64,000 nucleotides of DNA from contig NZ_JAFLQZ010000003.1 in assembly GCF_017313265.1 (NCBI RefSeq), positions 124,001 through 188,000 on the forward strand. The letters run 5' to 3'. Positions within the stretch are counted from its first letter, which is position 1. Every line of letters begins with the position of its first letter. The stretch comes from Hymenobacter telluris (GTDB lineage Bacteria > Bacteroidota > Bacteroidia > Cytophagales > Hymenobacteraceae). The position numbers were made by a program, and so were the translations under genes. The notes under the pieces are model-generated. The model did not search any database. It saw only the letters and a program-made list of their open reading frames with translations, and was not told the origin of the DNA. Positions 1 to 64,000 of this stretch are shown piece by piece.

Positions 1-20
1 CCCGCCAGTGCCGCAGGCAC

Positions 21-962
21 CTATTCCGTGGTGGTTTCGTATACTTTTTTGACCACGTAAAGCGGCCGGTTACGGGCAGCATCCATGCCACGCCATACGT
101 ATTCGCCAATGATACCCAAGGCTATCATCTGAAACGCCGACACAAACAGCACCACTACCATCAGCGTAGTCCAGCCGGCGGGGCCTTGAGGAGCGAAAAT
201 CCGTAGTCCTATTACGTAAACGCCGAATAGCAGTGCCGCGAAACCCAACAGCAAGCCTATTACCGATATGACGCGAATCGGAAAAAAGGAGAAGGACAGC
301 AGCGAGTCGATGAAGAGCTTGAGCTTCTTTTGCAACGTCCAGCGTGACTTCCCGATTTCCCGCTTGCGGCGCACGTATGGGATATTGACGTAAGAATACC
401 CCAGCCACACCATCAGGTAGAAGATGTTGCTATTGCGTTCCTGCATCCGCACAATATCATCGCGCACCTGCCGGTCGAAAAACACAAAATCAAAGCCTCC
501 ATCCGGAATGTTGCGCAGGGCCAGATGCTTCATCAGCCAGTGAAACAGCTCGGCGGTGCGTTTCGTCCAGCCGGTTTCCTGCCGGTCTTGCCGGTTACCA
601 ATAACCAGCTTGAAACCCTGCTGCCAGTGGCTGTACATCTGTACCATCAGCTCGGGCGGGTCCTGCATATCGGCCGTAATAATGGCCATACAGTCGCCGG
701 TAGCCTGTTCCATGCCTGCCACTATGGCGTTGTATGACCCCACATTGCCTACTAGCTCCACCACTCGAATTCGGTCGGGGTACTGGGCCTGCGCCGTGAG
801 CAGGGCCTGCAACGTATGGTCGCGCGAGCCGTCATCCACAAAGATATACTCGAAGGCTACTTCGGGCGGAAAGCGGACTTCGTTGGCAATCAGTTCCTGA
901 ACAGTTACCGGAATGTTATCCTCATTGAAGTAACAGGGAACAACAACAGAAAGCGTGGGCAT
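21..962 (-). CDS. Family 2 membrane glycosyltransferase (GtrB/DPM1-like)
   Basis: Transfers a sugar from a nucleotide donor, probably to a polyprenyl-phosphate carrier, at the inner membrane. The 313-residue protein has a GT-A domain at about residues 4-215 with an N-terminal SVVVPCYFNE strand, VDDGS and a TADMQDPPE metal-binding region. The KSRWTLQKKLKLFIDSLLSF segment and two membrane helices near 225-250 and 265-290 are typical of GtrB/ArnC/DPM1 relatives. I chose the ATG at 962; the longer frame begins with TTG and adds residues that do not belong to the fold. It is the last gene seen of a minus-strand polysaccharide cluster, 38 bp after the acyltransferase gene. Acceptor and donor cannot be told from sequence. 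Confidence 0.9.
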   Translation of the reverse strand: MPTLSVVVPCYFNEDNIPVTVQELIANEVRFPPEVAFEYIFVDDGSRDHTLQALLTAQAQYPDRIRVVELVGNVGSYNAIVAGMEQATGDCMAIITADMQDPPELMVQMYSHWQQGFKLVIGNRQDRQETGWTKRTAELFHWLMKHLALRNIPDGGFDFVFFDRQVRDDIVRMQERNSNIFYLMVWLGYSYVNIPYVRRKREIGKSRWTLQKKLKLFIDSLLSFSFFPIRVISVIGLLLGFAALLFGVYVIGLRIFAPQGPAGWTTLMVVVLFVSAFQMIALGIIGEYVWRGMDAARNRPLYVVKKVYETTTE

Positions 963-1000
963 GGGGAATTTCGGAGTGGAATTTAGCCGCAAGGTAGCGC

Positions 1001-1954
1001 TTAGCGGCTTGGGTAGTGGTATGCTAGCACATGCGTACTACCGCCCAGCTTGAACCCCAGCTTTTCGCAGGTCCGGAATACCGCCCGATTGGTAGCCTGC
1101 GTGGTCATCAGCACGTAGCTAGCGCCCTTAGCGCGAGCCCGTTGCACTGTTTCCGACACTAAACGCAGATGCCAGCCCCGGTTTAGCGGCCCCACCGCCG
1201 TCAGTACCACCCTCGACAAGCCTACTCCCAGCTGGCGGGCGTCATCAGTTAAGTCACTGATAGCTAAAAACGAATCAATTGGTAGACCAAGCCCATCGGG
1301 CACAAGTACCGCGTCGCAATAGCCCTGCACGGCTGCACTAGCGTAGCGTGCCAGAAACGCGTCGGCCTGTGCTTCCCCAAACCACGGATCGGCATGAAAC
1401 CGGTCGTAAGGGTTACGGGCCGCGGCGGCTATTTGGCCAATATGTTCAGCTTCACTGGGTTGCGCGAAACGAACCGGGTAGCGTGGCTGCTCGAATTCGG
1501 CCACTTGGTCGTGGTAGAACTGCAATCGGGTTTCTACTAACCGCCAGCCGCTGGCCGTTAGGGTTTGCAGCAAGGCAGTATCCTCGGCTGGCACTTCGCT
1601 GAAGCAATAAAAGCTACCGGTAGCCGCCTGCTGCTGCTGCCAGGCCCGTATAGCTGAAACCCGACCAGCCAGGGGCGCAGTCGGGTTGAAAAGAGCAGTC
1701 AGTAGCTTGATAGTGCGGGTTCCGAAGAATTCGGAATCCCAGGGTAAATCGGCCAGCAGTAGCTGCAACGGCTGGTGCTGCGGCTGGAGGGTTGCGAGGT
1801 GCTCATGCGGTGCGGCTGGAAACCGGGCAAACCGGCCCGCTCCGAAAAGCTGATCTTGCCGGTCGGCCGCTACTCCACGCATGAAGCTATAAGGCGAGTA
1901 GAAAGAAAGTGCCGAGGCCCGCTTGGCTAGCAAGCCAGCATTCAGCTCTTCCAT
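1001..1954 (-). CDS. GNAT N-acyltransferase, WecD-like
   Basis: Probable N-acetyltransferase acting on a nucleotide-linked amino sugar, 317 residues. The LADLPWDSEFFGT segment near residue 65 resembles the WecD (dTDP-fucosamine acetyltransferase) start, and the C-terminal half has a GNAT core with a LGVGLSRVVL acetyl-CoA loop and a closing MTTQATNRAVFRTCEKLGF element. The reading frame extends 107 codons further upstream, but that part overlaps the cupin gene in another frame and is arginine/alanine-rich shadow sequence; the ATG at 1954 gives a 13-bp overlap with the cupin gene, consistent with translational coupling. Together with the ketoisomerase it suggests a 3-acylamino-dideoxyhexose (inference). 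An aminotransferase that would complete that pathway is not in the window. Confidence 0.8.
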   Translation of the reverse strand: MEELNAGLLAKRASALSFYSPYSFMRGVAADRQDQLFGAGRFARFPAAPHEHLATLQPQHQPLQLLLADLPWDSEFFGTRTIKLLTALFNPTAPLAGRVSAIRAWQQQQAATGSFYCFSEVPAEDTALLQTLTASGWRLVETRLQFYHDQVAEFEQPRYPVRFAQPSEAEHIGQIAAAARNPYDRFHADPWFGEAQADAFLARYASAAVQGYCDAVLVPDGLGLPIDSFLAISDLTDDARQLGVGLSRVVLTAVGPLNRGWHLRLVSETVQRARAKGASYVLMTTQATNRAVFRTCEKLGFKLGGSTHVLAYHYPSR

Positions 1955-2346
1955 ATCCGTTGAAATTCCGAATGGTCCCGGATGTAGTCCTCGGCATTGT
2001 AAGGCAGCGAGGCCATCACCAACTGCACCGCCGAGTGCGAATACTGCATGGTATGCCACACATACGGCGGAATATACAACCCTACATGCGGGTCTTCGAG
2101 GCGAAATAGCTCTACTTCCCCGTTGGACAGCTCGGTAGTAACGATAATGCGGCCGGCAACGGCCACCAGCACCTGCTCGGTGCGATGATGGGCGTGCCGG
2201 CCGCGTAGCACACTTTCCGGCGTGTAATACGTCCAGAAAGTGCGCTTTATCTCGAAAGGAATCTGCTGAGGACACTCAGCTATTGAAATAAAACCAATAT
2301 CAGAAGCCCCCACCTTGGGGAACTCAATCAGGTAGGGGCCTTCCAT
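1942..2346 (-). CDS. dTDP-4-keto-6-deoxyhexose 3,4-ketoisomerase, FdtA/QdtA-like cupin
   Basis: 134-residue WxcM/FdtA-type cupin. Family members shift the keto group of dTDP-4-keto-6-deoxyglucose from C4 to C3 before transamination. Visible hallmarks are the RGRHAHHRTEQVLVAVAGRI metal/sugar-binding strand pair near residue 50 and PPYVWHTMQYS near residue 96. Length fits the single-domain family. It lies 4 bp after the UXS gene and overlaps the acyltransferase by 13 bp, so all three should be co-transcribed. The distinction between FdtA (galacto) and QdtA (gluco) products cannot be made by eye. Confidence 0.85.
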   Translation of the reverse strand: MEGPYLIEFPKVGASDIGFISIAECPQQIPFEIKRTFWTYYTPESVLRGRHAHHRTEQVLVAVAGRIIVTTELSNGEVELFRLEDPHVGLYIPPYVWHTMQYSHSAVQLVMASLPYNAEDYIRDHSEFQRIWKS

Positions 2347-2350
2347 CCGT

Positions 2351-3295
2351 CTACTTCACGTGCTCTTTGAAATACTCCAGCGTCCGGCGCAGGCCTTCGG
2401 CCCGATCTACTTTCGGCTCCCAACCCAGAATCTCCTTGGCTTTGGTGATGTCTGGCTTGCGTTTCATTGGGTCGTTTTCGGGCAGAGCCTGGTAGGTGGG
2501 TTTGAACTCCACGCCAGTCAGACGCGCAATTTCTTCCCCGAACTCCTTGATGGTGATTTCCGACGGGTTGCCGATGTTCACGGGCAAGTGGTAATCACTC
2601 AGTAGCAAGCGGTAAATACCTTCCACCAAGTCGTCTACATAACAGAAGGAACGCGTCTGCGAACCGTCGCCAAACACCGTCAGCGCCTCACCGCGCAACG
2701 CCTGTGACAGGAAGGCTGGCAATACGCGGCCGTCGTCGAGGCGCATCCGGGGGCCATAGGTGTTGAAGATGCGGATAATGCGCGTCTCTAAGCCGTGGTG
2801 GTTGTGGTAGGCCATGGTAATGGCTTCCTGGAAGCGCTTGGCTTCGTCGTAGCAACCCCGTGGGCCTACGGGGTTTACGTTGCCGAAATATTCTTCCACC
2901 TGCGGGTGAATTTCCGGGTCGCCGTACACTTCCGAGGTGCTGGCAATCAGTACGCGGGCCCCTTTCACCCGGGCCAGGCCGAGCAGGTTGTGTGTACCCA
3001 AAGAACCCACTTTCAGGGTCTGAATCGGGATTTTGAGGTAGTCGATGGGCGAGGCCGGCGAGGCGAAGTGCAGGATGTAGTCCAGCTTGCCGGGTACGAA
3101 CACGAACTTCGACACATCGGCGTGATGAAACTCGAAATCTTCGCGGCCGAACAGGTGCTCGATGTTGCCGATGTCGCCGGTTACCAGGTTATCCATGGCA
3201 ATGACATGGTACCCTTCCGCCAGAAACCGGTCGCAGAGGTGCGAACCCAGGAAGCCAGCGCCACCGGTAATTAGTATGCGTTTCTTGTCAGACAT
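2351..3295 (-). CDS. UDP-glucuronate decarboxylase (UDP-xylose synthase)
   Basis: Extended short-chain dehydrogenase, 314 residues, converting UDP-glucuronate to UDP-xylose with bound NAD. The Rossmann motif [12 protein letters not shown] is at residues 10-21, the STSEVYGDP catalytic Ser/Thr strand near 120, and [11 protein letters not shown] near 146 carries the YxxxK pair in the form diagnostic of the UXS family. It sits directly downstream of UDP-glucose dehydrogenase, which makes its substrate, separated by a 112-bp gap filled by a heptameric repeat element. Together the pair gives UDP-glucose to UDP-glucuronate to UDP-xylose. UDP-apiose or 4-epimerase activity is less likely given the GCYDEAKR signature. 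Confidence 0.92.
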
Positions 3296-3315
3296 ATTGG
3301 TTATTGCTTGATGCG

Positions 3316-3420
3316 TAGTTGGTGCGTTGTGCCTAGTGCGTTGTGCCTAGTGCTTAGGCCGTTCTATTACTGATGAACAGAACAGCCCAAGCACAAAGCA
3401 CTACCAACTAAGCACTAACC
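3316..3420. repeat. Heptameric mirrored repeat element 1
   Basis: Fifteen consecutive 7-bp units can be laid out here. The left half repeats TGCGTTG and TGCCTAG (each twice, in alternation); the right half has complementary-sense units such as ACAAAGC, ACTACCA, ACTAAGC and ACTAACC. The outer arms (TAGTTGG at 3316, complementary to ACCAACT near 3403) make an imperfect inverted repeat. It fills the gap between the UXS start and the ugd stop and runs into the last codons of ugd. Related elements are at 9474, 10937 and 23344. Confidence 0.75.
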
Positions 3421-4757
3421 TGGGCTGGTTCCTGGTGGGCCGTGCGGATACCAATGCAGTGGTAGGCGAAACCAGCCTCTTGCATTTCCTGCGGATCATA
3501 AATATTGCGGCCGTCAAATATAACCTTCTGCTTCAGGAGTTTACCTACCACGCCGAAGCTCGGCGAGCGGAATTCCGGCCATTCGGTGATAACCAACAGC
3601 GCATCCGCATCTACCAGCGCCTCAAACTGGTCTTTGGCATATGTTACCGTGTCGCCGAGCGAGTGCTTGGCTTCGGGTACGGCTACCGGGTCGTACACCG
3701 ATACGGTGCAACCGTGGGCCAGCAGTTTCTCGATGATAACCAACGAAGGGGCCTCGCGCATATCGTCGGTTTTAGGCTTAAACGACAAGCCCCACAGAGC
3801 AAACTTGCGGCCTTGTAGTTCGCCGCCAAAGTGCTTCTTCACTTTGTCGAACAGCACCTCTTTCTGGGCCTCGTTCACGCTTTCCACGGCTTTCAGCACC
3901 TGCATCTGGTAGCCATTTTCGGCGGCCGTTTTGATGAGTGCCTTCACATCCTTCGGGAAGCAAGAGCCGCCATAGCCAATGCCGGGGTAGATGAACTTGG
4001 TGCCAATACGAGCGTCGGAGCCGATGCCCTTGCGTACCATGTTCACATCGGCACCCATGATTTCGCACAGGTTGGCAATGTCGTTCATAAACGAAATCTT
4101 GGTCGCCAGCATGGAGTTAGCGGCGTATTTCGTCATCTCAGCCGATGGAATGTCCATGAAGATGATGGGGTGACCGTTGAGCAAGAACGGTTTGTAGAGC
4201 TTGCTCATCACGTCTTGAGCCCGCTCCGACGACACACCAACCACAATCCGGTCAGGCTTGAGGAAGTCGTCGATGGCGGCACCTTCTTTCAGGAACTCAG
4301 GATTGGAAGCCACATCGAACTCAATGCTGGAATTGCGCTTGGCCAACGCCTGGGTCAACTCGTTGTGGACCTTGGCGGCCGTACCTACGGGCACGGTGCT
4401 TTTGGTAACTACCACGCAATAATCGGTGAGGTTTTCACCGATACCGCGGGCTACGGCTAGCACGTATTTCAAATCAGCTGAGCCATCCTCGCCGGGAGGA
4501 GTACCTACTGCAATAAAGGCTACGTCAGCGTCTTTCACGCCTTCAGCAATATCAGTGGTGAAGTGCAAACGACCAGCGGCCACATTGCGAGTCACCATTT
4601 CTTCCAGACCCGGCTCGTAAATCGGGAGAATACCTTGTTTAAGGTTATCAATTTTTTTCTGGTCAATGTCGATACAGGTAATGTCCATGCCGACTTCGGC
4701 AAAGCACGTACCTGTTACTAGCCCGACGTAGCCGGTGCCAACTACTGCTACTTTCAT
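3408..4757 (-). CDS. ugd: UDP-glucose 6-dehydrogenase
   Basis: NAD-dependent four-electron oxidation of UDP-glucose to UDP-glucuronate; 449 residues, normal family length. N-terminal Rossmann motif VVGTGYVGLVTGTCFAEVG at residues 5-23, the central dimerisation helix, and the catalytic cysteine in GYGGSCFPKDVKAL near residue 265. The C-terminal UDP-binding domain has KFALWGLSFKPKTDD. It feeds the UDP-glucuronate decarboxylase next door. Its last three codons (Val-Ser-Ala) and stop lie inside the heptameric repeat, so the C-terminus appears to have been rewritten by that element. It lies 44 bp after the asparagine synthase family gene and is probably co-transcribed. Confidence 0.95.
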   Translation of the reverse strand: MKVAVVGTGYVGLVTGTCFAEVGMDITCIDIDQKKIDNLKQGILPIYEPGLEEMVTRNVAAGRLHFTTDIAEGVKDADVAFIAVGTPPGEDGSADLKYVLAVARGIGENLTDYCVVVTKSTVPVGTAAKVHNELTQALAKRNSSIEFDVASNPEFLKEGAAIDDFLKPDRIVVGVSSERAQDVMSKLYKPFLLNGHPIIFMDIPSAEMTKYAANSMLATKISFMNDIANLCEIMGADVNMVRKGIGSDARIGTKFIYPGIGYGGSCFPKDVKALIKTAAENGYQMQVLKAVESVNEAQKEVLFDKVKKHFGGELQGRKFALWGLSFKPKTDDMREAPSLVIIEKLLAHGCTVSVYDPVAVPEAKHSLGDTVTYAKDQFEALVDADALLVITEWPEFRSPSFGVVGKLLKQKVIFDGRNIYDPQEMQEAGFAYHCIGIRTAHQEPAQVSA

Positions 4758-4801
4758 AGAAGAGCGTAAAAAGTGGAGAGAATATGATTAAGGGCGTGGG
4801 A

Positions 4802-6718
4802 TCAAACTTCGGGGGCCATCATATAGCGTTTCCACCAATGCTGGAATACAATAAGCGCCCAAATACGGGCGTGCACGTCGCCAGGGCTGCGAGAAAAGAG
4901 CTGAGTCTTTAAGCCCCGAATAGCGTCAATATCAAATATACCTTGTGCTTCGATAAATCCATCAGATAATAAATCGTCCTCAATTAGCGGGCGCAGATCC
5001 CCGCGGAACCACTTCAGCAACGGCACTTCGAAACCGTGCTTAGGGCGCTTGTATAATTCTTCGGGTAATAATGGCCGGAAGGCATCCTGCACGATGCGCT
5101 TCTTCATTTTCGCGTCGATTTTGCTTTCAACGGGCAGTGAAAACGCGAAACGCACCACGTTGGGGTCGAGGAAGGGCGGCCGAACCTCCAGCGAGTTGGC
5201 CATGCTCATCATATCCACCTTGGCCAGCATGTCGTAAGGCAGCACCAACTGCATGTCGGTGAGCAGCACCTCGTTCAGGTCGCCGTCGGCGTGCAGGTTT
5301 TCGAGGATGTCTTTGCGGCGCTTCTCGGCTAGCTTCTTGCCTACTTTGCGGCGCGATGCGGCGCTGAGCAAACCGCGCGCATCGGCAGCCGACGCAAACG
5401 TAGCCCAATCCCAATACCGGTCTTTGGGGCCGCTGAGCATGCCCCGCGAGAACCGCTGAAACTGCCGTACCCGGTTACCGAAAAACGAGTTGCGCGACTT
5501 AGGCAGGATGTCCCAAAGCAAATTCAGGCCGGTTACGGCTTCGGCTTTGAAACCACCTTCCCGCACCTGAAACTCGCCCATGTGCTTGTTGTAACCGGCA
5601 AATAGTTCGTCGGCCCCGTCGCCGGAAAGAGCCACGGTGGCTTTTTCGCGGGTGCGTTTGCTGAGGATGTACACCGCCAGCGCCGACGAGTCGGCAAAGG
5701 GCTCGTCGATGTAATCCAGCACGTCGAAAATATGGTCGTAGAGGTCCTGGTTGGACAGCGAAAAGACGGTGTGGTTGGTTTTGTACTTCTCGGCAACCAG
5801 CTTGGCGTACTTGGTTTCGTCGAAGAACGGCTCGTCGCGGTAGCCGATGCTGAACGTGTTCAGGTGCTCGGTATGGCGCGAGGCGAGGGCCACAATCACG
5901 CTCGAATCGATGCCGCCACTCAGGAAAGCGCCCACGGGCACGTCGGCCACAAGGCGGCGGGCGGTGGCGTCGTCGAGCAAGTCAACCAGCTTCTTTTGCT
6001 GCTCCTCATAGGTGAGCTTGTTCTTGCTTACTTTCTTGGCGTCGTACGGGATTTTGTACCACCGCTTGCGCACCACCTTTTTGCCTTTTATATAGAGGTA
6101 GTGGCCGGGCAGCAGCTTGCGCACTCCCTTGAAAATAGTAGCGGGCCCCGGAATGTAGTTGAGTTGCAAATAATGGCTCAGTGCCACATAATCAAGCTTT
6201 CGCGGAATGCCCAGCGCCAGCAACGACTTCATTTCGGAAGCAAACAGGAACTTGTCTTCGTCGCGGTACACCAGAATGGGCTTCTCCCCCATCCGGTCGC
6301 GCGCAATGAAAAGCGAATCTTCCTCTTTATCGTAGATGGCGAGACCGAAGAAGCCATTCAGCTTTTTCAGGAAACCGCGCCCTTCAGTGATGTAGAGGCG
6401 CAGAATTACTTCGGTATCGGTCTGGGAATGAAACTGGTGGCCTTTTTTGATGAGGCGCTGCCGCAGCTCCCGGAAATTGAAGATTTCGCCGTTGAAAACA
6501 ATGGTATAGCGCCCCGACTCATCGGTCATGGGCTGATTGCCGTCGGCGGAAAGGTCGAGGATGGCCAAGCGCCGGAAACCCAGGCCGCAGCGGTCATATA
6601 CAAAGTGGCCCTGCGAATCGGGGCCACGGCTGATAATAGCGTCGGTAGAGGCAGGTAGGGCGGCCAACGCACTACGACCCGTATCGGTAAAAGCAAATAG
6701 TCCGGTTATTCCACACAT
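4802..6718 (-). CDS. asnB: Glutamine-hydrolysing amidotransferase, asparagine synthase (AsnB) family
   Basis: 638 residues with two domains: an N-terminal class II glutamine amidotransferase whose nucleophile must be Cys2, and a C-terminal ATP-pyrophosphatase synthetase with the GAFLSGGIDSSVIVALASRH PP-loop near residue 250. I chose the ATG at 6718 because it puts Cys at position 2 (MCGITGLF); the longer frame buries it. The family makes asparagine, but homologues inside polysaccharide clusters are often thought to amidate sugar acids. Position directly upstream of ugd and UXS, which make uronic acid precursors, favours that second role here (inference). It appears to be the first gene of the minus-strand cluster, divergent from the acyl-CoA-binding gene. 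Confidence 0.88.
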   Translation of the reverse strand: MCGITGLFAFTDTGRSALAALPASTDAIISRGPDSQGHFVYDRCGLGFRRLAILDLSADGNQPMTDESGRYTIVFNGEIFNFRELRQRLIKKGHQFHSQTDTEVILRLYITEGRGFLKKLNGFFGLAIYDKEEDSLFIARDRMGEKPILVYRDEDKFLFASEMKSLLALGIPRKLDYVALSHYLQLNYIPGPATIFKGVRKLLPGHYLYIKGKKVVRKRWYKIPYDAKKVSKNKLTYEEQQKKLVDLLDDATARRLVADVPVGAFLSGGIDSSVIVALASRHTEHLNTFSIGYRDEPFFDETKYAKLVAEKYKTNHTVFSLSNQDLYDHIFDVLDYIDEPFADSSALAVYILSKRTREKATVALSGDGADELFAGYNKHMGEFQVREGGFKAEAVTGLNLLWDILPKSRNSFFGNRVRQFQRFSRGMLSGPKDRYWDWATFASAADARGLLSAASRRKVGKKLAEKRRKDILENLHADGDLNEVLLTDMQLVLPYDMLAKVDMMSMANSLEVRPPFLDPNVVRFAFSLPVESKIDAKMKKRIVQDAFRPLLPEELYKRPKHGFEVPLLKWFRGDLRPLIEDDLLSDGFIEAQGIFDIDAIRGLKTQLFSRSPGDVHARIWALIVFQHWWKRYMMAPEV

Positions 6719-6839
6719 AAGGCGGGTAAAAGTACGAAGGAAGAAGACTTGTTCGGTAAAAATGTAGCAACCGCGCCTCGCAACCAAAGCCAGGTCAGTT
6801 TAGTACACTGTTTAGATTTCCACTCTTTAGCAACTGCTC

Positions 6840-7343
6840 ATGAATCTTCAGGACAATATAGATCTGCAAAAACAGTTTGAAGCGGCCGTGTCGCGCGTAG
6901 ACAGCCTGCCCGGCGACAAAGCGGCGGCGCACATGAACGAGCTGTATGGCCTCTACAAGCAAGCCACCGAAGGCGACCATGATGCCAAGCGCGACGAAGT
7001 AGGCGACGATACGCCCGACAATCCCAACGGCCCAAAAGGTATGTCGCAGGCGCAATGGGACTCCTGGAGCAAGTTTAAGGGTACCGACCAGGATGAAGCG
7101 CGCCGCCAATATGTGCAAAAGGTAACAGAATTGGCAGGCCCGGTAGGTGAGAAAACCACCGTTATTACCGGCAACGGCCAGCCCGCCACCGGCTCACAGG
7201 TGAACCCGCCCACGGAAGAAAACAGCACCACGGCGCCCCAGCCTGGTACCGGCCCTGGTATTTCGCAGGGCGGCCTGCAAGGCGACATTACAGCTGGCGC
7301 CCCCTATGGCGGTGAAGACCACCTGAAAGACGAGCAGAAGTAG
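6840..7343 (+). CDS. Acyl-CoA-binding protein with hydrophilic tail
   Basis: Residues 1-95 match the four-helix acyl-CoA-binding protein (ACBP) fold: LYGLYKQATEGD near 35-46 and WDSWSKFKGTDQDEARRQYV near 73-92 contain the conserved aromatic, lysine and tyrosine residues that bind the CoA adenine and phosphate. Family members bind long-chain acyl-CoA in the cytosol. The remaining 70 residues are Pro/Gly/Thr/Asn-rich, without predicted fold, and are unusual for the roughly 85-residue family. No signal peptide. Transcribed alone and divergently from the amidotransferase gene. Confidence 0.88.
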   Translation: MNLQDNIDLQKQFEAAVSRVDSLPGDKAAAHMNELYGLYKQATEGDHDAKRDEVGDDTPDNPNGPKGMSQAQWDSWSKFKGTDQDEARRQYVQKVTELAGPVGEKTTVITGNGQPATGSQVNPPTEENSTTAPQPGTGPGISQGGLQGDITAGAPYGGEDHLKDEQK

Positions 7344-7481
7344 CTGTTATCTTTTCGTTATGCCGGCCCGCTCCTTACTTCAAGGGGCGGGTCGGTTGGC
7401 GTTTCAGGGGTTGGGGAGTGGCGCGGCTAGTTACCGTTGCACTGAATAGAGCTAGTGGATTTTGGCTATTTTGGGCCAGCC

Positions 7482-9467
7482 ATGACTCAATTTCCTTTCT
7501 CTGCCCAGCCGAAGACCCTGTTTTATTCGGCTTGTATAGCGGCAAGTCTCTTATCGGGCTGTGCTTCTTCCAATGCGCCCCAAACGCCGACGGCAACAGC
7601 CGCAGTTAATCAGTTCGATGATGCCAGGCACCGCCTGATTGCCACAGCGCAGGATGAGCGCAATACCACGGCGCTGCTGCCTTACCTCACGCACCCGGAA
7701 GCCCGCTACCGGCAGGCGGCAGCATTGGCGTTGGCCTCGGTGCAGGATAAAACGGCGACATTGGGGTTGCAGCCTCTGCTGAACGATGCCGACCCTGCCG
7801 TGCAACGAGCCGCCGCCTACGCCCTCGGGCAAACCGGCGACAGTTCAGCAGTGGTAGCTCTTGCAGCCCGTGTTGCGGCAACGCCAACTAGCGGACAACG
7901 CTATTTTTATGAGGCACTTGGGCGTTGCGCAACCCTTACTTCCCTGCGGCAATTAGTACGAGCAGGTGCCAGTTCTGCCGATACGGCTGCGCTGGCGGGG
8001 CAGGCTTGGGGGTTGTTGCGGGCCGGTATTCGGGGGGTAACCTCGGAAGCAGCAGTCAGCCGCGCGGTTGCGCTGCTGGATCAGCGTAACCCGCTGGCTG
8101 CCCGGCGCGGGGCGGCTTTCACGCTGGCTCGCACACCGCGCCTCGACCTCACGCTCTACCAAGCTGCCCTCACCACCGCTACCACCGACCCCGATGCCAT
8201 AACGCGGGCGGCGGCTACTACGGCCTTGGGCAAAGTGAAAAACCCCGCCATTGCGCCCGCGCTCGTAGCACTAGCGCGGCGCGACCCAGATTACCGGGTG
8301 CGAGTAAGTGCTCTGCGGGCCATGAATGCTACTATGTATGGGCCAGTGAAAGAAGCAGCCTGGGAAGCCACCACCGACCCTAGCGCCCAGGTAGCCCTTA
8401 CGGCTGCCGAATTCTTTCTGGCTCATGCCAGCGGCGAACAGGGCATTCTGTTTCTGGAAAAAGCCAATAAGCTCAGCAACTGGCGGGTACGGGCCACGTT
8501 GCTGGCCGCTGCCCTCAAGGTAGGCGGTACCGAGCGGGGCGCTATCCGAAACGCCATTGAGCAGCGCTATACTGCCGCCTCTGACCCGTACGAGAAAGGC
8601 TATTTATTGAAAGCCTTAAGCGAAGACCCAGCCGCATATGAGTTTGTGCAGAAAGCTACTTTTGCCGCTGGTCAGCCGTTGGTGGTCGGGTCTTACGGCA
8701 TAGAAGCTTTGGTTGCTATTCGCCGCCTGCCCGATTTCCCGGTTGCGCAGCACGCAGCATTTGCCCTCACTATGCGCCGGGCTATGGCCAGCGGCGACGT
8801 GACCCTTATGAGCACGGCCGCCGAAGCCTTGCGCGACCCGAAGCTGGACCTGCGGCGCTTACTACCCGACCTCAGCTTTATTACCACGGCCCGCGACAAG
8901 CTGGTTCTCCCCCGCGACCTGGAAGCCTGGCAGGCCCTGCAACAAACGCTCGATTATCTGAACAACAAGCCGGCCACACCTACGCCGGTTGCCAAGGCTG
9001 CCAGCCACCCTATCAACTGGGCGGTGGTAGGCACTATTCCGGCGGGTCAGCGGGTGCTACTTACTACCACCAAGGGCGATATCACCATGCAATTGCACGT
9101 TAATGATGCGCCTGGCTCGGTAGCTAGTTTCGTGGAATTGGTGCGGCAGGGCTTTTATAACAACAAAACATTTCACCGGGTGGTCCCCAATTTCGTGGCA
9201 CAGGGCGGCTGCCCACGGGGCGACGGCTCTGGCAGCACCGATTATAACCTGCGGTCCGAATTTGGGGATTTGCGTTACGGCGAGGGCGCCGTGGGGCTGG
9301 CTTCGGCCGGCAAAGACACCGAAAGCTGTCAGTGGTTTATAACCCACGCTCCCACTCCGCACTTAGATGGTCGCTACACCATTTTCGCGCAGGTAATACA
9401 AGGCATGAACGTTGCACACCGGCTTGATATCGGCGACAAAATAGTGCGGGTAGAGCTAGTCCGTTAA
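7482..9467 (+). CDS. Lipoprotein with HEAT repeats and C-terminal cyclophilin-type peptidyl-prolyl isomerase
   Basis: About 661 residues from the ATG at 7482; a GTG at 7455 would add nine residues. A short signal ends in LLSGC, giving a lipidated Cys near residue 26. Residues about 45-440 are alanine-rich helical HEAT-like repeats (for example LQPLLNDADPAVQRAAAYAL). The C-terminal 150 residues are a cyclophilin domain with FHRVVPNFVAQGGCPRGDG, the QWFITHAPTPHLDGRYTIF core and a terminal strand. Such proteins isomerise X-Pro bonds; here the activity would be tethered to the cell envelope, with the HEAT array as a client- or partner-binding surface (inference). Convergent with the cupin gene across a heptameric repeat. 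Confidence 0.88.
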   Translation: MTQFPFSAQPKTLFYSACIAASLLSGCASSNAPQTPTATAAVNQFDDARHRLIATAQDERNTTALLPYLTHPEARYRQAAALALASVQDKTATLGLQPLLNDADPAVQRAAAYALGQTGDSSAVVALAARVAATPTSGQRYFYEALGRCATLTSLRQLVRAGASSADTAALAGQAWGLLRAGIRGVTSEAAVSRAVALLDQRNPLAARRGAAFTLARTPRLDLTLYQAALTTATTDPDAITRAAATTALGKVKNPAIAPALVALARRDPDYRVRVSALRAMNATMYGPVKEAAWEATTDPSAQVALTAAEFFLAHASGEQGILFLEKANKLSNWRVRATLLAAALKVGGTERGAIRNAIEQRYTAASDPYEKGYLLKALSEDPAAYEFVQKATFAAGQPLVVGSYGIEALVAIRRLPDFPVAQHAAFALTMRRAMASGDVTLMSTAAEALRDPKLDLRRLLPDLSFITTARDKLVLPRDLEAWQALQQTLDYLNNKPATPTPVAKAASHPINWAVVGTIPAGQRVLLTTTKGDITMQLHVNDAPGSVASFVELVRQGFYNNKTFHRVVPNFVAQGGCPRGDGSGSTDYNLRSEFGDLRYGEGAVGLASAGKDTESCQWFITHAPTPHLDGRYTIFAQVIQGMNVAHRLDIGDKIVRVELVR

Positions 9468-9473
9468 AACAAA

Positions 9474-9550
9474 TTGCCAGTTGTGGGTTGTGAGTTGCCA
9501 GTTCGTTCCAGAAACCAGCAACTCACAATCCATAACTGGCAACTCACACC
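9474..9550. repeat. Heptameric mirrored repeat element 2
   Basis: Exactly eleven 7-bp units fill the gap between two convergent stop codons. Left half: TTGCCAG, TTGTGGG, TTGTGAG, TTGCCAG; right half: CAGCAAC, TCACAAT, CCATAAC, TGGCAAC, TCACACC. The halves form an imperfect inverted repeat of about 28 bp per arm around a short centre. It may also serve as a bidirectional terminator, although no T-tract is present. Confidence 0.8.
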
Positions 9551-9892
9551 TTACTTATCGTCGCGGCCGTGGGCTTGGGCGGGTGGCGTGGTAGCTTCCA
9601 CTGCCGAGAAAGTTTCCAGAATCTTGTAAGTGTGCGACGCGCCTTTGGGCACCACCCACGAGTTACCGGGTTCCAGCACTACCACTTGGCCTTCGGAGTG
9701 CAGTTCTGCCCGGCCTTTCAATACATACCCAACCGTTTCGTAGGCGCGGCTGGTAGGTTCTTTGGGCTCACTGGGTTCTTCGTTTTCCCAGAGGCGCATG
9801 GACACGTGCACGCCGGAAGCCAGGTATTTTTCCCCGTCGTCGCCTTTTGGTGAATGAGCGGAGTCGATTTTTGTGATGGTGGTATCAGCCAT
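9551..9892 (-). CDS. Cupin-domain protein
   Basis: 113-residue single-domain cupin of unknown substrate. A conserved beta-barrel is visible with VGYVLKGRAELHSEGQVVVL (cupin motif 1 region, residues about 54-73) and PGNSWVVPKGASHTYKI (motif 2 region). Only one clear metal-binding histidine is seen in motif 2 and motif 1 lacks the usual HxH, so metal binding is uncertain. Cytosolic. Transcribed alone, with cysE starting about 200 bp away on the other strand; no functional link is evident. Confidence 0.75.
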   Translation of the reverse strand: MADTTITKIDSAHSPKGDDGEKYLASGVHVSMRLWENEEPSEPKEPTSRAYETVGYVLKGRAELHSEGQVVVLEPGNSWVVPKGASHTYKILETFSAVEATTPPAQAHGRDDK

Positions 9893-10096
9893 GGAAAGGT
9901 AGCGTAGAGAAATGAAGGAAGAAGATGTAGCGTCTTCACGGAAGACTTTCTTTCCTAACGCGTACCAGGCAGTTGCGGTTACTGATTCCCACTGCCAGAA
10001 CTTTCCGCGGCATAGATAGTTGAACTATACTGTGGCTATTTCTGGCCGCTACTATTTCTGCCCGCTGGCTGTATTGCTGGTCTTGCCTGATTACGC

Positions 10097-10936
10097 ATGT
10101 CTTTTTCTGCCGATACTCCTTTTGTGCGCACGTTGGTGCGGGCACATCAGCAAGCGGCCACGCCACTACCCGGTCCGGCTTTCTGCCAGCTAGCCGAGCA
10201 GTTGCTGGAGCTGCTGTTTCCTGAGCGTGCCCACAGGCCCATTGTTCGTCCCGATGCCATAGCCGCTACCCTCAGCCAGCTCCAAACCGATTTGGCAGCC
10301 TTGCTCATGCGCGTACCCATGCCCGACGCGCCAGCGGCTGTAGCAACTCACTTTATGGCTCGGCTACCCGCTCTGCGGGAGATGTTGCTGTATGATGCCG
10401 CCGCTATTCTGGCCGCCGACCCCGCCGCGCAGGGTACCGAGGAAGTTATTGCCACTTACCCCGGCTTCTACGCAACGGCGATGCACCGGCTGGCCCACGC
10501 GCTGCACCAGTTGCACGTGCCGCTAGTGCCGCGCCTTATCAGCGAATATGCGCATCAGCTTACCGGCATTGATATTCACCCCGGCGCCAGAATTGGTCCT
10601 TCGTTTTGTATCGACCACGGCACTGGTATTGTGGTGGGTGAAACCACCGTCATTGGGGCCCATGTGAAAATATTCCAGGGCGTAACCCTGGGTGCCCTTA
10701 GCGTAAACAAGGATTTGCAGGGCATCAAGCGCCACCCTACCATTGAGGACCATGTGGTGCTATATGCCGGAGCTACTATTTTGGGGGGCAATACGGTAGT
10801 AGGCAGCCACAGCATCATTGGCGGCAATGTATGGCTCACGGAGAGTGTTCCTTCGCACTCCCGTGTGTACCATCGGGCCCAAATTCACGTCACCCGTACC
10901 GAAGACCCCACTGAGGGCCTCACCTTTTCCATTTGA
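10097..10936 (+). CDS. cysE: Serine O-acetyltransferase
   Basis: Forms O-acetylserine from serine and acetyl-CoA, the first step of cysteine synthesis. 279 residues with an alpha-helical N-terminal half and a left-handed beta-helix of hexapeptide repeats from about residue 155: DIHPGARIG, then IDHGTGIVVGETTVIG containing the catalytic Asp/His pair, then QGVTLGALS and ATILGGNTVVGS. It resembles the longer EpsC/SrpH-type enzymes more than the enterobacterial CysE. The next gene, cysteine synthase, uses its product; the 151-bp gap between them contains a degenerate repeat, so co-transcription is likely but not assured. Confidence 0.93.
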   Translation: MSFSADTPFVRTLVRAHQQAATPLPGPAFCQLAEQLLELLFPERAHRPIVRPDAIAATLSQLQTDLAALLMRVPMPDAPAAVATHFMARLPALREMLLYDAAAILAADPAAQGTEEVIATYPGFYATAMHRLAHALHQLHVPLVPRLISEYAHQLTGIDIHPGARIGPSFCIDHGTGIVVGETTVIGAHVKIFQGVTLGALSVNKDLQGIKRHPTIEDHVVLYAGATILGGNTVVGSHSIIGGNVWLTESVPSHSRVYHRAQIHVTRTEDPTEGLTFSI

Positions 10937-11076
10937 TTGTTGGGAGCTGATTGCTTATTGTTAGCTATTCATTGTGACTGGGTTCCTCTGAACACTCAGT
11001 TTGCTGATTACTCAGCACAGCAAGTAGCTCATACCAACTAATCTCACTTAGCATCAACCACTAGCTACCACTCAAA
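10937..11076. repeat. Degenerate heptameric repeat element 3 (tentative)
   Basis: The cysE-cysK gap can be read as degenerate 7-bp units: TTGTTGG, GAGCTGA, TTGCTTA, TTGTTAG on the left and CAACTAA, TCTCACT, TAGCATC, AACCACT, AGCTACC on the right. The sense changes from GTT-type to AAC-type units in the middle, as in elements 1, 2 and 4, but conservation is much weaker. Confidence 0.45.
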
Positions 11077-11087
11077 CACGCCAAGTA

Positions 11088-12008
11088 ATGAAAGCCCATT
11101 CCATCCTAGACACCATCGGCAACACGCCGCTATTGCGCCTCAACAAACTTTTCGCCCAGCGGCCCGACGTAGAGGTTTGGGTGAAGCTAGAACGCGCCAA
11201 CCCCGGCGGCAGCATCAAAGACCGGATTGCCTTGAGCATGATCGAGCAAGCCGAGCAAGACGGCATCCTGAACTCTGATAGCCTGATTGTGGAACCAACT
11301 TCCGGCAATACCGGCGTCGGTTTGGCTATGGTAGCCGCCGTGAAAGGCTATAAGTTGACGCTGGTTATGCCCGAATCCATGTCGATTGAGCGGCGGCGCC
11401 TGATGGCTGCTTACGGTGCCAACCTGGAGCTTACCCCCCGCGAGAAAGGCATGAAAGGCGCCATCGAGAAGGCCCACGAAATCGTGCAGAGCACGCCCGG
11501 CGCCTGGATGCCCATGCAGTTTGAGAACCCCGCCAACATCAAAGTACACGCCGAAACCACCGCTCAGGAAATTCTGCGCGACGCTCCCGAAGGCTTCGAT
11601 TATCACATCACTGGCGTAGGTACCGGGGGCCACATCACCGGCGTAACGGAGGTGCTGAAGCCACTTTTTCCTAACATGAAAACCTTCGCCGTAGAGCCTG
11701 AACTGTCGCCGGTAATCAGCGGTGGCGCGCCTGGCCCGCACCCTATTCAGGGCATCGGCGCGGGTTTCGTGCCCGGCAACCTGCACCGCGAAATTCTAGA
11801 CGGTACCATCCAAATTTCGCAGCAAGACGCTTTCGACATGGCCCGCCGCGCCGCCCGCGAAGAAGGCATTTTCATGGGCGTATCATCCGGTGCCTCATTG
11901 GCCGCCGTAGCTCAGAAGCTCGATGAAATGCCCCAAGGCAGCCGCGTCCTCACCTTCTGCTACGACACCGGCGAACGGTACTTGTCGGTAGAAGGTCTGT
12001 TTGTGTAA
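11088..12008 (+). CDS. cysK: Cysteine synthase (O-acetylserine sulfhydrylase)
   Basis: PLP enzyme, 306 residues, joining sulfide to O-acetylserine to give cysteine. The PLP-binding lysine is in [14 protein letters not shown] near residue 44; [12 protein letters not shown] is the substrate loop; [10 protein letters not shown] near 178 binds the PLP phosphate; SSGAS near 265 contacts the pyridine ring nitrogen. The short length and absence of a C-terminal extension fit CysK/CysM rather than cystathionine beta-synthase. It follows serine acetyltransferase. A 21-bp perfect stem-loop 27 bp after the stop probably ends the transcript. Confidence 0.93.
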
Positions 12009-12035
12009 CGCACGGTTTCAACTCTCAAGCTTTTA

Positions 12036-12079
12036 GCCACAGCAACGGCTTGCCAGATGGCAAGCCGTTGCTGTGGCTT
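12036..12079 (+). terminator. Stem-loop after cysteine synthase
   Basis: A perfect 21-bp stem (arms 12036-12056 and 12059-12079) with a 2-base centre begins 27 bp after the stop. It lacks a strong T-tract, so it may work as a 3'-end stabiliser as well as a terminator. Confidence 0.7.
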
Positions 12080-12135
12080 GTCAGTTAGTAAAGCCAGTTG
12101 TATGAAGCAAAACTGGCAAAACGCAATGCATAAAA

Positions 12136-12162
12136 AAAGCCCAACCTATTCGGTTGGGCTTT
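12136..12162 (-). terminator. Terminator of tRNA-Ala
   Basis: An 11-bp stem (arms 12136-12146 and 12152-12162) with a 5-base loop. On the minus strand it is followed by a run of seven T, which suits intrinsic termination just after the tRNA. Confidence 0.85.
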
Positions 12163-12168
12163 CAAACG

Positions 12169-12242
<74 letters not shown>

Positions 12243-12280
12243 GTTTTCGTTTCTCATTCGCCGCTTGCGTTTGAGTGGGA

Positions 12281-12288
12281 CAAAAGTA
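12281..12288 (-). promoter_or_regulatory. -7 box for tRNA-Ala
   Basis: TACTTTTG on the minus strand, matching the Bacteroidota -7 consensus TAnnTTTG. A CTTG at 12308-12311 on the same strand is 19 bp upstream and resembles the -33 TTTG element. Confidence 0.65.
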
Positions 12289-12356
12289 CGGTAGGTTTTG
12301 GGATCTACAAGACCAAGCGCAAAAAAACACTGAAAAAATTAGTCTACGCACTAAAA

Positions 12357-12390
12357 AAAAGTGGGTTGGCACTAGTGCCAACCCACTTTT
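12357..12390 (-). terminator. Palindromic terminator of the first TonB receptor gene
   Basis: A fully palindromic 34-bp sequence centred on ACTAGT, with a T-run on the minus strand, lies 20 bp beyond the receptor stop codon. Confidence 0.85.
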
Positions 12391-12410
12391 CAAGCAGCTA
12401 ACCTACTGGC

Positions 12411-15400
12411 TTAGTTGAAGATGTAGCGCAAGCCAATCTGTCCTTGCCAGCGGGAACCCAAACCACCTGTATCGTTACGGAAGGTCTTGGTTAGAGGCGT
12501 ACCCGCCGTTACTACGCCATCCGCAGCGTTACGGGTTGGATTCACGAAGTTCGGGAAGGTATAAACAGGCTGGCCAGTGGCATTGTAGCCAGCGAAAGTC
12601 AGCGGGTTGGTCCGGTTCGGCGTCTGCAACACGCCCCAATCTTTATTGATGAGGTTACCGATGTTGAAGATATCAATGCTCAGCTGAAGGGCGTTCCGAT
12701 TCTCACCGAGGTTGGTGAAGATATCTTGCAGCAAACGGGCATCCAGGCGCTGCTGCCACGGCCGCACGGCACCGTTACGCTCGGCATACTCACCGCGGTG
12801 CTTGCTTAGGTATTTGTCCTGGTTGATGTAGTTTTCCAGGTCAGCAGACTGTTGCGCGGCAGTATAGCGGGCGTATTCCACTGCCGTCGTTGATCCTGCC
12901 GGCGTGTAGGTATAGATGATGTCCCGCAGGTTAATTTCACTTGGGTTGCGCGGGATGTACATCAGGTCGTTCGACGTCTGGTTGTCGCCGTTCATGTCAC
13001 CGGAGTACACGTAAGAGAAGCGGCTAACCGGGGCAGCCTCGTAGAACAGCGAAACCGTAGTACCAAGGTGGCCAAGATACTCCTTGCGGAAAGAGCCCGA
13101 AGCAATGACGCGGTGCTGCTGCAGGAACTGCGAGTAGCTGAGGGCTTCAGCATTCGGGTCGCCGGAGATAGAACGGTCGCGCCAGATCGACTGGGCAATC
13201 GAGCCACCGTCGTTCACGGAACGCGAATTGGAATAGGTGTAAGCGGCACTCAGGTAGAAACCGCTGGAAAAAGACTTCTGCAACTGTGCCGTAGCCGCAT
13301 ACGAATAGCCTTTCTTGGTGTTCTTCATCAGAATGGCGTCGCTGATGTTGGGACGAGCAGCGGTATTGCCGCCCTGAGCCGCAGGTACCGAACCGTAAAT
13401 CTGGTAGTTGCGGGTTGCCACGCGCAAATCAGCATTCGGAGCGGCCTGAGCCGCACCCAGCGTGTAGAAGATAGGGCGGGTATCGGCACCCTGCGACCGG
13501 GCAGAAGCTGCCGATTCGCTGCCGGGTAGGTTCACGTTCTGGTGATAAACGGCGTTGATGTCTTTCGTGTAGAAAGCCTCCAGCGTGGCAATAACGCCAC
13601 CAGGCAGCACTTGGTCGACGGCCAGGTTGGTGCGCCACACCTGCGGGAACTTGAAGTCGCTGGCCGTTACGGCCAGGTTGTAGGAGGTATTAGCCGCGGC
13701 GTTCTGCGGACGATATGCATCCACGTCGGGGCTGAACGGATAGATAGAAGCATTGACGTTCGTAACGCCGTTGGTAGTCGTTGGGACAGAACCTGAAGTA
13801 CTGAACGAGCCGAATTGCAGGCCGTTGTTGCTGGCTTGGTTGGACAGCCACACGAACGGAATACGACCAGTGAAGATGCCCGAACCACCGCGTACCTGCG
13901 TCTGCTTGTCGTCGTTCACATCCCAGTTGAAACCAACGCGGGGCGAAAACAACACCGATTTCTTAGGCACCCCACCCGTATTCAGTTTTACGCCGTCGCG
14001 GAAGGTTAAGGCCGCCGCATTTTCGTTCTGCAACAAGTCCGACGTCAGGAAAGGCAAATCAGCCCGCAGGCCATAAATCACTTTCAGGTTGTTGAGAGCC
14101 GACCATTCATCCTGTGCATACAGGCCCAACTGTGCGGCCTTCAATTCAACCACTGCCGATTGGCCAGGCGTGGTATACTGTAGATTGTAGCGGGCTGGAC
14201 CCGGACGAGTACCGGTCAGAGGTGACACGCTCACGTTAGCACGGTCGTACGCAAAGCCGGCCGAGGCATAGAAATCCTCCAAGGAGTTGAAGGAGTAGTT
14301 GCCGTAGTAGTTAGGCGCGAAACCGTTCTGGAACTTGTAGAATTCGTTGTAGGTACCAACCGTTACGTTGTGCTTGCCTAAATACGCCGTGAAGTTGTCG
14401 CCAATCTGGTATACGTCCGAGTTCAGGATGTTGAAAGCCGTGAACGGCTCGTAACCGAACGAGGTGAGGGAGTTGGTAGCGTTGATACCATTGAGTTGGA
14501 CAGTTGTAGTGCTGCGGCCAACCGAGGTTCCGATATCAACCAGCGGGAACGGGTTGCCGCCCCGGCTTTCGCGGAAGTCGCGGAAAGCGGAATAGCCAGC
14601 GGTTAGGTTGTTGGAGAACTTGCCACCGCCTAGTGTGCTGTTCAGTTCAGCAATAAACGAGTTCAGGTTGTTGTTGATAACGTAGTACGACGACGAGAAC
14701 GGCAAGCCGAACTGCGACTGAGAGCGTTGGCCGGCAATAGCGCCCGAGGTGCTCGGTGGAATATCAGCGTACGATTTCAGGTAGTTGTACTTGATGTTGA
14801 AGCGGTTGTTCTGGTTGATGTTCCAGTCAACCTTTATCGTAGCCTTATCACTGTTAGAGCGCAGCTTGAAGTTTTCGTACGACCCTGGGTTGTAGCCATA
14901 CTGCGTTTGCAGGAAATTGCTCAGAAAATCTAGTTCACGAGCTGAAGCTTGCGACGTTTGCGAGCCGGCGGGTGGCGTGGTGGTTTCGCGGTTGGCCGTG
15001 AAGTTGCCGGTCGGCGGGTCGGTGCGGCGCTCCTGCTCGGCATTCACGAAGAAGAACAGCTTGTCCTTGATAATTGGCCCGCCGAAACGGAAACCATAGT
15101 TCTTCAGCTTGAAGTTTGGATAGTCCTGCTTGAAGTCGCCAACCTTGCTGCCTACCAGGTCTTGGTCGCGGTAGAAACCGTACACCGAACCTGAGAATTT
15201 GTTGGTACCGCTCCGCGTCACTACGTTGATGCCAGCACCGGTAAACGAGCCCTGCCGCACGTCGAAGGGTGCAATGCTCACCTGAATCTGGTCGATGGCG
15301 TCGAGGGAGATAGGCTGGGCGCTGGCCTGGCCACCCACGGTCGACGACAAACCGAAAGCGTTGTTGAAGATGGCACCGTCAACGGTGATGTTGTTGAAAC

Positions 15401-15935
15401 CGCTGTTGCGGCCGCCGAAGCTCTGGCCGTTGGCCTGCGGCGTGAGGCGGGTGAAATCGTTGAGCGAACGGTTGAGCGTGGGCAAACGCTCAATTTGTTC
15501 GCGCTGCACCGTGGTAGCCGCCCCTGTACGGCCCGCATTAATTACCGGATCCTGCCGGCCCGAAACCGTTACGCCCGCCAGTTGCGTACTGGCTTCGCTT
15601 AGGTTGATGTCGAGGCGGAGGTTCTGGCCCAGCGTTAGGAAAATACCTTCGCGAGTAGCCTCCTGATAACCTACAAACGTGATACGCACTGAGTAAGGCC
15701 CCCCCACCCGCATGTTCTGGATGTTGAAGCGGCCCTCGGAGTTGGTAGGTGCAACGTACTGCGTGTTAGTAGGTGTATGAATAGCAATGATGGTTGCCCC
15801 CGGTAGGCCGGCACCGTCCTTGTCAGTGATGACCCCATTCATGGCCGAGGTAGTGGTGCCTTGTGCCCACCCCTGCTGGACGGAAAGAACCGCCAAAAGC
15901 AGGTATAGAAGTTGACGGTAAAAACTGTTTTTCAT
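12411..15935 (-). CDS. Oar-like TonB-dependent outer-membrane receptor (paralogue A)
   Basis: 1174 residues. A signal peptide ends near QQGWAQ; residues about 25-120 form a carboxypeptidase-regulatory-like beta-sandwich (MNGVITDKDGAGLPGATI); then a TonB plug (about 130-260, with PTLNRSLNDFTRLTPQANG) and a large beta-barrel ending in an aromatic (GLRYIFN). This is the Oar/OmpA-related architecture common in Bacteroidota, used for TonB-dependent uptake or export across the outer membrane; the substrate is unknown. I chose ATG 15935, which places the hydrophobic signal at the N-terminus; a -7 box lies 27 bp upstream. No SusD partner is adjacent. The N-terminal 250 residues are nearly identical in pattern to the receptor at 17017-20256. 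Confidence 0.93.
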   Translation of the reverse strand: MKNSFYRQLLYLLLAVLSVQQGWAQGTTTSAMNGVITDKDGAGLPGATIIAIHTPTNTQYVAPTNSEGRFNIQNMRVGGPYSVRITFVGYQEATREGIFLTLGQNLRLDINLSEASTQLAGVTVSGRQDPVINAGRTGAATTVQREQIERLPTLNRSLNDFTRLTPQANGQSFGGRNSGFNNITVDGAIFNNAFGLSSTVGGQASAQPISLDAIDQIQVSIAPFDVRQGSFTGAGINVVTRSGTNKFSGSVYGFYRDQDLVGSKVGDFKQDYPNFKLKNYGFRFGGPIIKDKLFFFVNAEQERRTDPPTGNFTANRETTTPPAGSQTSQASARELDFLSNFLQTQYGYNPGSYENFKLRSNSDKATIKVDWNINQNNRFNIKYNYLKSYADIPPSTSGAIAGQRSQSQFGLPFSSSYYVINNNLNSFIAELNSTLGGGKFSNNLTAGYSAFRDFRESRGGNPFPLVDIGTSVGRSTTTVQLNGINATNSLTSFGYEPFTAFNILNSDVYQIGDNFTAYLGKHNVTVGTYNEFYKFQNGFAPNYYGNYSFNSLEDFYASAGFAYDRANVSVSPLTGTRPGPARYNLQYTTPGQSAVVELKAAQLGLYAQDEWSALNNLKVIYGLRADLPFLTSDLLQNENAAALTFRDGVKLNTGGVPKKSVLFSPRVGFNWDVNDDKQTQVRGGSGIFTGRIPFVWLSNQASNNGLQFGSFSTSGSVPTTTNGVTNVNASIYPFSPDVDAYRPQNAAANTSYNLAVTASDFKFPQVWRTNLAVDQVLPGGVIATLEAFYTKDINAVYHQNVNLPGSESAASARSQGADTRPIFYTLGAAQAAPNADLRVATRNYQIYGSVPAAQGGNTAARPNISDAILMKNTKKGYSYAATAQLQKSFSSGFYLSAAYTYSNSRSVNDGGSIAQSIWRDRSISGDPNAEALSYSQFLQQHRVIASGSFRKEYLGHLGTTVSLFYEAAPVSRFSYVYSGDMNGDNQTSNDLMYIPRNPSEINLRDIIYTYTPAGSTTAVEYARYTAAQQSADLENYINQDKYLSKHRGEYAERNGAVRPWQQRLDARLLQDIFTNLGENRNALQLSIDIFNIGNLINKDWGVLQTPNRTNPLTFAGYNATGQPVYTFPNFVNPTRNAADGVVTAGTPLTKTFRNDTGGLGSRWQGQIGLRYIFN

Positions 15936-15961
15936 GTGAAGTAGTTGATGAAACCCAACTA

Positions 15962-15969
15962 CAAAAGTA
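15962..15969 (-). promoter_or_regulatory. -7 box for TonB receptor A
   Basis: TACTTTTG on the minus strand, matching TAnnTTTG, 26 bp before the start codon. No clear -33 TTTG was found. Confidence 0.6.
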
Positions 15970-16114
15970 ATAGGCATGCACACTATTCTGATGTTATTAA
16001 AACATTATTAAAAAATAATTTACACCTTGATGTTATACCATAAATACTTTGCAATCATTTACATATAACATTTTACTACTAAACTGGTACTATGGCTGCA
16101 GTCTAAATAGGGCA

Positions 16115-16146
16115 CAAAAAAGCGGGTGGAGAATTTCCACCCGCTT
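16115..16146 (-). terminator. Terminator of the receptor B-DUF4397 operon
   Basis: An 11-bp stem (arms 16120-16130 and 16136-16146, 5-base loop) followed on the minus strand by a T-rich stretch, 28 bp after the DUF4397 gene stop. Confidence 0.85.
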
Positions 16147-16173
16147 CTAAATTCAGCTTAAACTTCAGCTAGT

Positions 16174-16983
16174 TTAGTTATGCTGCACCACTGAAATTCC
16201 TAGGGAAGTAGCAGTAGGAGTAGCACTAGCCGCGACACCGCGTACGTACAGTGTATAGATCTTGCCAGCAGTGAATGTCAAAGACTGTGCAGTTCCGGCA
16301 AGTGGAGTAGTGGCAACACTACGCACATCCAGATTATAAGTACCCGCTGCTACTTCTGTGAAGTTAGCATAGGTGGTCACCGGAGCAGTAGTGCCACTGT
16401 TCAAGGCTCGGAAACCACGTAGCGGTGCTGCCGGGAAGAACGAGGTAGCACCGTTGAAGATACCGTACGTACCCGACGGGGCCAGATTCACGAAACGAAC
16501 CTTAGCATTACCTGCTGCAGGTGCGGCTAGGTTATCTGTCAATACCAATGAGCGGATGCCGCCTTGATCTGTTGTACCGATTAAAGCACGGTTGGTAGGG
16601 TCCGTCAGAAACACCGTATAGTTAGTACCGCCCAAGAAAGAAGTGCGCGACACTAATGGACGAGCTGCTGAACCAGCAGGGGCATTACTTGGAATATTGG
16701 TTGGTTCATTGAAGATGAACAACCGCAATCCTGCAGCAATTGGAGTAATAGCTGAAGCTCCCAGATACGGCAGTGCGGTACCAAATGAGGCATTGTCTAC
16801 TGTCACAGCTGTACCTGTTGCACCGGGCGCTGCATTCACCACCAATACCCGAGCTTGACCAACCGTAGATTCGGTTACCGGGGTAGGAGTGGCGTATTCA
16901 GGCTCGTCGCAACCAACCAGCACCGAAGCTACCGAAGCAGTCAGCGTGAGTTTGGTCAGAAACGAAGAAAAAGAGAATTTCAT
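16174..16983 (-). CDS. DUF4397-domain lipoprotein
   Basis: 269 residues. Signal peptide ends in ASVLVGC, giving a lipidated Cys at residue 25. The mature part begins with GQARVLVVNAAPGATGTAVT and contains a second similar strand set (KVRFVNLAPSGTYGIF), the pattern of DUF4397, a beta-rich extracellular domain of unknown role. It is 33 bp downstream of TonB receptor B on the same strand and shares its terminator, so it may be a surface partner of that receptor (inference). Confidence 0.8.
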   Translation of the reverse strand: MKFSFSSFLTKLTLTASVASVLVGCDEPEYATPTPVTESTVGQARVLVVNAAPGATGTAVTVDNASFGTALPYLGASAITPIAAGLRLFIFNEPTNIPSNAPAGSAARPLVSRTSFLGGTNYTVFLTDPTNRALIGTTDQGGIRSLVLTDNLAAPAAGNAKVRFVNLAPSGTYGIFNGATSFFPAAPLRGFRALNSGTTAPVTTYANFTEVAAGTYNLDVRSVATTPLAGTAQSLTFTAGKIYTLYVRGVAASATPTATSLGISVVQHN

Positions 16984-17016
16984 AAGTTGAAGCGTTTATC
17001 GAAGCCAGCTGACTGA

Positions 17017-20000
17017 TTAAAACAGGTAACGAACACCAAACTGGGCCTGCCAGCGCGAAGCCAACTGGCTGATCTGATAGGCTACATTTGGCGTGGTAGC
17101 AGTACCCGTACCGTAGCTGAAAGTTGGGCGGCCGGTGGTGGTATTCTCCAGCCCCTGGTAACGAAGCAAACCATAGTTACCGTTTGCTACCGAGTAATCA
17201 CGACCCCAATTTTTATTCAGCATGTTACCGAAGTTGATAACATCAACCGACAACTGAATAGTGTGATTTTTCTCACCAATCTTCGTGTAGATATCCTGTA
17301 GCAGACGCACGTCAATACGGTGCTGCCAAGGCGTACGGGCACCGTTACGGGCGGCGTATTCGCCACGATGCTCTTTCAGATAGTCGTCATTCTCGATGAA
17401 TGCATTCAGCTCATTCCAGATTTGATCAACAGTCCGACGGTCGTTTACGCCATCCGTTACCAGTACAATCTCGCTCTGGTTGCGGGGGATATAAATCAGA
17501 TCGTTCGAGCTACCTGAAGGGTTGCCACCGTCGCTGTTGATATCGTTACCGTAGTAGGTATACGAGAAGGGAGAACCCGACTGACCGTTGTAAAAGGCCG
17601 AAACGGTGGTAGCAAAGTGATTGGCGTATTCTTTACGATACGAGAGCGAGCCAATTACCCGGTGGCGTAGATCAAAGCTAGAATACGACAGCGGCAAGTT
17701 GTTAGGATTGCCTGCGTGCGGGTTGAATTCCCAGATAGATACGGCTGTTGAGCTAGTGCCCGAGTACAAGTCGCGCGATTGACCATACGTATAGGCGGCC
17801 GTAGCGAACAGGTCGCTATTAACCTGCTTCTTTAGTTCACCCGTGATGCTATACTGATGGCCTTTGCTGGTGTTAGTCAGCAAAATCACGTTGTTGAAGT
17901 CACGGTTATTGCGGTAACGAGCCGTACCAGCAGGATATACCGGACGACCATCGCCTTGCAGAACACCCGTTGGGTTTACCAAGTTGATATCTTGCGGTAG
18001 TACGTCATTCAGCGTCTTAGAGTAGATACCTTCTAGAGTAGCAACAATACCAGCCGGTAGACGGTAGTCAACAGCGAGGTTGGTACGCAGCAATTGCGGG
18101 TTGCGGAAGTCTTTGTCGGTTACAGCGATACTACCCTTAGCCGCGGTAGCTGGAGTAGCAGCAATCCGGTCGCGGAGGGTAGCATAGTTGTTGGTTAACT
18201 CTAGGCCCGTGCGCGTGGTGCTGTTGTTGGAATCAAACGTAGCAAAGTCGCGGCCAGTGTTGCCGTATTGGTTGGAAATCCACACATAAGCTGGGCGGCC
18301 GGTGAAAATACCAGCTCCACCACGTACCTGGAAGCTTTGATCTTTACGCACATCCCAGTTGAAACCAATCCGGGGCGAGAACTGAATCCGTGACTTAGGC
18401 AGGCGGTCAGTTTTTACGTCATAAGCAGGACCTTGAGCAGTGGCAACCGCGAAAGTTGAATCGACGCGAGAGTTGTACGACGGCGTATCAAAATACACGG
18501 GTAGGTCAAGGCGCAAGCCAGTAGTCAAGCGGAAATTATCCGTGATGTTATATTCATCCTGAGCATAAACGCCAAACTGAGCAGCACCGAACTTAGCTGT
18601 TGGGTTGCCACCGGGCAGTGCAAAGTTCTGGCGGTAACGGAAGTTACCCGTAAGATCATTATTTAGGAAAGCAGTAATGCTCGGAAAGTCATAACGACCT
18701 TGCGTGCTCTGCACAAACAGGTTATCGAAACGGAATATCTCGTTATTTGTACCCAAGGTCAGCACGTGCTTACCAGCAAACACGTTGAAGTTGTCGGTAA
18801 TCTCGAGAATGTCCTGATCAAGGCGGTTAGCCACTGAGCTAAACTCTGAACCAGCAGAAATAGTACCGTTGCCAGCCGTAATGGTAATAGATGGGAACAG
18901 ATCACCTACAGTGGAGCGGCTGTCTCGGATAGTAGAATAGCCTACCAGCAAGTTGTTGGCGTAACGGTTGCCGAAGCGGCTCTTCAGTTCAAGTACCGTA
19001 GAATTGGTTTTGCTTAGGAACTGGTACCCGTTGTTGCCGAAGCGGAAGTTGGTTAGGCTACGGGAGATGTTATCATCTGAAGCGTCTACGAAGTTGTGAC
19101 GCAGCGTAAGCTGATGATTCTGATTGATGTTCCAGTCTAGGCGAGCAAACGCCTTGTTGCTGCGGGTTTCAGCGTTAATTTCACCGAAAGTACCTGCGTC
19201 ATAGCCATAACTACGGAGCTTGTCAGAAATTTCTTGAAGCTGAGCAGTGTTGACAAAAGTCAGTAAGTCAGAGCTTGTATTACCAGTGATTTGCTCTAGG
19301 CTACCCGTACGGAACAATAGCGGCGCGGTACGACGAGTGATTTCTCCGTTAACGAAGAAAAAGAGTTTGTCTTTAATGATTGGACCACCTAAACGGAAGC
19401 CTGTCTGGTAATCGTTGAATTTAGCGAGTTTAGTGCGGTTACCAGAAGCGTCGGGAGTCGGGCTTTTACCAGCTGTATTTTGGTTACGACCGAAAGCGAA
19501 TGCCGAACCAGAAAATTCGTTGGTACCGGAGCGGGTTACAGCATTGATACCTCCACCGCTGAAGCGGCCCTGGCGTACGTCATAAGGAGCAATTACTACC
19601 TGGAATTCCTGGATGGCATCCAGCGAAATAGGTTGGGTACCAGCTTGTCCACCTGGCGTGCCGGAGTTACCCAAACCAAACAAATCGTTATTGGAAGCAC
19701 CGTCAATCTGTACGTTATTGAAACGGCCGTTACGACCCGATAGCGAGTTGCCGTTAGCCTGAGGCGTCAGGCGCGTGAAATCCTGGAAGCTCCGTGAGAT
19801 GGTTGGGAGACGCTCGATTTGCTCACGACGCACCGTGGTAGCTGCACCCGTACGGCCTGCGTTGATTACGGGGTCTTGGGTAGCCGTTACGGTTACGCCT
19901 TCCAACTGAGTGGTAGTTTCGCTCAGGTTCAGGTCTAAGCGCTGGTTCTGACCCAAGCTTAGGAAAATACCTTCCCGAGTGATGTCCTGATAACCAACAA

Positions 20001-20256
20001 ACGTCACGCGTACGGTGTAGGGACCACCTACGCGCATGTTTGGAATGTTGAATCGGCCCTCCGAGTTGGTGGGCGCTACATATTGCGTGTTCGTGGGAGT
20101 GTGTACCGCAATAACAGTAGCCCCTGGCAGACCATCACCTTGCTTGTCGGTGATGACACCGTTCATGGCCGATGTAGTTGTACCCTGGCTCCAGCCTGTG
20201 TGCGCGGCAAGCAGGAGCAGCAGCATATACATACTGCGCAGTAGTATTTGTCTCAT
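17017..20256 (-). CDS. Oar-like TonB-dependent outer-membrane receptor (paralogue B)
   Basis: 1079 residues with the same layout as paralogue A: signal peptide (ending near HTGWSQ), carboxypeptidase-regulatory-like domain (about 25-115), TonB plug (about 125-250) and C-terminal barrel ending FGVRYLF. The plug keeps INAGRTGAATTVRREQIERL, as in A with one change. The barrels diverge and B is about 95 residues shorter. An alternative start is the ATG eight codons downstream. A -7 box (TACTTTTG) lies 41 bp before the start. Forms an operon with the DUF4397 lipoprotein. Substrate unknown. Confidence 0.93.
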   Translation of the reverse strand: MRQILLRSMYMLLLLLAAHTGWSQGTTTSAMNGVITDKQGDGLPGATVIAVHTPTNTQYVAPTNSEGRFNIPNMRVGGPYTVRVTFVGYQDITREGIFLSLGQNQRLDLNLSETTTQLEGVTVTATQDPVINAGRTGAATTVRREQIERLPTISRSFQDFTRLTPQANGNSLSGRNGRFNNVQIDGASNNDLFGLGNSGTPGGQAGTQPISLDAIQEFQVVIAPYDVRQGRFSGGGINAVTRSGTNEFSGSAFAFGRNQNTAGKSPTPDASGNRTKLAKFNDYQTGFRLGGPIIKDKLFFFVNGEITRRTAPLLFRTGSLEQITGNTSSDLLTFVNTAQLQEISDKLRSYGYDAGTFGEINAETRSNKAFARLDWNINQNHQLTLRHNFVDASDDNISRSLTNFRFGNNGYQFLSKTNSTVLELKSRFGNRYANNLLVGYSTIRDSRSTVGDLFPSITITAGNGTISAGSEFSSVANRLDQDILEITDNFNVFAGKHVLTLGTNNEIFRFDNLFVQSTQGRYDFPSITAFLNNDLTGNFRYRQNFALPGGNPTAKFGAAQFGVYAQDEYNITDNFRLTTGLRLDLPVYFDTPSYNSRVDSTFAVATAQGPAYDVKTDRLPKSRIQFSPRIGFNWDVRKDQSFQVRGGAGIFTGRPAYVWISNQYGNTGRDFATFDSNNSTTRTGLELTNNYATLRDRIAATPATAAKGSIAVTDKDFRNPQLLRTNLAVDYRLPAGIVATLEGIYSKTLNDVLPQDINLVNPTGVLQGDGRPVYPAGTARYRNNRDFNNVILLTNTSKGHQYSITGELKKQVNSDLFATAAYTYGQSRDLYSGTSSTAVSIWEFNPHAGNPNNLPLSYSSFDLRHRVIGSLSYRKEYANHFATTVSAFYNGQSGSPFSYTYYGNDINSDGGNPSGSSNDLIYIPRNQSEIVLVTDGVNDRRTVDQIWNELNAFIENDDYLKEHRGEYAARNGARTPWQHRIDVRLLQDIYTKIGEKNHTIQLSVDVINFGNMLNKNWGRDYSVANGNYGLLRYQGLENTTTGRPTFSYGTGTATTPNVAYQISQLASRWQAQFGVRYLF

Positions 20257-20297
20257 ATAAAAGGGAAAAGGTGAAAAAGCGTTTTTGAAAGAAGCCG

Positions 20298-20305
20298 CAA
20301 AAGTA
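20298..20305 (-). promoter_or_regulatory. -7 box for TonB receptor B
   Basis: TACTTTTG on the minus strand, the same octamer as at receptor A and tRNA-Ala. No obvious -33 element. Confidence 0.6.
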
Positions 20306-20396
20306 CTGCACGGTTTCCGCTACACTGTTACCATATCATTGTTGATTTTGCATTAAAAGTCAACTAATGAGAATAATGCAGCAGCGAAACGAAATC

Positions 20397-21056
20397 CTAC
20401 AATGGCGGCCGTACCGCTTTAATGAAGCGGCTCAAATAGTAATCCGTTTCTAAGCTGTTTTCGATAACGCCTGACGAGCTGGAGGAATGGATAAATTGTA
20501 CCCCTTCCGGTGTGGCTTCCGTCACGAGGCCCACGTGCGTGATGGTGCTGCTACCCGGCGACGCGCCGAAGAACAGCAAGTCGCCGGCTTTCAAATCCTG
20601 CGGTTTTACGGGGTTGCCCCACAGCGCCTGCTCATTACTGGAGCGCGGGATGGGCACATCAATGGCAGCAAAGGCATTGTATAGTAGGCCCGAGCAATCC
20701 ATGCCCATGCGGGTGGTGCCGCCATACTTATAAGGAGTGCCCTGGTAGGAACGGGCCGTTTCAATAACCGTCACCATCTCGCGGCTGGCGTTCAGGGGGG
20801 TGCTGCTCCGCTTGGTTACAATCTTGGCCCGGCCCGTTGGGGTAGTGGTTTTGGTTTTGGCCTTGCTGACTGGCACCCGGCCGCGGCGGTTACGCTCGGC
20901 AGCCTTTATCCGGGCCATGTCGCGGGCCGAATAGTACCGGCCATTGCGGTAGTTTACTTTTCTGGAACCGCCGCAACTAGCCATTCCTACTACCAGCGCC
21001 AATAGTAATAGTGGCCACCAAAAACGTCTGTGCGTTGAATGATGTACCTTCGTCAT
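20397..21056 (-). CDS. NlpC/P60 cell-wall peptidase, lipoprotein
   Basis: 219 residues from ATG 21056 (an ATG four codons upstream is possible). Signal peptide and lipobox VVGMASC give a lipidated Cys at residue 28. A basic linker (about 35-90) leads to an NlpC/P60 domain: YKYGGTTRMGMDCSGLLYNA holds the catalytic Cys, and the AGDLLFFGA and THVGLVTE strands carry the conserved His. The family cleaves peptidoglycan stem peptides. Divergent from the FAD oxidase; a -7 box lies 17 bp upstream. Confidence 0.9.
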   Translation of the reverse strand: MTKVHHSTHRRFWWPLLLLALVVGMASCGGSRKVNYRNGRYYSARDMARIKAAERNRRGRVPVSKAKTKTTTPTGRAKIVTKRSSTPLNASREMVTVIETARSYQGTPYKYGGTTRMGMDCSGLLYNAFAAIDVPIPRSSNEQALWGNPVKPQDLKAGDLLFFGASPGSSTITHVGLVTEATPEGVQFIHSSSSSGVIENSLETDYYLSRFIKAVRPPL

Positions 21057-21073
21057 GTATTCCCGCATTGGGT

Positions 21074-21081
21074 CAAAGATA
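21074..21081 (-). promoter_or_regulatory. -7 box for the NlpC/P60 gene
   Basis: TATCTTTG on the minus strand fits TAnnTTTG and ends 17 bp before the ATG at 21056, which supports that start codon. Confidence 0.55.
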
Positions 21082-21111
21082 CGCGAATCAGCGTTAATGC
21101 TTCCTCCGTCA

Positions 21112-22533
21112 ATGAATTATCAAGCCCTTACCCCCGAGCTGGTCGTTGCCTTCGAGGCCATTGTTGGACCGGCGCACGTTCTTACGGCGGCCCGCGCCGA
21201 AGCCACTGCCACCGCCGATGCCTATTCCGACTACGGCCGCGACCATACCGAAGACCTGCACTTCGCCCCCGATGTGGTGCTGCGCCCCGGTAACGCTGAA
21301 GAGATAAGCGAGATTGTGCGGCTGTGCAACGAGCACCATATTCCGGTGACGGCGCGGGGCGCGGGCACTGGCCTAAGTGGCGGAGCGCTGCCGGTGCACC
21401 ATGGCGTGGTACTGAGCACCGAGCGGCTCAACCGCATCATTCAGATTGACGAGCGAAACCTGCAAGCCACCGTAGAGCCGGGCGTGATAAACGAGGTATT
21501 CCAGAATGCGGTGAAGGAGGTCGGCTTGTTCTATCCGCCCGACCCGGCCAGCAAAGGCAGCTGTTCATTGGGCGGCAACCTGGCCCATAGCAGCGGCGGC
21601 CCCAAAGCCGTGAAATACGGCACCACCCGCGACTATGTGCTGAACCTGCAAGTGGTACTGCCCACCGGCGATATTATCTGGACGGCGGCCAACACGCTGA
21701 AAAACTCCACCGGCTATAACCTTACCCAGCTGATGGTTGGTTCGGAAGGCACGCTCGGCATTATCACCAAAGTGGTATTCCGGCTCCTCCCCTATCCACA
21801 GCACAACATTCTGATGCTGGTACCTTTCCGGCAGACAGAGCAGGCCGCTGAAGCCGTGTCGGCGGTGTTCCGGGCGGGTATCATTCCGTCGGGCATGGAG
21901 TTTATGGAGCGGGAGGCCATTGCCTGGTCGTCGGATTACCTGAAAATTCCGCTTACGCTGCCCGAGGATATTCACGCGCACTTGCTGATCGAGCTGGACG
22001 GGCAGGACCTAGACCAACTGTATAAAGAGGCCGAGCAAGTGTATGGCGTGCTGGAAAATTACGACGTAGACGAAATCCTGCTGGCCGATACAGCCGGCCA
22101 AAAGGACGACCTGTGGCGTATCCGCCGTAATATTGGCAATTCGGTGCGCTACAACTCGGTATATAAGGAGGAAGACACGGTAGTACCGCGCGCCGAACTG
22201 CCCACGCTGCTCAAAGGTGTAAAGGAAATCGGGGCCCGTTACGGGTTCAAGAGTGTGTGCTACGGCCATGCCGGCGACGGCAACCTGCACGTGAACATCA
22301 TCCGGGGCGAGCTGAGCGACGAGCAGTGGAACGTGGGCCTGCGCCAGCCGATTTCCGAAATATTCGAGCTGTGTGTGAAGCTAGGCGGCACCATTTCCGG
22401 CGAGCATGGCATTGGGCTGGTACAGAAAGGCTACATCGGCATTGCTCTCAAGGAAGCTAACCTGAACCTGATGCGCGGCATCAAGCAGGTCTTCGACCCG
22501 CACGGCATTCTGAACCCTGGCAAAATATTCTAG
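21112..22533 (+). CDS. FAD-linked oxidase, GlcD / D-lactate dehydrogenase family
   Basis: 473 residues from ATG 21112; the frame is open 19 codons further but that part overlaps the divergent promoter. The FAD-binding PCMH domain spans about 20-220 (VTARGAGTGLSGGALPVHHG and GSCSLGGNLAHSSGGPKAVK loops), followed by the oxidase C-domain with YGHAGDGNLHVNI near 400 and GEHGIGLVQ near 433. The family oxidises D-2-hydroxyacids (glycolate, D-lactate). No GlcE/GlcF subunits are nearby, so a stand-alone D-lactate or 2-hydroxyacid dehydrogenase is the better guess. A strong terminator follows. Confidence 0.88.
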   Translation: MNYQALTPELVVAFEAIVGPAHVLTAARAEATATADAYSDYGRDHTEDLHFAPDVVLRPGNAEEISEIVRLCNEHHIPVTARGAGTGLSGGALPVHHGVVLSTERLNRIIQIDERNLQATVEPGVINEVFQNAVKEVGLFYPPDPASKGSCSLGGNLAHSSGGPKAVKYGTTRDYVLNLQVVLPTGDIIWTAANTLKNSTGYNLTQLMVGSEGTLGIITKVVFRLLPYPQHNILMLVPFRQTEQAAEAVSAVFRAGIIPSGMEFMEREAIAWSSDYLKIPLTLPEDIHAHLLIELDGQDLDQLYKEAEQVYGVLENYDVDEILLADTAGQKDDLWRIRRNIGNSVRYNSVYKEEDTVVPRAELPTLLKGVKEIGARYGFKSVCYGHAGDGNLHVNIIRGELSDEQWNVGLRQPISEIFELCVKLGGTISGEHGIGLVQKGYIGIALKEANLNLMRGIKQVFDPHGILNPGKIF

Positions 22534-22561
22534 CCCAGCCGCAGCTTCTTGCTATCTAAGT

Positions 22562-22600
22562 ATCCCCCATCGGAAAGTGGTTTCCGGTGGGGGATTTTTA
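22562..22600 (+). terminator. Terminator of the FAD oxidase gene
   Basis: A 15-bp stem (22562-22576 with 22581-22595, one G-T pair, 4-base loop) followed by TTTT. Confidence 0.85.
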
Positions 22601-22635
22601 GTTTGGGTAGATGCTCTTCCAGGCACTTTCACCAT

Positions 22636-22655
22636 AAACTAACGTTTGTTAGTTT
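22636..22655. promoter_or_regulatory. Probable TetR-family operator
   Basis: A perfect inverted repeat AAACTAAC-GTTT-GTTAGTTT lies 6 bp upstream of a -7 box and in the -33 region of the TetR-family gene. Size, symmetry and position fit an autoregulatory operator for that repressor. Confidence 0.75.
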
Positions 22656-22661
22656 TTATAG

Positions 22662-22669
22662 TAGCTTTG
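22662..22669 (+). promoter_or_regulatory. -7 box for the TetR-family gene
   Basis: TAGCTTTG matches TAnnTTTG. The palindrome at 22636-22655 would cover the -33 region, so a bound repressor would block it. It implies a leader of roughly 90 nt before the ATG at 22763. Confidence 0.6.
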
Positions 22670-22762
22670 TTTTCTTCAGGGCGCAGCCGCATTTCTTTCT
22701 ACATACATCCGGCTGAGTCCTGCCCGCACCGAACTCCTCTCCCACCCTGACAATTCCCACCA

Positions 22763-23344
22763 ATGGCCAAACGGGGTAAGATCAACCAGCGCCAACGGAT
22801 TCTGGAAGAAGCCGCTAAACTGTTCAAGTCCAAAGGTTTTGCCGGCACTTCCATGCGCGACCTGGGCGGCGAAGTAGGCATGGAAGCGGCCAGCATCTAC
22901 AACCACGTCAAGTCCAAAGACGAGATTCTGGAAAGCATCTGCTTTTACATATCCGACACCTACATTTCGCAGCTTGCCGAAGTAGAGCAGACGGCCACTC
23001 CTTACAGGGAAAAGATTGAAACCCTGATCCGGCAGCACATCCGGTTGATGCTGGAAGAAGGCGCAGCCGTATCAGTGGCCAACAACGACTGGAAATACCT
23101 GACCGGCGACAAGCTCACGGCCTTCAAAGACGCCCGCAAACGCTACGAGCACGGCTTCGCGGCCCTCATTGAGCAGGGCATTGCGGCCGGCGAGCTGCAA
23201 CCCGTCAACGTATCGGTGGCGCTGTTTACTATCCTGTCGGCGGTGCGCTGGGTGGAACTGTGGTACCGGCCGGGCCGGGGCGTTTCGGCCGACGAGCTGG
23301 AGCAAAACATCCTCACCATGCTCTTGAATGGCCTAGCAAAATGA
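22763..23344 (+). CDS. TetR/AcrR-family transcriptional regulator (PaaR-like by context)
   Basis: 193 residues. N-terminal helix-turn-helix at about 10-58: RILEEAAKLFKSKGFAGTSM, then RDLGGEVGMEAASIYNHVKS. The C-terminal ligand-binding helices are of the general TetR_C type. It is 105 bp upstream of a PaaE-like reductase gene on the same strand, and a palindromic operator overlaps its own promoter. In other bacteria TetR-family PaaR represses phenylacetate catabolism with phenylacetyl-CoA as inducer; assigning that role here is inference from the neighbour only. Confidence 0.85.
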   Translation: MAKRGKINQRQRILEEAAKLFKSKGFAGTSMRDLGGEVGMEAASIYNHVKSKDEILESICFYISDTYISQLAEVEQTATPYREKIETLIRQHIRLMLEEGAAVSVANNDWKYLTGDKLTAFKDARKRYEHGFAALIEQGIAAGELQPVNVSVALFTILSAVRWVELWYRPGRGVSADELEQNILTMLLNGLAK

Positions 23345-23446
23345 GTTGCCAGTTACCAGTTGTCGGTTGTGAGTTGCCAACTCATAGCCAGCCTAGCAAC
23401 TGGCCACTGGTAACCGGCAACTGATAACTCACAACTGGCAACTGAC
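23344..23446. repeat. Heptameric mirrored repeat element 4
   Basis: Left half: AGTTGCC, AGTTACC, AGTTGTC, GGTTGTG, AGTTGCC. Right half: AACTGGC, CACTGGT, AACCGGC, AACTGAT, AACTCAC, AACTGGC, AACTGAC. Units are strictly 7 bp with a 19-bp transition in the middle, and each half is the complement in sense of the other. It fills the gap between the TetR gene and the reductase gene, so the mRNA could form a long imperfect hairpin. Confidence 0.85.
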
Positions 23447-23449
23447 TAC

Positions 23450-24529
23450 ATGAGTCGTTTTCATACGTTAAAAATCAAGCGGATTCAGCGGGAAACGCCC
23501 GATTGCGTGACGCTGGTCCTGGACGTACCCGCCGAGCTGACCGACACGTTCCGGTTCACGCAGGGGCAGTACCTCACGTTCCGGCGCGAGCACAACGGCG
23601 AGGAACTGCGCCGCTCTTATTCTATATGTAGCAGCCCCCTGGACGGCGAGTGGCAGGTGGCCATCAAGAAGGTGCCGGAAGGCCGGTTTTCGTCGCTGGC
23701 GGTGGAAAATCTGCGGGTAGGCGACGAACTGGAGGTGATGCCGCCGGCCGGGCGCTTCTACACCGAGCTGCACCCCACCAACGCCAAGCACTACGTGGCC
23801 TTTGCGGCGGGCAGCGGCATTACGCCGGTGTTTTCCATCGTCAAGACCATTCTGCTAACCGAGCCCCACAGCCAAGTGACGCTGATTTATGGCAACCGGG
23901 GCCGCAATTCCATCATTTTCAAGGAAGCCATTGAGGCCCTGAAAAACAAGTTTCTGCGGCGGCTAAGCGTCTACCATATCCTGAGCCGGGAGCAAAACGA
24001 TACCGACTTGCTATTCGGCCGCATTGATGAAGTGAAAACCCGGCAGTTTCTGGACAAGCTGCTGCCCGCCAGCCAGATTGATGAGTGCTTTATCTGTGGG
24101 CCCGAGGAAATGATTCAGGGTGTGCGCGCTGCCCTCACTGCCGCCGGAGTACCCGCCGACCGAATTCACTTCGAGATGTTCACTTCGGCCGGCAGCCGCC
24201 AAGCTCAGACGGGCCCCGCCAAACCACACCCCAGCGGCACCGACGACAAGCACAGCCAGGTAACGGTGCAGCTCGATGGCAGCACGCGGGTACTGGAAAT
24301 GTCGTACTACGGTGATACTGTGCTGGATGCGTTGCTGGAAACCGGGGCCGATGCGCCGTACTCGTGCAAAAACGGCATGTGCAGCACCTGCCGGGCCCGC
24401 GTCACGCACGGCACCACGGAAATGGACGTAAACTACTCCCTCTCCGAGACTGAAGTGGCGAAAGGCTACATTCTCACTTGCCAGGCCCGCCCCACCTCGG
24501 AGCAGGTAACGGTAGATTTCGACCAGTAA
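23450..24529 (+). CDS. paaE: Ferredoxin/FAD oxidoreductase, PaaE-like (phenylacetyl-CoA epoxidase reductase subunit)
   Basis: 359 residues in the order FAD-binding barrel (RRSYSICSSPLDG near 50-62), NAD(P)-binding domain (AAGSGITPVFSIVKTIL near 120-136; CFICGPEEMIQGV near 215) and a C-terminal plant-type [2Fe-2S] ferredoxin with ligands Cys306, Cys311, Cys314 and Cys344. Order and length match PaaE, which passes electrons from NADPH to the PaaABCD epoxidase. No other paa gene is in the window, so a general ring-oxygenase reductase remains possible. It follows the TetR gene across a repeat element; the start ATG at 23450 is just past that repeat. Confidence 0.85.
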   Translation: MSRFHTLKIKRIQRETPDCVTLVLDVPAELTDTFRFTQGQYLTFRREHNGEELRRSYSICSSPLDGEWQVAIKKVPEGRFSSLAVENLRVGDELEVMPPAGRFYTELHPTNAKHYVAFAAGSGITPVFSIVKTILLTEPHSQVTLIYGNRGRNSIIFKEAIEALKNKFLRRLSVYHILSREQNDTDLLFGRIDEVKTRQFLDKLLPASQIDECFICGPEEMIQGVRAALTAAGVPADRIHFEMFTSAGSRQAQTGPAKPHPSGTDDKHSQVTVQLDGSTRVLEMSYYGDTVLDALLETGADAPYSCKNGMCSTCRARVTHGTTEMDVNYSLSETEVAKGYILTCQARPTSEQVTVDFDQ

Positions 24530-24535
24530 AGCACG

Positions 24536-25600
24536 TCAATACCCAGCGTGTAGCTTGGCCAGCAAAGTATCCAACTGTTGGAAAAGCTGCGTGTTGCCTT
24601 CTTGCTGGTAGTTAGCCAAGATGCTTTCAAAGCCGGTCAGGTCGTAGAAGAAGGCTTTGAGGTTGTCGGGGGTTAAGGCCCCGAAGTGACGCCCGTAGCC
24701 AAGCTTCTCCACTTCGGCGGCGTTGAGAAACTGCTCGAACTGCGCGGGAATGGGAATGGCGCAGATGGGCTTGTGCAGAAACACCGCTTCGCTGATGAGT
24801 GAAAAGCCGCCGTTGGTGATAATGGCGCGGGCACTGGCCAGGTCGTCGATGAATCCTTGCTCGCTGAAGGCCTTCAGCTGCACGTTGCCGTGGCTTTCTT
24901 CCTTGTTGAAGCCGTACACCCGAAACTCCTGTTTGGGCAGGTTTTGCAGCAGCGCCACCAGGTTACTTTGCGTAGTGGCCGACTGGTACACCAGCACGTG
25001 CGTACCCGTGGTGGGCGGCGCGGCCAGAATTTCGGGGCGGATGATGGGCGGTACCAGCGTGGTATCGGGTTTGCTGACGGGCAGCGGGAAAAACGTGGCA
25101 ACGAAGTAGTGCTGGCTGCGTGGCAGCTTGGCCCGCACAATCTGCCGCGCCACTTCCAGGTTGCCGTACTCATCGGGCGGCACCGTTACGTCAAGCTTGG
25201 CACGGCTGATAATCTGCATGTTGTCGATGCTGATTACGGGTAGGCGCTTGGATTTGGCGAACAGGTAGCTGAAGGATTCAAAATCGGATATTACCGCGTC
25301 GAACTCGATGCCGAAGAACATTTCGCGGTACTTCCGGAAGTTAACGACCAGGTTTTCCGGGGCCGTGCGCAGGGTAAGGGCGGCGGTGCGCAACTTGGAA
25401 ACGGTTAGCTCCCGGTACGCCAGATGGAAGCCCCGGATTTCGTGCACGCGGCCCGGAAACGTGCGCGCCAGCAATTGATAGGCCCGCGAACTGCTGACTA
25501 CCTGCACCTCATGCCCGGCTTCCAATAGATGCTGGATAACCACTTTGCTGCGCGTGGCGTGGCCCATTCCCTCGCCGGGCACTCCGTATAAAATGTTCAT
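24536..25600 (-). CDS. MurG-like (GT28-type) glycosyltransferase
   Basis: 354 residues, two Rossmann domains. The N-terminus MNILYGVPGEGMGHATRSKV carries the glycine-rich GxGxGHxxR loop seen in UDP-sugar glycosyltransferases such as MurG and the archaeal MJ1255 group. The C-terminal half has ITNGGFSLISEAVFLHKPIC near 260, the nucleotide-sugar binding region with the GG-E pattern, and IPAQFEQFLNA. No membrane segment or signal peptide. It converges with the reductase gene (6 bp between stops). Acceptor unknown; glycolipid or wall-polymer synthesis is the usual role. Confidence 0.8.
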   Translation of the reverse strand: MNILYGVPGEGMGHATRSKVVIQHLLEAGHEVQVVSSSRAYQLLARTFPGRVHEIRGFHLAYRELTVSKLRTAALTLRTAPENLVVNFRKYREMFFGIEFDAVISDFESFSYLFAKSKRLPVISIDNMQIISRAKLDVTVPPDEYGNLEVARQIVRAKLPRSQHYFVATFFPLPVSKPDTTLVPPIIRPEILAAPPTTGTHVLVYQSATTQSNLVALLQNLPKQEFRVYGFNKEESHGNVQLKAFSEQGFIDDLASARAIITNGGFSLISEAVFLHKPICAIPIPAQFEQFLNAAEVEKLGYGRHFGALTPDNLKAFFYDLTGFESILANYQQEGNTQLFQQLDTLLAKLHAGY

Positions 25601-25864
25601 TGCTGTGAGCCGTTAATCTGCATGCTGACTTGTAAGCCGTGAAGTAACAACTTCGCGTGCAACTCCGCAGCAACCATTGGCTCAAGGCCTTCAGGTACCC
25701 GCCCGGCGCAGGCGCCGCCCCGGTGAATGCAGCACCTGCACTAGCAGCTTGGCATGTGTGCGGGGCCCTGTGTTTTCATTGCGCCAATCGGTTTGCCTGC
25801 CAGATTCCTTACTTTCGGCGCGGTTTTAGTAACGTGCCATCGACTCCTCTTTCTCTTAGCTCAT

Positions 25865-26785
25865 ATGTTCCGGTTTTCTACTTCCAGCCGAGTTGCTGTT
25901 CTGGCTCTGGCGGCGGCCACCCTTTTCACTGGTGCCTGCACCGCGCCCCGTACCATTGTTAGCACTGGCAAGGTTACCCCCAAGGGCGAATTCCGGGCCG
26001 GCGGCAACCTCGCCTTCAACGTGGCCACCGAAACCATCAGCAAAACTGGTTCGGCCCTGAAATCGGCGGCGGAAGCCACCGTGCGCAAGGACACTATCGG
26101 CTACTCGGGCACCATCGACAACCTTCAGGTGGCCGCCCTGGCTTACGTGCTCGACCCAGTGCGCCCTTCTTCCGACCTATACGTGCGCTACGGTGCCCTC
26201 GAGCGCCTCGACGTGGGGTATAAGTATGCGTTTGGCTCGCACGTATTTGATGCAGCTTACCAATTTTTGGGGCCCACGGGCACAGTAGAACGGCCCGGTG
26301 GCCCGGCCGGCGCCACGTACGCCAGCATCGGGCTGCAATTTGCCACGCAGCGGGCCAACCTGCCTAGCTTGCCGTTTCTGGATAATATCGATGATATTCT
26401 AGGCTTCCGAGCCACCCGCCGCGACATTATCATCCCGCTGGTTTTCAGCCACTCCCTCGGGGCGGAAGAGGAAATAGGTGCTATTTCGTACGGTGCGGTG
26501 TATACGCACACCTTCATGCGCTACGGCTTCGAGCCCGGCAAGATTTTCAATGGCAGCGCGAAGGTGCCGGTGCTGCTAGGCCAGAAAGTGAATTTTCCGT
26601 CGTTTGGTGCTTTCGTCAACGCCAAATTGGGCTACCGGTACGCTTACTTTATCCCGTCCCTCGGCATCTACTACCAGAAATACGGCAATTACCAGCTGCT
26701 CAACAACAAAACGGCCAGCCTGAGTGGGCTGACCATTGTACCAAGCGTGGGCGTACAGTTCCGGATACCGTCAAGCCGGCGGTAG
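25865..26785 (+). CDS. Lipoprotein with beta-rich mature domain, unknown function
   Basis: 306 residues from ATG 25865; a longer frame begins at 25754 but places the lipobox too far in. The signal ends in LFTGAC (lipidated Cys25). The mature part has alternating beta segments rich in Tyr/Gly (for example LDVGYKYAFGSHVFDAAYQF and LGYRYAYFIPSLGIYYQKYG) and a short basic end, which suggests an outer-membrane-associated barrel or sandwich. I recognise no family. Convergent with the DUF4136 gene (7 bp between stops). Confidence 0.75.
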   Translation: MFRFSTSSRVAVLALAAATLFTGACTAPRTIVSTGKVTPKGEFRAGGNLAFNVATETISKTGSALKSAAEATVRKDTIGYSGTIDNLQVAALAYVLDPVRPSSDLYVRYGALERLDVGYKYAFGSHVFDAAYQFLGPTGTVERPGGPAGATYASIGLQFATQRANLPSLPFLDNIDDILGFRATRRDIIIPLVFSHSLGAEEEIGAISYGAVYTHTFMRYGFEPGKIFNGSAKVPVLLGQKVNFPSFGAFVNAKLGYRYAYFIPSLGIYYQKYGNYQLLNNKTASLSGLTIVPSVGVQFRIPSSRR

Positions 26786-26792
26786 CGCCGGG

Positions 26793-27398
26793 CTATTCGC
26801 CGCTCTCTTGGTTGTTGCCTTCCAGGTAGCCTTGCGTGAATACCCGGTACTGGTCGAAGATGGAACGGACGGAGCGGCGTAGCACTAGCTCGCCCTGCGT
26901 ACCATTGGGTACCGTCACGCCGGAAGCATAGCCATTCCAGACGGCGCGATTAGTGCGGTTATCAATGAGTGTAATAAGCAGCGTGCCTTCAGCCAGTAGC
27001 ATACGTACGGGCTGGTAGCCGGTGCGCTGCTCGGCGGGGGTTTCATCGTCTTCTATCTTTTCGGCATTCACCCAGCGGGCAATGTCTTCCTGGGCGTAGC
27101 CACGGAAACGCATGTCGCCCTCATACACTCGGAAGTTCACCAGCAAATCGGGGCGGCGCTTGCTGGGCTTATAGCCCTGCACTTTCATGCGCGTTCTGAT
27201 GGCGTCGCGGAGTACCTCGCCTAGCTTGCTGGAGTCGGCGGCTAGGCCGTCGCCCGTTACAAACTCGTAGGTGCGGTAGCGCCGGAAAGCGCCGGCATAA
27301 CTGTAGTCAGACTCGATACGGGCTTCGCGCGCCGCAAAGCAGCCCGATAAGGCCAAGGCTAAGGTGGAACCAACGAAAAGAGTAGAGAGCAGTTTCAT
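26793..27398 (-). CDS. DUF4136-domain lipoprotein
   Basis: 201 residues from ATG 27398. Signal with lipobox ALSGC (Cys20). The mature part starts with a YSYAGAFRRYRTYEFV strand, then KLGEVLRDAIRTRMKVQGY and PDLLVNFRVYEGD, then a late LLITLIDNRTNRAVWNGYAS, the order typical of DUF4136. The family is periplasmic or outer-membrane-attached with unknown role. Monocistronic by spacing. Confidence 0.85.
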   Translation of the reverse strand: MKLLSTLFVGSTLALALSGCFAAREARIESDYSYAGAFRRYRTYEFVTGDGLAADSSKLGEVLRDAIRTRMKVQGYKPSKRRPDLLVNFRVYEGDMRFRGYAQEDIARWVNAEKIEDDETPAEQRTGYQPVRMLLAEGTLLITLIDNRTNRAVWNGYASGVTVPNGTQGELVLRRSVRSIFDQYRVFTQGYLEGNNQESGE

Positions 27399-27578
27399 AA
27401 ACAAGCGAACATGTGAGAGGGAATCACCGGCTTTAAGTTACGAAACAATTTAAAGGTTAGATGCTGGGGGTCAGGGTGAAGCCCGCATTTTTTCTGGTAC
27501 TTCAAGCAAGTATCTCCAAGAGCCGCCCAGCGTCAGCTCAACGCTTGCAGCGGCTTCGGCAATGCCCGAACAATTAGG

Positions 27579-28046
27579 CTACAGCTGGTACTGAAGTTGT
27601 TTTTCCAGCACGATGGCCAAGCCGTGCGCTCCCTGCACGGTGCCCACAATATCGAACCCCTCGCGCAGGTTCAGCAACAGCATAGCGCGCCAGCGGTTGT
27701 AGGTTTGCGTACGGATGCGGTGGTAGCCTTGCTGCTGGCACCAGCCGTGTTGCTGCTGCATGAGCGTTCTGGCAATGCTGCGGCCCCGGAACCTATTGTC
27801 CACACCGCCCAGCCAACTATAGTAATGGCCTGGTTTACGCTCGTACCCCACCTTGCAGCCTATCACCTGCTCATCAGCCAAAGCCAGCCAAAGGTGGAGG
27901 GGTGCGCGCTGCTGATGATACGCCAAATCCGATTCTAATTCGGCGGTGGGGCTTTCCAGCGCGGCGCTCAGCAATGCCAGTAAACCCTCACGTATAGGGC
28001 CAGCTGCGGGTAGCTCGGGCAGGAATGAATACGTTATAGGTTCCAT
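27579..28046 (-). CDS. GNAT-family acetyltransferase
   Basis: 155 residues. The acetyl-CoA-binding region VDNRFRGRSIARTLMQQQHG lies near 82-101 (R-x-x-G/R pattern), preceded by VIGCKVGYERKPGHYYSWLG and followed by the YNRWRAMLLLNLREGF segment typical of the final GNAT helix. Substrate unknown. It starts 24 bp beyond the stop of the ABC exporter gene on the same strand, so it is probably co-transcribed with it. Confidence 0.85.
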   Translation of the reverse strand: MEPITYSFLPELPAAGPIREGLLALLSAALESPTAELESDLAYHQQRAPLHLWLALADEQVIGCKVGYERKPGHYYSWLGGVDNRFRGRSIARTLMQQQHGWCQQQGYHRIRTQTYNRWRAMLLLNLREGFDIVGTVQGAHGLAIVLEKQLQYQL

Positions 28047-28070
28047 AGGCCGTGAAGATAGCCGCTGCTT

Positions 28071-29951
28071 TTATCGGTAGCCGGCGGCTTGCAGCTGAAA
28101 CAGCTCGGCGTAGCGGCCCCCACGAGCCAGCAGCTCCTCGTGGCTGCCAATTTCCACCGCCTTGCCGTGTTCAACCACCAGAATACGGTCGGCCATGCGC
28201 ACGGTGCTGAACCGGTGCGAAATTAGTACGGCGGTTTTGCCTTTGGTTAGTTCGTTGAAACGCTGAAACACTTCGTACTCGGCGCGGGCGTCGAGGGCGG
28301 CGGTGGGCTCGTCGAGGATGAGCAGCTGGGCGTCGCGCATGTAGGCTCGGCCCAGCGCAATCTTCTGCCACTCGCCGCCGCTCAGGTCTACGCCGCCGTT
28401 GAAGCGCCGGCCAATCATCTGGTCGTAGCCCTGGGGCAGCTTGGCAATTACTGAGTCGGCGAGGCTTTGGGCCGCCGCCTGCTCGATGCGGGGTTGGTTT
28501 TCCTTTTCCTCGATGCGGCCTACCGCTAGGTTCTGGCCAGCCGGTAGCTGAAACCGCACGAAATCCTGAAAAATCACCCCGATTTCCTGGCGTAGCTCGG
28601 CCGGGTCGTACTCGCGCAAATCGTAGCCATCGAGCAGAATCCGGCCTTCGGTGGGGTCGTAGAGGCGGGAAAGCAGCTTAACCAGCGTGGTTTTGCCGGC
28701 TCCGTTTTCACCTACCAGCGCCAGCTTCTCGCCGGCCCGCAGCTGAAAGCTGAGGTTGCGCAGGGCCCACTTCTCGGCATTGCGGTATTTGAAACCCACA
28801 TTCTCGAACACGAAGCCCTCCTGAATCGGCTGCGGAAACGGGCGCACGGCTTGCGTAGCATCAGGCCGAATGATGCGCGGCTTGAGGTGGAAAAAATCGA
28901 AAAAATCCTGCAAATACAGGGCGCCCTCGGCCACGCTGCTGAAACGGCTCAGGATGCCTTCCAGCAAGCCCCGCATCCGCCCGAACGAGCCCGCCAGAAA
29001 CGTAAGCTGTCCAATGCTGACCCGCCCGTACACCGCCTGCATGATAATGTACACGTAAGCCGCGTAGTAGCCAGCCGCGCCCACAGCCGCGAAGAAGGTG
29101 CCCCAACTGGCCCGCTTTATTACGAGGGCCTTGTTTTGCTGATAAAACTCGTCGGAAAGCAGCTTGAAACGGTCAATCAGGAACTGCGAGAGGCCGAAAA
29201 TCTTCACCTCCTTAGCCGTTTCGTCGGAAGCTCCGGTCTGGCGCAGATAATCCAGCTCGCGCCGCTCGGGGGTCCAGCCGTGCACCAGCGAATAGCTTCG
29301 CTCATTAAAGTGCGACTCGCCCAGAAACGCCGGAATAACGGCCACCAGCAACAGCAGCAGCAGCCACGGATTGAAGGCCACCAGCCCCACGGCCAGAAAG
29401 GCCATCGTAATGGCATCTTGCGCCTGGCTCAGTACCTGCGCCATCAGTACCGTGCGCGACAGGGTTTGGCGCCGGGCCCGCTCCAGCTTGTCGTAGAAGG
29501 CGCTATCCTCGAACTGGTCGAGGTCGAGCTCGGCGGCGTGCTGCATCAGCCGCACCGAGGTTTGGTTGGCAAACAGGTCGCCGAGCAAAGAATCCAGCAG
29601 GGCCACGCCGCGTCCCAGCGCATCGGAGAGAATAGCCAAGCCGAATTCCAGGGCCACGTACCCCGAAACGGGCATCAGCAGGCCGGGGCGGTACTCGGCC
29701 CGACTTAGCGCCAGCACCGAATCCAGAATCAGCTGCCCTACATAGAGCATGGCTACCGGCAGTGCGGCGCGTAGCAAACGCAGCCCAACGTTGCCTACGG
29801 TAAGCGCTGGACTGGTCTGCCAGATAAGGCGTAAAAACTCTGGCAGATTTTTGAGGGCCGAAAACCGCTCCCGTACCGTGAGGGCCGGCTTACCATCGGG
29901 ACGCGGCTTTTTGGCGGAAATGCTAGTTAATAAAGAGGTTATCCAAGACAT
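28071..29951 (-). CDS. ABC exporter (fused membrane and ATPase domains)
   Basis: 626 residues from ATG 29951. Residues about 25-330 form an ABC type-1 transmembrane domain with hydrophobic helices; the nucleotide-binding domain follows with LVGENGAGKTTL (Walker A, about residue 415), the LSGGEWQKIALGRAYMRDAQ signature, LLILDEPTAALD (Walker B) and LISHRFSTV (H-loop). One copy would dimerise to give a full exporter. The substrate could be lipid, peptide or drug; no protease domain or accessory fusion protein is present. Followed by a GNAT gene. Confidence 0.92.
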   Translation of the reverse strand: MSWITSLLTSISAKKPRPDGKPALTVRERFSALKNLPEFLRLIWQTSPALTVGNVGLRLLRAALPVAMLYVGQLILDSVLALSRAEYRPGLLMPVSGYVALEFGLAILSDALGRGVALLDSLLGDLFANQTSVRLMQHAAELDLDQFEDSAFYDKLERARRQTLSRTVLMAQVLSQAQDAITMAFLAVGLVAFNPWLLLLLLVAVIPAFLGESHFNERSYSLVHGWTPERRELDYLRQTGASDETAKEVKIFGLSQFLIDRFKLLSDEFYQQNKALVIKRASWGTFFAAVGAAGYYAAYVYIIMQAVYGRVSIGQLTFLAGSFGRMRGLLEGILSRFSSVAEGALYLQDFFDFFHLKPRIIRPDATQAVRPFPQPIQEGFVFENVGFKYRNAEKWALRNLSFQLRAGEKLALVGENGAGKTTLVKLLSRLYDPTEGRILLDGYDLREYDPAELRQEIGVIFQDFVRFQLPAGQNLAVGRIEEKENQPRIEQAAAQSLADSVIAKLPQGYDQMIGRRFNGGVDLSGGEWQKIALGRAYMRDAQLLILDEPTAALDARAEYEVFQRFNELTKGKTAVLISHRFSTVRMADRILVVEHGKAVEIGSHEELLARGGRYAELFQLQAAGYR

Positions 29952-30432
29952 ACGCCTACTACACGGCAACCATCGGACCGAAGTAGCAAGGTTGCCGTTT
30001 TGGCATTAATTGTCAAGGTTTTAAGCGCACCCCATACTCCATGGCAACGCTTTTGAAGCACTGGCTTCTGCTGGAGTGGAACTGCCGAAGTGATACAGCA
30101 GAGTAGAGCCAGGTGATGGGTACATGCCCACAACTGGTGATAGAAGGATACCAATTCAGAATTTCACTGAAAAAATATTATATGAAATATAAGTGATTTA
30201 TTATAAACAGATGTCCGTCGTAAATGCAGTAACTATCTGTAATTCATCATACTTTATTTTGATTTAATGCCAAGACCAGCAAAGGCAATTGCACCTTTTT
30301 GATAGAGCAGAATTATGTTAATAAACTTATATTTTTTTATATAAATTCGCTCTACCTAAAGCACATCAGGCGCTTTGGCATTCCTAAATGGCAAGGATAC
30401 TTGTGCCACTTTTACCTTCCAAACTCACCTTT
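29952..30432. other. Gene-free AT-rich gap between ABC exporter and T9SS protein
   Basis: Nothing coding is supported here. The second half (about 30150-30360) is clearly AT-richer than its surroundings. A candidate promoter for the downstream gene lies at its right end. Confidence 0.6.
30374..30405 (+). promoter_or_regulatory. Candidate promoter of T9SS lectin-like gene 1
   Basis: TTTG at 30374-30377, a 20-bp spacer, then TACTTGTG at 30398-30405, one mismatch from TAnnTTTG. Spacing fits the Bacteroidota -33/-7 arrangement, and the ATG is 28 bp further. Confidence 0.5.
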
Positions 30433-31920
30433 ATGCAAGCCCACCGTTACAAGCACTTGTTACTATCGTGCGCCTCTCTGTTCGCGTTAAGCGGCAGTGC
30501 TGTTGCTCAATCCACCATCGTTGCCTCGGCTGTTCCGAGCCTGACAGTTACGCTGAACAGCTCCAACCAAGCAGTAGTTACTACCACTGCGGTAAACAAC
30601 GGCAGCACCACTACCACCAGCTGCGGCCCCGTTACCCTGAGCTTGTTGAAAGATGGCATGCCAGCTGGTACGGTATCTGGCCTAGGCTCAGAGTTCTACA
30701 ATGGCAACATCAACACACTCGACGGCCCGACACTGACAGCACCAATGAGCTCAGTGTTCGTGAACGTAGACTTTGCCAGCTACGGTACGCCGTTTGTCAA
30801 CGGCAACACCTACACTGTCAACCCCAACTGCAACGCCGCCAACAGCAAGTCCTACGTGGAGTCACGTTTGCTAGGCCGTAGCATGGCTTCATTTGCGGGT
30901 ACGGATGTATTCGAAGTCTTCGGTGACCCCTGTGGTGGTCAGAAAAAGCAACTGGCTATTACAGCTGCCTACGCCATGAGCCAGGTTACTTTCACTACGG
31001 CCGGCCCCCACACTGTTACGCTGATTGCCACTGACGCCTGCGGCAACAAAAGCACTGCTGCTACTACCAACGTAACCGTACTGCCCAACGTTAACAATCC
31101 TTGCCAGAACGACACGCAGCCACCAACTATTCTGGCTGCTGGTTTCATTGTAGGGCTGGAAGCTAATGGCACGCGCACTATTGAAGCTGCCGACGTAGAC
31201 TACGGTACCACCGACAACTGCGGGGTAGCGTCTATGACTATCAGCCCTCGTACGTTCACCTGCGCCAACATTGGCCCGAACCAAGTGACCTTCACGGCTA
31301 CCGATAATGCTGGCAACTCGGCTTCGCAGACCGTAACGGTATTGGTAGTTGACAACACGGCCCCACGCATCCTAGCTGCTGGCTTCCGGACCCAATTGCA
31401 GAACGGCACGCGCACTATCTTCCCTGTTGACATCGACTACGGCAGCACCGATAACTGCGGCATTGCCTCAGTAACCATCAGCCGCAACACCTTCACCTGC
31501 GCCAACGTAGGTCCTAACCCAGTAACCATCACTGTGCGCGACAACTCAGGCAACGTCTCAACCCAGACGGTTACTGTAATTATCGATGCAGATGCAACCT
31601 GCACCAACAGCAACGTTGCTACCCGCAACAGCACCACCGAGGCCTTGGCTGCTGAAGATGACTTGCAGCTGCAAGCTTATCCAAACCCCATCACCGAACA
31701 GTCTGCTATTTCGTTCCGCGCTACACAAGCTGGCAAGGCACAGGTGAAAGTTTACAATCAGATGGGCAAAGTGGTAGCTACTCTCTACGACGGTCAGGTA
31801 GAAGGGAACCGTCTCTATAGCATGACACTGAATGGTGGCTCTTTGCTCGGTGGCGTGTACAACTGCCAGCTCATCACCAACGGCAAAGTGGTAAACAAGC
31901 GTCTGTTGGTAAGCAAGTAG
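30433..31920 (+). CDS. T9SS-secreted protein 1: SUEL-lectin-like module, HYR-like repeats, sorting domain
   Basis: 495 residues from ATG 30433. Signal peptide ends at SGSAVAQ (about 26). Residues about 30-230 are an HYR-like beta-sandwich interrupted by a module resembling the SUEL-type galactose/rhamnose-binding lectin: VDFASYGTPF, then NCNAANSKSYVESRLLGR, then VFEVFGDPCGGQKKQLAI. Two intact HYR-like repeats follow (each with YG[TS]TDNCG, TFTCAN[IV]G and DN[AS]GN). The end is a type A T9SS sorting domain (YPNP near 425, closing NKRLLVSK). Likely exported and surface-bound or released as an adhesin or glycan binder (inference). Closely related to the gene at 32484. A strong terminator follows. 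Confidence 0.85.
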   Translation: MQAHRYKHLLLSCASLFALSGSAVAQSTIVASAVPSLTVTLNSSNQAVVTTTAVNNGSTTTTSCGPVTLSLLKDGMPAGTVSGLGSEFYNGNINTLDGPTLTAPMSSVFVNVDFASYGTPFVNGNTYTVNPNCNAANSKSYVESRLLGRSMASFAGTDVFEVFGDPCGGQKKQLAITAAYAMSQVTFTTAGPHTVTLIATDACGNKSTAATTNVTVLPNVNNPCQNDTQPPTILAAGFIVGLEANGTRTIEAADVDYGTTDNCGVASMTISPRTFTCANIGPNQVTFTATDNAGNSASQTVTVLVVDNTAPRILAAGFRTQLQNGTRTIFPVDIDYGSTDNCGIASVTISRNTFTCANVGPNPVTITVRDNSGNVSTQTVTVIIDADATCTNSNVATRNSTTEALAAEDDLQLQAYPNPITEQSAISFRATQAGKAQVKVYNQMGKVVATLYDGQVEGNRLYSMTLNGGSLLGGVYNCQLITNGKVVNKRLLVSK

Positions 31921-32483
31921 TAGCTAATGCAGGAACGCACCCACTGCTAGAAGCCTTGCTTGCTGGTAGTACAGGAGTTCTATGCTGTATATTAAAAAAG
32001 GAGGCCGAGCTTAGCTCGGCCTCCTTTTTTAATATGGCTAGACTTGGTGTAGCTCTGCTTGTCGATTTTAACTACAAATTAAAGCAACAGGGCCACGACA
32101 TGCATTATCCTGTCCTGCTCCTGCTGTACTGCATTCCGGAACCAGCCAGTTGCAAGGTTATTGGTGGGTGTACATAGGTAATGACAAAGCACTTGTAATG
32201 GTAATGGCACTATCAATTAATTATAAATATTCCAATAACACATTTAAAGCAATTGTATAGCAACAGGTCAGAAAACCTGTATATATCATACCGAATATAT
32301 AAAATTATAAAATACTCAATTACTAAGCTGTGCAATGGATTGCATTCTTTTTATTAATGATAAATCATATAATTTATTACACAATATTTTATATAATTTG
32401 ATAATGCTGATTGCTTCCGCAAGAAGGTCAGTGTCCTTTCTGACGAGGAGTTAAGCGTCATTACACCTTAGTTCACCACTATT
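31921..32483. other. AT-rich gap between the two T9SS lectin-like genes
   Basis: Apart from the terminator at 31994-32030 no gene is supported. The stretch from about 32190 to 32410 is strongly AT-rich compared with the GC-rich genes on both sides, and probably holds the promoter region of the second gene; I could not assign a clear -7 box. Confidence 0.6.
31994..32030 (+). terminator. Strong terminator after T9SS lectin-like gene 1
   Basis: A 17-bp palindromic stem around loop TTA, with an A6 run before it and a T6 run after it, so it can work in both directions. Confidence 0.92.
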
Positions 32484-33539
32484 ATGCAAACCCACTTCTA
32501 CTATCGTTTTTCCTTGTTGCTAGCCTTGCTGGCAAGCCTCAGCTTTCGAGCCTCTGCTCAAGTAACTACTGCCGCTGCTGAATCTGCCATTACGGTGTAC
32601 CTGACCAATACCGGGCAAGTAACCGTTTCTACCACGCAACTTAACCGAGGCAGCAGCACTACTACCAGTTGCGGCCCCGTCACTTTAAGCTTGCTGAAAG
32701 ATGGTATGCCAGCAGGCACAGTGTCTGTGGTTGGCAACGAGTATTATAATGGCAACATTAATACTCTAGACGGCCCCACTGTAACTGCACCTGCCAACAC
32801 TATTTTTGTTTCTGTAGATTTTGCCAGCTACGGCACGCCGTTCATCAATGGCAGCACGTACACCATCAACTCTAACTGCCACGCCGCCAATAGTAAGTCG
32901 TACGTAGAGTCGAAGCTGTTGGGCCGTAGCTCGTATTCGTTTGCTGATACCGATGTATTTGAAGTATTTGGCGACCCATGCGGCGGCACCAAAAAGCGGC
33001 TTGCAATAAAAGCTTCTTATGCCTCCAGCCAGGTTACTTTCACTACGGCGGGCCAACACACTGCTACCCTGATTGCCACTGATGCCTGCGGAAACATCAG
33101 TTCTGCAACGCCGACGACCGTCAACGTGGTGGATGTCCGCTGTGGCAGCGGTGAAAAATACAATATATGCCATAATGGCCGCCAGTTGTGCGTGGATGCT
33201 GCTGCACTGGCAGGCCACTTAGGCCACGGCGACACCTATGGCGCTTGCCCCAGCAGCCGCGCTACTGCTACTACTCCGGTGGCCGTGGAAACCGTGCCGA
33301 ACCCAGCCCCTAATGGCTATTTCCGGGTGCACGTACTGGCCAATACCGATGGTCCCGTGCAAATCAGCCTGATTGATATGCAGGGCACCTCCGTAGCTCA
33401 ACTTTTCGAGGGCAACCTGAAAGCCGGTGAGGAGCGCGAGTTTTCCGTAAACAACCCCACCCTGCGCGAAGGTCTTTATCTGGTGCGCGTTCAAAGTAGC
33501 CAGAAAGCCAGCTCCACGCGCATCGAAATTCGCAAATAA
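32484..33539 (+). CDS. T9SS-secreted protein 2: SUEL-lectin-like module and sorting domain
   Basis: 351 residues. Signal peptide ends near FRASAQ (26). Residues about 30-215 match the first domain of the preceding gene almost segment by segment, including VDFASYGTPF, NCHAANSKSYVESKLLGR and VFEVFGDPCGGTKKRLAI inside the same HYR-like sandwich (closing strands VTFTTAGQHTATLIATDACG). Instead of HYR repeats it then has a Cys/His-rich motif (ICHNGRQLCVDA and HLGHGDTYGAC, about 222-256), then a type A T9SS sorting domain (VPNPAPNGYF, closing STRIEIRK). It looks like a tandem duplicate with exchanged C-terminal modules. Confidence 0.85.
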   Translation: MQTHFYYRFSLLLALLASLSFRASAQVTTAAAESAITVYLTNTGQVTVSTTQLNRGSSTTTSCGPVTLSLLKDGMPAGTVSVVGNEYYNGNINTLDGPTVTAPANTIFVSVDFASYGTPFINGSTYTINSNCHAANSKSYVESKLLGRSSYSFADTDVFEVFGDPCGGTKKRLAIKASYASSQVTFTTAGQHTATLIATDACGNISSATPTTVNVVDVRCGSGEKYNICHNGRQLCVDAAALAGHLGHGDTYGACPSSRATATTPVAVETVPNPAPNGYFRVHVLANTDGPVQISLIDMQGTSVAQLFEGNLKAGEEREFSVNNPTLREGLYLVRVQSSQKASSTRIEIRK

Positions 33540-33600
33540 TACCTAGTTCAACTCTCGTTTTCGTTTTACTTTCCTGCACCACCTTACCTAATTAATCAGC

Positions 33601-33630
33601 AAAAGCCTGCGCCGCAACGTGCAGGCTTTT
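33601..33630 (+). terminator. Terminator after T9SS lectin-like gene 2
   Basis: AAAAGCCTGC and GCAGGCTTTT arms enclose a 10-base loop, 61 bp after the stop codon. Confidence 0.8.
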
Positions 33631-33762
33631 CTGCGTTTATGGGCAGTACCCCCTACTCCATGCCACCACCTTGGTGCTTGCATAGCTACTTATATAGCTC
33701 GTACGTTAGTAGCTGAAACAGCTTCCAACAACGCCCGTAACTTGCTTTCTTATTTGCCAGCT

Positions 33763-35292
33763 ATGTTGCACACCTTCCTACATCCCCCATTCGCCGATCC
33801 GGTAAAGCAGGCCCAGTTTGAGGCGCTGCAAGCGGCGCTGGGTGCGGAGCCTGCTGCTCCGGTTTCGCTGCTGCTGGGCAATTTTGCAGTAGAAGAAGGC
33901 GGCGAAGTATTCGATGCGGTGTTGGTGCGGCCCCACAGTGTATCGGTGCTGATTTTTGTGACTAATGGTGGGCAACTAACGGTTCCAACGCAGGGCGCCG
34001 GCCCCTGGCAGCTCGACGGCCAGCCAGTTCAGGTAAGTGGCACTGCCAACAATCCGTTCGGGCAATTCCGCCGCTTGAAGGGTGCCTTGGCCGCTTGGCT
34101 GGATTCGCAACTAGAACCCGGCCACGTACCGGCGGAGCTTCTTACCGGCTTTGCGCTGTTTGCCAGGCCGGTTACGTTTGGGCCGGGCGTTGAACAGTAT
34201 TTACGCACCCAGCCCGGCGCCGACAGCTTTCAGTTGCTCAGCGACTCTAGCCAGTTGCCACGGCGGCTCCGGCAAGCAGCACACCCTGAAATACAACTCA
34301 GCGACGCCGAGCTAACTGCATGGGCAAAAGATTTGGCCGATGAGCATCCGGAAACAACCGCGGCAAACGATACCGCCCCAACTGACTATTCCGATGAACC
34401 CGCTAATGGCTTCTGGACCCAGAAGGCGCGGCAGCTCTGGCACTGGCTAGGCGCCGAAGATGTGCCGCACGATGAGCCATATGGCAGCGCAGCCGCCGTA
34501 GCCGCTAACAGCGAAGAAAAGCGGCAGTTAGAGCAGATGCGCCAGCAAATCAGAGGCGAACTGGCCCAGCAACGCCAAGAAATGGAAGCCCGCGAAGCGG
34601 AGCGCGAAAAAAGTATTGCGGTGCTCCGGGCACAACTAGCTCAAGTGCCAACAGCCGCGCCCGATGCTGCCGCGCTACAAGCACGGCTGGCAACCGAAAC
34701 CCGTGAGAAAGAAGCATTGGAAGCGGCCATGCACGCTTCCCGCGCGGAGGCCGCTTCACGCAATCAGGAGCTAGATGCTCGTATTCAGCAGCTTGGCCAG
34801 CTTATCGAGCAGTTTCAGACCAAGCCGCAGGTGCCACCTACCGGTGGCGTTGGGCCCGCCGCTACGCGTCCGGCGGCCAAGGCTACCACTCACCACAATC
34901 TGGTTAAGCGGCCCACCACACAGCTACGGTGGCCTCGCGTGGCGGTGGTAGTAGGGGCGGCGGCAGGTATTGGGTTGGGCACATGGGGCCTGACCCGCTA
35001 TGTTAAGAACAAAGAGGAAGTTCAGCTTAACCGCTCCGCAGCCCGCAACGACAACCAACCAGATGAAATGCCTAATTCCGAACCCTCGCTTGATGCACTA
35101 ACCGACACGATTACCCGCGAAATTGCGGCCGTTTCGGATTCGGATACGCTTACTACGCCATCTTCGGAGACAACTCCCGTTAGCTCGGAAAACGAACAGT
35201 TGACCGTTCCCGCCACTCACGACACACTGTACCAAGAGCCCGAAGGCCCCATAGAACCAGAAGCAACAGACTCCAGCGAGTCAGGAAATTAG
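33763..35292 (+). CDS. NERD-like domain, coiled-coil, single-pass membrane protein
   Basis: 509 residues from ATG 33763; the upstream extension lacks the fold and overlaps the terminator region. Residues about 1-130 look like a nuclease-related (NERD-like) domain: VEEGGEVFDAVLVRPHSVSV, VTNGGQL and the NPFGQFRRLKGALAAWL helix. A charged coiled coil rich in Gln/Glu/Arg covers about 250-345, followed by a membrane helix (VAVVVGAAAGIGLGTWGL, near 395) and an acidic Thr/Ser-rich tail. I do not see a complete D-ExK catalytic set, so nuclease activity is doubtful. Convergent with the ICMT-like gene across a 30-bp inverted repeat. Confidence 0.7.
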   Translation: MLHTFLHPPFADPVKQAQFEALQAALGAEPAAPVSLLLGNFAVEEGGEVFDAVLVRPHSVSVLIFVTNGGQLTVPTQGAGPWQLDGQPVQVSGTANNPFGQFRRLKGALAAWLDSQLEPGHVPAELLTGFALFARPVTFGPGVEQYLRTQPGADSFQLLSDSSQLPRRLRQAAHPEIQLSDAELTAWAKDLADEHPETTAANDTAPTDYSDEPANGFWTQKARQLWHWLGAEDVPHDEPYGSAAAVAANSEEKRQLEQMRQQIRGELAQQRQEMEAREAEREKSIAVLRAQLAQVPTAAPDAAALQARLATETREKEALEAAMHASRAEAASRNQELDARIQQLGQLIEQFQTKPQVPPTGGVGPAATRPAAKATTHHNLVKRPTTQLRWPRVAVVVGAAAGIGLGTWGLTRYVKNKEEVQLNRSAARNDNQPDEMPNSEPSLDALTDTITREIAAVSDSDTLTTPSSETTPVSSENEQLTVPATHDTLYQEPEGPIEPEATDSSESGN

Positions 35293-35311
35293 AAACTTGT
35301 TTTCGAGCGCA

Positions 35312-35379
35312 AATAATATCAAGTGGCAACAAAAAGGCGGCTTAATAAGGCCGCCTTTTTGTTGCCACTTGATATTATT
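35312..35379. terminator. 30-bp perfect inverted repeat, bidirectional terminator
   Basis: Arms 35312-35341 and 35350-35379 are perfect complements with an 8-base loop. The inner part is a normal terminator (A5 GGCGGC ... GCCGCC T5) for both convergent genes; the outer 19 bp extend it far beyond the usual length and include the stop codon of the minus-strand gene. Confidence 0.88.
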
Positions 35380-36100
35380 CTGCAACCCATTTGTGTGACT
35401 TTTTCAAATACTTTACAAACAAGTAAACCGCCGTTAGCAAACCCAGAATAGCTACTAGCAACGTATTCCGCAAATCGGTATTACTGTTGGTTAATTCAGG
35501 GTAATTGAACAACAGAATAAGCGTAATACCTATCAGCCACACAAATTGCGTATTGTATTCTTTAAGAATCCAGCGTGCGGCATTGAAATCGTGCGTTTGA
35601 AATGTATGACCGAGGCCTACTGGATTTATCAGCCACCGATTTACCCGCGTGCAATACGCATCAAACTGAGCACCGAATTTACCTCGCAGAAAATTTTCTT
35701 CGGCTAGCACAATGGCTTGGTAGATAAACAAAAACAGCGGAATAAATACGGCCATGTAGAGCAAGGAATTGGAAAGAATACCTACGCCTACCAGCATCAG
35801 AATATTCCCTACGTACAATGGATTCCGCCCATGATTGAACATGCCTTGCGTTACCAGGTCTTCGGCGTAAACTTTTTTGTCTTTGCCGCCTCGCACAATA
35901 TACACAAGCCCAATGGATGCCCCCCGAATAAGTTGCCCCGTTACAGTTACAAACAAGCCGATAATAATGGGCCACAGATAATAGCGTGGACCGAATACCT
36001 GGGGTGTAAAAATATTGGGCGAAGGAATGAACAGCGCTATATACAGGAAAATAAAAAGCTGATTCCTGTACTTAAAGAAAAAATTGCCAATTGAAATCAT
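35375..36100 (-). CDS. Integral-membrane methyltransferase, ICMT/phospholipid methyltransferase-like
   Basis: 241 residues with about five to six hydrophobic helices. The GMFNHGRNPLYVGNILML segment near 87-104 and the later EENFLRGKFGAQFDAYCTRV segment form the SAM-binding signature of isoprenylcysteine carboxyl methyltransferase and related phospholipid methyltransferases. The acceptor substrate cannot be read from sequence. Its start codon directly follows the stop codon of the CmoA-like gene (adjacent codons), implying tight co-expression. The last codon and stop are inside the terminator palindrome. Confidence 0.82.
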   Translation of the reverse strand: MISIGNFFFKYRNQLFIFLYIALFIPSPNIFTPQVFGPRYYLWPIIIGLFVTVTGQLIRGASIGLVYIVRGGKDKKVYAEDLVTQGMFNHGRNPLYVGNILMLVGVGILSNSLLYMAVFIPLFLFIYQAIVLAEENFLRGKFGAQFDAYCTRVNRWLINPVGLGHTFQTHDFNAARWILKEYNTQFVWLIGITLILLFNYPELTNSNTDLRNTLLVAILGLLTAVYLFVKYLKKSHKWVAE

Positions 36101-36847
36101 CTATTTCTTTATTGCAATGAGGCCCGAGAAATTATACCACTTGAAAAATATCTCACACGAAGCAAATCCTGCTTCTCTGAGCATGTGAATGTTCTCACTG
36201 AGCTTGTATGGAATAAGCACATTTTCCAATGCCTCCCGCTTTTGCGAAATTTCCATCTCGCTATATTGATTCCGGCGCTTATAGTTGTAATAATATTTGA
36301 TATAGTCCCGATTGAAAACACTGTCCTCAGTCAGTATTTTCTCCACCAGAATTAGAACCCCGTTGGGCACCATCCCTTCAAATATTGTCTTCAATAATTT
36401 CTCGCGGTGAATGGGCCGAATGAATTGTAGTGTCAGGCACAGCACAACCACGGAGGCATTCTGAATTTCGGCACCTTGTTGCAGGTCGGCAACCCGTAGC
36501 TCATAGGGACGCACAAAGCCGGCTTCCTTTAGTTTCACGTTGCATTTTTCCAGCATCTCCGCCGCATCGTCGATTCCAACGAACTTAATATCAGCGGGTA
36601 CCATAGTATCCATGCCAATCATGGTGGTGCCGGTGGAGCAGCCTAAGTCGTATACGGCGGTGCCTTCCTGGGCGTGGTCGGCAGCCAGCTCGGAAATCAT
36701 CCGCTGCACCTCGCCATAATACGGCACCGACCGGCTTACCATGTCATCGAAGACCCCCGCTACTTTAGCGCTGAATTTGAAGTCGGAGGCTTGTTTTATT
36801 TCTTCCTTGAAGACTTCGTCCGTCTCTTTATCGGTTTTTTCGAGCAT
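36101..36847 (-). CDS. cmoA: CmoA-like carboxy-S-adenosylmethionine synthase
   Basis: 248 residues, class I methyltransferase fold. Similarity to Escherichia coli CmoA runs along the whole length: VFDDMVSRSVPYYGEVQRMI near 32-51, VYDLGCSTGTT near 65 (SAM loop), LCLTLQFIRP near 136, and YSEMEISQKREALENV near 195-210. Arg204 aligns with the E. coli Arg199 that contacts the carboxyl group of carboxy-SAM. CmoA converts SAM and prephenate into carboxy-SAM, which CmoB uses to modify tRNA wobble uridine. No cmoB is next to it; instead a membrane methyltransferase follows without a gap. An ordinary SAM methyltransferase is the alternative. Confidence 0.8.
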   Translation of the reverse strand: MLEKTDKETDEVFKEEIKQASDFKFSAKVAGVFDDMVSRSVPYYGEVQRMISELAADHAQEGTAVYDLGCSTGTTMIGMDTMVPADIKFVGIDDAAEMLEKCNVKLKEAGFVRPYELRVADLQQGAEIQNASVVVLCLTLQFIRPIHREKLLKTIFEGMVPNGVLILVEKILTEDSVFNRDYIKYYYNYKRRNQYSEMEISQKREALENVLIPYKLSENIHMLREAGFASCEIFFKWYNFSGLIAIKK

Positions 36848-37188
36848 GGCTTTTTCTTTCTGAAAAACTCAAAAATGGGTGATAAATCTGTGCTAATTCT
36901 GTAGTGAGGCAGTGCGCACTGTACGCACTACCTGTCAGCCCTTTTACTTTTGCGCTGGTCTCCTTAACTCAAAAACTCACGTAGGAGAGCGGGCAAATTA
37001 AGCGTTTAATTCCTTGGTTCCAGAAGCGGCTTATCTAGCCGAACTTATCCGCCTGAAACTTCGCTTACTTTCAACTTCCTAAAGCCCATAAGCACAAAAA
37101 AGCAGCCCCCCCATGAAACCGCTTACGGGTTGTAAAGGAGGCTGCTTTTTGAAAAACGACCAGCTACAGAAACTAGCCTAAGAAGGTC
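36848..37188. other. Gap upstream of cmoA-like gene, with catalase terminator
   Basis: No gene is supported. The left part must hold the promoter of the cmoA-like/ICMT-like pair, but I found no convincing -7 box. The right end holds the catalase terminator. Confidence 0.55.
37097..37150 (-). terminator. Terminator of the catalase gene
   Basis: Arms AAAAAGCAGCC (37097-37107) and GGCTGCTTTTT (37140-37150) are perfect complements around a 32-base loop that itself contains a short hairpin. Confidence 0.7.
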
Positions 37189-38859
37189 TTAATACGGCTT
37201 TGCGTCGTGGGCCATTGCTTCGGCTTCCTGCACAGCGGCCGACGTTTTGCCTTGGTTGTACTGGTTACCGCCTTCGGCCTGCTTGCCGGCGCGGGCAGCT
37301 TGCAAGCCTTCGGCCAAGCGGCGGCCCCAATCAGGGTCGCAGTTGGTGCACAGCTCCACCATTTTGTCGCTCACCTTGTGGTCGGCGTCGGTGAGGGCTC
37401 CTACCATGTTGCTGATGAGGTCGTCACGCTCCCAGTCTTCGTGCAGGCGGTACCGCTCACCGGCTTGCTTGAAGTTGTTCTGGCGGTCGATGGTTTCGCG
37501 CAGCAGGCGGCCCTGGTACTCCGGCGTGTGGTCGGGGGCAGTGCGGGGCGCTTCTTTCAGGCCATTCAGGCTGCTGGGCTCGTAGTTGACGTGCAGGTTC
37601 TGGTTGGGCGCCGAATCAACGTGGTAGGCCATCTGACCGTCGCGCTGGTTGGTGGCTACGTGCTTTTTCGGCGCGTTGATGGGCAGTTGCAGGTAGTTGG
37701 TGCCTACCCGGTAGCGCTGCGTATCCGAGTACGAGAACGTGCGGCCTTGCAGCATCTTGTCGTCGGAGAAATCCAGGCCATCCACCAGTACGCCGGTACC
37801 AAACGCCGACTGCTCTACCTCGGCGAAGTAGTTTTCGGGGTTTTTGTTGAGCGTCATCTTGCCTACGGGCAGGAACGGGAACTGGTCTTCGGGCCAGATC
37901 TTGGTGTCATCCAGCGGATCGAAGTCCAGTTCGGGGTGCTCCCCGTCGGACATAATCTGCACGCACAGCTCCCACTGCGGGAAGTCGCCGGCTTTGATGT
38001 GCTCGTACAGGTCCTGGGTGGCGTGGTTGAAGTTCTTGGCCTGAATGGCTTCCGCTTCGGAAGCCGTCAGGTTTTTGATGCCTTGCAGCGGCTCCCAGTG
38101 GTATTTCACCAGCACGGCTTCGCCCTGCGCATTCACCCACTTATAGGTGTTCACGCCGGAACCCTGCATCTGGCGGTAGTTGGCAGGAATGCCCCACGGC
38201 GAGAACAGGAACGACACCATGTGCATGGCCTCGGGCGTGTTGGCAATGAAGTCGAAGATACGCTCACCGGTCTGGCGGTTGTGCACCGGGTCGGGCTTCT
38301 GCGAGTGAATGAGGTCCGGGAACTTCATGGCGTCGCGGATGAAGAACACCTTCAGGTTGTTGCCTACTAGGTCCCAGTTGCCGTCTTCGGTGTAGAATTT
38401 CACCGCGAAGCCGCGCGGGTCGCGCAGGGTTTCGGGCGAGTGGCCACCGTGACCTACCGTGCTGAAGCGCACGAATACGGGGGTTTGCTTGCCGGCCGTG
38501 TTGAACAGCTTGGCACGGGTGTACTTGGCAATCGGCTCGTCGCCCACTTTGCCGTACGCCTCAAATACGCCGTGCGCCCCGGCGCCGCGGGCGTGCACCA
38601 CCCGCTCCGGAACCCGCTCCCGGTCGAAGTGGCTGATTTTTTCCAGAAACTGGTAGTTCTCCAGCGTAGCCGGCCCGCGGTTGCCTACCGTGCGCAGGTT
38701 CTGGTTGTTGGTGAGTGGATGGCCTTGCCGAGTGGTGAGCGTTTGGGCGTTTTCGCCGTCGGCCGTGCGCGTGTCGTGAGAAGTACCGGCGCCCGTTACA
38801 GCCGTGCCCGTACCCGAAAGGGCATCGGAAGCACCATTCTGATTCTGGTCCTGATCCAT
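37189..38859 (-). CDS. katA: Haem catalase
   Basis: 556 residues from ATG 38859; the longer frame adds 87 residues without family similarity. Dismutates hydrogen peroxide. The catalytic His is His89 in [40 protein letters not shown] and [20 protein letters not shown] carry the distal Asn; the haem-binding Tyr is in [14 protein letters not shown]. The [14 protein letters not shown] form, where many small-subunit catalases have AGERGSADTxRDPRG, points to a less common clade. No C-terminal flavodoxin-like domain, so a small-subunit enzyme with a Gln/Ala/Gly-rich tail. Cytosolic, no signal peptide. Divergent from an MFS transporter. Confidence 0.93.
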
Positions 38860-39037
38860 GAGAAGTTTGGGTTGAAGGTTAAATGAGAGCCGTAGCTCAG
38901 TGGTTGAAAACAACCCCCTGAACGAAGCTATAGTTGCGAGTTTCGCTATAAAATTTCGGGATTCACACGGTTGAGCTAGTATTTCTCGGGCCAGCGTGCC
39001 CGCCGCCAACCGCCCGCCGGTGCTACCTTTGGGCTTT

Positions 39038-40231
39038 ATGTCAGCTACTGCCTCCCGTACGTACAGCACCGGCTTCTGGCTGATGTGTTTGTCCTCTTTC
39101 CTGTTTTTTGCCAGCTTCAATATGCTGCTGCCCGAGCTGCCCGCTTACCTCACCGGGCTGGGCGGCGCCGACTACAAAGGCTACATTATTGCTCTTTTCA
39201 CACTCACGGCCTGCATCTCGCGGCCGTTTAGCGGCAAGCTGGCTGATACAGTAGGCCGCATTCCGGTGATGGTGTTCGGGTCGTTGGTGTGCTTTGTGTG
39301 CGGCTTTTTCTACCCCTGGACGGCCACCGTGGCGGGCTTTATGGGGCTGCGGCTGCTGCACGGCTTCAGCACCGGCTTCAAACCCACCGCCACAGCCGCT
39401 TTCATCAGTGACATTATTCCGCTGGCCCGGCGCGGCGAAGCCATGGGGCTGCTGGGCGTGGCGGGCTCGTTGGGCATGGCCGCCGGGCCGGCGCTGGGCC
39501 CGCGCATTACGGCCGCCTTCTCGCTGAACACGCTATTCTACTGCTCCTCGGGACTGGCTTTGCTGAGCTTGCTGGTGCAGGGCACCCTCACCGAAACCCT
39601 GCCGCTAGCGCAACGCCAACGGTTTAGCTGGAAGCTACTCAAGCTGAAATGGAACGAGATACTGGAGCCGCAGGTGATGCAGCCGGCCTTAGTCACGCTG
39701 CTGTGTTTGTTCCCGTACGGCGCCATCCTGACGGTGGTACCCGACCAAAGCACCGCCCTGGGCCTCAAGGCCGCCGACAAAGGCTTGTTTTACCTGTGCT
39801 TTACGCTGGCTTCCCTCCTGATTCGGCTGCTGGCCGGCCGCGTATCCGACACATACGGGCGCCTGCCGGTGCTGCGCGTGTCCACGGTGCTGCTGACGGT
39901 GGCGCTGGGCGTGCTGATGCTGGCCACGCACTCGGTACCGTTGTTTCTGGGGGGTGCGGTGCTGTTCGGTATTTCCACGGGCCTGAACTCGCCGGCCCTC
40001 TACGCCTGGACCATCGACCGGAGCCACCCCGAACGGCGCGGCCGGGGCGTAGCCACCATGTACATTGCGCTGGAACTTGGTATTGGCGTGGGCGCGCTGG
40101 CCGCCGGCTGGATTTTCGCCAACCAAACCGAACGCCTCCCTTACGTGCACGGCCTGAGCATGGTGCTGATCCTGTTGGCTGCCATCTACTTGTTTTTCGG
40201 GGTGAAAACCCAGCCTGTTGAGGCAGAATAA
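39038..40231 (+). CDS. Major facilitator superfamily transporter
   Basis: 397 residues from ATG 39038 with about 12 hydrophobic helices. Motif A between helices 2 and 3 is present as [16 protein letters not shown] near residue 66 and again, as expected, in the second half as [16 protein letters not shown]. The protein resembles drug/sugar efflux MFS members (DHA1-like); substrate unknown. Nothing in the divergent catalase gene indicates a shared function. Confidence 0.88.
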
Positions 40232-40357
40232 AATATAGCAGTACAGCTACCCGCTTACGCTTGGCAGGCTGTTGGTTTTCATGCAAATTTGAAACGACAA
40301 GCTTAGCCAAGCTGGTCGCGCCCCATAATTACCTGTATTTCTAGCCTGGTATCTACC

Positions 40358-42385
40358 ATGGTATTATCCGTTATCCGCCGCTGGCAAGTGCTATTATTCT
40401 GCCTGCTGCTGGCCGGCCCTCTGGCGGCCCAGAAAGCCCCTGTTATGCCTATCCGCTTTGGTAGCGTGGTACCCGCCGACTTTGCCAACGCCCCAGCCGC
40501 TACCGATACTACCACGGCAGCCGCCGAATACCTGTGTGATTTTGGTACTACCAAGATTATTGGGGCCAAAGACCATTTCCAGGTGGTGTTCGAGCGGACG
40601 GCCCGGTTGCGCATCAACCGCAAAGCCGGCTATGAGTACGCCACAGTACGCGTACCACTTTACTTCAAAGATGGTAGCGCGGAGCGTTTCACCAACTTGA
40701 AAGGCTTCACTTACAACTTTCAGGACAGTAAGATTGCGCAGGTCAAGCTGAATCCCGACCCCGTGTTTCGTGAGAAGGTGGACAAGAACCACGTGCAGGT
40801 TTCCTTCACCATGCCGAACGTGCGAGAGGGCTCCATTGTGGAGTTCAGCTACACCATCACCTCCGATTTCATCTTCAACCTTCAGGAATGGCGCTTCGAG
40901 CATAGCATTCCGGTGCGCTGGAGCGAATATCGGGTGGCTATTCCGCAGTTTTACCGCTACAAAACCGTTACCCGGGGCTACCGGCCTTTTGCCGTGCAGG
41001 AATCCACCACGATACCTTACAGCACGGCGTACAACATGTCCTCTGAGAACCACATGGCGCCCAGCCAAGACGCCCTACTGACCGGTGTAGCGTTGCAGTT
41101 GCGGTGGGTAATGAAAGAGGTACCCGCGTTCCGTTCGGAGCCGTTCATGACCACGCCCTACGACTACGTGCGCAGCGTGCATTTCGAGTTGGCGGGCAGC
41201 GACTTCACCGGCAACAACTACCACGACCTGAGTGGCAAATGGGAAACGCTGTGGAAAGCCCTGCAACAGGATGAAGAATTTGGCAAGGCCTTAACGGCTT
41301 CGGCGCCATTAGCTGCCCAAGCCAAAGCGCTTCAGCTGAAATACCCGGTACCGGCGGCCCGCGCAGCAGCCGTGCTAGCGTTGGTACAGCGTAGTGTGCG
41401 CTACAACGGGCAACAGCGGGTGTACGCGTCGCAGTCGTTGCGCCATACTTTCGAGAAGCATTCGGGCAACTCGGCCGATGTGAACCTGCTGCTGGTACAG
41501 ACTCTGCGCGAAGCCGGCCTGCCCGCCACTCCGCTCCTGCTTAGTACCCGCGACCATGGCCAGGTGCAAACCAGTATGCCCGTTATCACGCAGTTCAACT
41601 ACGTAGTGGCGCACCTTACCTTACCCGACAAGCCCGCTGTGTTTCTGGATGCCACGGAGCCACAACTCCCTATGGGGTATCTGCCGGAACGCTGCCTGAA
41701 CGGGGAAGGCTGCCTGGCCAACGCCGATGGCACCTGGCTGCCGCTGAAACCCACCGCCAGCCACCTAGAACTACGAACGGCTAGACTCCAGCTGACCCCG
41801 AAGGGCCAACTGGAAGGCACCGCCAAACTCGAATACAGCGGCTACGCCGCCGTGAAGGCGAGCCGGCAGATTCGGGAAAGCTCATCGGGTGAATACCTGG
41901 GGCGGGTACGAAACCGCTGGCTGGACTGGCAGCCGACTAACATGAAACTGCTTGCGGACGACTCGACACACAACAGTGTAGCTGTGGAATTAGGCATCAG
42001 TCTGTCTGCCGACAATCCTGATGCTGCCCTGTTTTACTTGCCGCTCCTGAAAGTGCTAGCCAATACGTCGCACCCGTTTCAGTCGGAACAACGTGTGTTC
42101 CCCGTCGATTTAGGGATGCCGCACGACTACACCGACCTAGTAACCCTGACGCTCCCGGCCAATTTCAAGGTGGAAGTACCTGCCAACGTAGCGCTGGCTT
42201 TGCCCAATGGGGGCGGACGCTTTTTATACCAGGCCAGCCAGCCCACACCGGAAACCGTGCAGATTACCACCCGGCTTCAGCTATATAAACCTATATATAG
42301 CCCTGATGAATATGCTTCCCTGCGCGAATTTCATCAGCGGGCAGTGGCCAAGTACGCAGAAATGCTTGTGGTGCGCCGGCAGTAG
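40358..42385 (+). CDS. DUF3857 protein with transglutaminase-like domain lacking catalytic Cys/His (member 1)
   Basis: 675 residues with a signal peptide ending LAAQ (about 25), so periplasmic. An N-terminal DUF3857 beta-sandwich (about 40-260; PNVREGSIVEFSYTITSDF near 150) precedes a transglutaminase-like domain (about 320-450). Where active relatives have a GDCK-type Cys site this protein has GNSADVNLLL (near 370), and NHVV is replaced by FNYVVAH (near 413); only LDATE (near 431) keeps the Asp. It is therefore probably a non-catalytic binding protein. A C-terminal beta domain follows. Ends in a VYSxxEYxSLREFxxxxxAK-type motif shared with member 2. Confidence 0.85.
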   Translation: MVLSVIRRWQVLLFCLLLAGPLAAQKAPVMPIRFGSVVPADFANAPAATDTTTAAAEYLCDFGTTKIIGAKDHFQVVFERTARLRINRKAGYEYATVRVPLYFKDGSAERFTNLKGFTYNFQDSKIAQVKLNPDPVFREKVDKNHVQVSFTMPNVREGSIVEFSYTITSDFIFNLQEWRFEHSIPVRWSEYRVAIPQFYRYKTVTRGYRPFAVQESTTIPYSTAYNMSSENHMAPSQDALLTGVALQLRWVMKEVPAFRSEPFMTTPYDYVRSVHFELAGSDFTGNNYHDLSGKWETLWKALQQDEEFGKALTASAPLAAQAKALQLKYPVPAARAAAVLALVQRSVRYNGQQRVYASQSLRHTFEKHSGNSADVNLLLVQTLREAGLPATPLLLSTRDHGQVQTSMPVITQFNYVVAHLTLPDKPAVFLDATEPQLPMGYLPERCLNGEGCLANADGTWLPLKPTASHLELRTARLQLTPKGQLEGTAKLEYSGYAAVKASRQIRESSSGEYLGRVRNRWLDWQPTNMKLLADDSTHNSVAVELGISLSADNPDAALFYLPLLKVLANTSHPFQSEQRVFPVDLGMPHDYTDLVTLTLPANFKVEVPANVALALPNGGGRFLYQASQPTPETVQITTRLQLYKPIYSPDEYASLREFHQRAVAKYAEMLVVRRQ

Positions 42386-42705
42386 CATTAGTGATGTTGC
42401 AGCCCAACCGCCGAGCTAGTACGCTTATACTACCATACAGAGCCGCCTATTTACCGCGTGGTATTCAGCCTGTTGCTACTGGCTAAATACCACTGACCAG
42501 GCAGGCAGGAGTAAGAGCTGAGCGCGCTTCATTTTTTCTTCATAATAGCCACTGGTAGATATAGTAAAAACTCTGATATTTAGCCTATCCTACTACTGCT
42601 CTGAGTTAATCTGCCGCCTTTCTTATTCTTTCCGGTTGCTTCCGGGCTGTGCTGCCCGCACACCGAAGATTTATTTATCAGTGCCCTTTTTCTCTTCTTA
42701 CTTAT
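42386..42705. other. Gap between DUF3857 members 1 and 2
   Basis: 320 bp with no supported gene and no clear terminator or -7 box. Members 1 and 2 may therefore be transcribed separately. Confidence 0.5.
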
Positions 42706-44766
42706 ATGATACCAGCAATACTCCGCCGGCTCGCGCTGCTGGCTGTAGTAAGCAGCGGCATTGTGTCGCCCGCCTTCAGCCAAGTTGAGCCCATCAAATT
42801 CGGTAAGCCCGACCTCAAAGACTTCGACCCCAAAAACTTCGTGGCCGACAGCGCTGCCGAAGCCGTGGTGCTGTGCGATTTTGGCCGCTCGCGCTTTGAA
42901 ACCGGTACCACCGATGAAGGCTTCAAGACCGTGTTTGAGCGGGTTACCCGCATCAAGATTCTCACCAAAGCCGGCTACGACCGCGCCACGGTGGAAGTGC
43001 CACTTTACCACAAAGGCACCGAGGAGGAGAAGCTCGTCAATCTGAAAGGCTTCACTTACAATCTGGTAAATGGCCAGATTGTAAAGGAAAAGCTGGAATC
43101 TACGGCCGTGTTTCGGGAGGAAAGCAGCGCCAACGTAACTACGCGCAAGTTCACGCTGCCCAACGTTCGGGAAGGCGCCGTTATCGAGTACAGCTACTCG
43201 GTCAGCTCCGACTTTCTGTTCAACTTTCCCGACTGGCAGTTTCAATACAGCATTCCGGTGCGCTGGAGCGAGTATCGGGCGCAGATTCCGGAGTATTTCG
43301 ATTACAAGATGCTGATGCAGGGCTACGTACCACTGGCCGTGAACGAGCATCTGTCGAGCACCACGCAATTTACCGTGCGGTGGAGCTCGTCTATTGAGCC
43401 AGGCATGCAGGGAGGCCGTACTGCCGGGGGCTCCGAAACCGTTTCGGCGCAGGTAAGAAACCACCGGTGGGCTGCGCAGAACGTGCCAGCCTTCCGCAAC
43501 GAGCCGTTCATGACGTCCTCCCGCGACTATATCTCGCGCCTGGATTTTGAATTGGCAGGCCTGAAATGGCCCAACCAGGGCTACAAAGCCGTAGCTGCCT
43601 CTTGGCAGGGCATCAATAATGAGTTGCTGGCGCACGAAGGATTTGGAGTGCAGCTCAAGCGCGCCGGCTTCCTGAAAGAGCAACTTACCCCACTGCTGGC
43701 CGCCGAAAAAGACCCGGCCGCACGCGTAGCGGCCATTCACGCATTGGTGCGCAAAGCCGTAAAGTTCGATGGGCACAACCGGCTTTATAGCACCGCTACA
43801 GTGCGCAAGGCCTACGATTTGCACCGCGGCTCGGCCGCCGACGTGAACCTGTTGCTCATTGCGGCACTACGCGAGGCTGGCTTCCAGGCCAACCCCGTAT
43901 TGCTAAGCACCCGCGAAAACGGCTTCGTTAGCACAGAATATATGCCGATGCTCTCGCGCTTCAACTATGTAGTGGCGCACGTAGCTCTGCCAGAGGGCAA
44001 GGAAATGCTGGTAGATGCCACCGAAGAGTTGCTGCCCTGCGGCATGCTGCCTACGCGCTGCCTCAATGGTAGCGGCCGCCTCATTATGCCCAAAGAAGCG
44101 GATTCGCGCTGGATCAGCCTTGCCCCCCAGCAGCGCCTCACCGAATACCAGCAAGTGCAGCTCACTTTCGATGAGAAGGGTGGTTACACGGGCAAGGTAC
44201 ACTCCGAGCACGGCGGCTACGCTGGCTTGCAGCAGCGCGACCGGCTACGGGAAAAAGGGGAGAAAAAATTTGTGGAAGAAATGCTGAGTGGCCGCGAAGG
44301 CTGGAACCTGGGCAAATATCAGTTCAGCCAGCGCGACGTGCTGGATAAGCCCTTGGCCCTGGATTACGAGCTGACGGTAGCCGGCGGCGATGCACCGGTG
44401 GGCACAATGTACCTGAAGCCGTTGCAGCACTTTGGCAACTCCCGCAACCCTTTCGTGCACGAAGACCGGCTGTTTCCAGTGGATTTCGGCTGTGCCATGG
44501 ATGAGACTTTGGTTATGACCCTAACGCTGCCCGACGGCTACGTGGTTGATGAGCTACCCAAGCCTACCAACATGAGCCTGCCCGAAAACGGAGGCCGTTT
44601 TGTGTTCGTGGCGCAGGCAGTGTCCACTGGTACTATTCAGCTGACCAGCCGCCTCAACCTATCCCGGCCCGTGTATTCGGCGGAAGAGTATAAATCATTG
44701 CGCGAGTTCTACCGCTTGGTAGTGGCTAAGCAGGCCGAACAAATCGTGTTGAAAAAGAAGTCATGA
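42706..44766 (+). CDS. DUF3857 protein with transglutaminase-like domain lacking catalytic Cys/His (member 2)
   Basis: 686 residues from ATG 42706, signal peptide ending SPAFSQ. Same plan as member 1: DUF3857 domain (PNVREGAVIEYSYSVSSDFL near 150), then a transglutaminase-like domain with GSAADVNLLLIAALREAG (Cys replaced, near 374), FNYVVAHVAL (His replaced, near 418) and VDATEELLP (Asp kept). Paralogous to member 1. Its stop codon overlaps the start of member 3 in an ATGA, so the two are translationally coupled. Role unknown; periplasmic partner of the active-site-bearing member 3 is an attractive inference. Confidence 0.85.
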   Translation: MIPAILRRLALLAVVSSGIVSPAFSQVEPIKFGKPDLKDFDPKNFVADSAAEAVVLCDFGRSRFETGTTDEGFKTVFERVTRIKILTKAGYDRATVEVPLYHKGTEEEKLVNLKGFTYNLVNGQIVKEKLESTAVFREESSANVTTRKFTLPNVREGAVIEYSYSVSSDFLFNFPDWQFQYSIPVRWSEYRAQIPEYFDYKMLMQGYVPLAVNEHLSSTTQFTVRWSSSIEPGMQGGRTAGGSETVSAQVRNHRWAAQNVPAFRNEPFMTSSRDYISRLDFELAGLKWPNQGYKAVAASWQGINNELLAHEGFGVQLKRAGFLKEQLTPLLAAEKDPAARVAAIHALVRKAVKFDGHNRLYSTATVRKAYDLHRGSAADVNLLLIAALREAGFQANPVLLSTRENGFVSTEYMPMLSRFNYVVAHVALPEGKEMLVDATEELLPCGMLPTRCLNGSGRLIMPKEADSRWISLAPQQRLTEYQQVQLTFDEKGGYTGKVHSEHGGYAGLQQRDRLREKGEKKFVEEMLSGREGWNLGKYQFSQRDVLDKPLALDYELTVAGGDAPVGTMYLKPLQHFGNSRNPFVHEDRLFPVDFGCAMDETLVMTLTLPDGYVVDELPKPTNMSLPENGGRFVFVAQAVSTGTIQLTSRLNLSRPVYSAEEYKSLREFYRLVVAKQAEQIVLKKKS

Positions 44767-46718
44767 AGACTATGCTGCTCGTAAAATCGGCTTGTTGGGC
44801 GCTGCTATTCCTGAGTGGCAGCGTAGCTAGCGCCGCGGCTGGTCCGGCACCCAAGTACGCAGTGGCAGATATGCCCGCCACCCTGCGCGAAAACGCACAT
44901 GCCGTAGTGCGCCTCTCCGATGAAACCTTGCTGGTGAAGTCGGCGGGCCGCACCATTGAAACCGTTCGGCGGGCCGTCACCATTTTTGATGATGCCGGGG
45001 CCGACTACGGCCGCACCCTGGTGTACTACGACCAGCTGAACACGGTAAGCTACCTACGCGGTGCCGTATACGACGCCGACGGTCGGCTGCTGCGGGTCCT
45101 GAAACCTTCGGACATCAAGGATGTGTCGTTGTCGGATGGGTTTAGCTTAGCCAACGACGGCCGGGGCCGCACTGCCGACCTACGACAGCCCACCTACCCC
45201 TACACGGTGGATTTCGAGTACGAAATCAATTCCACTAATACGCTTTTCTACTCTACTTGGCGCCCCCAGCCGGCAGAGCAAGTAGCCGTAGAACAGGCTT
45301 CCTTCCGGGTTCTGACTCCCACCGAGTTGCCGTTGCGCTATCAGGAACGGAACTTACCGGCTGGTACCGCCGTAGCGCGCACCAGCCAAACGGGCAACTT
45401 GCAGGCCTACGAGTGGCAGATAAAGAATCTGGCGGCAATAGAAGACGAACCCGACAGCCCGCCCGTATCCGAAACGACACCCGTGGTTTTCACGGCGCCC
45501 AGCCAGTTTGAAGTGCAAGGGCACTTAGGCATGCTCACCTCCTGGCAGACCTTAGGCCTCTGGAATTACCAGCTCAATGCGGGCCGCGACGAGCTACCGG
45601 CTACTGTGCAGGCCAAAATAGCCGCACTGGTGCAAGGCGAAACCGATGAGCGGGCCCGCGTGAAAAAGGTGTACGAGTGGCTTCAGGCCAATACGCGTTA
45701 TATATCGGTGCAATTAGGTATTGGAGGCTGGCAGACCTTTCCGGCTTCCAGTGTGGCGGCCAACGGCTACGGCGACTGTAAGGCCCTTACCAACTATTGC
45801 CAGGCCCTGCTGAAGGCAGCTGGTATTACAGCCCATTGCGCGCTGGTACGGGCTGATGAAGAAGATATTCGCACCGAATTTCCTAGCCAGCAGTTCAACC
45901 ACGTGGTGTTGTGCGTACCGCTGCTGAAGGCAGCCAAGCGCGACACCGTTTGGCTGGAATGCACCAGCCAAACCAACGCCTTTGGATACATGAGCAGCTT
46001 CACTGGCAACCGCCACGCCCTGCTCATCACGCCCCAGGGCGGCATGATAGTGCGCACACCCCGCTACGGAGCCCCCGAAAACCGCCGCGAGCGGCTCGCC
46101 GATGTGTTTCTTGATACCCAAGGCAGCGCAACGGCCAGCATCCGAACCAAGCGTACCGGCCTGGAACAAGACAACTACGCCGCGCTGGCCAGTTCGCTCA
46201 ATGTAGCCGACCAAAAGAAAGTACTGTCCGAACGCCTGCCGTTAGCCAATTTCACCATCAGCAAGCTCGCCTATGCCGCCGACCACCGCGGCACCGTACC
46301 CACTCTCACCGAAACACTGGGCCTTATGCTGCCAGGCTGGGCCAACGTATCGGGCAAGCGTGCTTTCCTAACGCCCAACCTGCTCAGCCGCTGGAACGCC
46401 CTGCCAGCTAGCGTGGGTGAGCGGCGCACCGACATTTGGCTGGACAATCCTTTCAGCTATGCTGATACAGTGCGAATTCACGTGCCAGCCGGCTTCAAGC
46501 CCGAAAGCCTGCCTGCTACCGTGCAGCTTACCACGGCCTTTGGTACGTATTCCAGCCAGGTGCAAACCCTGCCTGATGGCACATTGCTATACGTACGCCG
46601 CCTGCTAATGCCCCGCACTCGTTTCGGGCGCACCGAATATCCTGCTTATCAGGATTTTCGCCGGCGCATCAGCAATGCCGACAAGGCGCAGATTGTACTG
46701 GTGAAAACAGAAGCGTAG
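44763..46718 (+). CDS. DUF3857 / transglutaminase-like protein with catalytic Cys and His (member 3)
   Basis: 651 residues, signal peptide ending SVASAAAG. The N-terminal DUF3857 domain (about 35-250) is followed by a transglutaminase-like core: VQLGIGGWQTFPASSVAANG, then YGDCKALTNYCQALL with Cys339, FNHVVLCVPL with His380, and VWLECTSQ where Glu stands in the position of the usual Asp. It could be an active thiol protease or transglutaminase-like enzyme in the periplasm, with an altered acid residue. It is the only one of three neighbouring relatives to keep the Cys/His pair. A strong terminator follows. Confidence 0.87.
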   Translation: MKTMLLVKSACWALLFLSGSVASAAAGPAPKYAVADMPATLRENAHAVVRLSDETLLVKSAGRTIETVRRAVTIFDDAGADYGRTLVYYDQLNTVSYLRGAVYDADGRLLRVLKPSDIKDVSLSDGFSLANDGRGRTADLRQPTYPYTVDFEYEINSTNTLFYSTWRPQPAEQVAVEQASFRVLTPTELPLRYQERNLPAGTAVARTSQTGNLQAYEWQIKNLAAIEDEPDSPPVSETTPVVFTAPSQFEVQGHLGMLTSWQTLGLWNYQLNAGRDELPATVQAKIAALVQGETDERARVKKVYEWLQANTRYISVQLGIGGWQTFPASSVAANGYGDCKALTNYCQALLKAAGITAHCALVRADEEDIRTEFPSQQFNHVVLCVPLLKAAKRDTVWLECTSQTNAFGYMSSFTGNRHALLITPQGGMIVRTPRYGAPENRRERLADVFLDTQGSATASIRTKRTGLEQDNYAALASSLNVADQKKVLSERLPLANFTISKLAYAADHRGTVPTLTETLGLMLPGWANVSGKRAFLTPNLLSRWNALPASVGERRTDIWLDNPFSYADTVRIHVPAGFKPESLPATVQLTTAFGTYSSQVQTLPDGTLLYVRRLLMPRTRFGRTEYPAYQDFRRRISNADKAQIVLVKTEA

Positions 46719-47136
46719 TGCTATAGAGTAGCCTTAAAAAAGCCCATCCACTTGGCAGTGGATGGGCTTTTTTGTGTTGTGCCCTCAGCTAATATGGCCG
46801 AGCAAGTGTGCTATGGCAACAGGTGACATTGTGGGGCGGGGTACAGGGTCGAATGCCTGACTAAGCTACGCATAGCGCGTTCTGGCTGAACACCAACAAT
46901 TACAATTTATTATATGCATTATTCAATGAATTGCATTTGCTGTCAGTACCCGGTAGCACCATACCCCGAGTAGATAGAACTCTTGTAACAGTGCGGCAAT
47001 TAGCATCCACGGTTTTCCTACGAGGTATTGACGGTGAATTGGATTGGTTTCTTCATTTCGAGGCGACTAAAAAACAGTATCTTAGGCGCCTTCAACAAAG
47101 TGTGTTTTCCTCCTTTTCCACCTCTTTTTTCTTTCT
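46719..47136. other. Gap upstream of the T9SS metalloprotease gene
   Basis: After the terminator at 46736-46773 no gene is supported. The part at about 46895-46940 is AT-rich. TATCTTAG at 47079-47086 is one mismatch from TAnnTTTG and could be the -7 box of the protease gene. Confidence 0.5.
46736..46773 (+). terminator. Terminator of the DUF3857 cluster
   Basis: A 17-bp perfect stem with loop TGGC, preceded by A6 and followed by T6, 18 bp after the stop. Confidence 0.93.
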
Positions 47137-50100
47137 ATGCTACCACCCTTTACTTTCTCGCGTCGTGCCTGGCGGTCGGCCCTTCTGGGCGGGCTACTGC
47201 TAACGGCCGGGGTGCCACTGGCAGCAACTGCCCAACGAGTGCTGTGGGCCAACGACACCGAGCCCCTGCCAGCTGCCTCGCGCGCTACCACCCAGGCATT
47301 AAGTCAGTACCGTGCCGTGAGCGTGCAGCTGCCAGCCCTACGGGCCGCTCTGGCTACTGCTCCAGCAGAAAACGGCCTGCGTACTTCCTCCACTGTCATT
47401 TCGCTGCCGCTGCCCGATGGCACATCGGAGCGGTACCGGATAGCTCAGGTGCCAGTAATGGCTCCGCGGTTAGCTGAGCGCTACCCCATGATCAAGACCT
47501 ACGTGGGACAGAGCCTTGATGACGCCACCGCCAGTGTTCGGCTGGATGTGTCGCCGGCTGGCTTTCACGCCATGATTCAGGGAGCCGGCCGAACCGTATT
47601 TATTGATCCGGCTGCGGATGGCAACGCTGTACAGCACCTCGTATTCAATAAAAGCAGCATGAACATGGCAACCCAAAGCTGGGTTTGCTCTACGCCTGGC
47701 ACTGCTGCTTCCGCCGCTCCAACCGCGCCTCAGATACCAAACGGAGCCACACTGCGCACCTACCGCCTGGCTATGGCCTGCACCGGTGAATACGCAGCTA
47801 CCAAAGGGGGTACCGTTGCCGGCGCGTTGGCCGGTATAGTGGCCTCGGTAAACCGGGTAAGCGGGGTTTACGAGAAAGAGCTTGCCGTCCGGCTGGTTTT
47901 GATTCCGAAAACCGACACGCTGATTTTCCTTAACAGCACCACCGACCCCTACACCAACAACAGTGGATCGACGATGCTGAACGAGAACCTGACCACGGTT
48001 AACGCTCGGATTGGCAGCGCCAACTATGATATCGGTCACGTGTTCAGCACGGGTGGCGGCGGCATTGCCCAACTTGCTTCGGTGTGCGGTACAGGCAAAG
48101 CGCGTGGGGTAACTGGTTTGCCAAACCCTACGGGGGATGCATTTGATATTGACTTCGTGGCGCACGAAATCGGCCATCAGTTTGGTGGTAGCCACACGTT
48201 CAACTCCAACTCCGGCAACTGTGCTGGTGGTAACCTCTCGGCTTCATCGGCTTACGAACCTGGTAGTGGTACTACCATCATGGCCTACGCGGGCATTTGT
48301 GCACCGCAGAACATTCAGAACAACAGCGACCCGTATTTCCACTCCCGCAGCTACGACCAGATTGTGGCGCATATCACGGGTGCTGGCAGCTGCGGCGTAA
48401 ACACGCCTACCGGCAATACTCCACCCGTAGTGAATGCCGGGGCCAACTACCGCATTCCGCTCGGCACGCCGTTCACGCTCACCGGCTCGGCAACTGATGC
48501 CGATGGTGACGCCCTCACTTATTCTTGGGAGCAATACAACCTGGGGCCCACAGGTGCCCCTACTGCCCCGGTTGGTGATGCTCCTATTTTTCGGGTTTTC
48601 GCACCGGTAACGTCGCCGTCGCGCACGTTCCCGCGCCTGGCCAACCTGGTGGCCAATACCCCTTCGCTAGGAGAGGTTCTGCCCACTTACGGCCGGCGCT
48701 TGATTTTCCGCTTGGTAGCTCGCGACAACCGCGCTGTTGGCGGCGGCGTCGATTATGATTCGCTAAACGTGGTGGTAGCCGCTAACTCCGGCCCATTCCT
48801 GGTAACGCAGCCCAACACGTCAACTACCTCGTGGCAGGTGGGCGCTCCTCAGCAAGTAACCTGGGATGTAGCCAATACCACGGCCGCGCCTGTTAGTGCT
48901 GCCAACGTTGACATCCTGCTTTCCACCGATGGTGGTCTGACCTTCCCCACCGTGCTGCTGGCCAACACGCCCAACGATGGTTTCGAGAACGTAACCGTAC
49001 CCACCACGGTGGCGGCCACCACGTCTGCCCGGATTAAGGTGCAGGCGTCGGGCAACATCTTCTTCGACCTTTCCAACCAGAATTTCACCATTCGTAACAG
49101 CGGTACGCCTACGTTCTTCCTGGGCACAACGGGCACTCAACTGGCTGCTGCCTGCCCTGGCGCCTCTATCACTGTTCCCATCACCATTGGCCAGATTCAG
49201 GGCTTCACGGGCACCGTAACCTTATCGTCTAGCAACCTGCCCGCCGGCGTGACGGTGAGCTACAGCGCTGCTACCGCCGCCGTGGGTGCTACCGTTCAGG
49301 CCACCATTACGTCCACTGCCACTACTCCCTCGGGTACGTACACTGTGTCTTTGAACGGCGTCAGCGGCACCGAGAGCCAGACCCAGGAGTATGCTTTCCA
49401 GATTCTGCCGGCTGCCACTACGGCCGCCGTACCGGTTAGCCCTTTAGCAGCCGCCCGCGTGAGCCCACGCCCACGGTTTAGCTGGAATGCAGTGCCCAAC
49501 GCGGCTACGTATGAGGTACAAATTGCCTCGGATGCCAACTTCGCCACGGTGCTTCTGAACCAGACCGGCATTACAACTACCAGCTTCACGGCATCTTCTC
49601 TCACTCTAACGGCCGGCTCCACTTACTACTGGCGCGTACGGGGGGTTAGCTCGTGCGGTCCGGCTCCGTATTCGGCTGGTACTACTTTCCAGGTGGCTAC
49701 CCTGAGTTGCACCACTATTGCCGCTACGCAAGTGCCAGTAAACATTCCGGCTGGTGGCAATGCCCCCGTAACGTCGGTACTCACTGTAACCAACACCGAC
49801 ATCGTAGGCGACATCCGCATCCGGAACCTGGCTGTTACGCACCCCAACGTTGGGGAGCTAACTATTTCGCTGACCAACCCGGCTGGCCGGACGGCCGTAT
49901 TGCTGGCGAATGTGTGCCCCGGCACGGCCAATATTGCTCTCAACCTGAGCGACGCGGCTGCTACGGCTCTTACCTGCCCACTCACGGGTAACGCTACCTA
50001 CCGCCCGGCTAACTCGCTGGCCGCACTGCTCAACGACCCCGCCAACGGTAACTGGACTTTAACCATTGCCGACAACACGCCTGGCAATGGCGGCGACCTG

Positions 50101-50703
50101 ACCGGCTGGGCCTTGGAGCTTTGCACCTTCGGCGAGGCCCCGGTTGCACCAAACCCACTGACTGCCATTCCGACTGGGGTGACCAACAACGTGGCCGGCG
50201 TAACGCTGGTATGGGTTGATAACGCTACCAATGAAACGGCTTATCAGCTGGAACGCACAGGCGCGGGCAACACCAATTACCAAGTTATTGCCACCCTGCC
50301 CGCCAATACCACGTTCTACAGTGACCAAATTTCGGGCGCTAACGGCCAGTATTGCTACCGCGTGCGTGGCACCAACGCCAACGGCAACTCGCCGTATTCC
50401 AACGAGTCTTGCGTGACCATTACCGTTCTGGGCAACCAGAATACGGCATTGCTGCGTGGCGTGGAAGTTTTCCCGAACCCAAGCACCGGCTTGTTCCAGG
50501 TGAACGTAGATAACGCGCAACGCGGTGCCTTCACTTTGCGCGTAACCGATGCTCTGGGCCGCACGGTAGAGCAAGTAACGCTCAACAAAAACGGCGCGCC
50601 ACTGCACCACTCGCTCAACCTGAGCAAGCTCAGCAACGGCCTCTATCACCTGCACCTTGATATGCCTGAGGGCACAGCAGTAGTGAAGCTGTTGAAGGAG
50701 TAG
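47137..50703 (+). CDS. T9SS-secreted metzincin (reprolysin-like) metalloprotease
   Basis: 1188 residues. Signal peptide ends near LAATAQ (32). A propeptide-like region (about 35-190) precedes a zinc protease domain with HEIGHQFGGSH (His343, Glu344, His347, His353) and a GTTIMAYAG Met-turn about 35 residues later, placing it among the metzincins, M12B-like. Then come Ig/FN3-like beta domains, a proprotein-convertase P-type domain (about 865-1010; NWTLTIADNTPGNGG), an FN3 domain (about 1020-1100) and a type A T9SS sorting domain (VFPNPSTG, closing AVVKLLKE). Likely secreted for protein degradation or surface processing. Confidence 0.9.
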   Translation: MLPPFTFSRRAWRSALLGGLLLTAGVPLAATAQRVLWANDTEPLPAASRATTQALSQYRAVSVQLPALRAALATAPAENGLRTSSTVISLPLPDGTSERYRIAQVPVMAPRLAERYPMIKTYVGQSLDDATASVRLDVSPAGFHAMIQGAGRTVFIDPAADGNAVQHLVFNKSSMNMATQSWVCSTPGTAASAAPTAPQIPNGATLRTYRLAMACTGEYAATKGGTVAGALAGIVASVNRVSGVYEKELAVRLVLIPKTDTLIFLNSTTDPYTNNSGSTMLNENLTTVNARIGSANYDIGHVFSTGGGGIAQLASVCGTGKARGVTGLPNPTGDAFDIDFVAHEIGHQFGGSHTFNSNSGNCAGGNLSASSAYEPGSGTTIMAYAGICAPQNIQNNSDPYFHSRSYDQIVAHITGAGSCGVNTPTGNTPPVVNAGANYRIPLGTPFTLTGSATDADGDALTYSWEQYNLGPTGAPTAPVGDAPIFRVFAPVTSPSRTFPRLANLVANTPSLGEVLPTYGRRLIFRLVARDNRAVGGGVDYDSLNVVVAANSGPFLVTQPNTSTTSWQVGAPQQVTWDVANTTAAPVSAANVDILLSTDGGLTFPTVLLANTPNDGFENVTVPTTVAATTSARIKVQASGNIFFDLSNQNFTIRNSGTPTFFLGTTGTQLAAACPGASITVPITIGQIQGFTGTVTLSSSNLPAGVTVSYSAATAAVGATVQATITSTATTPSGTYTVSLNGVSGTESQTQEYAFQILPAATTAAVPVSPLAAARVSPRPRFSWNAVPNAATYEVQIASDANFATVLLNQTGITTTSFTASSLTLTAGSTYYWRVRGVSSCGPAPYSAGTTFQVATLSCTTIAATQVPVNIPAGGNAPVTSVLTVTNTDIVGDIRIRNLAVTHPNVGELTISLTNPAGRTAVLLANVCPGTANIALNLSDAAATALTCPLTGNATYRPANSLAALLNDPANGNWTLTIADNTPGNGGDLTGWALELCTFGEAPVAPNPLTAIPTGVTNNVAGVTLVWVDNATNETAYQLERTGAGNTNYQVIATLPANTTFYSDQISGANGQYCYRVRGTNANGNSPYSNESCVTITVLGNQNTALLRGVEVFPNPSTGLFQVNVDNAQRGAFTLRVTDALGRTVEQVTLNKNGAPLHHSLNLSKLSNGLYHLHLDMPEGTAVVKLLKE

Positions 50704-50722
50704 TCACTAGTTGCTTTAGCCT

Positions 50723-50759
50723 AAAAACGGCGGCTCCCAGGTTGGGAGCCGCCGTTTTT
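50723..50759 (+). terminator. Terminator of the metalloprotease gene
   Basis: A 17-bp perfect stem with loop GGT, flanked by A5 and T5, 19 bp after the stop. Confidence 0.92.
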
Positions 50760-50924
50760 GTTATGCTACACTATGAAGTGTGAGGCACTCTTTAGTGTGC
50801 CTTAGCAGACCATATTACCGAAACTGCTGCCTACGTAAGCGGTGCGCCTGGGCTTGTTGCTTCGGCTGCCCTAATAAGTAAGTACCAGATCAGAAGACCT
50901 AACAGCAGCCCCAGCTTGCTCCGT

Positions 50925-50966
50925 AACCAAACAGGCCCTTCCGGTATCGGAAGGGCCTGTTTGGTT
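50925..50966 (-). terminator. Stem-loop at the end of the T9SS adhesin-like gene
   Basis: A 19-bp perfect stem (arms 50925-50943 and 50948-50966) with loop GTAT, 23 bp beyond the minus-strand stop. No long T-run on that strand. Confidence 0.75.
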
Positions 50967-50989
50967 GTTTTATTTGAAAGCAGCCGCGG

Positions 50990-52747
50990 CTACTCCACCA
51001 CTACTTTACGAACTACGCTTTGGTTGCCAGCTTCCACCCGCAACGTGTAGATGCCTTTGGCCAGCCCTGTTGTAGAGAAAGACTGTTCGGCTACGCCACC
51101 GCGCACGGAAAAGGCCCGCTTCACTACTGCTTGCCCGAGGGTGTTGTACAACGTGGCGTGGGCTGCCGCCAAACTGCTTGCCCCGCTGAGGCGCACCGTC
51201 AGTTGCCCGGTAGCAGTTGGGTTCGGGAATACGCTTACGTCACCGCCAGCCAGTTGCTGCTGGATACCCAGTATCAGGCTGCTAGCCGTAATAGTGAAAG
51301 CCCCTTGCACATCAGACGTAGCATAAGGCGACACGGCCACGTAATACGTGGTGTTGGGAACTAGTCCGCTCACGTTCAACGCGCCAGCATTGGTGTTGTT
51401 GGTAGCGCCTCCCTTGCAGGCAACCTGTACAAATCCTGATGAGCAGGAAGTAGCCGAAAACACCCGAATGGAACCGGCGGCCGTGCCCGTAGTTGAAATA
51501 CTTGCGTTGGTGCTCCCCGCACCGCTGGCATTGGTAGTGAAGCGGAACCACACATCTTTCGGGTTTACGGCTACGCCACAGCCTTGGGGCGGCGGCGTAG
51601 TGTAGCCAGGCGCTACACTGCCCACGGTAGTGGTAGCGCCCACATTGGTGGCATTCACCGGGGCTGAGGTGGCCGAAAGAGCCGGCAGCTGAATAGCCGT
51701 GCAGGGGTCGTCGTTGGCGGGAGCAGCCGTTGTGCTGGTTGTGAAAGTAGTAGATACTGTATTGCCGGTTACGCCTCCGGTGCAATTGGGCTGCATGGTG
51801 AGGGTATAGGCAGTACTAGGCGTAAGGCCACTTATAACAAAGGGCGAGCTAGTGGGTGCTGGCGTGAGAGTAGTAGCAGTGCCACCGGTTGGCGTATACA
51901 CTACGGTGTAGCTGGTGTTGCCTAGGCCGCCCGTAAAACTAACCGTAGCCGACGTATTGCTGATAGAGCTAACCGTAATGTTGCGCGGGTTGCCGCACAC
52001 CACAGCCGGTGGCGTGAAACGGTACACTTGCCCGGCCGCAGGCACGGTGGCAATGGTGCGGGTTTCAACGGTGGAGCTGGTCGTAGGCGTAGCCGTTGCG
52101 TTATTGAGCGACAGGTAGCTGCCTGCTCCAGCACCTATTCCTGCTAGCAGAATAGAGGCTGAAGGAGCGTTCAGGGTACCTCCTTCCGGCCGGTAAATGA
52201 ACTCCACCACGTTGGTGGTTTCATAAAGCTTCACCTGGAATGATACCACTGGGGTGGTGGCATCAAAATCCCACAGAAAATTGCGCCACTCCATGGTAAA
52301 TACCCGGTTTGGTGCCGTGCCCGTGGTGGCGTACGACGCCGTACCACCGTCGCCACTAATATCGTCCCAGAGTGGCGCAATGAGCGGGCGCAGCCTGTCT
52401 GCTACCGAGGGGTTAGCGGCGGTGCCCGTTGCCAACGTATTGGTTTGGGCTACTTCGATATTGGCCGTATTGAAAGTCAGAAAGCCGTTGGAAGATGCTT
52501 GAAGCTGCGTAAAAACCGCGGCATCGTAAGTGAAAGAGAAACCAATAGGAATGGTAGGTGAAACAGCATCGTCAGTGGCTAAATCCGAAACGATAGTACC
52601 GCCCACCAAGGGCGTGAAGGTGCCGGCCACCGGCGTAAACGTGTAATTGTTAACCTGAGCAGAGGCGGCCCCAATCGTTAGGACCACACCAGTTGCTAAA
52701 GCCAGCAGGCGCCGGCAAACAAGCCGTGCGTGTATGTGTGTTTTCAT
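50990..52747 (-). CDS. T9SS-secreted FN3-containing adhesin-like protein
   Basis: 585 residues. Signal peptide ends at GAASAQ (31). Residues about 32-245 form a beta-rich domain (LQASSNGFLTFNTANIE, then LRPLIAPLWDDISGDGG) like those at the N-terminus of many T9SS adhesins. An FN3 domain follows at about 250-345 (GLTPSTAYTLTMQPNCTG), then a second beta domain at about 360-490 that resembles bacterial pre-peptidase C-terminal modules, and a type A sorting domain (VFPNPTATGQLTVRL, closing VVRKVVVE). No enzyme motif. Convergent with the metalloprotease gene. Confidence 0.85.
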   Translation of the reverse strand: MKTHIHARLVCRRLLALATGVVLTIGAASAQVNNYTFTPVAGTFTPLVGGTIVSDLATDDAVSPTIPIGFSFTYDAAVFTQLQASSNGFLTFNTANIEVAQTNTLATGTAANPSVADRLRPLIAPLWDDISGDGGTASYATTGTAPNRVFTMEWRNFLWDFDATTPVVSFQVKLYETTNVVEFIYRPEGGTLNAPSASILLAGIGAGAGSYLSLNNATATPTTSSTVETRTIATVPAAGQVYRFTPPAVVCGNPRNITVSSISNTSATVSFTGGLGNTSYTVVYTPTGGTATTLTPAPTSSPFVISGLTPSTAYTLTMQPNCTGGVTGNTVSTTFTTSTTAAPANDDPCTAIQLPALSATSAPVNATNVGATTTVGSVAPGYTTPPPQGCGVAVNPKDVWFRFTTNASGAGSTNASISTTGTAAGSIRVFSATSCSSGFVQVACKGGATNNTNAGALNVSGLVPNTTYYVAVSPYATSDVQGAFTITASSLILGIQQQLAGGDVSVFPNPTATGQLTVRLSGASSLAAAHATLYNTLGQAVVKRAFSVRGGVAEQSFSTTGLAKGIYTLRVEAGNQSVVRKVVVE

Positions 52748-53035
52748 TTAGCAGCAAGAATCGAATGGGGGAAAATAAGGCGTGACACTTCGTACAGGAA
52801 ACTATACGTCTCTCTGAAAACGAGGATTAGACCAATATAATCTATAAATACTTCTTCTCACCCAATCCCCGATTCACGCACGCACGCTCTTGGAATATTA
52901 TATTAATCCCATATTACACCTTTCACACTGAGCTCCACCACCTTATCGGCTCCTCAATTCATACGGTAGCCGGCTTTCATACGCTTGTTTCCAAACTTGC
53001 CTTTCCAACGACAACAGTTGCTTTGGCACTGAAAA

Positions 53036-55141
53036 TCAGAACCGGTAGCGGGCCTGAGCTTTCAGTTCGGTGCGGCGCGGTCCTTGAATTTCCTCTAGCC
53101 CGGAGCCAACCGTGCGCTGGTGGCGGTAGTGCGTTTCTGAAAGGCGCAGCCACAGGGTGAGGTGCCGGTTGCAATTGATTTCGGCCAGGCCGTACACGCG
53201 GGTGCCCTGCCCGGAAAGTGCCGGCACCGAAAAGGCATACAGTACGTCCTGCTCGAACACGTATTGCCGGGTATCATAATCATCGGTGTCGAAAACAGCA
53301 TAGCGGGCCGTGAGGCGCAGCCGGCGGCCAACGCCCACCGTGGCATCCTGAGCCAGCACGTAGCCAGTGCGCCAACTACCTTCGTTTTCGCGGTAGCGGG
53401 TACCCTGCACGCGGGTGCGCAACCCCAGCGCGGTGGTGGGACTGGCATCATAGTAGAGCAGCAGGCTGCGGCGCACCGTGGGCACGGGCAGCGGTACGGC
53501 CCGGTTACCGGCGGCATTATACTGCTTTTCGCGGGTCCGAATCTGGGCGTAGAGCAGGCTGGTTTTGGTGGGCGCGTAGGCTACCCGCAGCAGCCAGTCG
53601 TGGCCGCGTGAGGGCGCACCTACCTGATACTTCAGCCACGGAAACCAAAACTGGTCGTAGTAAGCCGACACTTCCCAACGCGCCACCGGCCGCAGCTTCG
53701 CCCCCAGATACAACCCCGATTCGTTGATGTTGCGGGTGTTTTCGCTGAGCGCGTTGCCGTAGAGCGTGTGGAAATTGCGGGTGTAGTGCCGCACCAGCGC
53801 CGACACATCCAGCGTGGGTGCAACACTGGCCAGCAGCCCATTCACGGTACCAAAACCGCCGGAGCTACTACGCGCCGTTTCGCCGAACAGCAGCACGTTG
53901 CCGCGCACGTAGCTATAATGTGCGCCAAGCGCCAAGTTGTGCTTACCCCGAAACTCGTACTGGTTATAGAGTTCCGGGCGGCGCTGAATGGCTTTATCAA
54001 AGTGAGTATCCACGGCGGTGAGGCCGGCGGCGAAATTGCTGTTGCGGCTGGTATAGCCGAGGTTGCCGCCCGCTACGGTTTCACGCAGCGCCTGCCGGTT
54101 GGCCAGTTCGCTCGGGGTCCGGTGAAAGCCCGTTAGCAAGAAGCCCGACGAAAACTCGTCGAATTCCGCCAGGGAGTCGGCGGCTTGCTGCACGTTGGCA
54201 TCCACCCGCTTGCGCGACACGAAAGCCGTGGCCCGCACCGTGGGCGTGACGCTAACGGTAGCCGCCGCACCCCGGAAAAACGTGCTTTCCAGCACCGACG
54301 AGTACTGCCGCACCCCTACCGAGCTGCGCCGCAAACTGGTAATGGTTTCGGCCCCCTTCCCCACCTGCAACCCCGACGACAGCAACAGCCCCTGCCCAAA
54401 TTGCAGTTGATAGTCGCCCACGGCCAAGGTTTTCAGCCGCCCCCGCTCCTGCACTACCAAGTGCCCCGACAGGAAATCGGGGCCGTAGCGGCGGGCATTG
54501 GGGTTCCAAACGAGCTGCTCGCCAGCATCTTTTTCGGCGGTGAAGCCCAAACTGAAATCTTTGGTATGGCTGACCCGGTAGCGCACCAGCAGCTTGTCCG
54601 GCGAGCCGGCGTAGCGCGTTGGGCCGTGGCCCAGGCTATCGAGCGGCGCGGTAGAATAGCCTTTGCGGCCTTGCAGCACCCGCTCGTAGCGCACAAACAG
54701 CGCGTTGTTTTCTTCCTTGAGTACGCGCTGCCACAGCGGGCCACGCAAGGCGTTATTGCCACCCAGCGTCTGCACCGTCACGAAGGGCGCCACCCGGTAG
54801 ATGCTGCGCACATCGAAGCCGGACACTATTTGCAGTTCGTAAAGCGTAAGTAGATTTCCACGCTGCTGGCGGTAGTCGAGCAGGCTGGTAATCTGGGTTT
54901 CGGAGAGCAGCAATAGACCGCGTAGCTCCTCGCGGGTGGCGGTGTTGAGGTTAAGCGGGGTCTGGTAGTATTGCAGCAGCGTCTCGTACAACTCCTCGTA
55001 CGGCACCTGGTCACTCTGGATTTCAGCGAATAGCTCCTGCGTCAGCCGGTCGAGGTCGGCGGCGGGGCGCACGTATTCCTGCGCGTGGCTGCCTGATGCC
55101 AGCAGCAGCAAGAATGGCAGCAGCTTTAAAAGGCGGCTCAT
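53036..55141 (-). CDS. Helix-hairpin-helix outer-membrane protein
   Basis: 701 residues. Signal peptide ends GSHAQ (21). Residues about 25-125 hold ComEA-like helix-hairpin-helix units (PLNLNTATREELRGLLLLSE, then YELQIVSGFDVRSIYRVAPF). The rest is rich in amphipathic beta strands and ends with an aromatic (AQARYRF), as expected for an outer-membrane barrel. The function is unknown; related two-part proteins are common in Bacteroidota. Its ATG overlaps the stop codon of the PorV-like gene (ATGA), so the two are translationally coupled. Confidence 0.82.
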   Translation of the reverse strand: MSRLLKLLPFLLLLASGSHAQEYVRPAADLDRLTQELFAEIQSDQVPYEELYETLLQYYQTPLNLNTATREELRGLLLLSETQITSLLDYRQQRGNLLTLYELQIVSGFDVRSIYRVAPFVTVQTLGGNNALRGPLWQRVLKEENNALFVRYERVLQGRKGYSTAPLDSLGHGPTRYAGSPDKLLVRYRVSHTKDFSLGFTAEKDAGEQLVWNPNARRYGPDFLSGHLVVQERGRLKTLAVGDYQLQFGQGLLLSSGLQVGKGAETITSLRRSSVGVRQYSSVLESTFFRGAAATVSVTPTVRATAFVSRKRVDANVQQAADSLAEFDEFSSGFLLTGFHRTPSELANRQALRETVAGGNLGYTSRNSNFAAGLTAVDTHFDKAIQRRPELYNQYEFRGKHNLALGAHYSYVRGNVLLFGETARSSSGGFGTVNGLLASVAPTLDVSALVRHYTRNFHTLYGNALSENTRNINESGLYLGAKLRPVARWEVSAYYDQFWFPWLKYQVGAPSRGHDWLLRVAYAPTKTSLLYAQIRTREKQYNAAGNRAVPLPVPTVRRSLLLYYDASPTTALGLRTRVQGTRYRENEGSWRTGYVLAQDATVGVGRRLRLTARYAVFDTDDYDTRQYVFEQDVLYAFSVPALSGQGTRVYGLAEINCNRHLTLWLRLSETHYRHQRTVGSGLEEIQGPRRTELKAQARYRF

Positions 55142-55989
55142 GGCTGCTTCTCGAACTGAAAGCTGATGCCTACGTGCTGGCTTAGTCCTAGCGCAGCGTG
55201 CCAGGCGGCAGCGTAATCAATCTGCAGGGCACCCGCCTGAAATCCGAGGCCGCCGGTAGTTTCTTCGGTGAGGGTGCGAAACCCGGCCCGTAATGCCAGC
55301 TTCTCGATGATGCGGTATTCAAGGCCGGCTTTGAAGTCGGCATCCTGCTCCACGTCTTTCTCGGTTTCGATATGGAAACTCACCTTGGCCGTAGGCCGGT
55401 ACGAAAGGCCGGCTTTGAGCACAGTTGGTACCCGTTCATCCTGGTATTCGGCTAGCTTGGCTTGATTGAGGTTATAGAGGTAAGCTCCGAATACCAGCCG
55501 CTTCGGTACCAACTCTGCCTGCCCGCCCAACGATACTGCCACGGCTCGCCGACTGCCCAGCCCCTCCATGCTAAGCTGCAACATATCAACTCTAGCGCCG
55601 ATGCTCACCAACCCACCCCGGTAGCCGTAGCCAGCGCCTACGCGCTGCTCATTATAGAGCTTGCCGCCGAAGCGCTGTAGCTCCACGCCTACCACGCCGT
55701 TTTGGGCTTTGTCGTTTTCCACCGCGCCCACGGGCATGGCCGCTGCTACGGCCACTGTGTTCAGGGCGCTGAGCAGGTAGCGGTTTTCGGCGTACACGCC
55801 CACCACCGGCCGGCTCAACTGGCCCAGCCCCGCCGCGTTGTTGCCAACGGCCCACACGTCGCTCAGCGTAACGGAGGCATTGCCTAGCGCGGCCGCTCTG
55901 GCGCCGCGGGTACCGGGCCCGCTACCTTGGGCGTGAGTGACAGTAATTGCTAGAGATAAGAATCCAGAGAATAAGTATCGTTTTAACAT
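55138..55989 (-). CDS. PorV/UPF0164-like outer-membrane barrel protein
   Basis: 283 residues from ATG 55989. Signal peptide ends VTHAQ (21), followed by GTRGARAAALGNASVTLSDV and NNAAGLGQL, which is the start pattern of PorV/PorQ and related FadL-like barrels. Strand-rich thereafter, closing VGISFQFEKQP. PorV is the T9SS shuttle that carries cargo to the sortase PorU, but several paralogues without that job occur per genome, and nothing here distinguishes them. Coupled by a 4-bp overlap to the helix-hairpin-helix gene. Confidence 0.78.
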   Translation of the reverse strand: MLKRYLFSGFLSLAITVTHAQGSGPGTRGARAAALGNASVTLSDVWAVGNNAAGLGQLSRPVVGVYAENRYLLSALNTVAVAAAMPVGAVENDKAQNGVVGVELQRFGGKLYNEQRVGAGYGYRGGLVSIGARVDMLQLSMEGLGSRRAVAVSLGGQAELVPKRLVFGAYLYNLNQAKLAEYQDERVPTVLKAGLSYRPTAKVSFHIETEKDVEQDADFKAGLEYRIIEKLALRAGFRTLTEETTGGLGFQAGALQIDYAAAWHAALGLSQHVGISFQFEKQP

Positions 55990-56034
55990 AATTGCAGCTT
56001 GAAACCAAGCTACAATATATCCTAAAATCAACTA

Positions 56035-57132
56035 TTAATAATCCCCCAATGCCCTTCCTTTCTTATCTCCCCAAATAGTCCTTCCATTTACTGAATAACC
56101 ACAAATAACGTCGCCTGCCGCTCCAGCACTCACAAAAGAATAATCCTTAGTAAATATTAAATTATCACCATTTTTCACCAGAATATTCAGTTGAATTAAG
56201 TCTTGCCTCAAGCTACGGTGTCCTTTGCTCAAACTATCCTTTGCTTCCAACGCGGCCGTAGAACTGGCTTTCACTACAAATTTTGTACGCTCAGCATCAC
56301 TCCATTGTGCAGTAGCGGATATCCCGCTTCGCTTCAGTTGCAAATAGAATGTAGGCAGCTCGCTCACTTGGGCTGAAATTGCTTCTACAACTGTGGCTGA
56401 CAGTGCAGCAGCTTCACTGCGCGCCACTTGCACTGGCGCGCTGGGCTTAGGCAGCGCCTCCCCGGCCAGAAAAGCAGTGGCTTCTTCACGGGAAACCACC
56501 AATCCTTTTGCTGCCAATAAGGCCGCCAGTGCATCGGGCAACGCTGGAAACGGCGGCTGCGTGATGCGCTTCTCAGCTTCGGGCAGCACGTCTTTCATGG
56601 CGCGCTCCTTGCGGGAAAGTAACAGGTAGTTTTCCGCTGCCACTCGTGCCGACCCGTTCAGAATATTTTCCCAACCCAGAAACTCTTGAAAATAAGCGGC
56701 TGTTTCGGCGGGCTCGTCGTGCAACAGGTTAAGCCGCCCAAATAGCTTCTGGTTGAATTCACCGCTGGTCAGCGAAAAGTAGAAGCGCCAGTGCTGCCCG
56801 TCGGTGATGATGGTAAACAGGGCCGAATGGTTGCGGTTGTAGTCACGCAATTGGCGCTCCACTTTCGCTAGGTCATCCCCTATTCGCCCGATGCCTTTGC
56901 ACTCGATGAAAATAGTGTCAGCCGCAAAATTATTAGCGAATAATGCTACGTCTACCCGCGTGTTATCCTCCTTTTCGGTGGCCTTGAACTCGGTGTAAAC
57001 TTCCGTTGGATTCCAGATATTCCAGCCGACTGCCTGCACAATTCGCGCTACTAATGACAGGCGGACATGCTCTTCATTTTTATACTCATTAGCTAGCAAA
57101 CGCCGCCGAATATCCTCTAATAGCTCAATCAT
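56035..57132 (-). CDS. Orphan HsdR N-terminal-type (PD-(D/E)XK) domain protein
   Basis: 365 residues. The N-terminal 150 match the type I restriction enzyme R-subunit N-domain: LVARIVQAVGWNIWNPTEV, then NTRVDVALFANN with the catalytic-type Asp and IFIECKGIGRIGDD with ExK, then HSALFTIITDGQHWRFYF. There is no helicase domain and no hsdM/hsdS nearby. Residues 170-365 form a second region of unknown type ending in a small beta domain (ICGYSVNGRTIWGDKKGRA). Cytosolic. It starts a three-gene minus-strand unit ahead of the PorV-like and helix-hairpin-helix genes (45-bp gap). Confidence 0.8.
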   Translation of the reverse strand: MIELLEDIRRRLLANEYKNEEHVRLSLVARIVQAVGWNIWNPTEVYTEFKATEKEDNTRVDVALFANNFAADTIFIECKGIGRIGDDLAKVERQLRDYNRNHSALFTIITDGQHWRFYFSLTSGEFNQKLFGRLNLLHDEPAETAAYFQEFLGWENILNGSARVAAENYLLLSRKERAMKDVLPEAEKRITQPPFPALPDALAALLAAKGLVVSREEATAFLAGEALPKPSAPVQVARSEAAALSATVVEAISAQVSELPTFYLQLKRSGISATAQWSDAERTKFVVKASSTAALEAKDSLSKGHRSLRQDLIQLNILVKNGDNLIFTKDYSFVSAGAAGDVICGYSVNGRTIWGDKKGRALGDY

Positions 57133-57166
57133 AAACCAAGTTTAGGCATTTACTCGCAGCCACAAA

Positions 57167-57197
57167 AAGCCCTGGCACCGAACCAGTGCCAGGGCTT
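57167..57197 (-). terminator. Terminator of the S46 peptidase gene
   Basis: A 12-bp stem (57167-57178 with 57186-57197) and 7-base loop, followed on the minus strand by T5. Confidence 0.85.
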
Positions 57198-57231
57198 GCG
57201 TTGAAGGCCGGAAAACGCCGGAGCAGGTGGC

Positions 57232-59541
57232 TTACATGCCAGCTGATACGCTGTCTTTGCCTTTCTTCTTTTTGATTTTGGTTTTCTGACCGTCGTCGGT
57301 TTTCACCTTCATCTTTTCCACGTCACCTAGCTCAGTGGCCGAGGCCGTGGCAGCGGGTCCCACACCAGGGTTCGGGCCGTTATTAACGATGGTCATTTCA
57401 TCGACGATGCTACGGGCGCCGCCCAACTTCTCGATGCACCAGAGCACGTAGCGGATATCTACGTTGATGCAGCGCTTCAGCTCGGGGTCGTAGGCCAGGT
57501 CGCCGGTCATGGCTTCCCAGTTACCGTCGAAGGCAATGCCAATCAGCTCGCCGCGGCCGTTGATAACCGGCGAGCCGGAGTTGCCACCGGTGATGTCGTT
57601 GTCGGTGATGAAGGCTACGGGAAGGTTGCCGTCTTTGTCGGCGAAGCGGCCGTAATCCTTCATCTTGAGCAGCTCCAGCTCTTTCTTCGGCACCACAAAC
57701 TCGTCGTTGGTGGGGTCTTCCTTTTCCAGAATGCCCTGGGCCGAGGTTTTGTAGTCGTAGCGCACGGCGTCGCGGCCTTTGTAGGGGCGCACGGTGCCGT
57801 AGCTGAGCCGGATGGTGGAGTTGGCATCGGGCGAGTACACTTTCTGGGTGTTCTTCTCGCGCAGCGCCGCCACGTACAGGCGGTTGGCACGAATCAGGCC
57901 GGCTTGCAGGCCCTGCATTTTCGGCAGGATGGTCTGCACGTAGTTGGTGTACACCGAGTTGAACGTCTTGAAGCCGGGGTCGGCTTCCAGCTTGGCCAGC
58001 GTGGGGTTGGCCAGGAAGGCATTCACTTTCGCTTCCGAAGTCAGGAACGAGTTGGCAAACACGTAGTCGGCGTACTTCGCCCACGAGTTGCCGTACTGCT
58101 TCTGCACAGTCTGGAACACATCGGGCAGCTGGGCAGCCGGTACGTCTTTGCCATAAAGCGTCATCAGGGCCGTGAATACTTTCTTGTCGGTGGGGGCGCT
58201 GTAGTCCTTGAAGTATTCGGCTACCGGCTCTTTGAGGCCTTCCACCGCTTTCTGAATAGCGGCCTTGTCGGTTGGCGTGGCTTTGAGGGTGGCGTAAAGC
58301 GGCATCATGCGCGAGGCCAGCGTCACGATTTCCGTCCCGAACGCGCCTTCATTCACGTATTGTGAGCTGAGGTTGTACTCGCGCATACCAGCGTAGGCCT
58401 GGTTGATAATCGGCAGCGCCTCCCCGTATTTTTGCACCCGGGCCTGGTCGGCCCGAATCCACTGGTCGAGGGAGGCTTCTTCGGCTTTCTTGGCGTCTAC
58501 GGTTTTCAGGCGCTTCATGCCCTCATTCTGGCCGATGAAATACTTCCAGTAGTTGGCAATGTTGGCGTACTTCGAGGCATATTTCAAACGCAGGGCGGGG
58601 TCCTGGTCCATGTCCTCTTTCCACAGCTTCAGGCGGGTGTCGCGCAGCTTGATGCGGGCCGGGTTGCTTTGGTCGAGGGTGAGTTGGAGGCCGGCGGCGG
58701 GCAGGAAACGCTGGGTACGGCCAGGGAAACCGAACACCATAGCGAAGTCGCCTTCGCTCACGCCTTGCAAGCTCACGGGCAAGTGCTTTTTGGGTACGTA
58801 CGGCACGTTGTCGGCCTGGGGGCCGGCGGTGGGTTTGTTGTTTTTGTCGGCGTACACCCGGAACATCGAGAAGTCGCCGGTGTGGCGGGGCCACATCCAG
58901 TTGTCGGTGTCGCCCCCAAACTTGCCCACGGCTTCGGGCGGCGCGCCTACCAGGCGCACATCACCGAAGCGCTGATACACGAACAGGTAAAACTCGTTGC
59001 CCCCGAACATGTCGCGCACGTAGGCGACGTACTGGCCGTTTTCCTTGGCGGCGTCGGCCATTTCTTTCTGGCGCTTCTGCACCATCGCCATGCGCTCGGC
59101 CTCGGGCGTGGTGGGCGTAATGCCTTCCAGCACCTTGCCGGTTACGTCTTCCATGCGCACCAGCAAATCCACGAACAAGCCCGGATTGGTTTTTTCTTCG
59201 GCGCGGGTGGTGGCGAAGAAGCCGTTCTGGAGAATGTTGTTCTGGGGCGTGCTGTGGGTTTGCAGGGCGTCGTAGCCGCAGTGGTGGTTGGTGAGCATCA
59301 GGCCCTGGCTGCTCACAAACTCGCCGGTGCAGAAGCCGCCGAGTTGCACCACGGCGTCTTTGAGGCTGGCATTGTTAACGTCGTAGATTTCTTCGGCCGT
59401 GAGTTTGAGGCCTTTTTTCTGCATGTCGGCCTGGTTGAGCCGCTTTACAAACAACGGTAGCCACATGCCTTCGTCGGCGTGGGCCGCCAGGGGCATGAGC
59501 AGCGTTAGCAGCAGGGCTTTCGCCCAATTGGTTGTGCGCAT
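57232..59541 (-). CDS. S46-family dipeptidyl-peptidase, DPP7 type
   Basis: 769 residues from ATG 59541, signal peptide ending AAHA (22). Trypsin-like S46 peptidase that removes N-terminal dipeptides in the periplasm. The catalytic His is in LMLTNHHCGYDALQ (residues 86-87), the Asp region in VGKFGGDTDNWMWPRHTGDF, and the nucleophile is Ser655 in DITGGNSGSPVI. Residue 673 is Gly in FDGNWEAMTGD; in this family Gly at that position marks DPP7 (hydrophobic P1) and Arg marks DPP11 (acidic P1). The C-terminus carries a Lys-rich tail. Works with other peptidases to feed on protein. Confidence 0.93.
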   Translation of the reverse strand: MRTTNWAKALLLTLLMPLAAHADEGMWLPLFVKRLNQADMQKKGLKLTAEEIYDVNNASLKDAVVQLGGFCTGEFVSSQGLMLTNHHCGYDALQTHSTPQNNILQNGFFATTRAEEKTNPGLFVDLLVRMEDVTGKVLEGITPTTPEAERMAMVQKRQKEMADAAKENGQYVAYVRDMFGGNEFYLFVYQRFGDVRLVGAPPEAVGKFGGDTDNWMWPRHTGDFSMFRVYADKNNKPTAGPQADNVPYVPKKHLPVSLQGVSEGDFAMVFGFPGRTQRFLPAAGLQLTLDQSNPARIKLRDTRLKLWKEDMDQDPALRLKYASKYANIANYWKYFIGQNEGMKRLKTVDAKKAEEASLDQWIRADQARVQKYGEALPIINQAYAGMREYNLSSQYVNEGAFGTEIVTLASRMMPLYATLKATPTDKAAIQKAVEGLKEPVAEYFKDYSAPTDKKVFTALMTLYGKDVPAAQLPDVFQTVQKQYGNSWAKYADYVFANSFLTSEAKVNAFLANPTLAKLEADPGFKTFNSVYTNYVQTILPKMQGLQAGLIRANRLYVAALREKNTQKVYSPDANSTIRLSYGTVRPYKGRDAVRYDYKTSAQGILEKEDPTNDEFVVPKKELELLKMKDYGRFADKDGNLPVAFITDNDITGGNSGSPVINGRGELIGIAFDGNWEAMTGDLAYDPELKRCINVDIRYVLWCIEKLGGARSIVDEMTIVNNGPNPGVGPAATASATELGDVEKMKVKTDDGQKTKIKKKKGKDSVSAGM

Positions 59542-59744
59542 AAGTTGGAGGGAAAATGGGGATAGATAATCGGCTTGGCCGGTCGGCGAATTTACGAAAA
59601 GACTCGGGTGCACTAGGACTTAAGTGTATTCCGTGGCCGACAAGCATGGTTTATTCTCGGCGCCTGCCGCAACCTGGGGCGTGGCAGACGGCACCACTCC
59701 GTGAGGGTGCAATCTTTCCGCTGCATTTGCGGTTCTTTGCTTCT

Positions 59745-59966
59745 ATGTCGAAGTTGTTTCGCCACGTACTGCTAGGCCTGCTGTGGGTGTACCGCCACTT
59801 GATTTCGCCGCTGACGCCGCCCAGCTGCCGCTACACGCCCACGTGCTCAGCCTACGCCGTGCAGGCCATTGAAAAGCACGGCCCCTGGCGCGGCGGCCGG
59901 CTGGCGCTGCGCCGCATCAGCCGCTGCCACCCCTGGGGCGGCCACGGCTACGACCCGGTGCCGTAG
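59745..59966 (+). CDS. yidD: Membrane protein insertion efficiency factor
   Basis: 73 residues from ATG 59745; the frame continues upstream without family similarity. Matches Yid[21 protein letters not shown], then [20 protein letters not shown], then [17 protein letters not shown] with the conserved Cys residues. Small amphipathic protein at the inner membrane helping YidC-mediated insertion. Here it is not next to rnpA/yidC, which is common in Bacteroidota. Confidence 0.93.
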
Positions 59967-59970
59967 CGTA

Positions 59971-60018
59971 ACTGAGCAGCTGAGCAACGGAGTAAGGCAG
60001 TAAGCGACTCGCTCAGCA
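59971..60018. repeat. Octameric repeat element
   Basis: Six consecutive 8-bp units: ACTGAGCA, GCTGAGCA, ACGGAGTA, AGGCAGTA, AGCGACTC, GCTCAGCA. The last unit turns toward the opposite sense (complement of TGCTGAGC). It looks like an 8-bp relative of the heptameric elements and sits 5 bp after the yidD stop. Confidence 0.6.
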
Positions 60019-60107
60019 CTTTCTTGCGCTTTTGTCGTATACAGCGCATTCGTTGCTGCTTACGCTTTATGAGCGCGGCAGCTTTTTTTCATTTTATCCC
60101 TGTTCTG

Positions 60108-61019
60108 ATGCCCAGATCCTTTCTGCTAGCTCTCGGTTTAACCACTCTACTTAGCGCGGCCTGCTCACAGGCGCAAAGCGACCAAACCAACAATTCGGAA
60201 ACCGCTCCTACCGAAAAGCAGAAAGGCAAAAAGGGCAAGAAAAGCAAGGGTGACAAGAACAAGGGCGAGAAGGCTGTAGCCGGCCTGGAGAAAATAGCTA
60301 CCCTCGACGGCAACATCCGGGAAAGCTCGGGCTTAGCCCACGGCGGCCGGCCCGGCACCTACTACACGCATTCCGACGCCGGCAACCCGCCCGTGCTGTA
60401 TCTTTTCGACGAGCAAGGCAAGCTGTTGGGCGAACGGGAATTGCCCGTAACTAATGTTGACTGGGAAAGCTTGGCCGAAGACAACCAAGGCAACGTGTAC
60501 GTGGTGGACGCCGGCAACAACAACAACTCGCGCCGCGACCTAGTGGTGTACCGCGTCAAGCCGCAGCAGCCCGATAAAGTTGATAAAATCAGCTTCCGCT
60601 ACGCCGACCAAAAGGAGTTTCCGCCCACCAAAGAAGACCGAAACTTCGACTGCGAGGCCTCCCTGTGGCACGCGGGCAAACTGTACCTCTTCACCAAGGA
60701 CCGCGCCCAGCAAAGCACCAGCAAGGTGTACACCCTCACCGCCCAGCCCGGCAGCCAAACGGCTCAACTGCTCACCGAGCTGTCGGTCAGCGGTGAAGTA
60801 ACCGGCGCCGACCTGAGCCCGGATAACCGGCACCTGGCGTTAGTCGGCCGGGAGATGCTTTATCTGTATGAGGGCAACGATTTGGCCGGCGCGCTAAAGG
60901 CCACGGTGAAAACCGTTTCGCTGAAAGGGGCCGGCCAGACCGAAGGCGTTCTGTTTCTGGACAACAACACCCTGCTAATCAGCACCGAACAAGGTTCGCT
61001 TTACCGCTACAAGCTGTAG
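60108..61019 (+). CDS. Beta-propeller-like lipoprotein, unknown function
   Basis: 303 residues from ATG 60108. Signal with lipobox TLLSAAC (Cys19) followed by a lysine-rich linker (KQKGKKGKKSKGDKNKGEK). The mature domain has repeated four-strand blades: GTYYTHSDAGNPPVLYLFDE, WESLAEDNQGNVYVVDAGN, FDCEASLWHAGKLYLFTKDR and TGADLSPDNRHLALVGREML, the pattern of a propeller of the SdiA-regulated/NHL kind. No catalytic motif recognised. Another ATG at 60069 is possible but less consistent with signal length. Confidence 0.75.
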   Translation: MPRSFLLALGLTTLLSAACSQAQSDQTNNSETAPTEKQKGKKGKKSKGDKNKGEKAVAGLEKIATLDGNIRESSGLAHGGRPGTYYTHSDAGNPPVLYLFDEQGKLLGERELPVTNVDWESLAEDNQGNVYVVDAGNNNNSRRDLVVYRVKPQQPDKVDKISFRYADQKEFPPTKEDRNFDCEASLWHAGKLYLFTKDRAQQSTSKVYTLTAQPGSQTAQLLTELSVSGEVTGADLSPDNRHLALVGREMLYLYEGNDLAGALKATVKTVSLKGAGQTEGVLFLDNNTLLISTEQGSLYRYKL

Positions 61020-61125
61020 CGCATTCATAAATAGTGGGGCCTGTTTCAGTTGCTCCGGTCCGACGGCTTTTCGGCCGTCGAACCGGTTACAACGGTTCTG
61101 AAACTGGTTGAATCTTATAATACAT

Positions 61126-61160
61126 AAAAAGCCCCGCCAGGTGATCTGGCGGGGCTTTTT
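61126..61160 (+). terminator. Bidirectional terminator between propeller lipoprotein and lgt
   Basis: A 15-bp stem with loop GTGAT flanked by A5 and T5, between two convergent stop codons. Confidence 0.93.
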
Positions 61161-61186
61161 GTGCTTCTTTTTGGATTCCTAAAGAG

Positions 61187-62191
61187 TTACACTTTTATGG
61201 TTTTCGTGCCGTTGGCTTCCTCTTCGCTCAAGTCCCGGGGAGCATAACCGTAGGGGTTTTTGGGGTCTTTGCCAGCGCGGAGCAGTACCCACAAACCCAC
61301 CAAAATCAACGGGAGGCTCAGAATCTGGCCCATGTTCAGCGGCAATTTATCCTCGAACACTTCCTGGTTTTCTTTCAGGAATTCGCCCAGAAAACGTTGC
61401 GTGAACAAGAGCACCACAAACAAGCCAAACAACAGGCCGCGGGGCGTCCGGTCTTTAGTCCGGTTCCACATGGAGTAGAGCAGCACCAGCAAAAAGATGC
61501 AGAACGCGGCTTCGTAAATCTGGGTGGGGTGGCGCGGCACGGCCATCGGCGAGTCGGGCGCTACGGGCGTGCCTTCGGGCAGCATGCGGTAGGTTTCGGA
61601 GCCGTCTACGCGCGTTACGGGCTGAGCCGCTACCTGCACCGCGCCGGGCGGTAAGGGCCGGGTTACGGGCTTTAAATGGTCGGCGTCGCGCACAAACACA
61701 AAGGCCCAGGGCTTGTCGGTGGGTTCCCCCACGATTTCCGAGTTCATCAGGTTGCCCAGTCGAATCATGCAGCCGCCTAAGGCCACTACAATCACAATCC
61801 GGTCGAGCACCCAGAGGTAATCGAACTTGTTGTTGCGCGCAAACAGCCAGCAGGCCAGCAAGATACCCAAAGTAGCACCGTGGCTGGCCAGGCCGCCTTC
61901 CCAGATCTTGAATATCTCCAGAAAGTGCTCCGAGGTCAGATAATAGGCCGGGTCATAAAACAAAACGTGCCCCAGCCGTGCCCCCAGAATGGTACCCACC
62001 AGCATGTAGATGGTAATAACGTCCACCCACCGTGGCGACGTCCGCTCCGACTTATAGATATGGGAGAGGATGAACGTGCCAAATACGAAGCCCGACATGA
62101 ACAGCAGCCCGTACCAGCGCAACGTCAGCGGCCCGATTTTAGCAAGTATGGGGTCGACATTCCAGGTGATGAAAGCAAGAAAAGACAGCAT
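61187..62191 (-). CDS. lgt: Prolipoprotein diacylglyceryl transferase
   Basis: 334 residues from ATG 62191, multi-pass inner-membrane enzyme that transfers diacylglycerol to the lipobox Cys of prolipoproteins. Conserved features: LRWYGLLFMSGF near 24 and the Lgt signature GGCMIRLGNLMNSEIVG near 145, then PRHPTQIYEA near 225. An approximately 50-residue insertion (about 165-220) separates the signature from PRHPTQIYEA, longer than in enterobacterial Lgt. It would process the many lipoproteins in this window. A -7 box lies 24 bp upstream. Confidence 0.95.
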   Translation of the reverse strand: MLSFLAFITWNVDPILAKIGPLTLRWYGLLFMSGFVFGTFILSHIYKSERTSPRWVDVITIYMLVGTILGARLGHVLFYDPAYYLTSEHFLEIFKIWEGGLASHGATLGILLACWLFARNNKFDYLWVLDRIVIVVALGGCMIRLGNLMNSEIVGEPTDKPWAFVFVRDADHLKPVTRPLPPGAVQVAAQPVTRVDGSETYRMLPEGTPVAPDSPMAVPRHPTQIYEAAFCIFLLVLLYSMWNRTKDRTPRGLLFGLFVVLLFTQRFLGEFLKENQEVFEDKLPLNMGQILSLPLILVGLWVLLRAGKDPKNPYGYAPRDLSEEEANGTKTIKV

Positions 62192-62215
62192 GATTACGAG
62201 AAGATGAAACGGACT

Positions 62216-62223
62216 CAAAGGTA
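62216..62223 (-). promoter_or_regulatory. -7 box for lgt
   Basis: TACCTTTG on the minus strand fits TAnnTTTG, 24 bp before the ATG at 62191, which supports that start over the one at 62218. Confidence 0.6.
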
Positions 62224-62304
62224 CTCAGACATTCGACTTTCGATTTTGCCGCCTTCTTTCCCACTCTGATATGGGTAAGTGGCAACAGCACGGCCCTGAG
62301 TTAC

Positions 62305-62610
62305 TCAGCGAGTGGGTAAGGCTACTGGCTGAATATCAGGCTGAAGTTGGTAGTGGCTGGCGGGTTCAACTGAGCGCACCATTGCCCCGTCGCCGCTAAG
62401 CAGCAGGATGATACCTAGCAGCACGGCGTAGCTAGGCCAGCGCAGCCAGGCAGGCAGCAACTGCGGCTCCACGGATACTTCGCCAACGAGCCGGGCGCGT
62501 ACTCGACTGTAGAAGAAGGGCTGCGGTTGGTTGTTCTGCTGGGTACGCCATTGGGCCAGCAGGTTTTCCCATTCTTCGTCGGTAGTGGGGCGGGTGGCGG
62601 AATCAGACAT
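62305..62610 (-). CDS. Small single-pass membrane protein, probable sigma-factor partner
   Basis: 101 residues. A cytosolic N-terminus of about 55 residues (TTDEEWENLLAQWRTQQN) is followed by one membrane helix (YAVLLGIILLLSGDG, near 66-80) and a short outer tail. Its start overlaps the ECF sigma gene by 8 bp. Placement and topology suit an anti-sigma factor, but the HxxxCxxC zinc motif of the ZAS class is absent. I do not recognise a family. Confidence 0.65.
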   Translation of the reverse strand: MSDSATRPTTDEEWENLLAQWRTQQNNQPQPFFYSRVRARLVGEVSVEPQLLPAWLRWPSYAVLLGIILLLSGDGAMVRSVEPASHYQLQPDIQPVALPTR

Positions 62611-63280
62611 GGGGCGAAGGAAGCGTTAGATGCGTGCGAAGAGTTTTGCGGGCGCGAAACAACAGGGATTCTACGGCCGGCACGGTGGTTTCCAGCACCG
62701 CCGCAATTTCCTCGTAGCTCAATTCCTGTTCGTGGCGTAGCGTGAAGGCCACTTGCTGCTGGCTGGGTAGTCGGGCAATGTGCGCCAGTAAAAGCTCCAC
62801 CTGCTGCTGCCCCTCCAGCTGTGCCTGTGGGTGCGCATGGTCCGGTGGCTCGTGCAGCACTTGGTTGTTGAAGCCCAGCAGACTGGTGAAATAAGCAAAC
62901 CGCTTCTGGGCGCGGGCCCACCGCTGGTGTTTCAGAGCCCGTGAAGTGGCCAGCCGATACAGCCACGTGCTTAGCGCGGCCTCGCCCCGAAACCGGCCGA
63001 TTGTTTGATAGACTTCCACAAATACTTCCTGAGCCACATCTTCGGCATCTTCCGGCGAGCGTAACAGCGCCAATATGGTGCGGTAGATACGATTTTGGTA
63101 GCGTTCCACCAGCGTGCGAAATGCCTCCTCGCTGCCCGCTTGCAATTGCGCTACCAATTCAGCATCGGCAGAAGCAATGCACAGTTGCGCAAGCGGCTCG
63201 ACGCTGTGAGGGGCAGGTAACGAAAGTATATACACCAGTGAAGCGAGAACTGAAGGATAGAAACGACACCCGCTCAGCAC
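62603..63280 (-). CDS. ECF-type RNA polymerase sigma factor
   Basis: Up to 225 residues. Sigma region 2 at about 50-120 (RTLVERYQNRIYRTILALLR, EDAEDVAQEVFVEVYQTIGR, TWLYRLATSRAL) and region 4 at about 165-215 (LPSQQQVAFTLRHEQELSYE, EIAAVLETTVPAVESLLFRA) are complete. The N-terminus is uncertain: there is no ATG, only GTG at 63280 or 63235. The family controls envelope or stress responses, usually held by a co-encoded anti-sigma factor, which would be the overlapping small membrane protein. Confidence 0.9.
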   Translation of the reverse strand: MLSGCRFYPSVLASLVYILSLPAPHSVEPLAQLCIASADAELVAQLQAGSEEAFRTLVERYQNRIYRTILALLRSPEDAEDVAQEVFVEVYQTIGRFRGEAALSTWLYRLATSRALKHQRWARAQKRFAYFTSLLGFNNQVLHEPPDHAHPQAQLEGQQQVELLLAHIARLPSQQQVAFTLRHEQELSYEEIAAVLETTVPAVESLLFRARKTLRTHLTLPSPHV

Positions 63281-63447
63281 CCGCCCTTTCTCGCGACTAC
63301 TGAGGTTACATCTGCTTAGGCCACATTAGCACGCAATACTTGCGCCCACCCTCACATCTTTTTCACAGCACATTGATTTACAAGGCAATATCTTGTAAAA
63401 GCGGTATTACCCGTCCTGTTGAAGCTTAGCTATAAGCTACCAAGCAG

Positions 63448-64000
63448 CTACAGCGCGTTCAGTTCTTCGGTGTAGCCGCCACTCAGGATAGGGAAGCGCA
63501 GCCACGAGCGAGGATCCACGTTGTAGTCGTCGAGGTGGAAGCTAGGAGCGTACCGTTCGCGCTTCCACTGGTTGCGGCTCCAAAGGCTGTAGAACCGTTT
63601 CACGTAGGTTTTCAGCTGCTCCGGGTCGGTATCAGGTTCTTCGTGCACCAGCGTGGCCAGCACCTGCCGTGGGCTGAGCCGGTCGTAGAACGCCAGCCGC
63701 TCGATGCGGTTGAGCAGGATGTAGGGCATCAGGTCCCGCTCGTCGGTTTGCTTTTCCTCCAATGGGCGTAGCTCGGCGGTGGGTTGCAGGCCGTTCACGT
63801 GGCTCAGCGCAGGGTAGCTCAACTCGGTTTCCGCCCAACGCAGCCACTTTTTCACAAAGTCCTTGTCAACACCGGCAATGGGCGAGATGCTGCCGGCCGT
63901 GTCGCCGTCCATGGTACAGTAGCCCACCGAGGCTTCGGAGCGGTTGGAGGTGGTGATAAGCAGGCAATTCTGCACGTTGGCCAGCAACCAAATAGCCGGG
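63448..64000 (-). CDS. nadE: NAD+ synthetase, C-terminal part (cut by window edge)
   Basis: About 183 C-terminal residues are visible and the frame runs on past the window end. LLITTSNRSEASVGYCTMDG and DTAGSISPIAGVDKDFVKKW are the deamido-NAD/ATP-binding segments of the NadE synthetase domain, followed by PTAELRPLEEKQTDERDLMP and the C-terminal helical region FHLDDYNVDPRSWLRFPILS. The family makes NAD+ from deamido-NAD+ with glutamine or ammonia; the C-terminal length suggests the long glutamine-dependent form, whose nitrilase domain would lie outside the window. Confidence 0.92.
   Translation of the reverse strand, partial: PAIWLLANVQNCLLITTSNRSEASVGYCTMDGDTAGSISPIAGVDKDFVKKWLRWAETELSYPALSHVNGLQPTAELRPLEEKQTDERDLMPYILLNRIERLAFYDRLSPRQVLATLVHEEPDTDPEQLKTYVKRFYSLWSRNQWKRERYAPSFHLDDYNVDPRSWLRFPILSGGYTEELNAL

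Follow-up and report, generated by a model that had tools for sequence, protein, structure and literature searches.

The window, i.e., the whole 64,000-nucleotide stretch of Hymenobacter telluris DNA analyzed here, comes from a genome of 6.02 Mb in 47 contigs (G000). Between a TetR-family regulator gene, which ends at 23344, and a FAD/NAD/2Fe-2S oxidoreductase gene, which starts at 23450, the whole gap is occupied by a single element (23344..23446) of mirrored short repeats, so that the gap consists of stop codon, hairpin and start codon with no other content. Of the other elements, one (9474..9550) separates the convergent genes of a cyclophilin/HEAT-repeat protein and a cupin, and one (3316..3407) lies between two minus-strand genes of the UDP-glucose/GDP-mannose dehydrogenase and NAD-dependent epimerase families. 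The features are the following.

23344..23446, no strand assigned: mirrored heptamer element with AACTGRC/AACTCAC words, recognized by its arms, fold and lag 7.
23344..23379, plus strand: left arm of this element, made of GTT-type units; its first base doubles as the final base of the preceding stop codon.
23408..23443, plus strand: right arm of this element, made of AAC-type units; it ends 6 nt short of the next start codon.
9474..9550, no strand assigned: mirrored heptamer element with AACTGGC/AACTCAC words and arms at 9474-9503 and 9513-9542.
3316..3407, no strand assigned: mirrored heptamer element of the AAGCACT word family, with an inner hairpin at 3340-3368/3376-3404.
10937..11087, no strand assigned: weak, decayed copy whose own fold is not significant; hairpins are present in 16 of 30 orthologous gaps, own included.

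The original prediction had described arrays with GTT-type units on the left and AAC-type units on the right, and these are confirmed at 3316-3407, 9474-9542 and 23344-23446 by lag 7, by folding, and by their arms and words. In 70-base windows, lag 7 has the highest self-similarity score (0.571) among lags 3-30, and scores above 0.5 at this lag are confined to 3275-3378, 9466-9559 and 23340-23478. An inverted-arm search gives 75% complementarity for the arms of the 23344 element and 87% for those of the 9474 element. When folded as single-stranded DNA, the stretches at 23344, 9474 and 3316 have z values of -5.4, -8.2 and -3.5 and out-fold all 200 shuffles. For the weaker copy claimed at 10937, z is -1.9 and 7 of the 200 shuffles fold as well; therefore it is not significant alone. 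Among the orthologous gaps (30, own included), 16 hold a hairpin at z > 3, and period 8 is seen in 11 and period 7 in 4. Allowing at most one mismatch, AACTNNCAACTNNC is matched 18 times in the window against 3.5 expected, the highest of 100 shuffles being 10. By eye, the units are contiguous and lack the spacer-and-repeat layout of a CRISPR, and they are not one fixed REP sequence. At gathering score the sole Rfam match in the window is a tRNA at 12169-12242, and an Rfam family was thus rejected as the identity of the elements. The window also holds two perfect long palindromes of the non-periodic kind, at 35312-35379 and 31989-32035, with arms of 30 and 23 bp.

The elements belong to a class found throughout the genome and the genus. 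With at most one mismatch, AACTNNCAACTNNCAAC has 233 matches in the whole genome, against 24 for the reversed control. In the intergenic DNA of a 448-kb part of the same genome, the self-match at lags 7, 14 and 21 is 0.283, 0.274 and 0.273, above the 0.260, 0.255 and 0.254 of shuffled sequence, and the period-7 excess expected in the remaining intergenic DNA is therefore present. Lag 3 is raised too in this DNA (0.287), perhaps from missed coding DNA; coding sequence is raised at triplet lags only. Exact matches of AACTNNCAACTNNCAAC occur in 103 of 120 Hymenobacter genomes in very uneven counts, and the reversed pattern is far commoner than the forward one in G009, G013, G043 and G097. We also surveyed 1186 gaps in 2.0 Mb of sequence from seven Hymenobacter genomes, among which G022 and G069 are a close pair. 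Among the 497 hairpin gaps, z exceeds 2.5 at lag 7 in 87 and at lag 8 in 39 (other lags, 9-24); in the 689 non-hairpin gaps the counts are 30 and 17 (other lags, 11-30). Thus, in these seven genomes, periods 7 and 8 are enriched in hairpin-forming gaps only. The genome matches and this survey bear out the prediction of a genome-wide class of intergenic mirrored elements with a short period.

The unit is not always a heptamer. Lag 7 stands out in the window, and octamer words are present beside the heptamers. In one genome we distinguish the heptamer families AACTGRC, AACTCAT, AAGCACT, AATACTC, AACCAAA, ACGAAAA, AATTAAG and AGCTAAC together with the octamers CACCATTT, TGGATGAA and AATTGTTG. Throughout this work, words and cores were grouped by eye, genes came from a simple ORF script with approximate start codons, and each species is represented by one genome. 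Words differ among loci, which sets the elements apart from an ordinary REP of fixed sequence. The further claim of a private word set for each locus does not hold, since word families are common to many loci. Contigs C12, C13, C28 and C29 of G006 carry long AACTCCC arrays, a dialect of that genome, and the array of C28 begins within 5 bases of the contig end.

Orientation was surveyed in six genomes and 1063 gaps (G069 was left out, here and in later counts, as a near-duplicate of G022). The periodic hairpins number 100, with 64 of GT-left polarity, 13 of AC-left polarity and 23 that are neutral; the corresponding numbers are 42, 158 and 117 for 317 non-periodic hairpins, and 3, 13 and 18 for 34 hairpins with another period. 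The elements thus fill a minority of gaps, roughly 6 to 9% of those scored (64 to 100 of 1063). The position, wobble and unit-order statistics below are restricted to the 64 GT-left elements, 26 of which show this polarity in the window's own genome. Their GT content of 0.59-0.74 on the left and 0.29-0.35 on the right follows by construction from selection by polarity. Gaps with no hairpin show no asymmetry (GT 0.48-0.53 at both edges), and we therefore rejected the idea that gap edges are polar in general. With the AACTGNC word, 31 of 120 Hymenobacter genomes have the GT-left pattern and none has the reversed, AAC-left one; the window's own genome is not among the 31 and matches neither pattern. 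Integron attC sites have RYYYAAC on the left and GTTRRRY on the right. Identity with attC was rejected, the AAC-left AACTGNC form being present in 0 of 120 genomes. In a convergent gap of G068, G096 and G039 (L227, L229 and L233) we observed a TTTAACA-word element with AC-left polarity and a CGTTC-type core in all three.

The elements are also anchored at stop codons. The 48 co-directional GT-left elements start at a median of 1.5 nt from the stop codon, and 37 of them at 5 nt or less, while 175 control hairpins have a stop-side median of 19 nt with 15% within 5 nt. At their far end the co-directional elements stop a median of 24.5 nt before the next predicted start. In convergent gaps, 9 of 11 elements come within 13 nt of both sides. 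Divergent gaps hold a GT-left element in 5 of 194 cases, against 59 of 869 for the rest (p = 0.028).

The gaps orthologous to three of the window elements were collected from 30 genomes each, own included, and those of 60 bp or more were scored for hairpins. In 24 of 29, 20 of 29 and 16 of 30 of them a hairpin exceeds z 3, and in 5 of 29, 9 of 29 and 14 of 30 none does, with period 7 in 24, 20 and 4 and period 8 in 1, 1 and 11. The words at one gap differ completely among species (AACTGGC, AAGCACT, CCAAAAA, AGCTAAC, octamers). Thus, most orthologous gaps retain a hairpin while its words get replaced, and the prediction that unit length is kept as the words drift is seen across these gaps. In G050, the nearest relative by identity, the 23344 gap measures 106 bp, against 105 bp in the window, and holds other decayed words. 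By eye, a repeat element of G000 stands opposite a terminator-like hairpin of G050 at 67640 and opposite REP-like palindromes at 80730 and 316726; at 47765 a heptamer element stands opposite an octamer element. A further gap, around a G001 element (30 genomes), likewise shows word turnover and has REP-like palindromes between repeat arms. Such palindromes, of the TCATNCTGAGCG type, were seen by eye between the repeat arms of L215, L217, L219, L220, L225 and L090, and the outer private arm of L220 has its mirror image on the far side of the REP, save for a 7-nt difference between the arms.

The close pair G022/G069 has few elements: in its 143 gap pairs, two are common, one of them a plain palindrome outside the word families, and two are in one genome only. 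In 115 gap pairs of G001/G088, 12 are periodic in both genomes, 21 in one and 82 in none. The alignable periodic pairs of these two species are few and contain four indels, none of length 7; clean 7-nt indels were thus not seen between them.

While the words turn over, the two arms of an element tend to change together. At the three loci, the complementarity of an element's own left and right arms is 17.9, 13.9 and 12.0, against 10.3, 9.3 and 7.8 for arms of other species; at each it exceeds all 2000 permutations, and the own arm is the best in its row in 14 of 29, 5 of 29 and 11 of 30 cases. The order of units is mirrored as well. In 61 usable elements of the 64, the refolded score is 25.0, against 19.6 with the right-arm units permuted; the real order is higher in 49 of 61 and lies above the 95th percentile in 25 of 61. 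Refolding makes this the fair version of the test, which without it favours the real order by construction. Private unit variants mirrored in both arms within single species were recognized by eye in three species. At 219702, one G001/G088 pair shows four substitutions that recur as mirror images in the two arms and a fifth confined to the right arm, and at 130940 one pair has changes in one arm only. The arms of the 23344 element have words in common but no unit order (0.75 in order, 0.75 permuted).

Paired RNA would tolerate G-U more readily than A-C mismatches on the transcribed strand, and the 48 co-directional elements show no G-U excess (69:69). The ratios at the three loci, whose sets are not independent, are 28:38, 36:24 and 23:29. 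As a positive control, short-loop terminator-like hairpins give 68:27 (p = 3e-5). There is thus no sign of selection on RNA pairing in the elements, and co-variation of the arms together with the lack of a G-U excess points to copying between DNA arms. In practice, a functional RNA should not be taken as proven when hairpins of this kind covary.

We suggest, with moderate confidence, that these are spacer hairpins of the STRR type, made of heptamers and also octamers, that evolve by copying at the DNA level and not by selection on RNA structure. A replicating strand would fold on itself, and one arm would be recopied from the other by template switching, i.e., quasipalindrome correction, while slippage by one unit would multiply or delete stem units of 7 or 8 nt. 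Coding sequence would limit growth at one end and regulatory sequence at the opposite end, which may be why the elements stop at stop codons; they would then occupy the non-regulatory part of a gene gap, from the stop codon onward. Word families might be seeded from locus to locus through dispersal of short hairpins, most clearly in the octamer family. In the case of RNA genes, template switching has been argued to create hairpin stems and to repair them (PMC8794818). Replication slippage within a hairpin, one of the two causes first proposed, is the best fit to the arm-to-arm co-variation, to in-order copying beyond the refolded control and to the missing RNA-wobble signature. Counted against copying are the arms of the 23344 element, which are not in order, the single-arm changes at 130940, the lack of 7-nt indels and the orthologous gaps without a hairpin. 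Template switching and slippage also leave the GT-left polarity of AACTGNC and the presence of AACTGAC across phyla unexplained.

Alternatively, the elements could act in RNA, as hairpins after the stop codon that stabilize mRNA, attenuate transcription or couple translation of two genes; in the coupling variant, the terminating ribosome would open the left arm and free the AC-rich right arm before the next start. GT-left elements do follow stop codons directly, hairpins are kept at most orthologous gaps, and the 23344 gap has just the required content of stop, hairpin and start. Transcript stability or translation coupling has been proposed for cyanobacterial STRR (PMC2670836), and the wobble test has some power on long-loop hairpins, the non-periodic ones having a mild G-U excess (97:70, p = 0.04). 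We nevertheless regard a role in RNA as unlikely, because the elements have an even ratio where terminator-like hairpins have a skewed one, and 11 of the 64 elements lie in convergent gaps, which have no downstream start. A scan of window positions 1-20000 for terminator-like hairpins, covering three of the four gaps with 23344 outside, gave 33 matches against 22.8 in shuffles, and only one of them, at 3345-3359, is within those three gaps. An intrinsic terminator would have a short-loop stem with a T-run behind it and tolerate G-U on the transcribed strand; this identity was rejected on the mostly long loops, the GT-left arms and the even G-U:A-C ratio.

The word families could also be miniature mobile elements, REP/REPIN- or MITE-like, that a transposase moved and whose arms later degraded into repeats. 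An octamer core, GAGTTTGAYGTTC...GCGC...GAACRTCAAACTC, was read by eye in 14 of 19 printed loci from three species (5 of 7 in G000, 7 of 7 in G001, 2 of 5 in G050). Six G000 elements served to build the search model and are therefore bound to match it. Since the core is common to loci of three species, the hairpins do disperse. Loop motifs speak for mobility too: CCGTTC/GAACGG is in the loops of 10 of 82 periodic hairpins against 1.6 expected and GTTCAAC/GTTGAAC is enriched as well, both being top words among all 5- to 7-mers examined, and CGTTC/GAACG is in the loops of 11 of 48 Hymenobacter AACTGAC loci against 2.7 expected. Across all word families, what we see are these enriched loop motifs and not a conserved core. 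AACTGAC hairpins in several phyla are a further point for mobility.

Against mobility, near-identical copies were not found: among the matches listed, the 23344 element reaches at best 76% identity to another place in its genome, and the octamer family is closer and still variable. In 12 gap pairs in which the element was scored in G000 alone, there is no added length, 7 of the G000 gaps being shorter than their G050 counterparts, 4 longer and 1 equal. In other phyla, no loop motif is clearly enriched in AACTGAC loops (CGTTC 1 of 36 against 1.9 expected, CCGTT 4 of 36 against 1.3 expected). A Y1 transposase was rejected as the mover, because the flanks of the only one matched in G000 hold another palindrome family. 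We consider mobile origin an improbable account of the word families.

The sole match to a Y1 (RAYT-like, PF01797) transposase in G000 is L365 (C42:132289-132633), with GCACCGCTACGCGGC palindromes on both sides by eye; L365 and these palindromes are likely a REP-transposase unit. The GTTCAAC/GTTGAAC motif is found in the loops of 19 of 131 non-periodic long-loop hairpins against 0.8 expected, a count in which copies of one family were not separated. It lies on differing REP-like stems, e.g., at G000 C33:359481 and 66289 and G001 C3:62335 and 204843, and a shared mover or target motif is possible.

A dedicated and widespread process at the DNA level could write short GT-rich words onto both sides of a gap, 5' to 3' inward, and so overwrite hairpin spacers in place, time and again, with the current word family of the genome; the presence of AACTGAC across phyla would in that case stem from an enzyme in common or from horizontal movement of a template, and not from convergence. 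The word occurs in Acidobacteriota, Planctomycetota, Chloroflexota, Desulfobacterales and Bacteroidota. Exact mirrored AACTGAC pairs form 84 stretches in about 85,000 species genomes, 48 in Hymenobacter and 36 in others by title. The latter comprise Acidobacteriota (10), Desulfobacterales/Desulfococcaceae (7), Planctomycetota (6), Lewinella (5), other Bacteroidota (3), Ardenticatenia (2), and Chlorobiota, Acetobacteraceae and Sulfuricella (1 each); none of the 84 titles names a cyanobacterium. At 19 of the 36, one or both sides of the pattern are flanked, at a distance of 0-25 nt, by a stop codon predicted from crude ORFs. Among 395 evenly drawn Bacteroidota, four of them Hymenobacter, a looser pattern has one match, in a Hymenobacter. 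The polarity of the cross-phylum loci is 84:0, a ratio biased by their choice through the GT-left pattern. Viral contigs contain 6 forward and 2 reversed stretches, the reversed pattern being slightly rotated; with so few stretches phage carriage looks rare, and polarity in viral contigs is not strict. We hold such a dedicated process to be decidedly unlikely.

A protein that reads one unit per 7 nt of DNA or RNA, the other cause first proposed, is highly improbable: cold-shock and other RNA-binding proteins have been put forward as heptamer readers in Beggiatoaceae (PMC4679880), but in Hymenobacter a single genome carries unrelated heptamer words alongside octamers, and at an orthologous gap one such word takes the place of another between species. 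Chance low complexity or an assembly artefact has practically no weight and was rejected on the shuffle controls, the genome-wide counts and the finding that 103 of 120 Hymenobacter assemblies contain matches.

REP/REPIN palindromes occupy intergenic sites. They resemble the Hymenobacter elements in being dispersed palindrome families, and differ in that the Hymenobacter stems are arrays of drifting words with no adjacent transposase found. The REP palindromes tagged with GTAG or CGTC have a stem tagged by a tetranucleotide, and the GTAG types come with a tyrosine transposase (PMC3733652).

Among heptamer repeats, TAACTGA direct repeats are described from Beggiatoaceae, cyanobacteria and five Bacteroidetes; in Beggiatoaceae they mostly lie just before start codons, in AC-forward sense (PMC4679880). 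Two close Cyanothece strains differ by repeat indels mostly in 7-nt steps, and the same source describes no evident transfer mechanism. This word, read circularly, is one base from AACTGAC and is likewise intergenic. Unlike the Hymenobacter arrays, the TAACTGA repeats are direct, with one inverted repeat in 170 sets, and mostly of one word, and anchoring at stop codons does not appear in the relevant passages of PMC4679880. The GGGAATC and GGGGA(C/T)T heptads of Xanthomonas and Nostoc are mostly intergenic, near stop codons and scarce between divergent ORFs, and related species mostly have them in the same gaps, where their length and sequence vary; Xcc has 70 convergent, i.e., mirrored, pairs and Nostoc few (PMC4692102). 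The Hymenobacter elements, in the set chosen as GT-left, share the G/T-rich coding strand right after the stop (37 of 48 co-directional ones within 5 nt) and the scarcity in divergent gaps (5 of 194, against 59 of 869). The heptads were studied as one word per organism and given a G-quadruplex interpretation, whereas the Hymenobacter words are of many kinds including 8-mers; by eye, AACTGRC, AAGCACT, AACCAAA and CACCATTT have no three-G run on either strand.

Our searches of open-licence literature, a small part of which named the genus, turned up no paper that describes these elements in Hymenobacter. Several bacteria are known to carry heptamer repeats, and the relevant passages of PMC4692102, PMC4679880, PMC2408588 and PMC2670836 leave their origin and function open. 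The Hymenobacter gaps replicate the pattern many times over at orthologous positions, so that comparison of close strains can test whether it arose by slippage and template switching, by mobility or through RNA function. Any theory will have to accommodate the strict polarity of AACTGNC, the anchoring at stop codons, co-variation without an RNA-wobble signature and one word across phyla.

The closest comparison is with STRR of cyanobacteria, which are usually 7-bp repeats that can fold into hairpins; one such repeat lies close to the 3' end of an upstream gene (PMC2670836). Likeness to STRR had been limited to unit length in the original prediction, which is wrong. Both are tandem 7-bp units in gene gaps with a capacity for hairpins, matching the lag-7 enrichment in Hymenobacter hairpin gaps. 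One word, AACTGAC, is also common to both the Hymenobacter arrays and csR1.1 of Nostoc PCC 7120 (as GTCAGTT), where ttgtcagttgtcagttgtca, with 44 copies, is a listed intergenic repeat, not called STRR there; the Nostoc 20-mer is scored "no hairpin" (PMC2408588). The Hymenobacter elements are set apart by mirrored arms, by octamer families and by many word families that swap at orthologous gaps. Thus, the Hymenobacter elements are a word-diverse, mirrored variant of the bacterial heptamer repeats of the STRR type.
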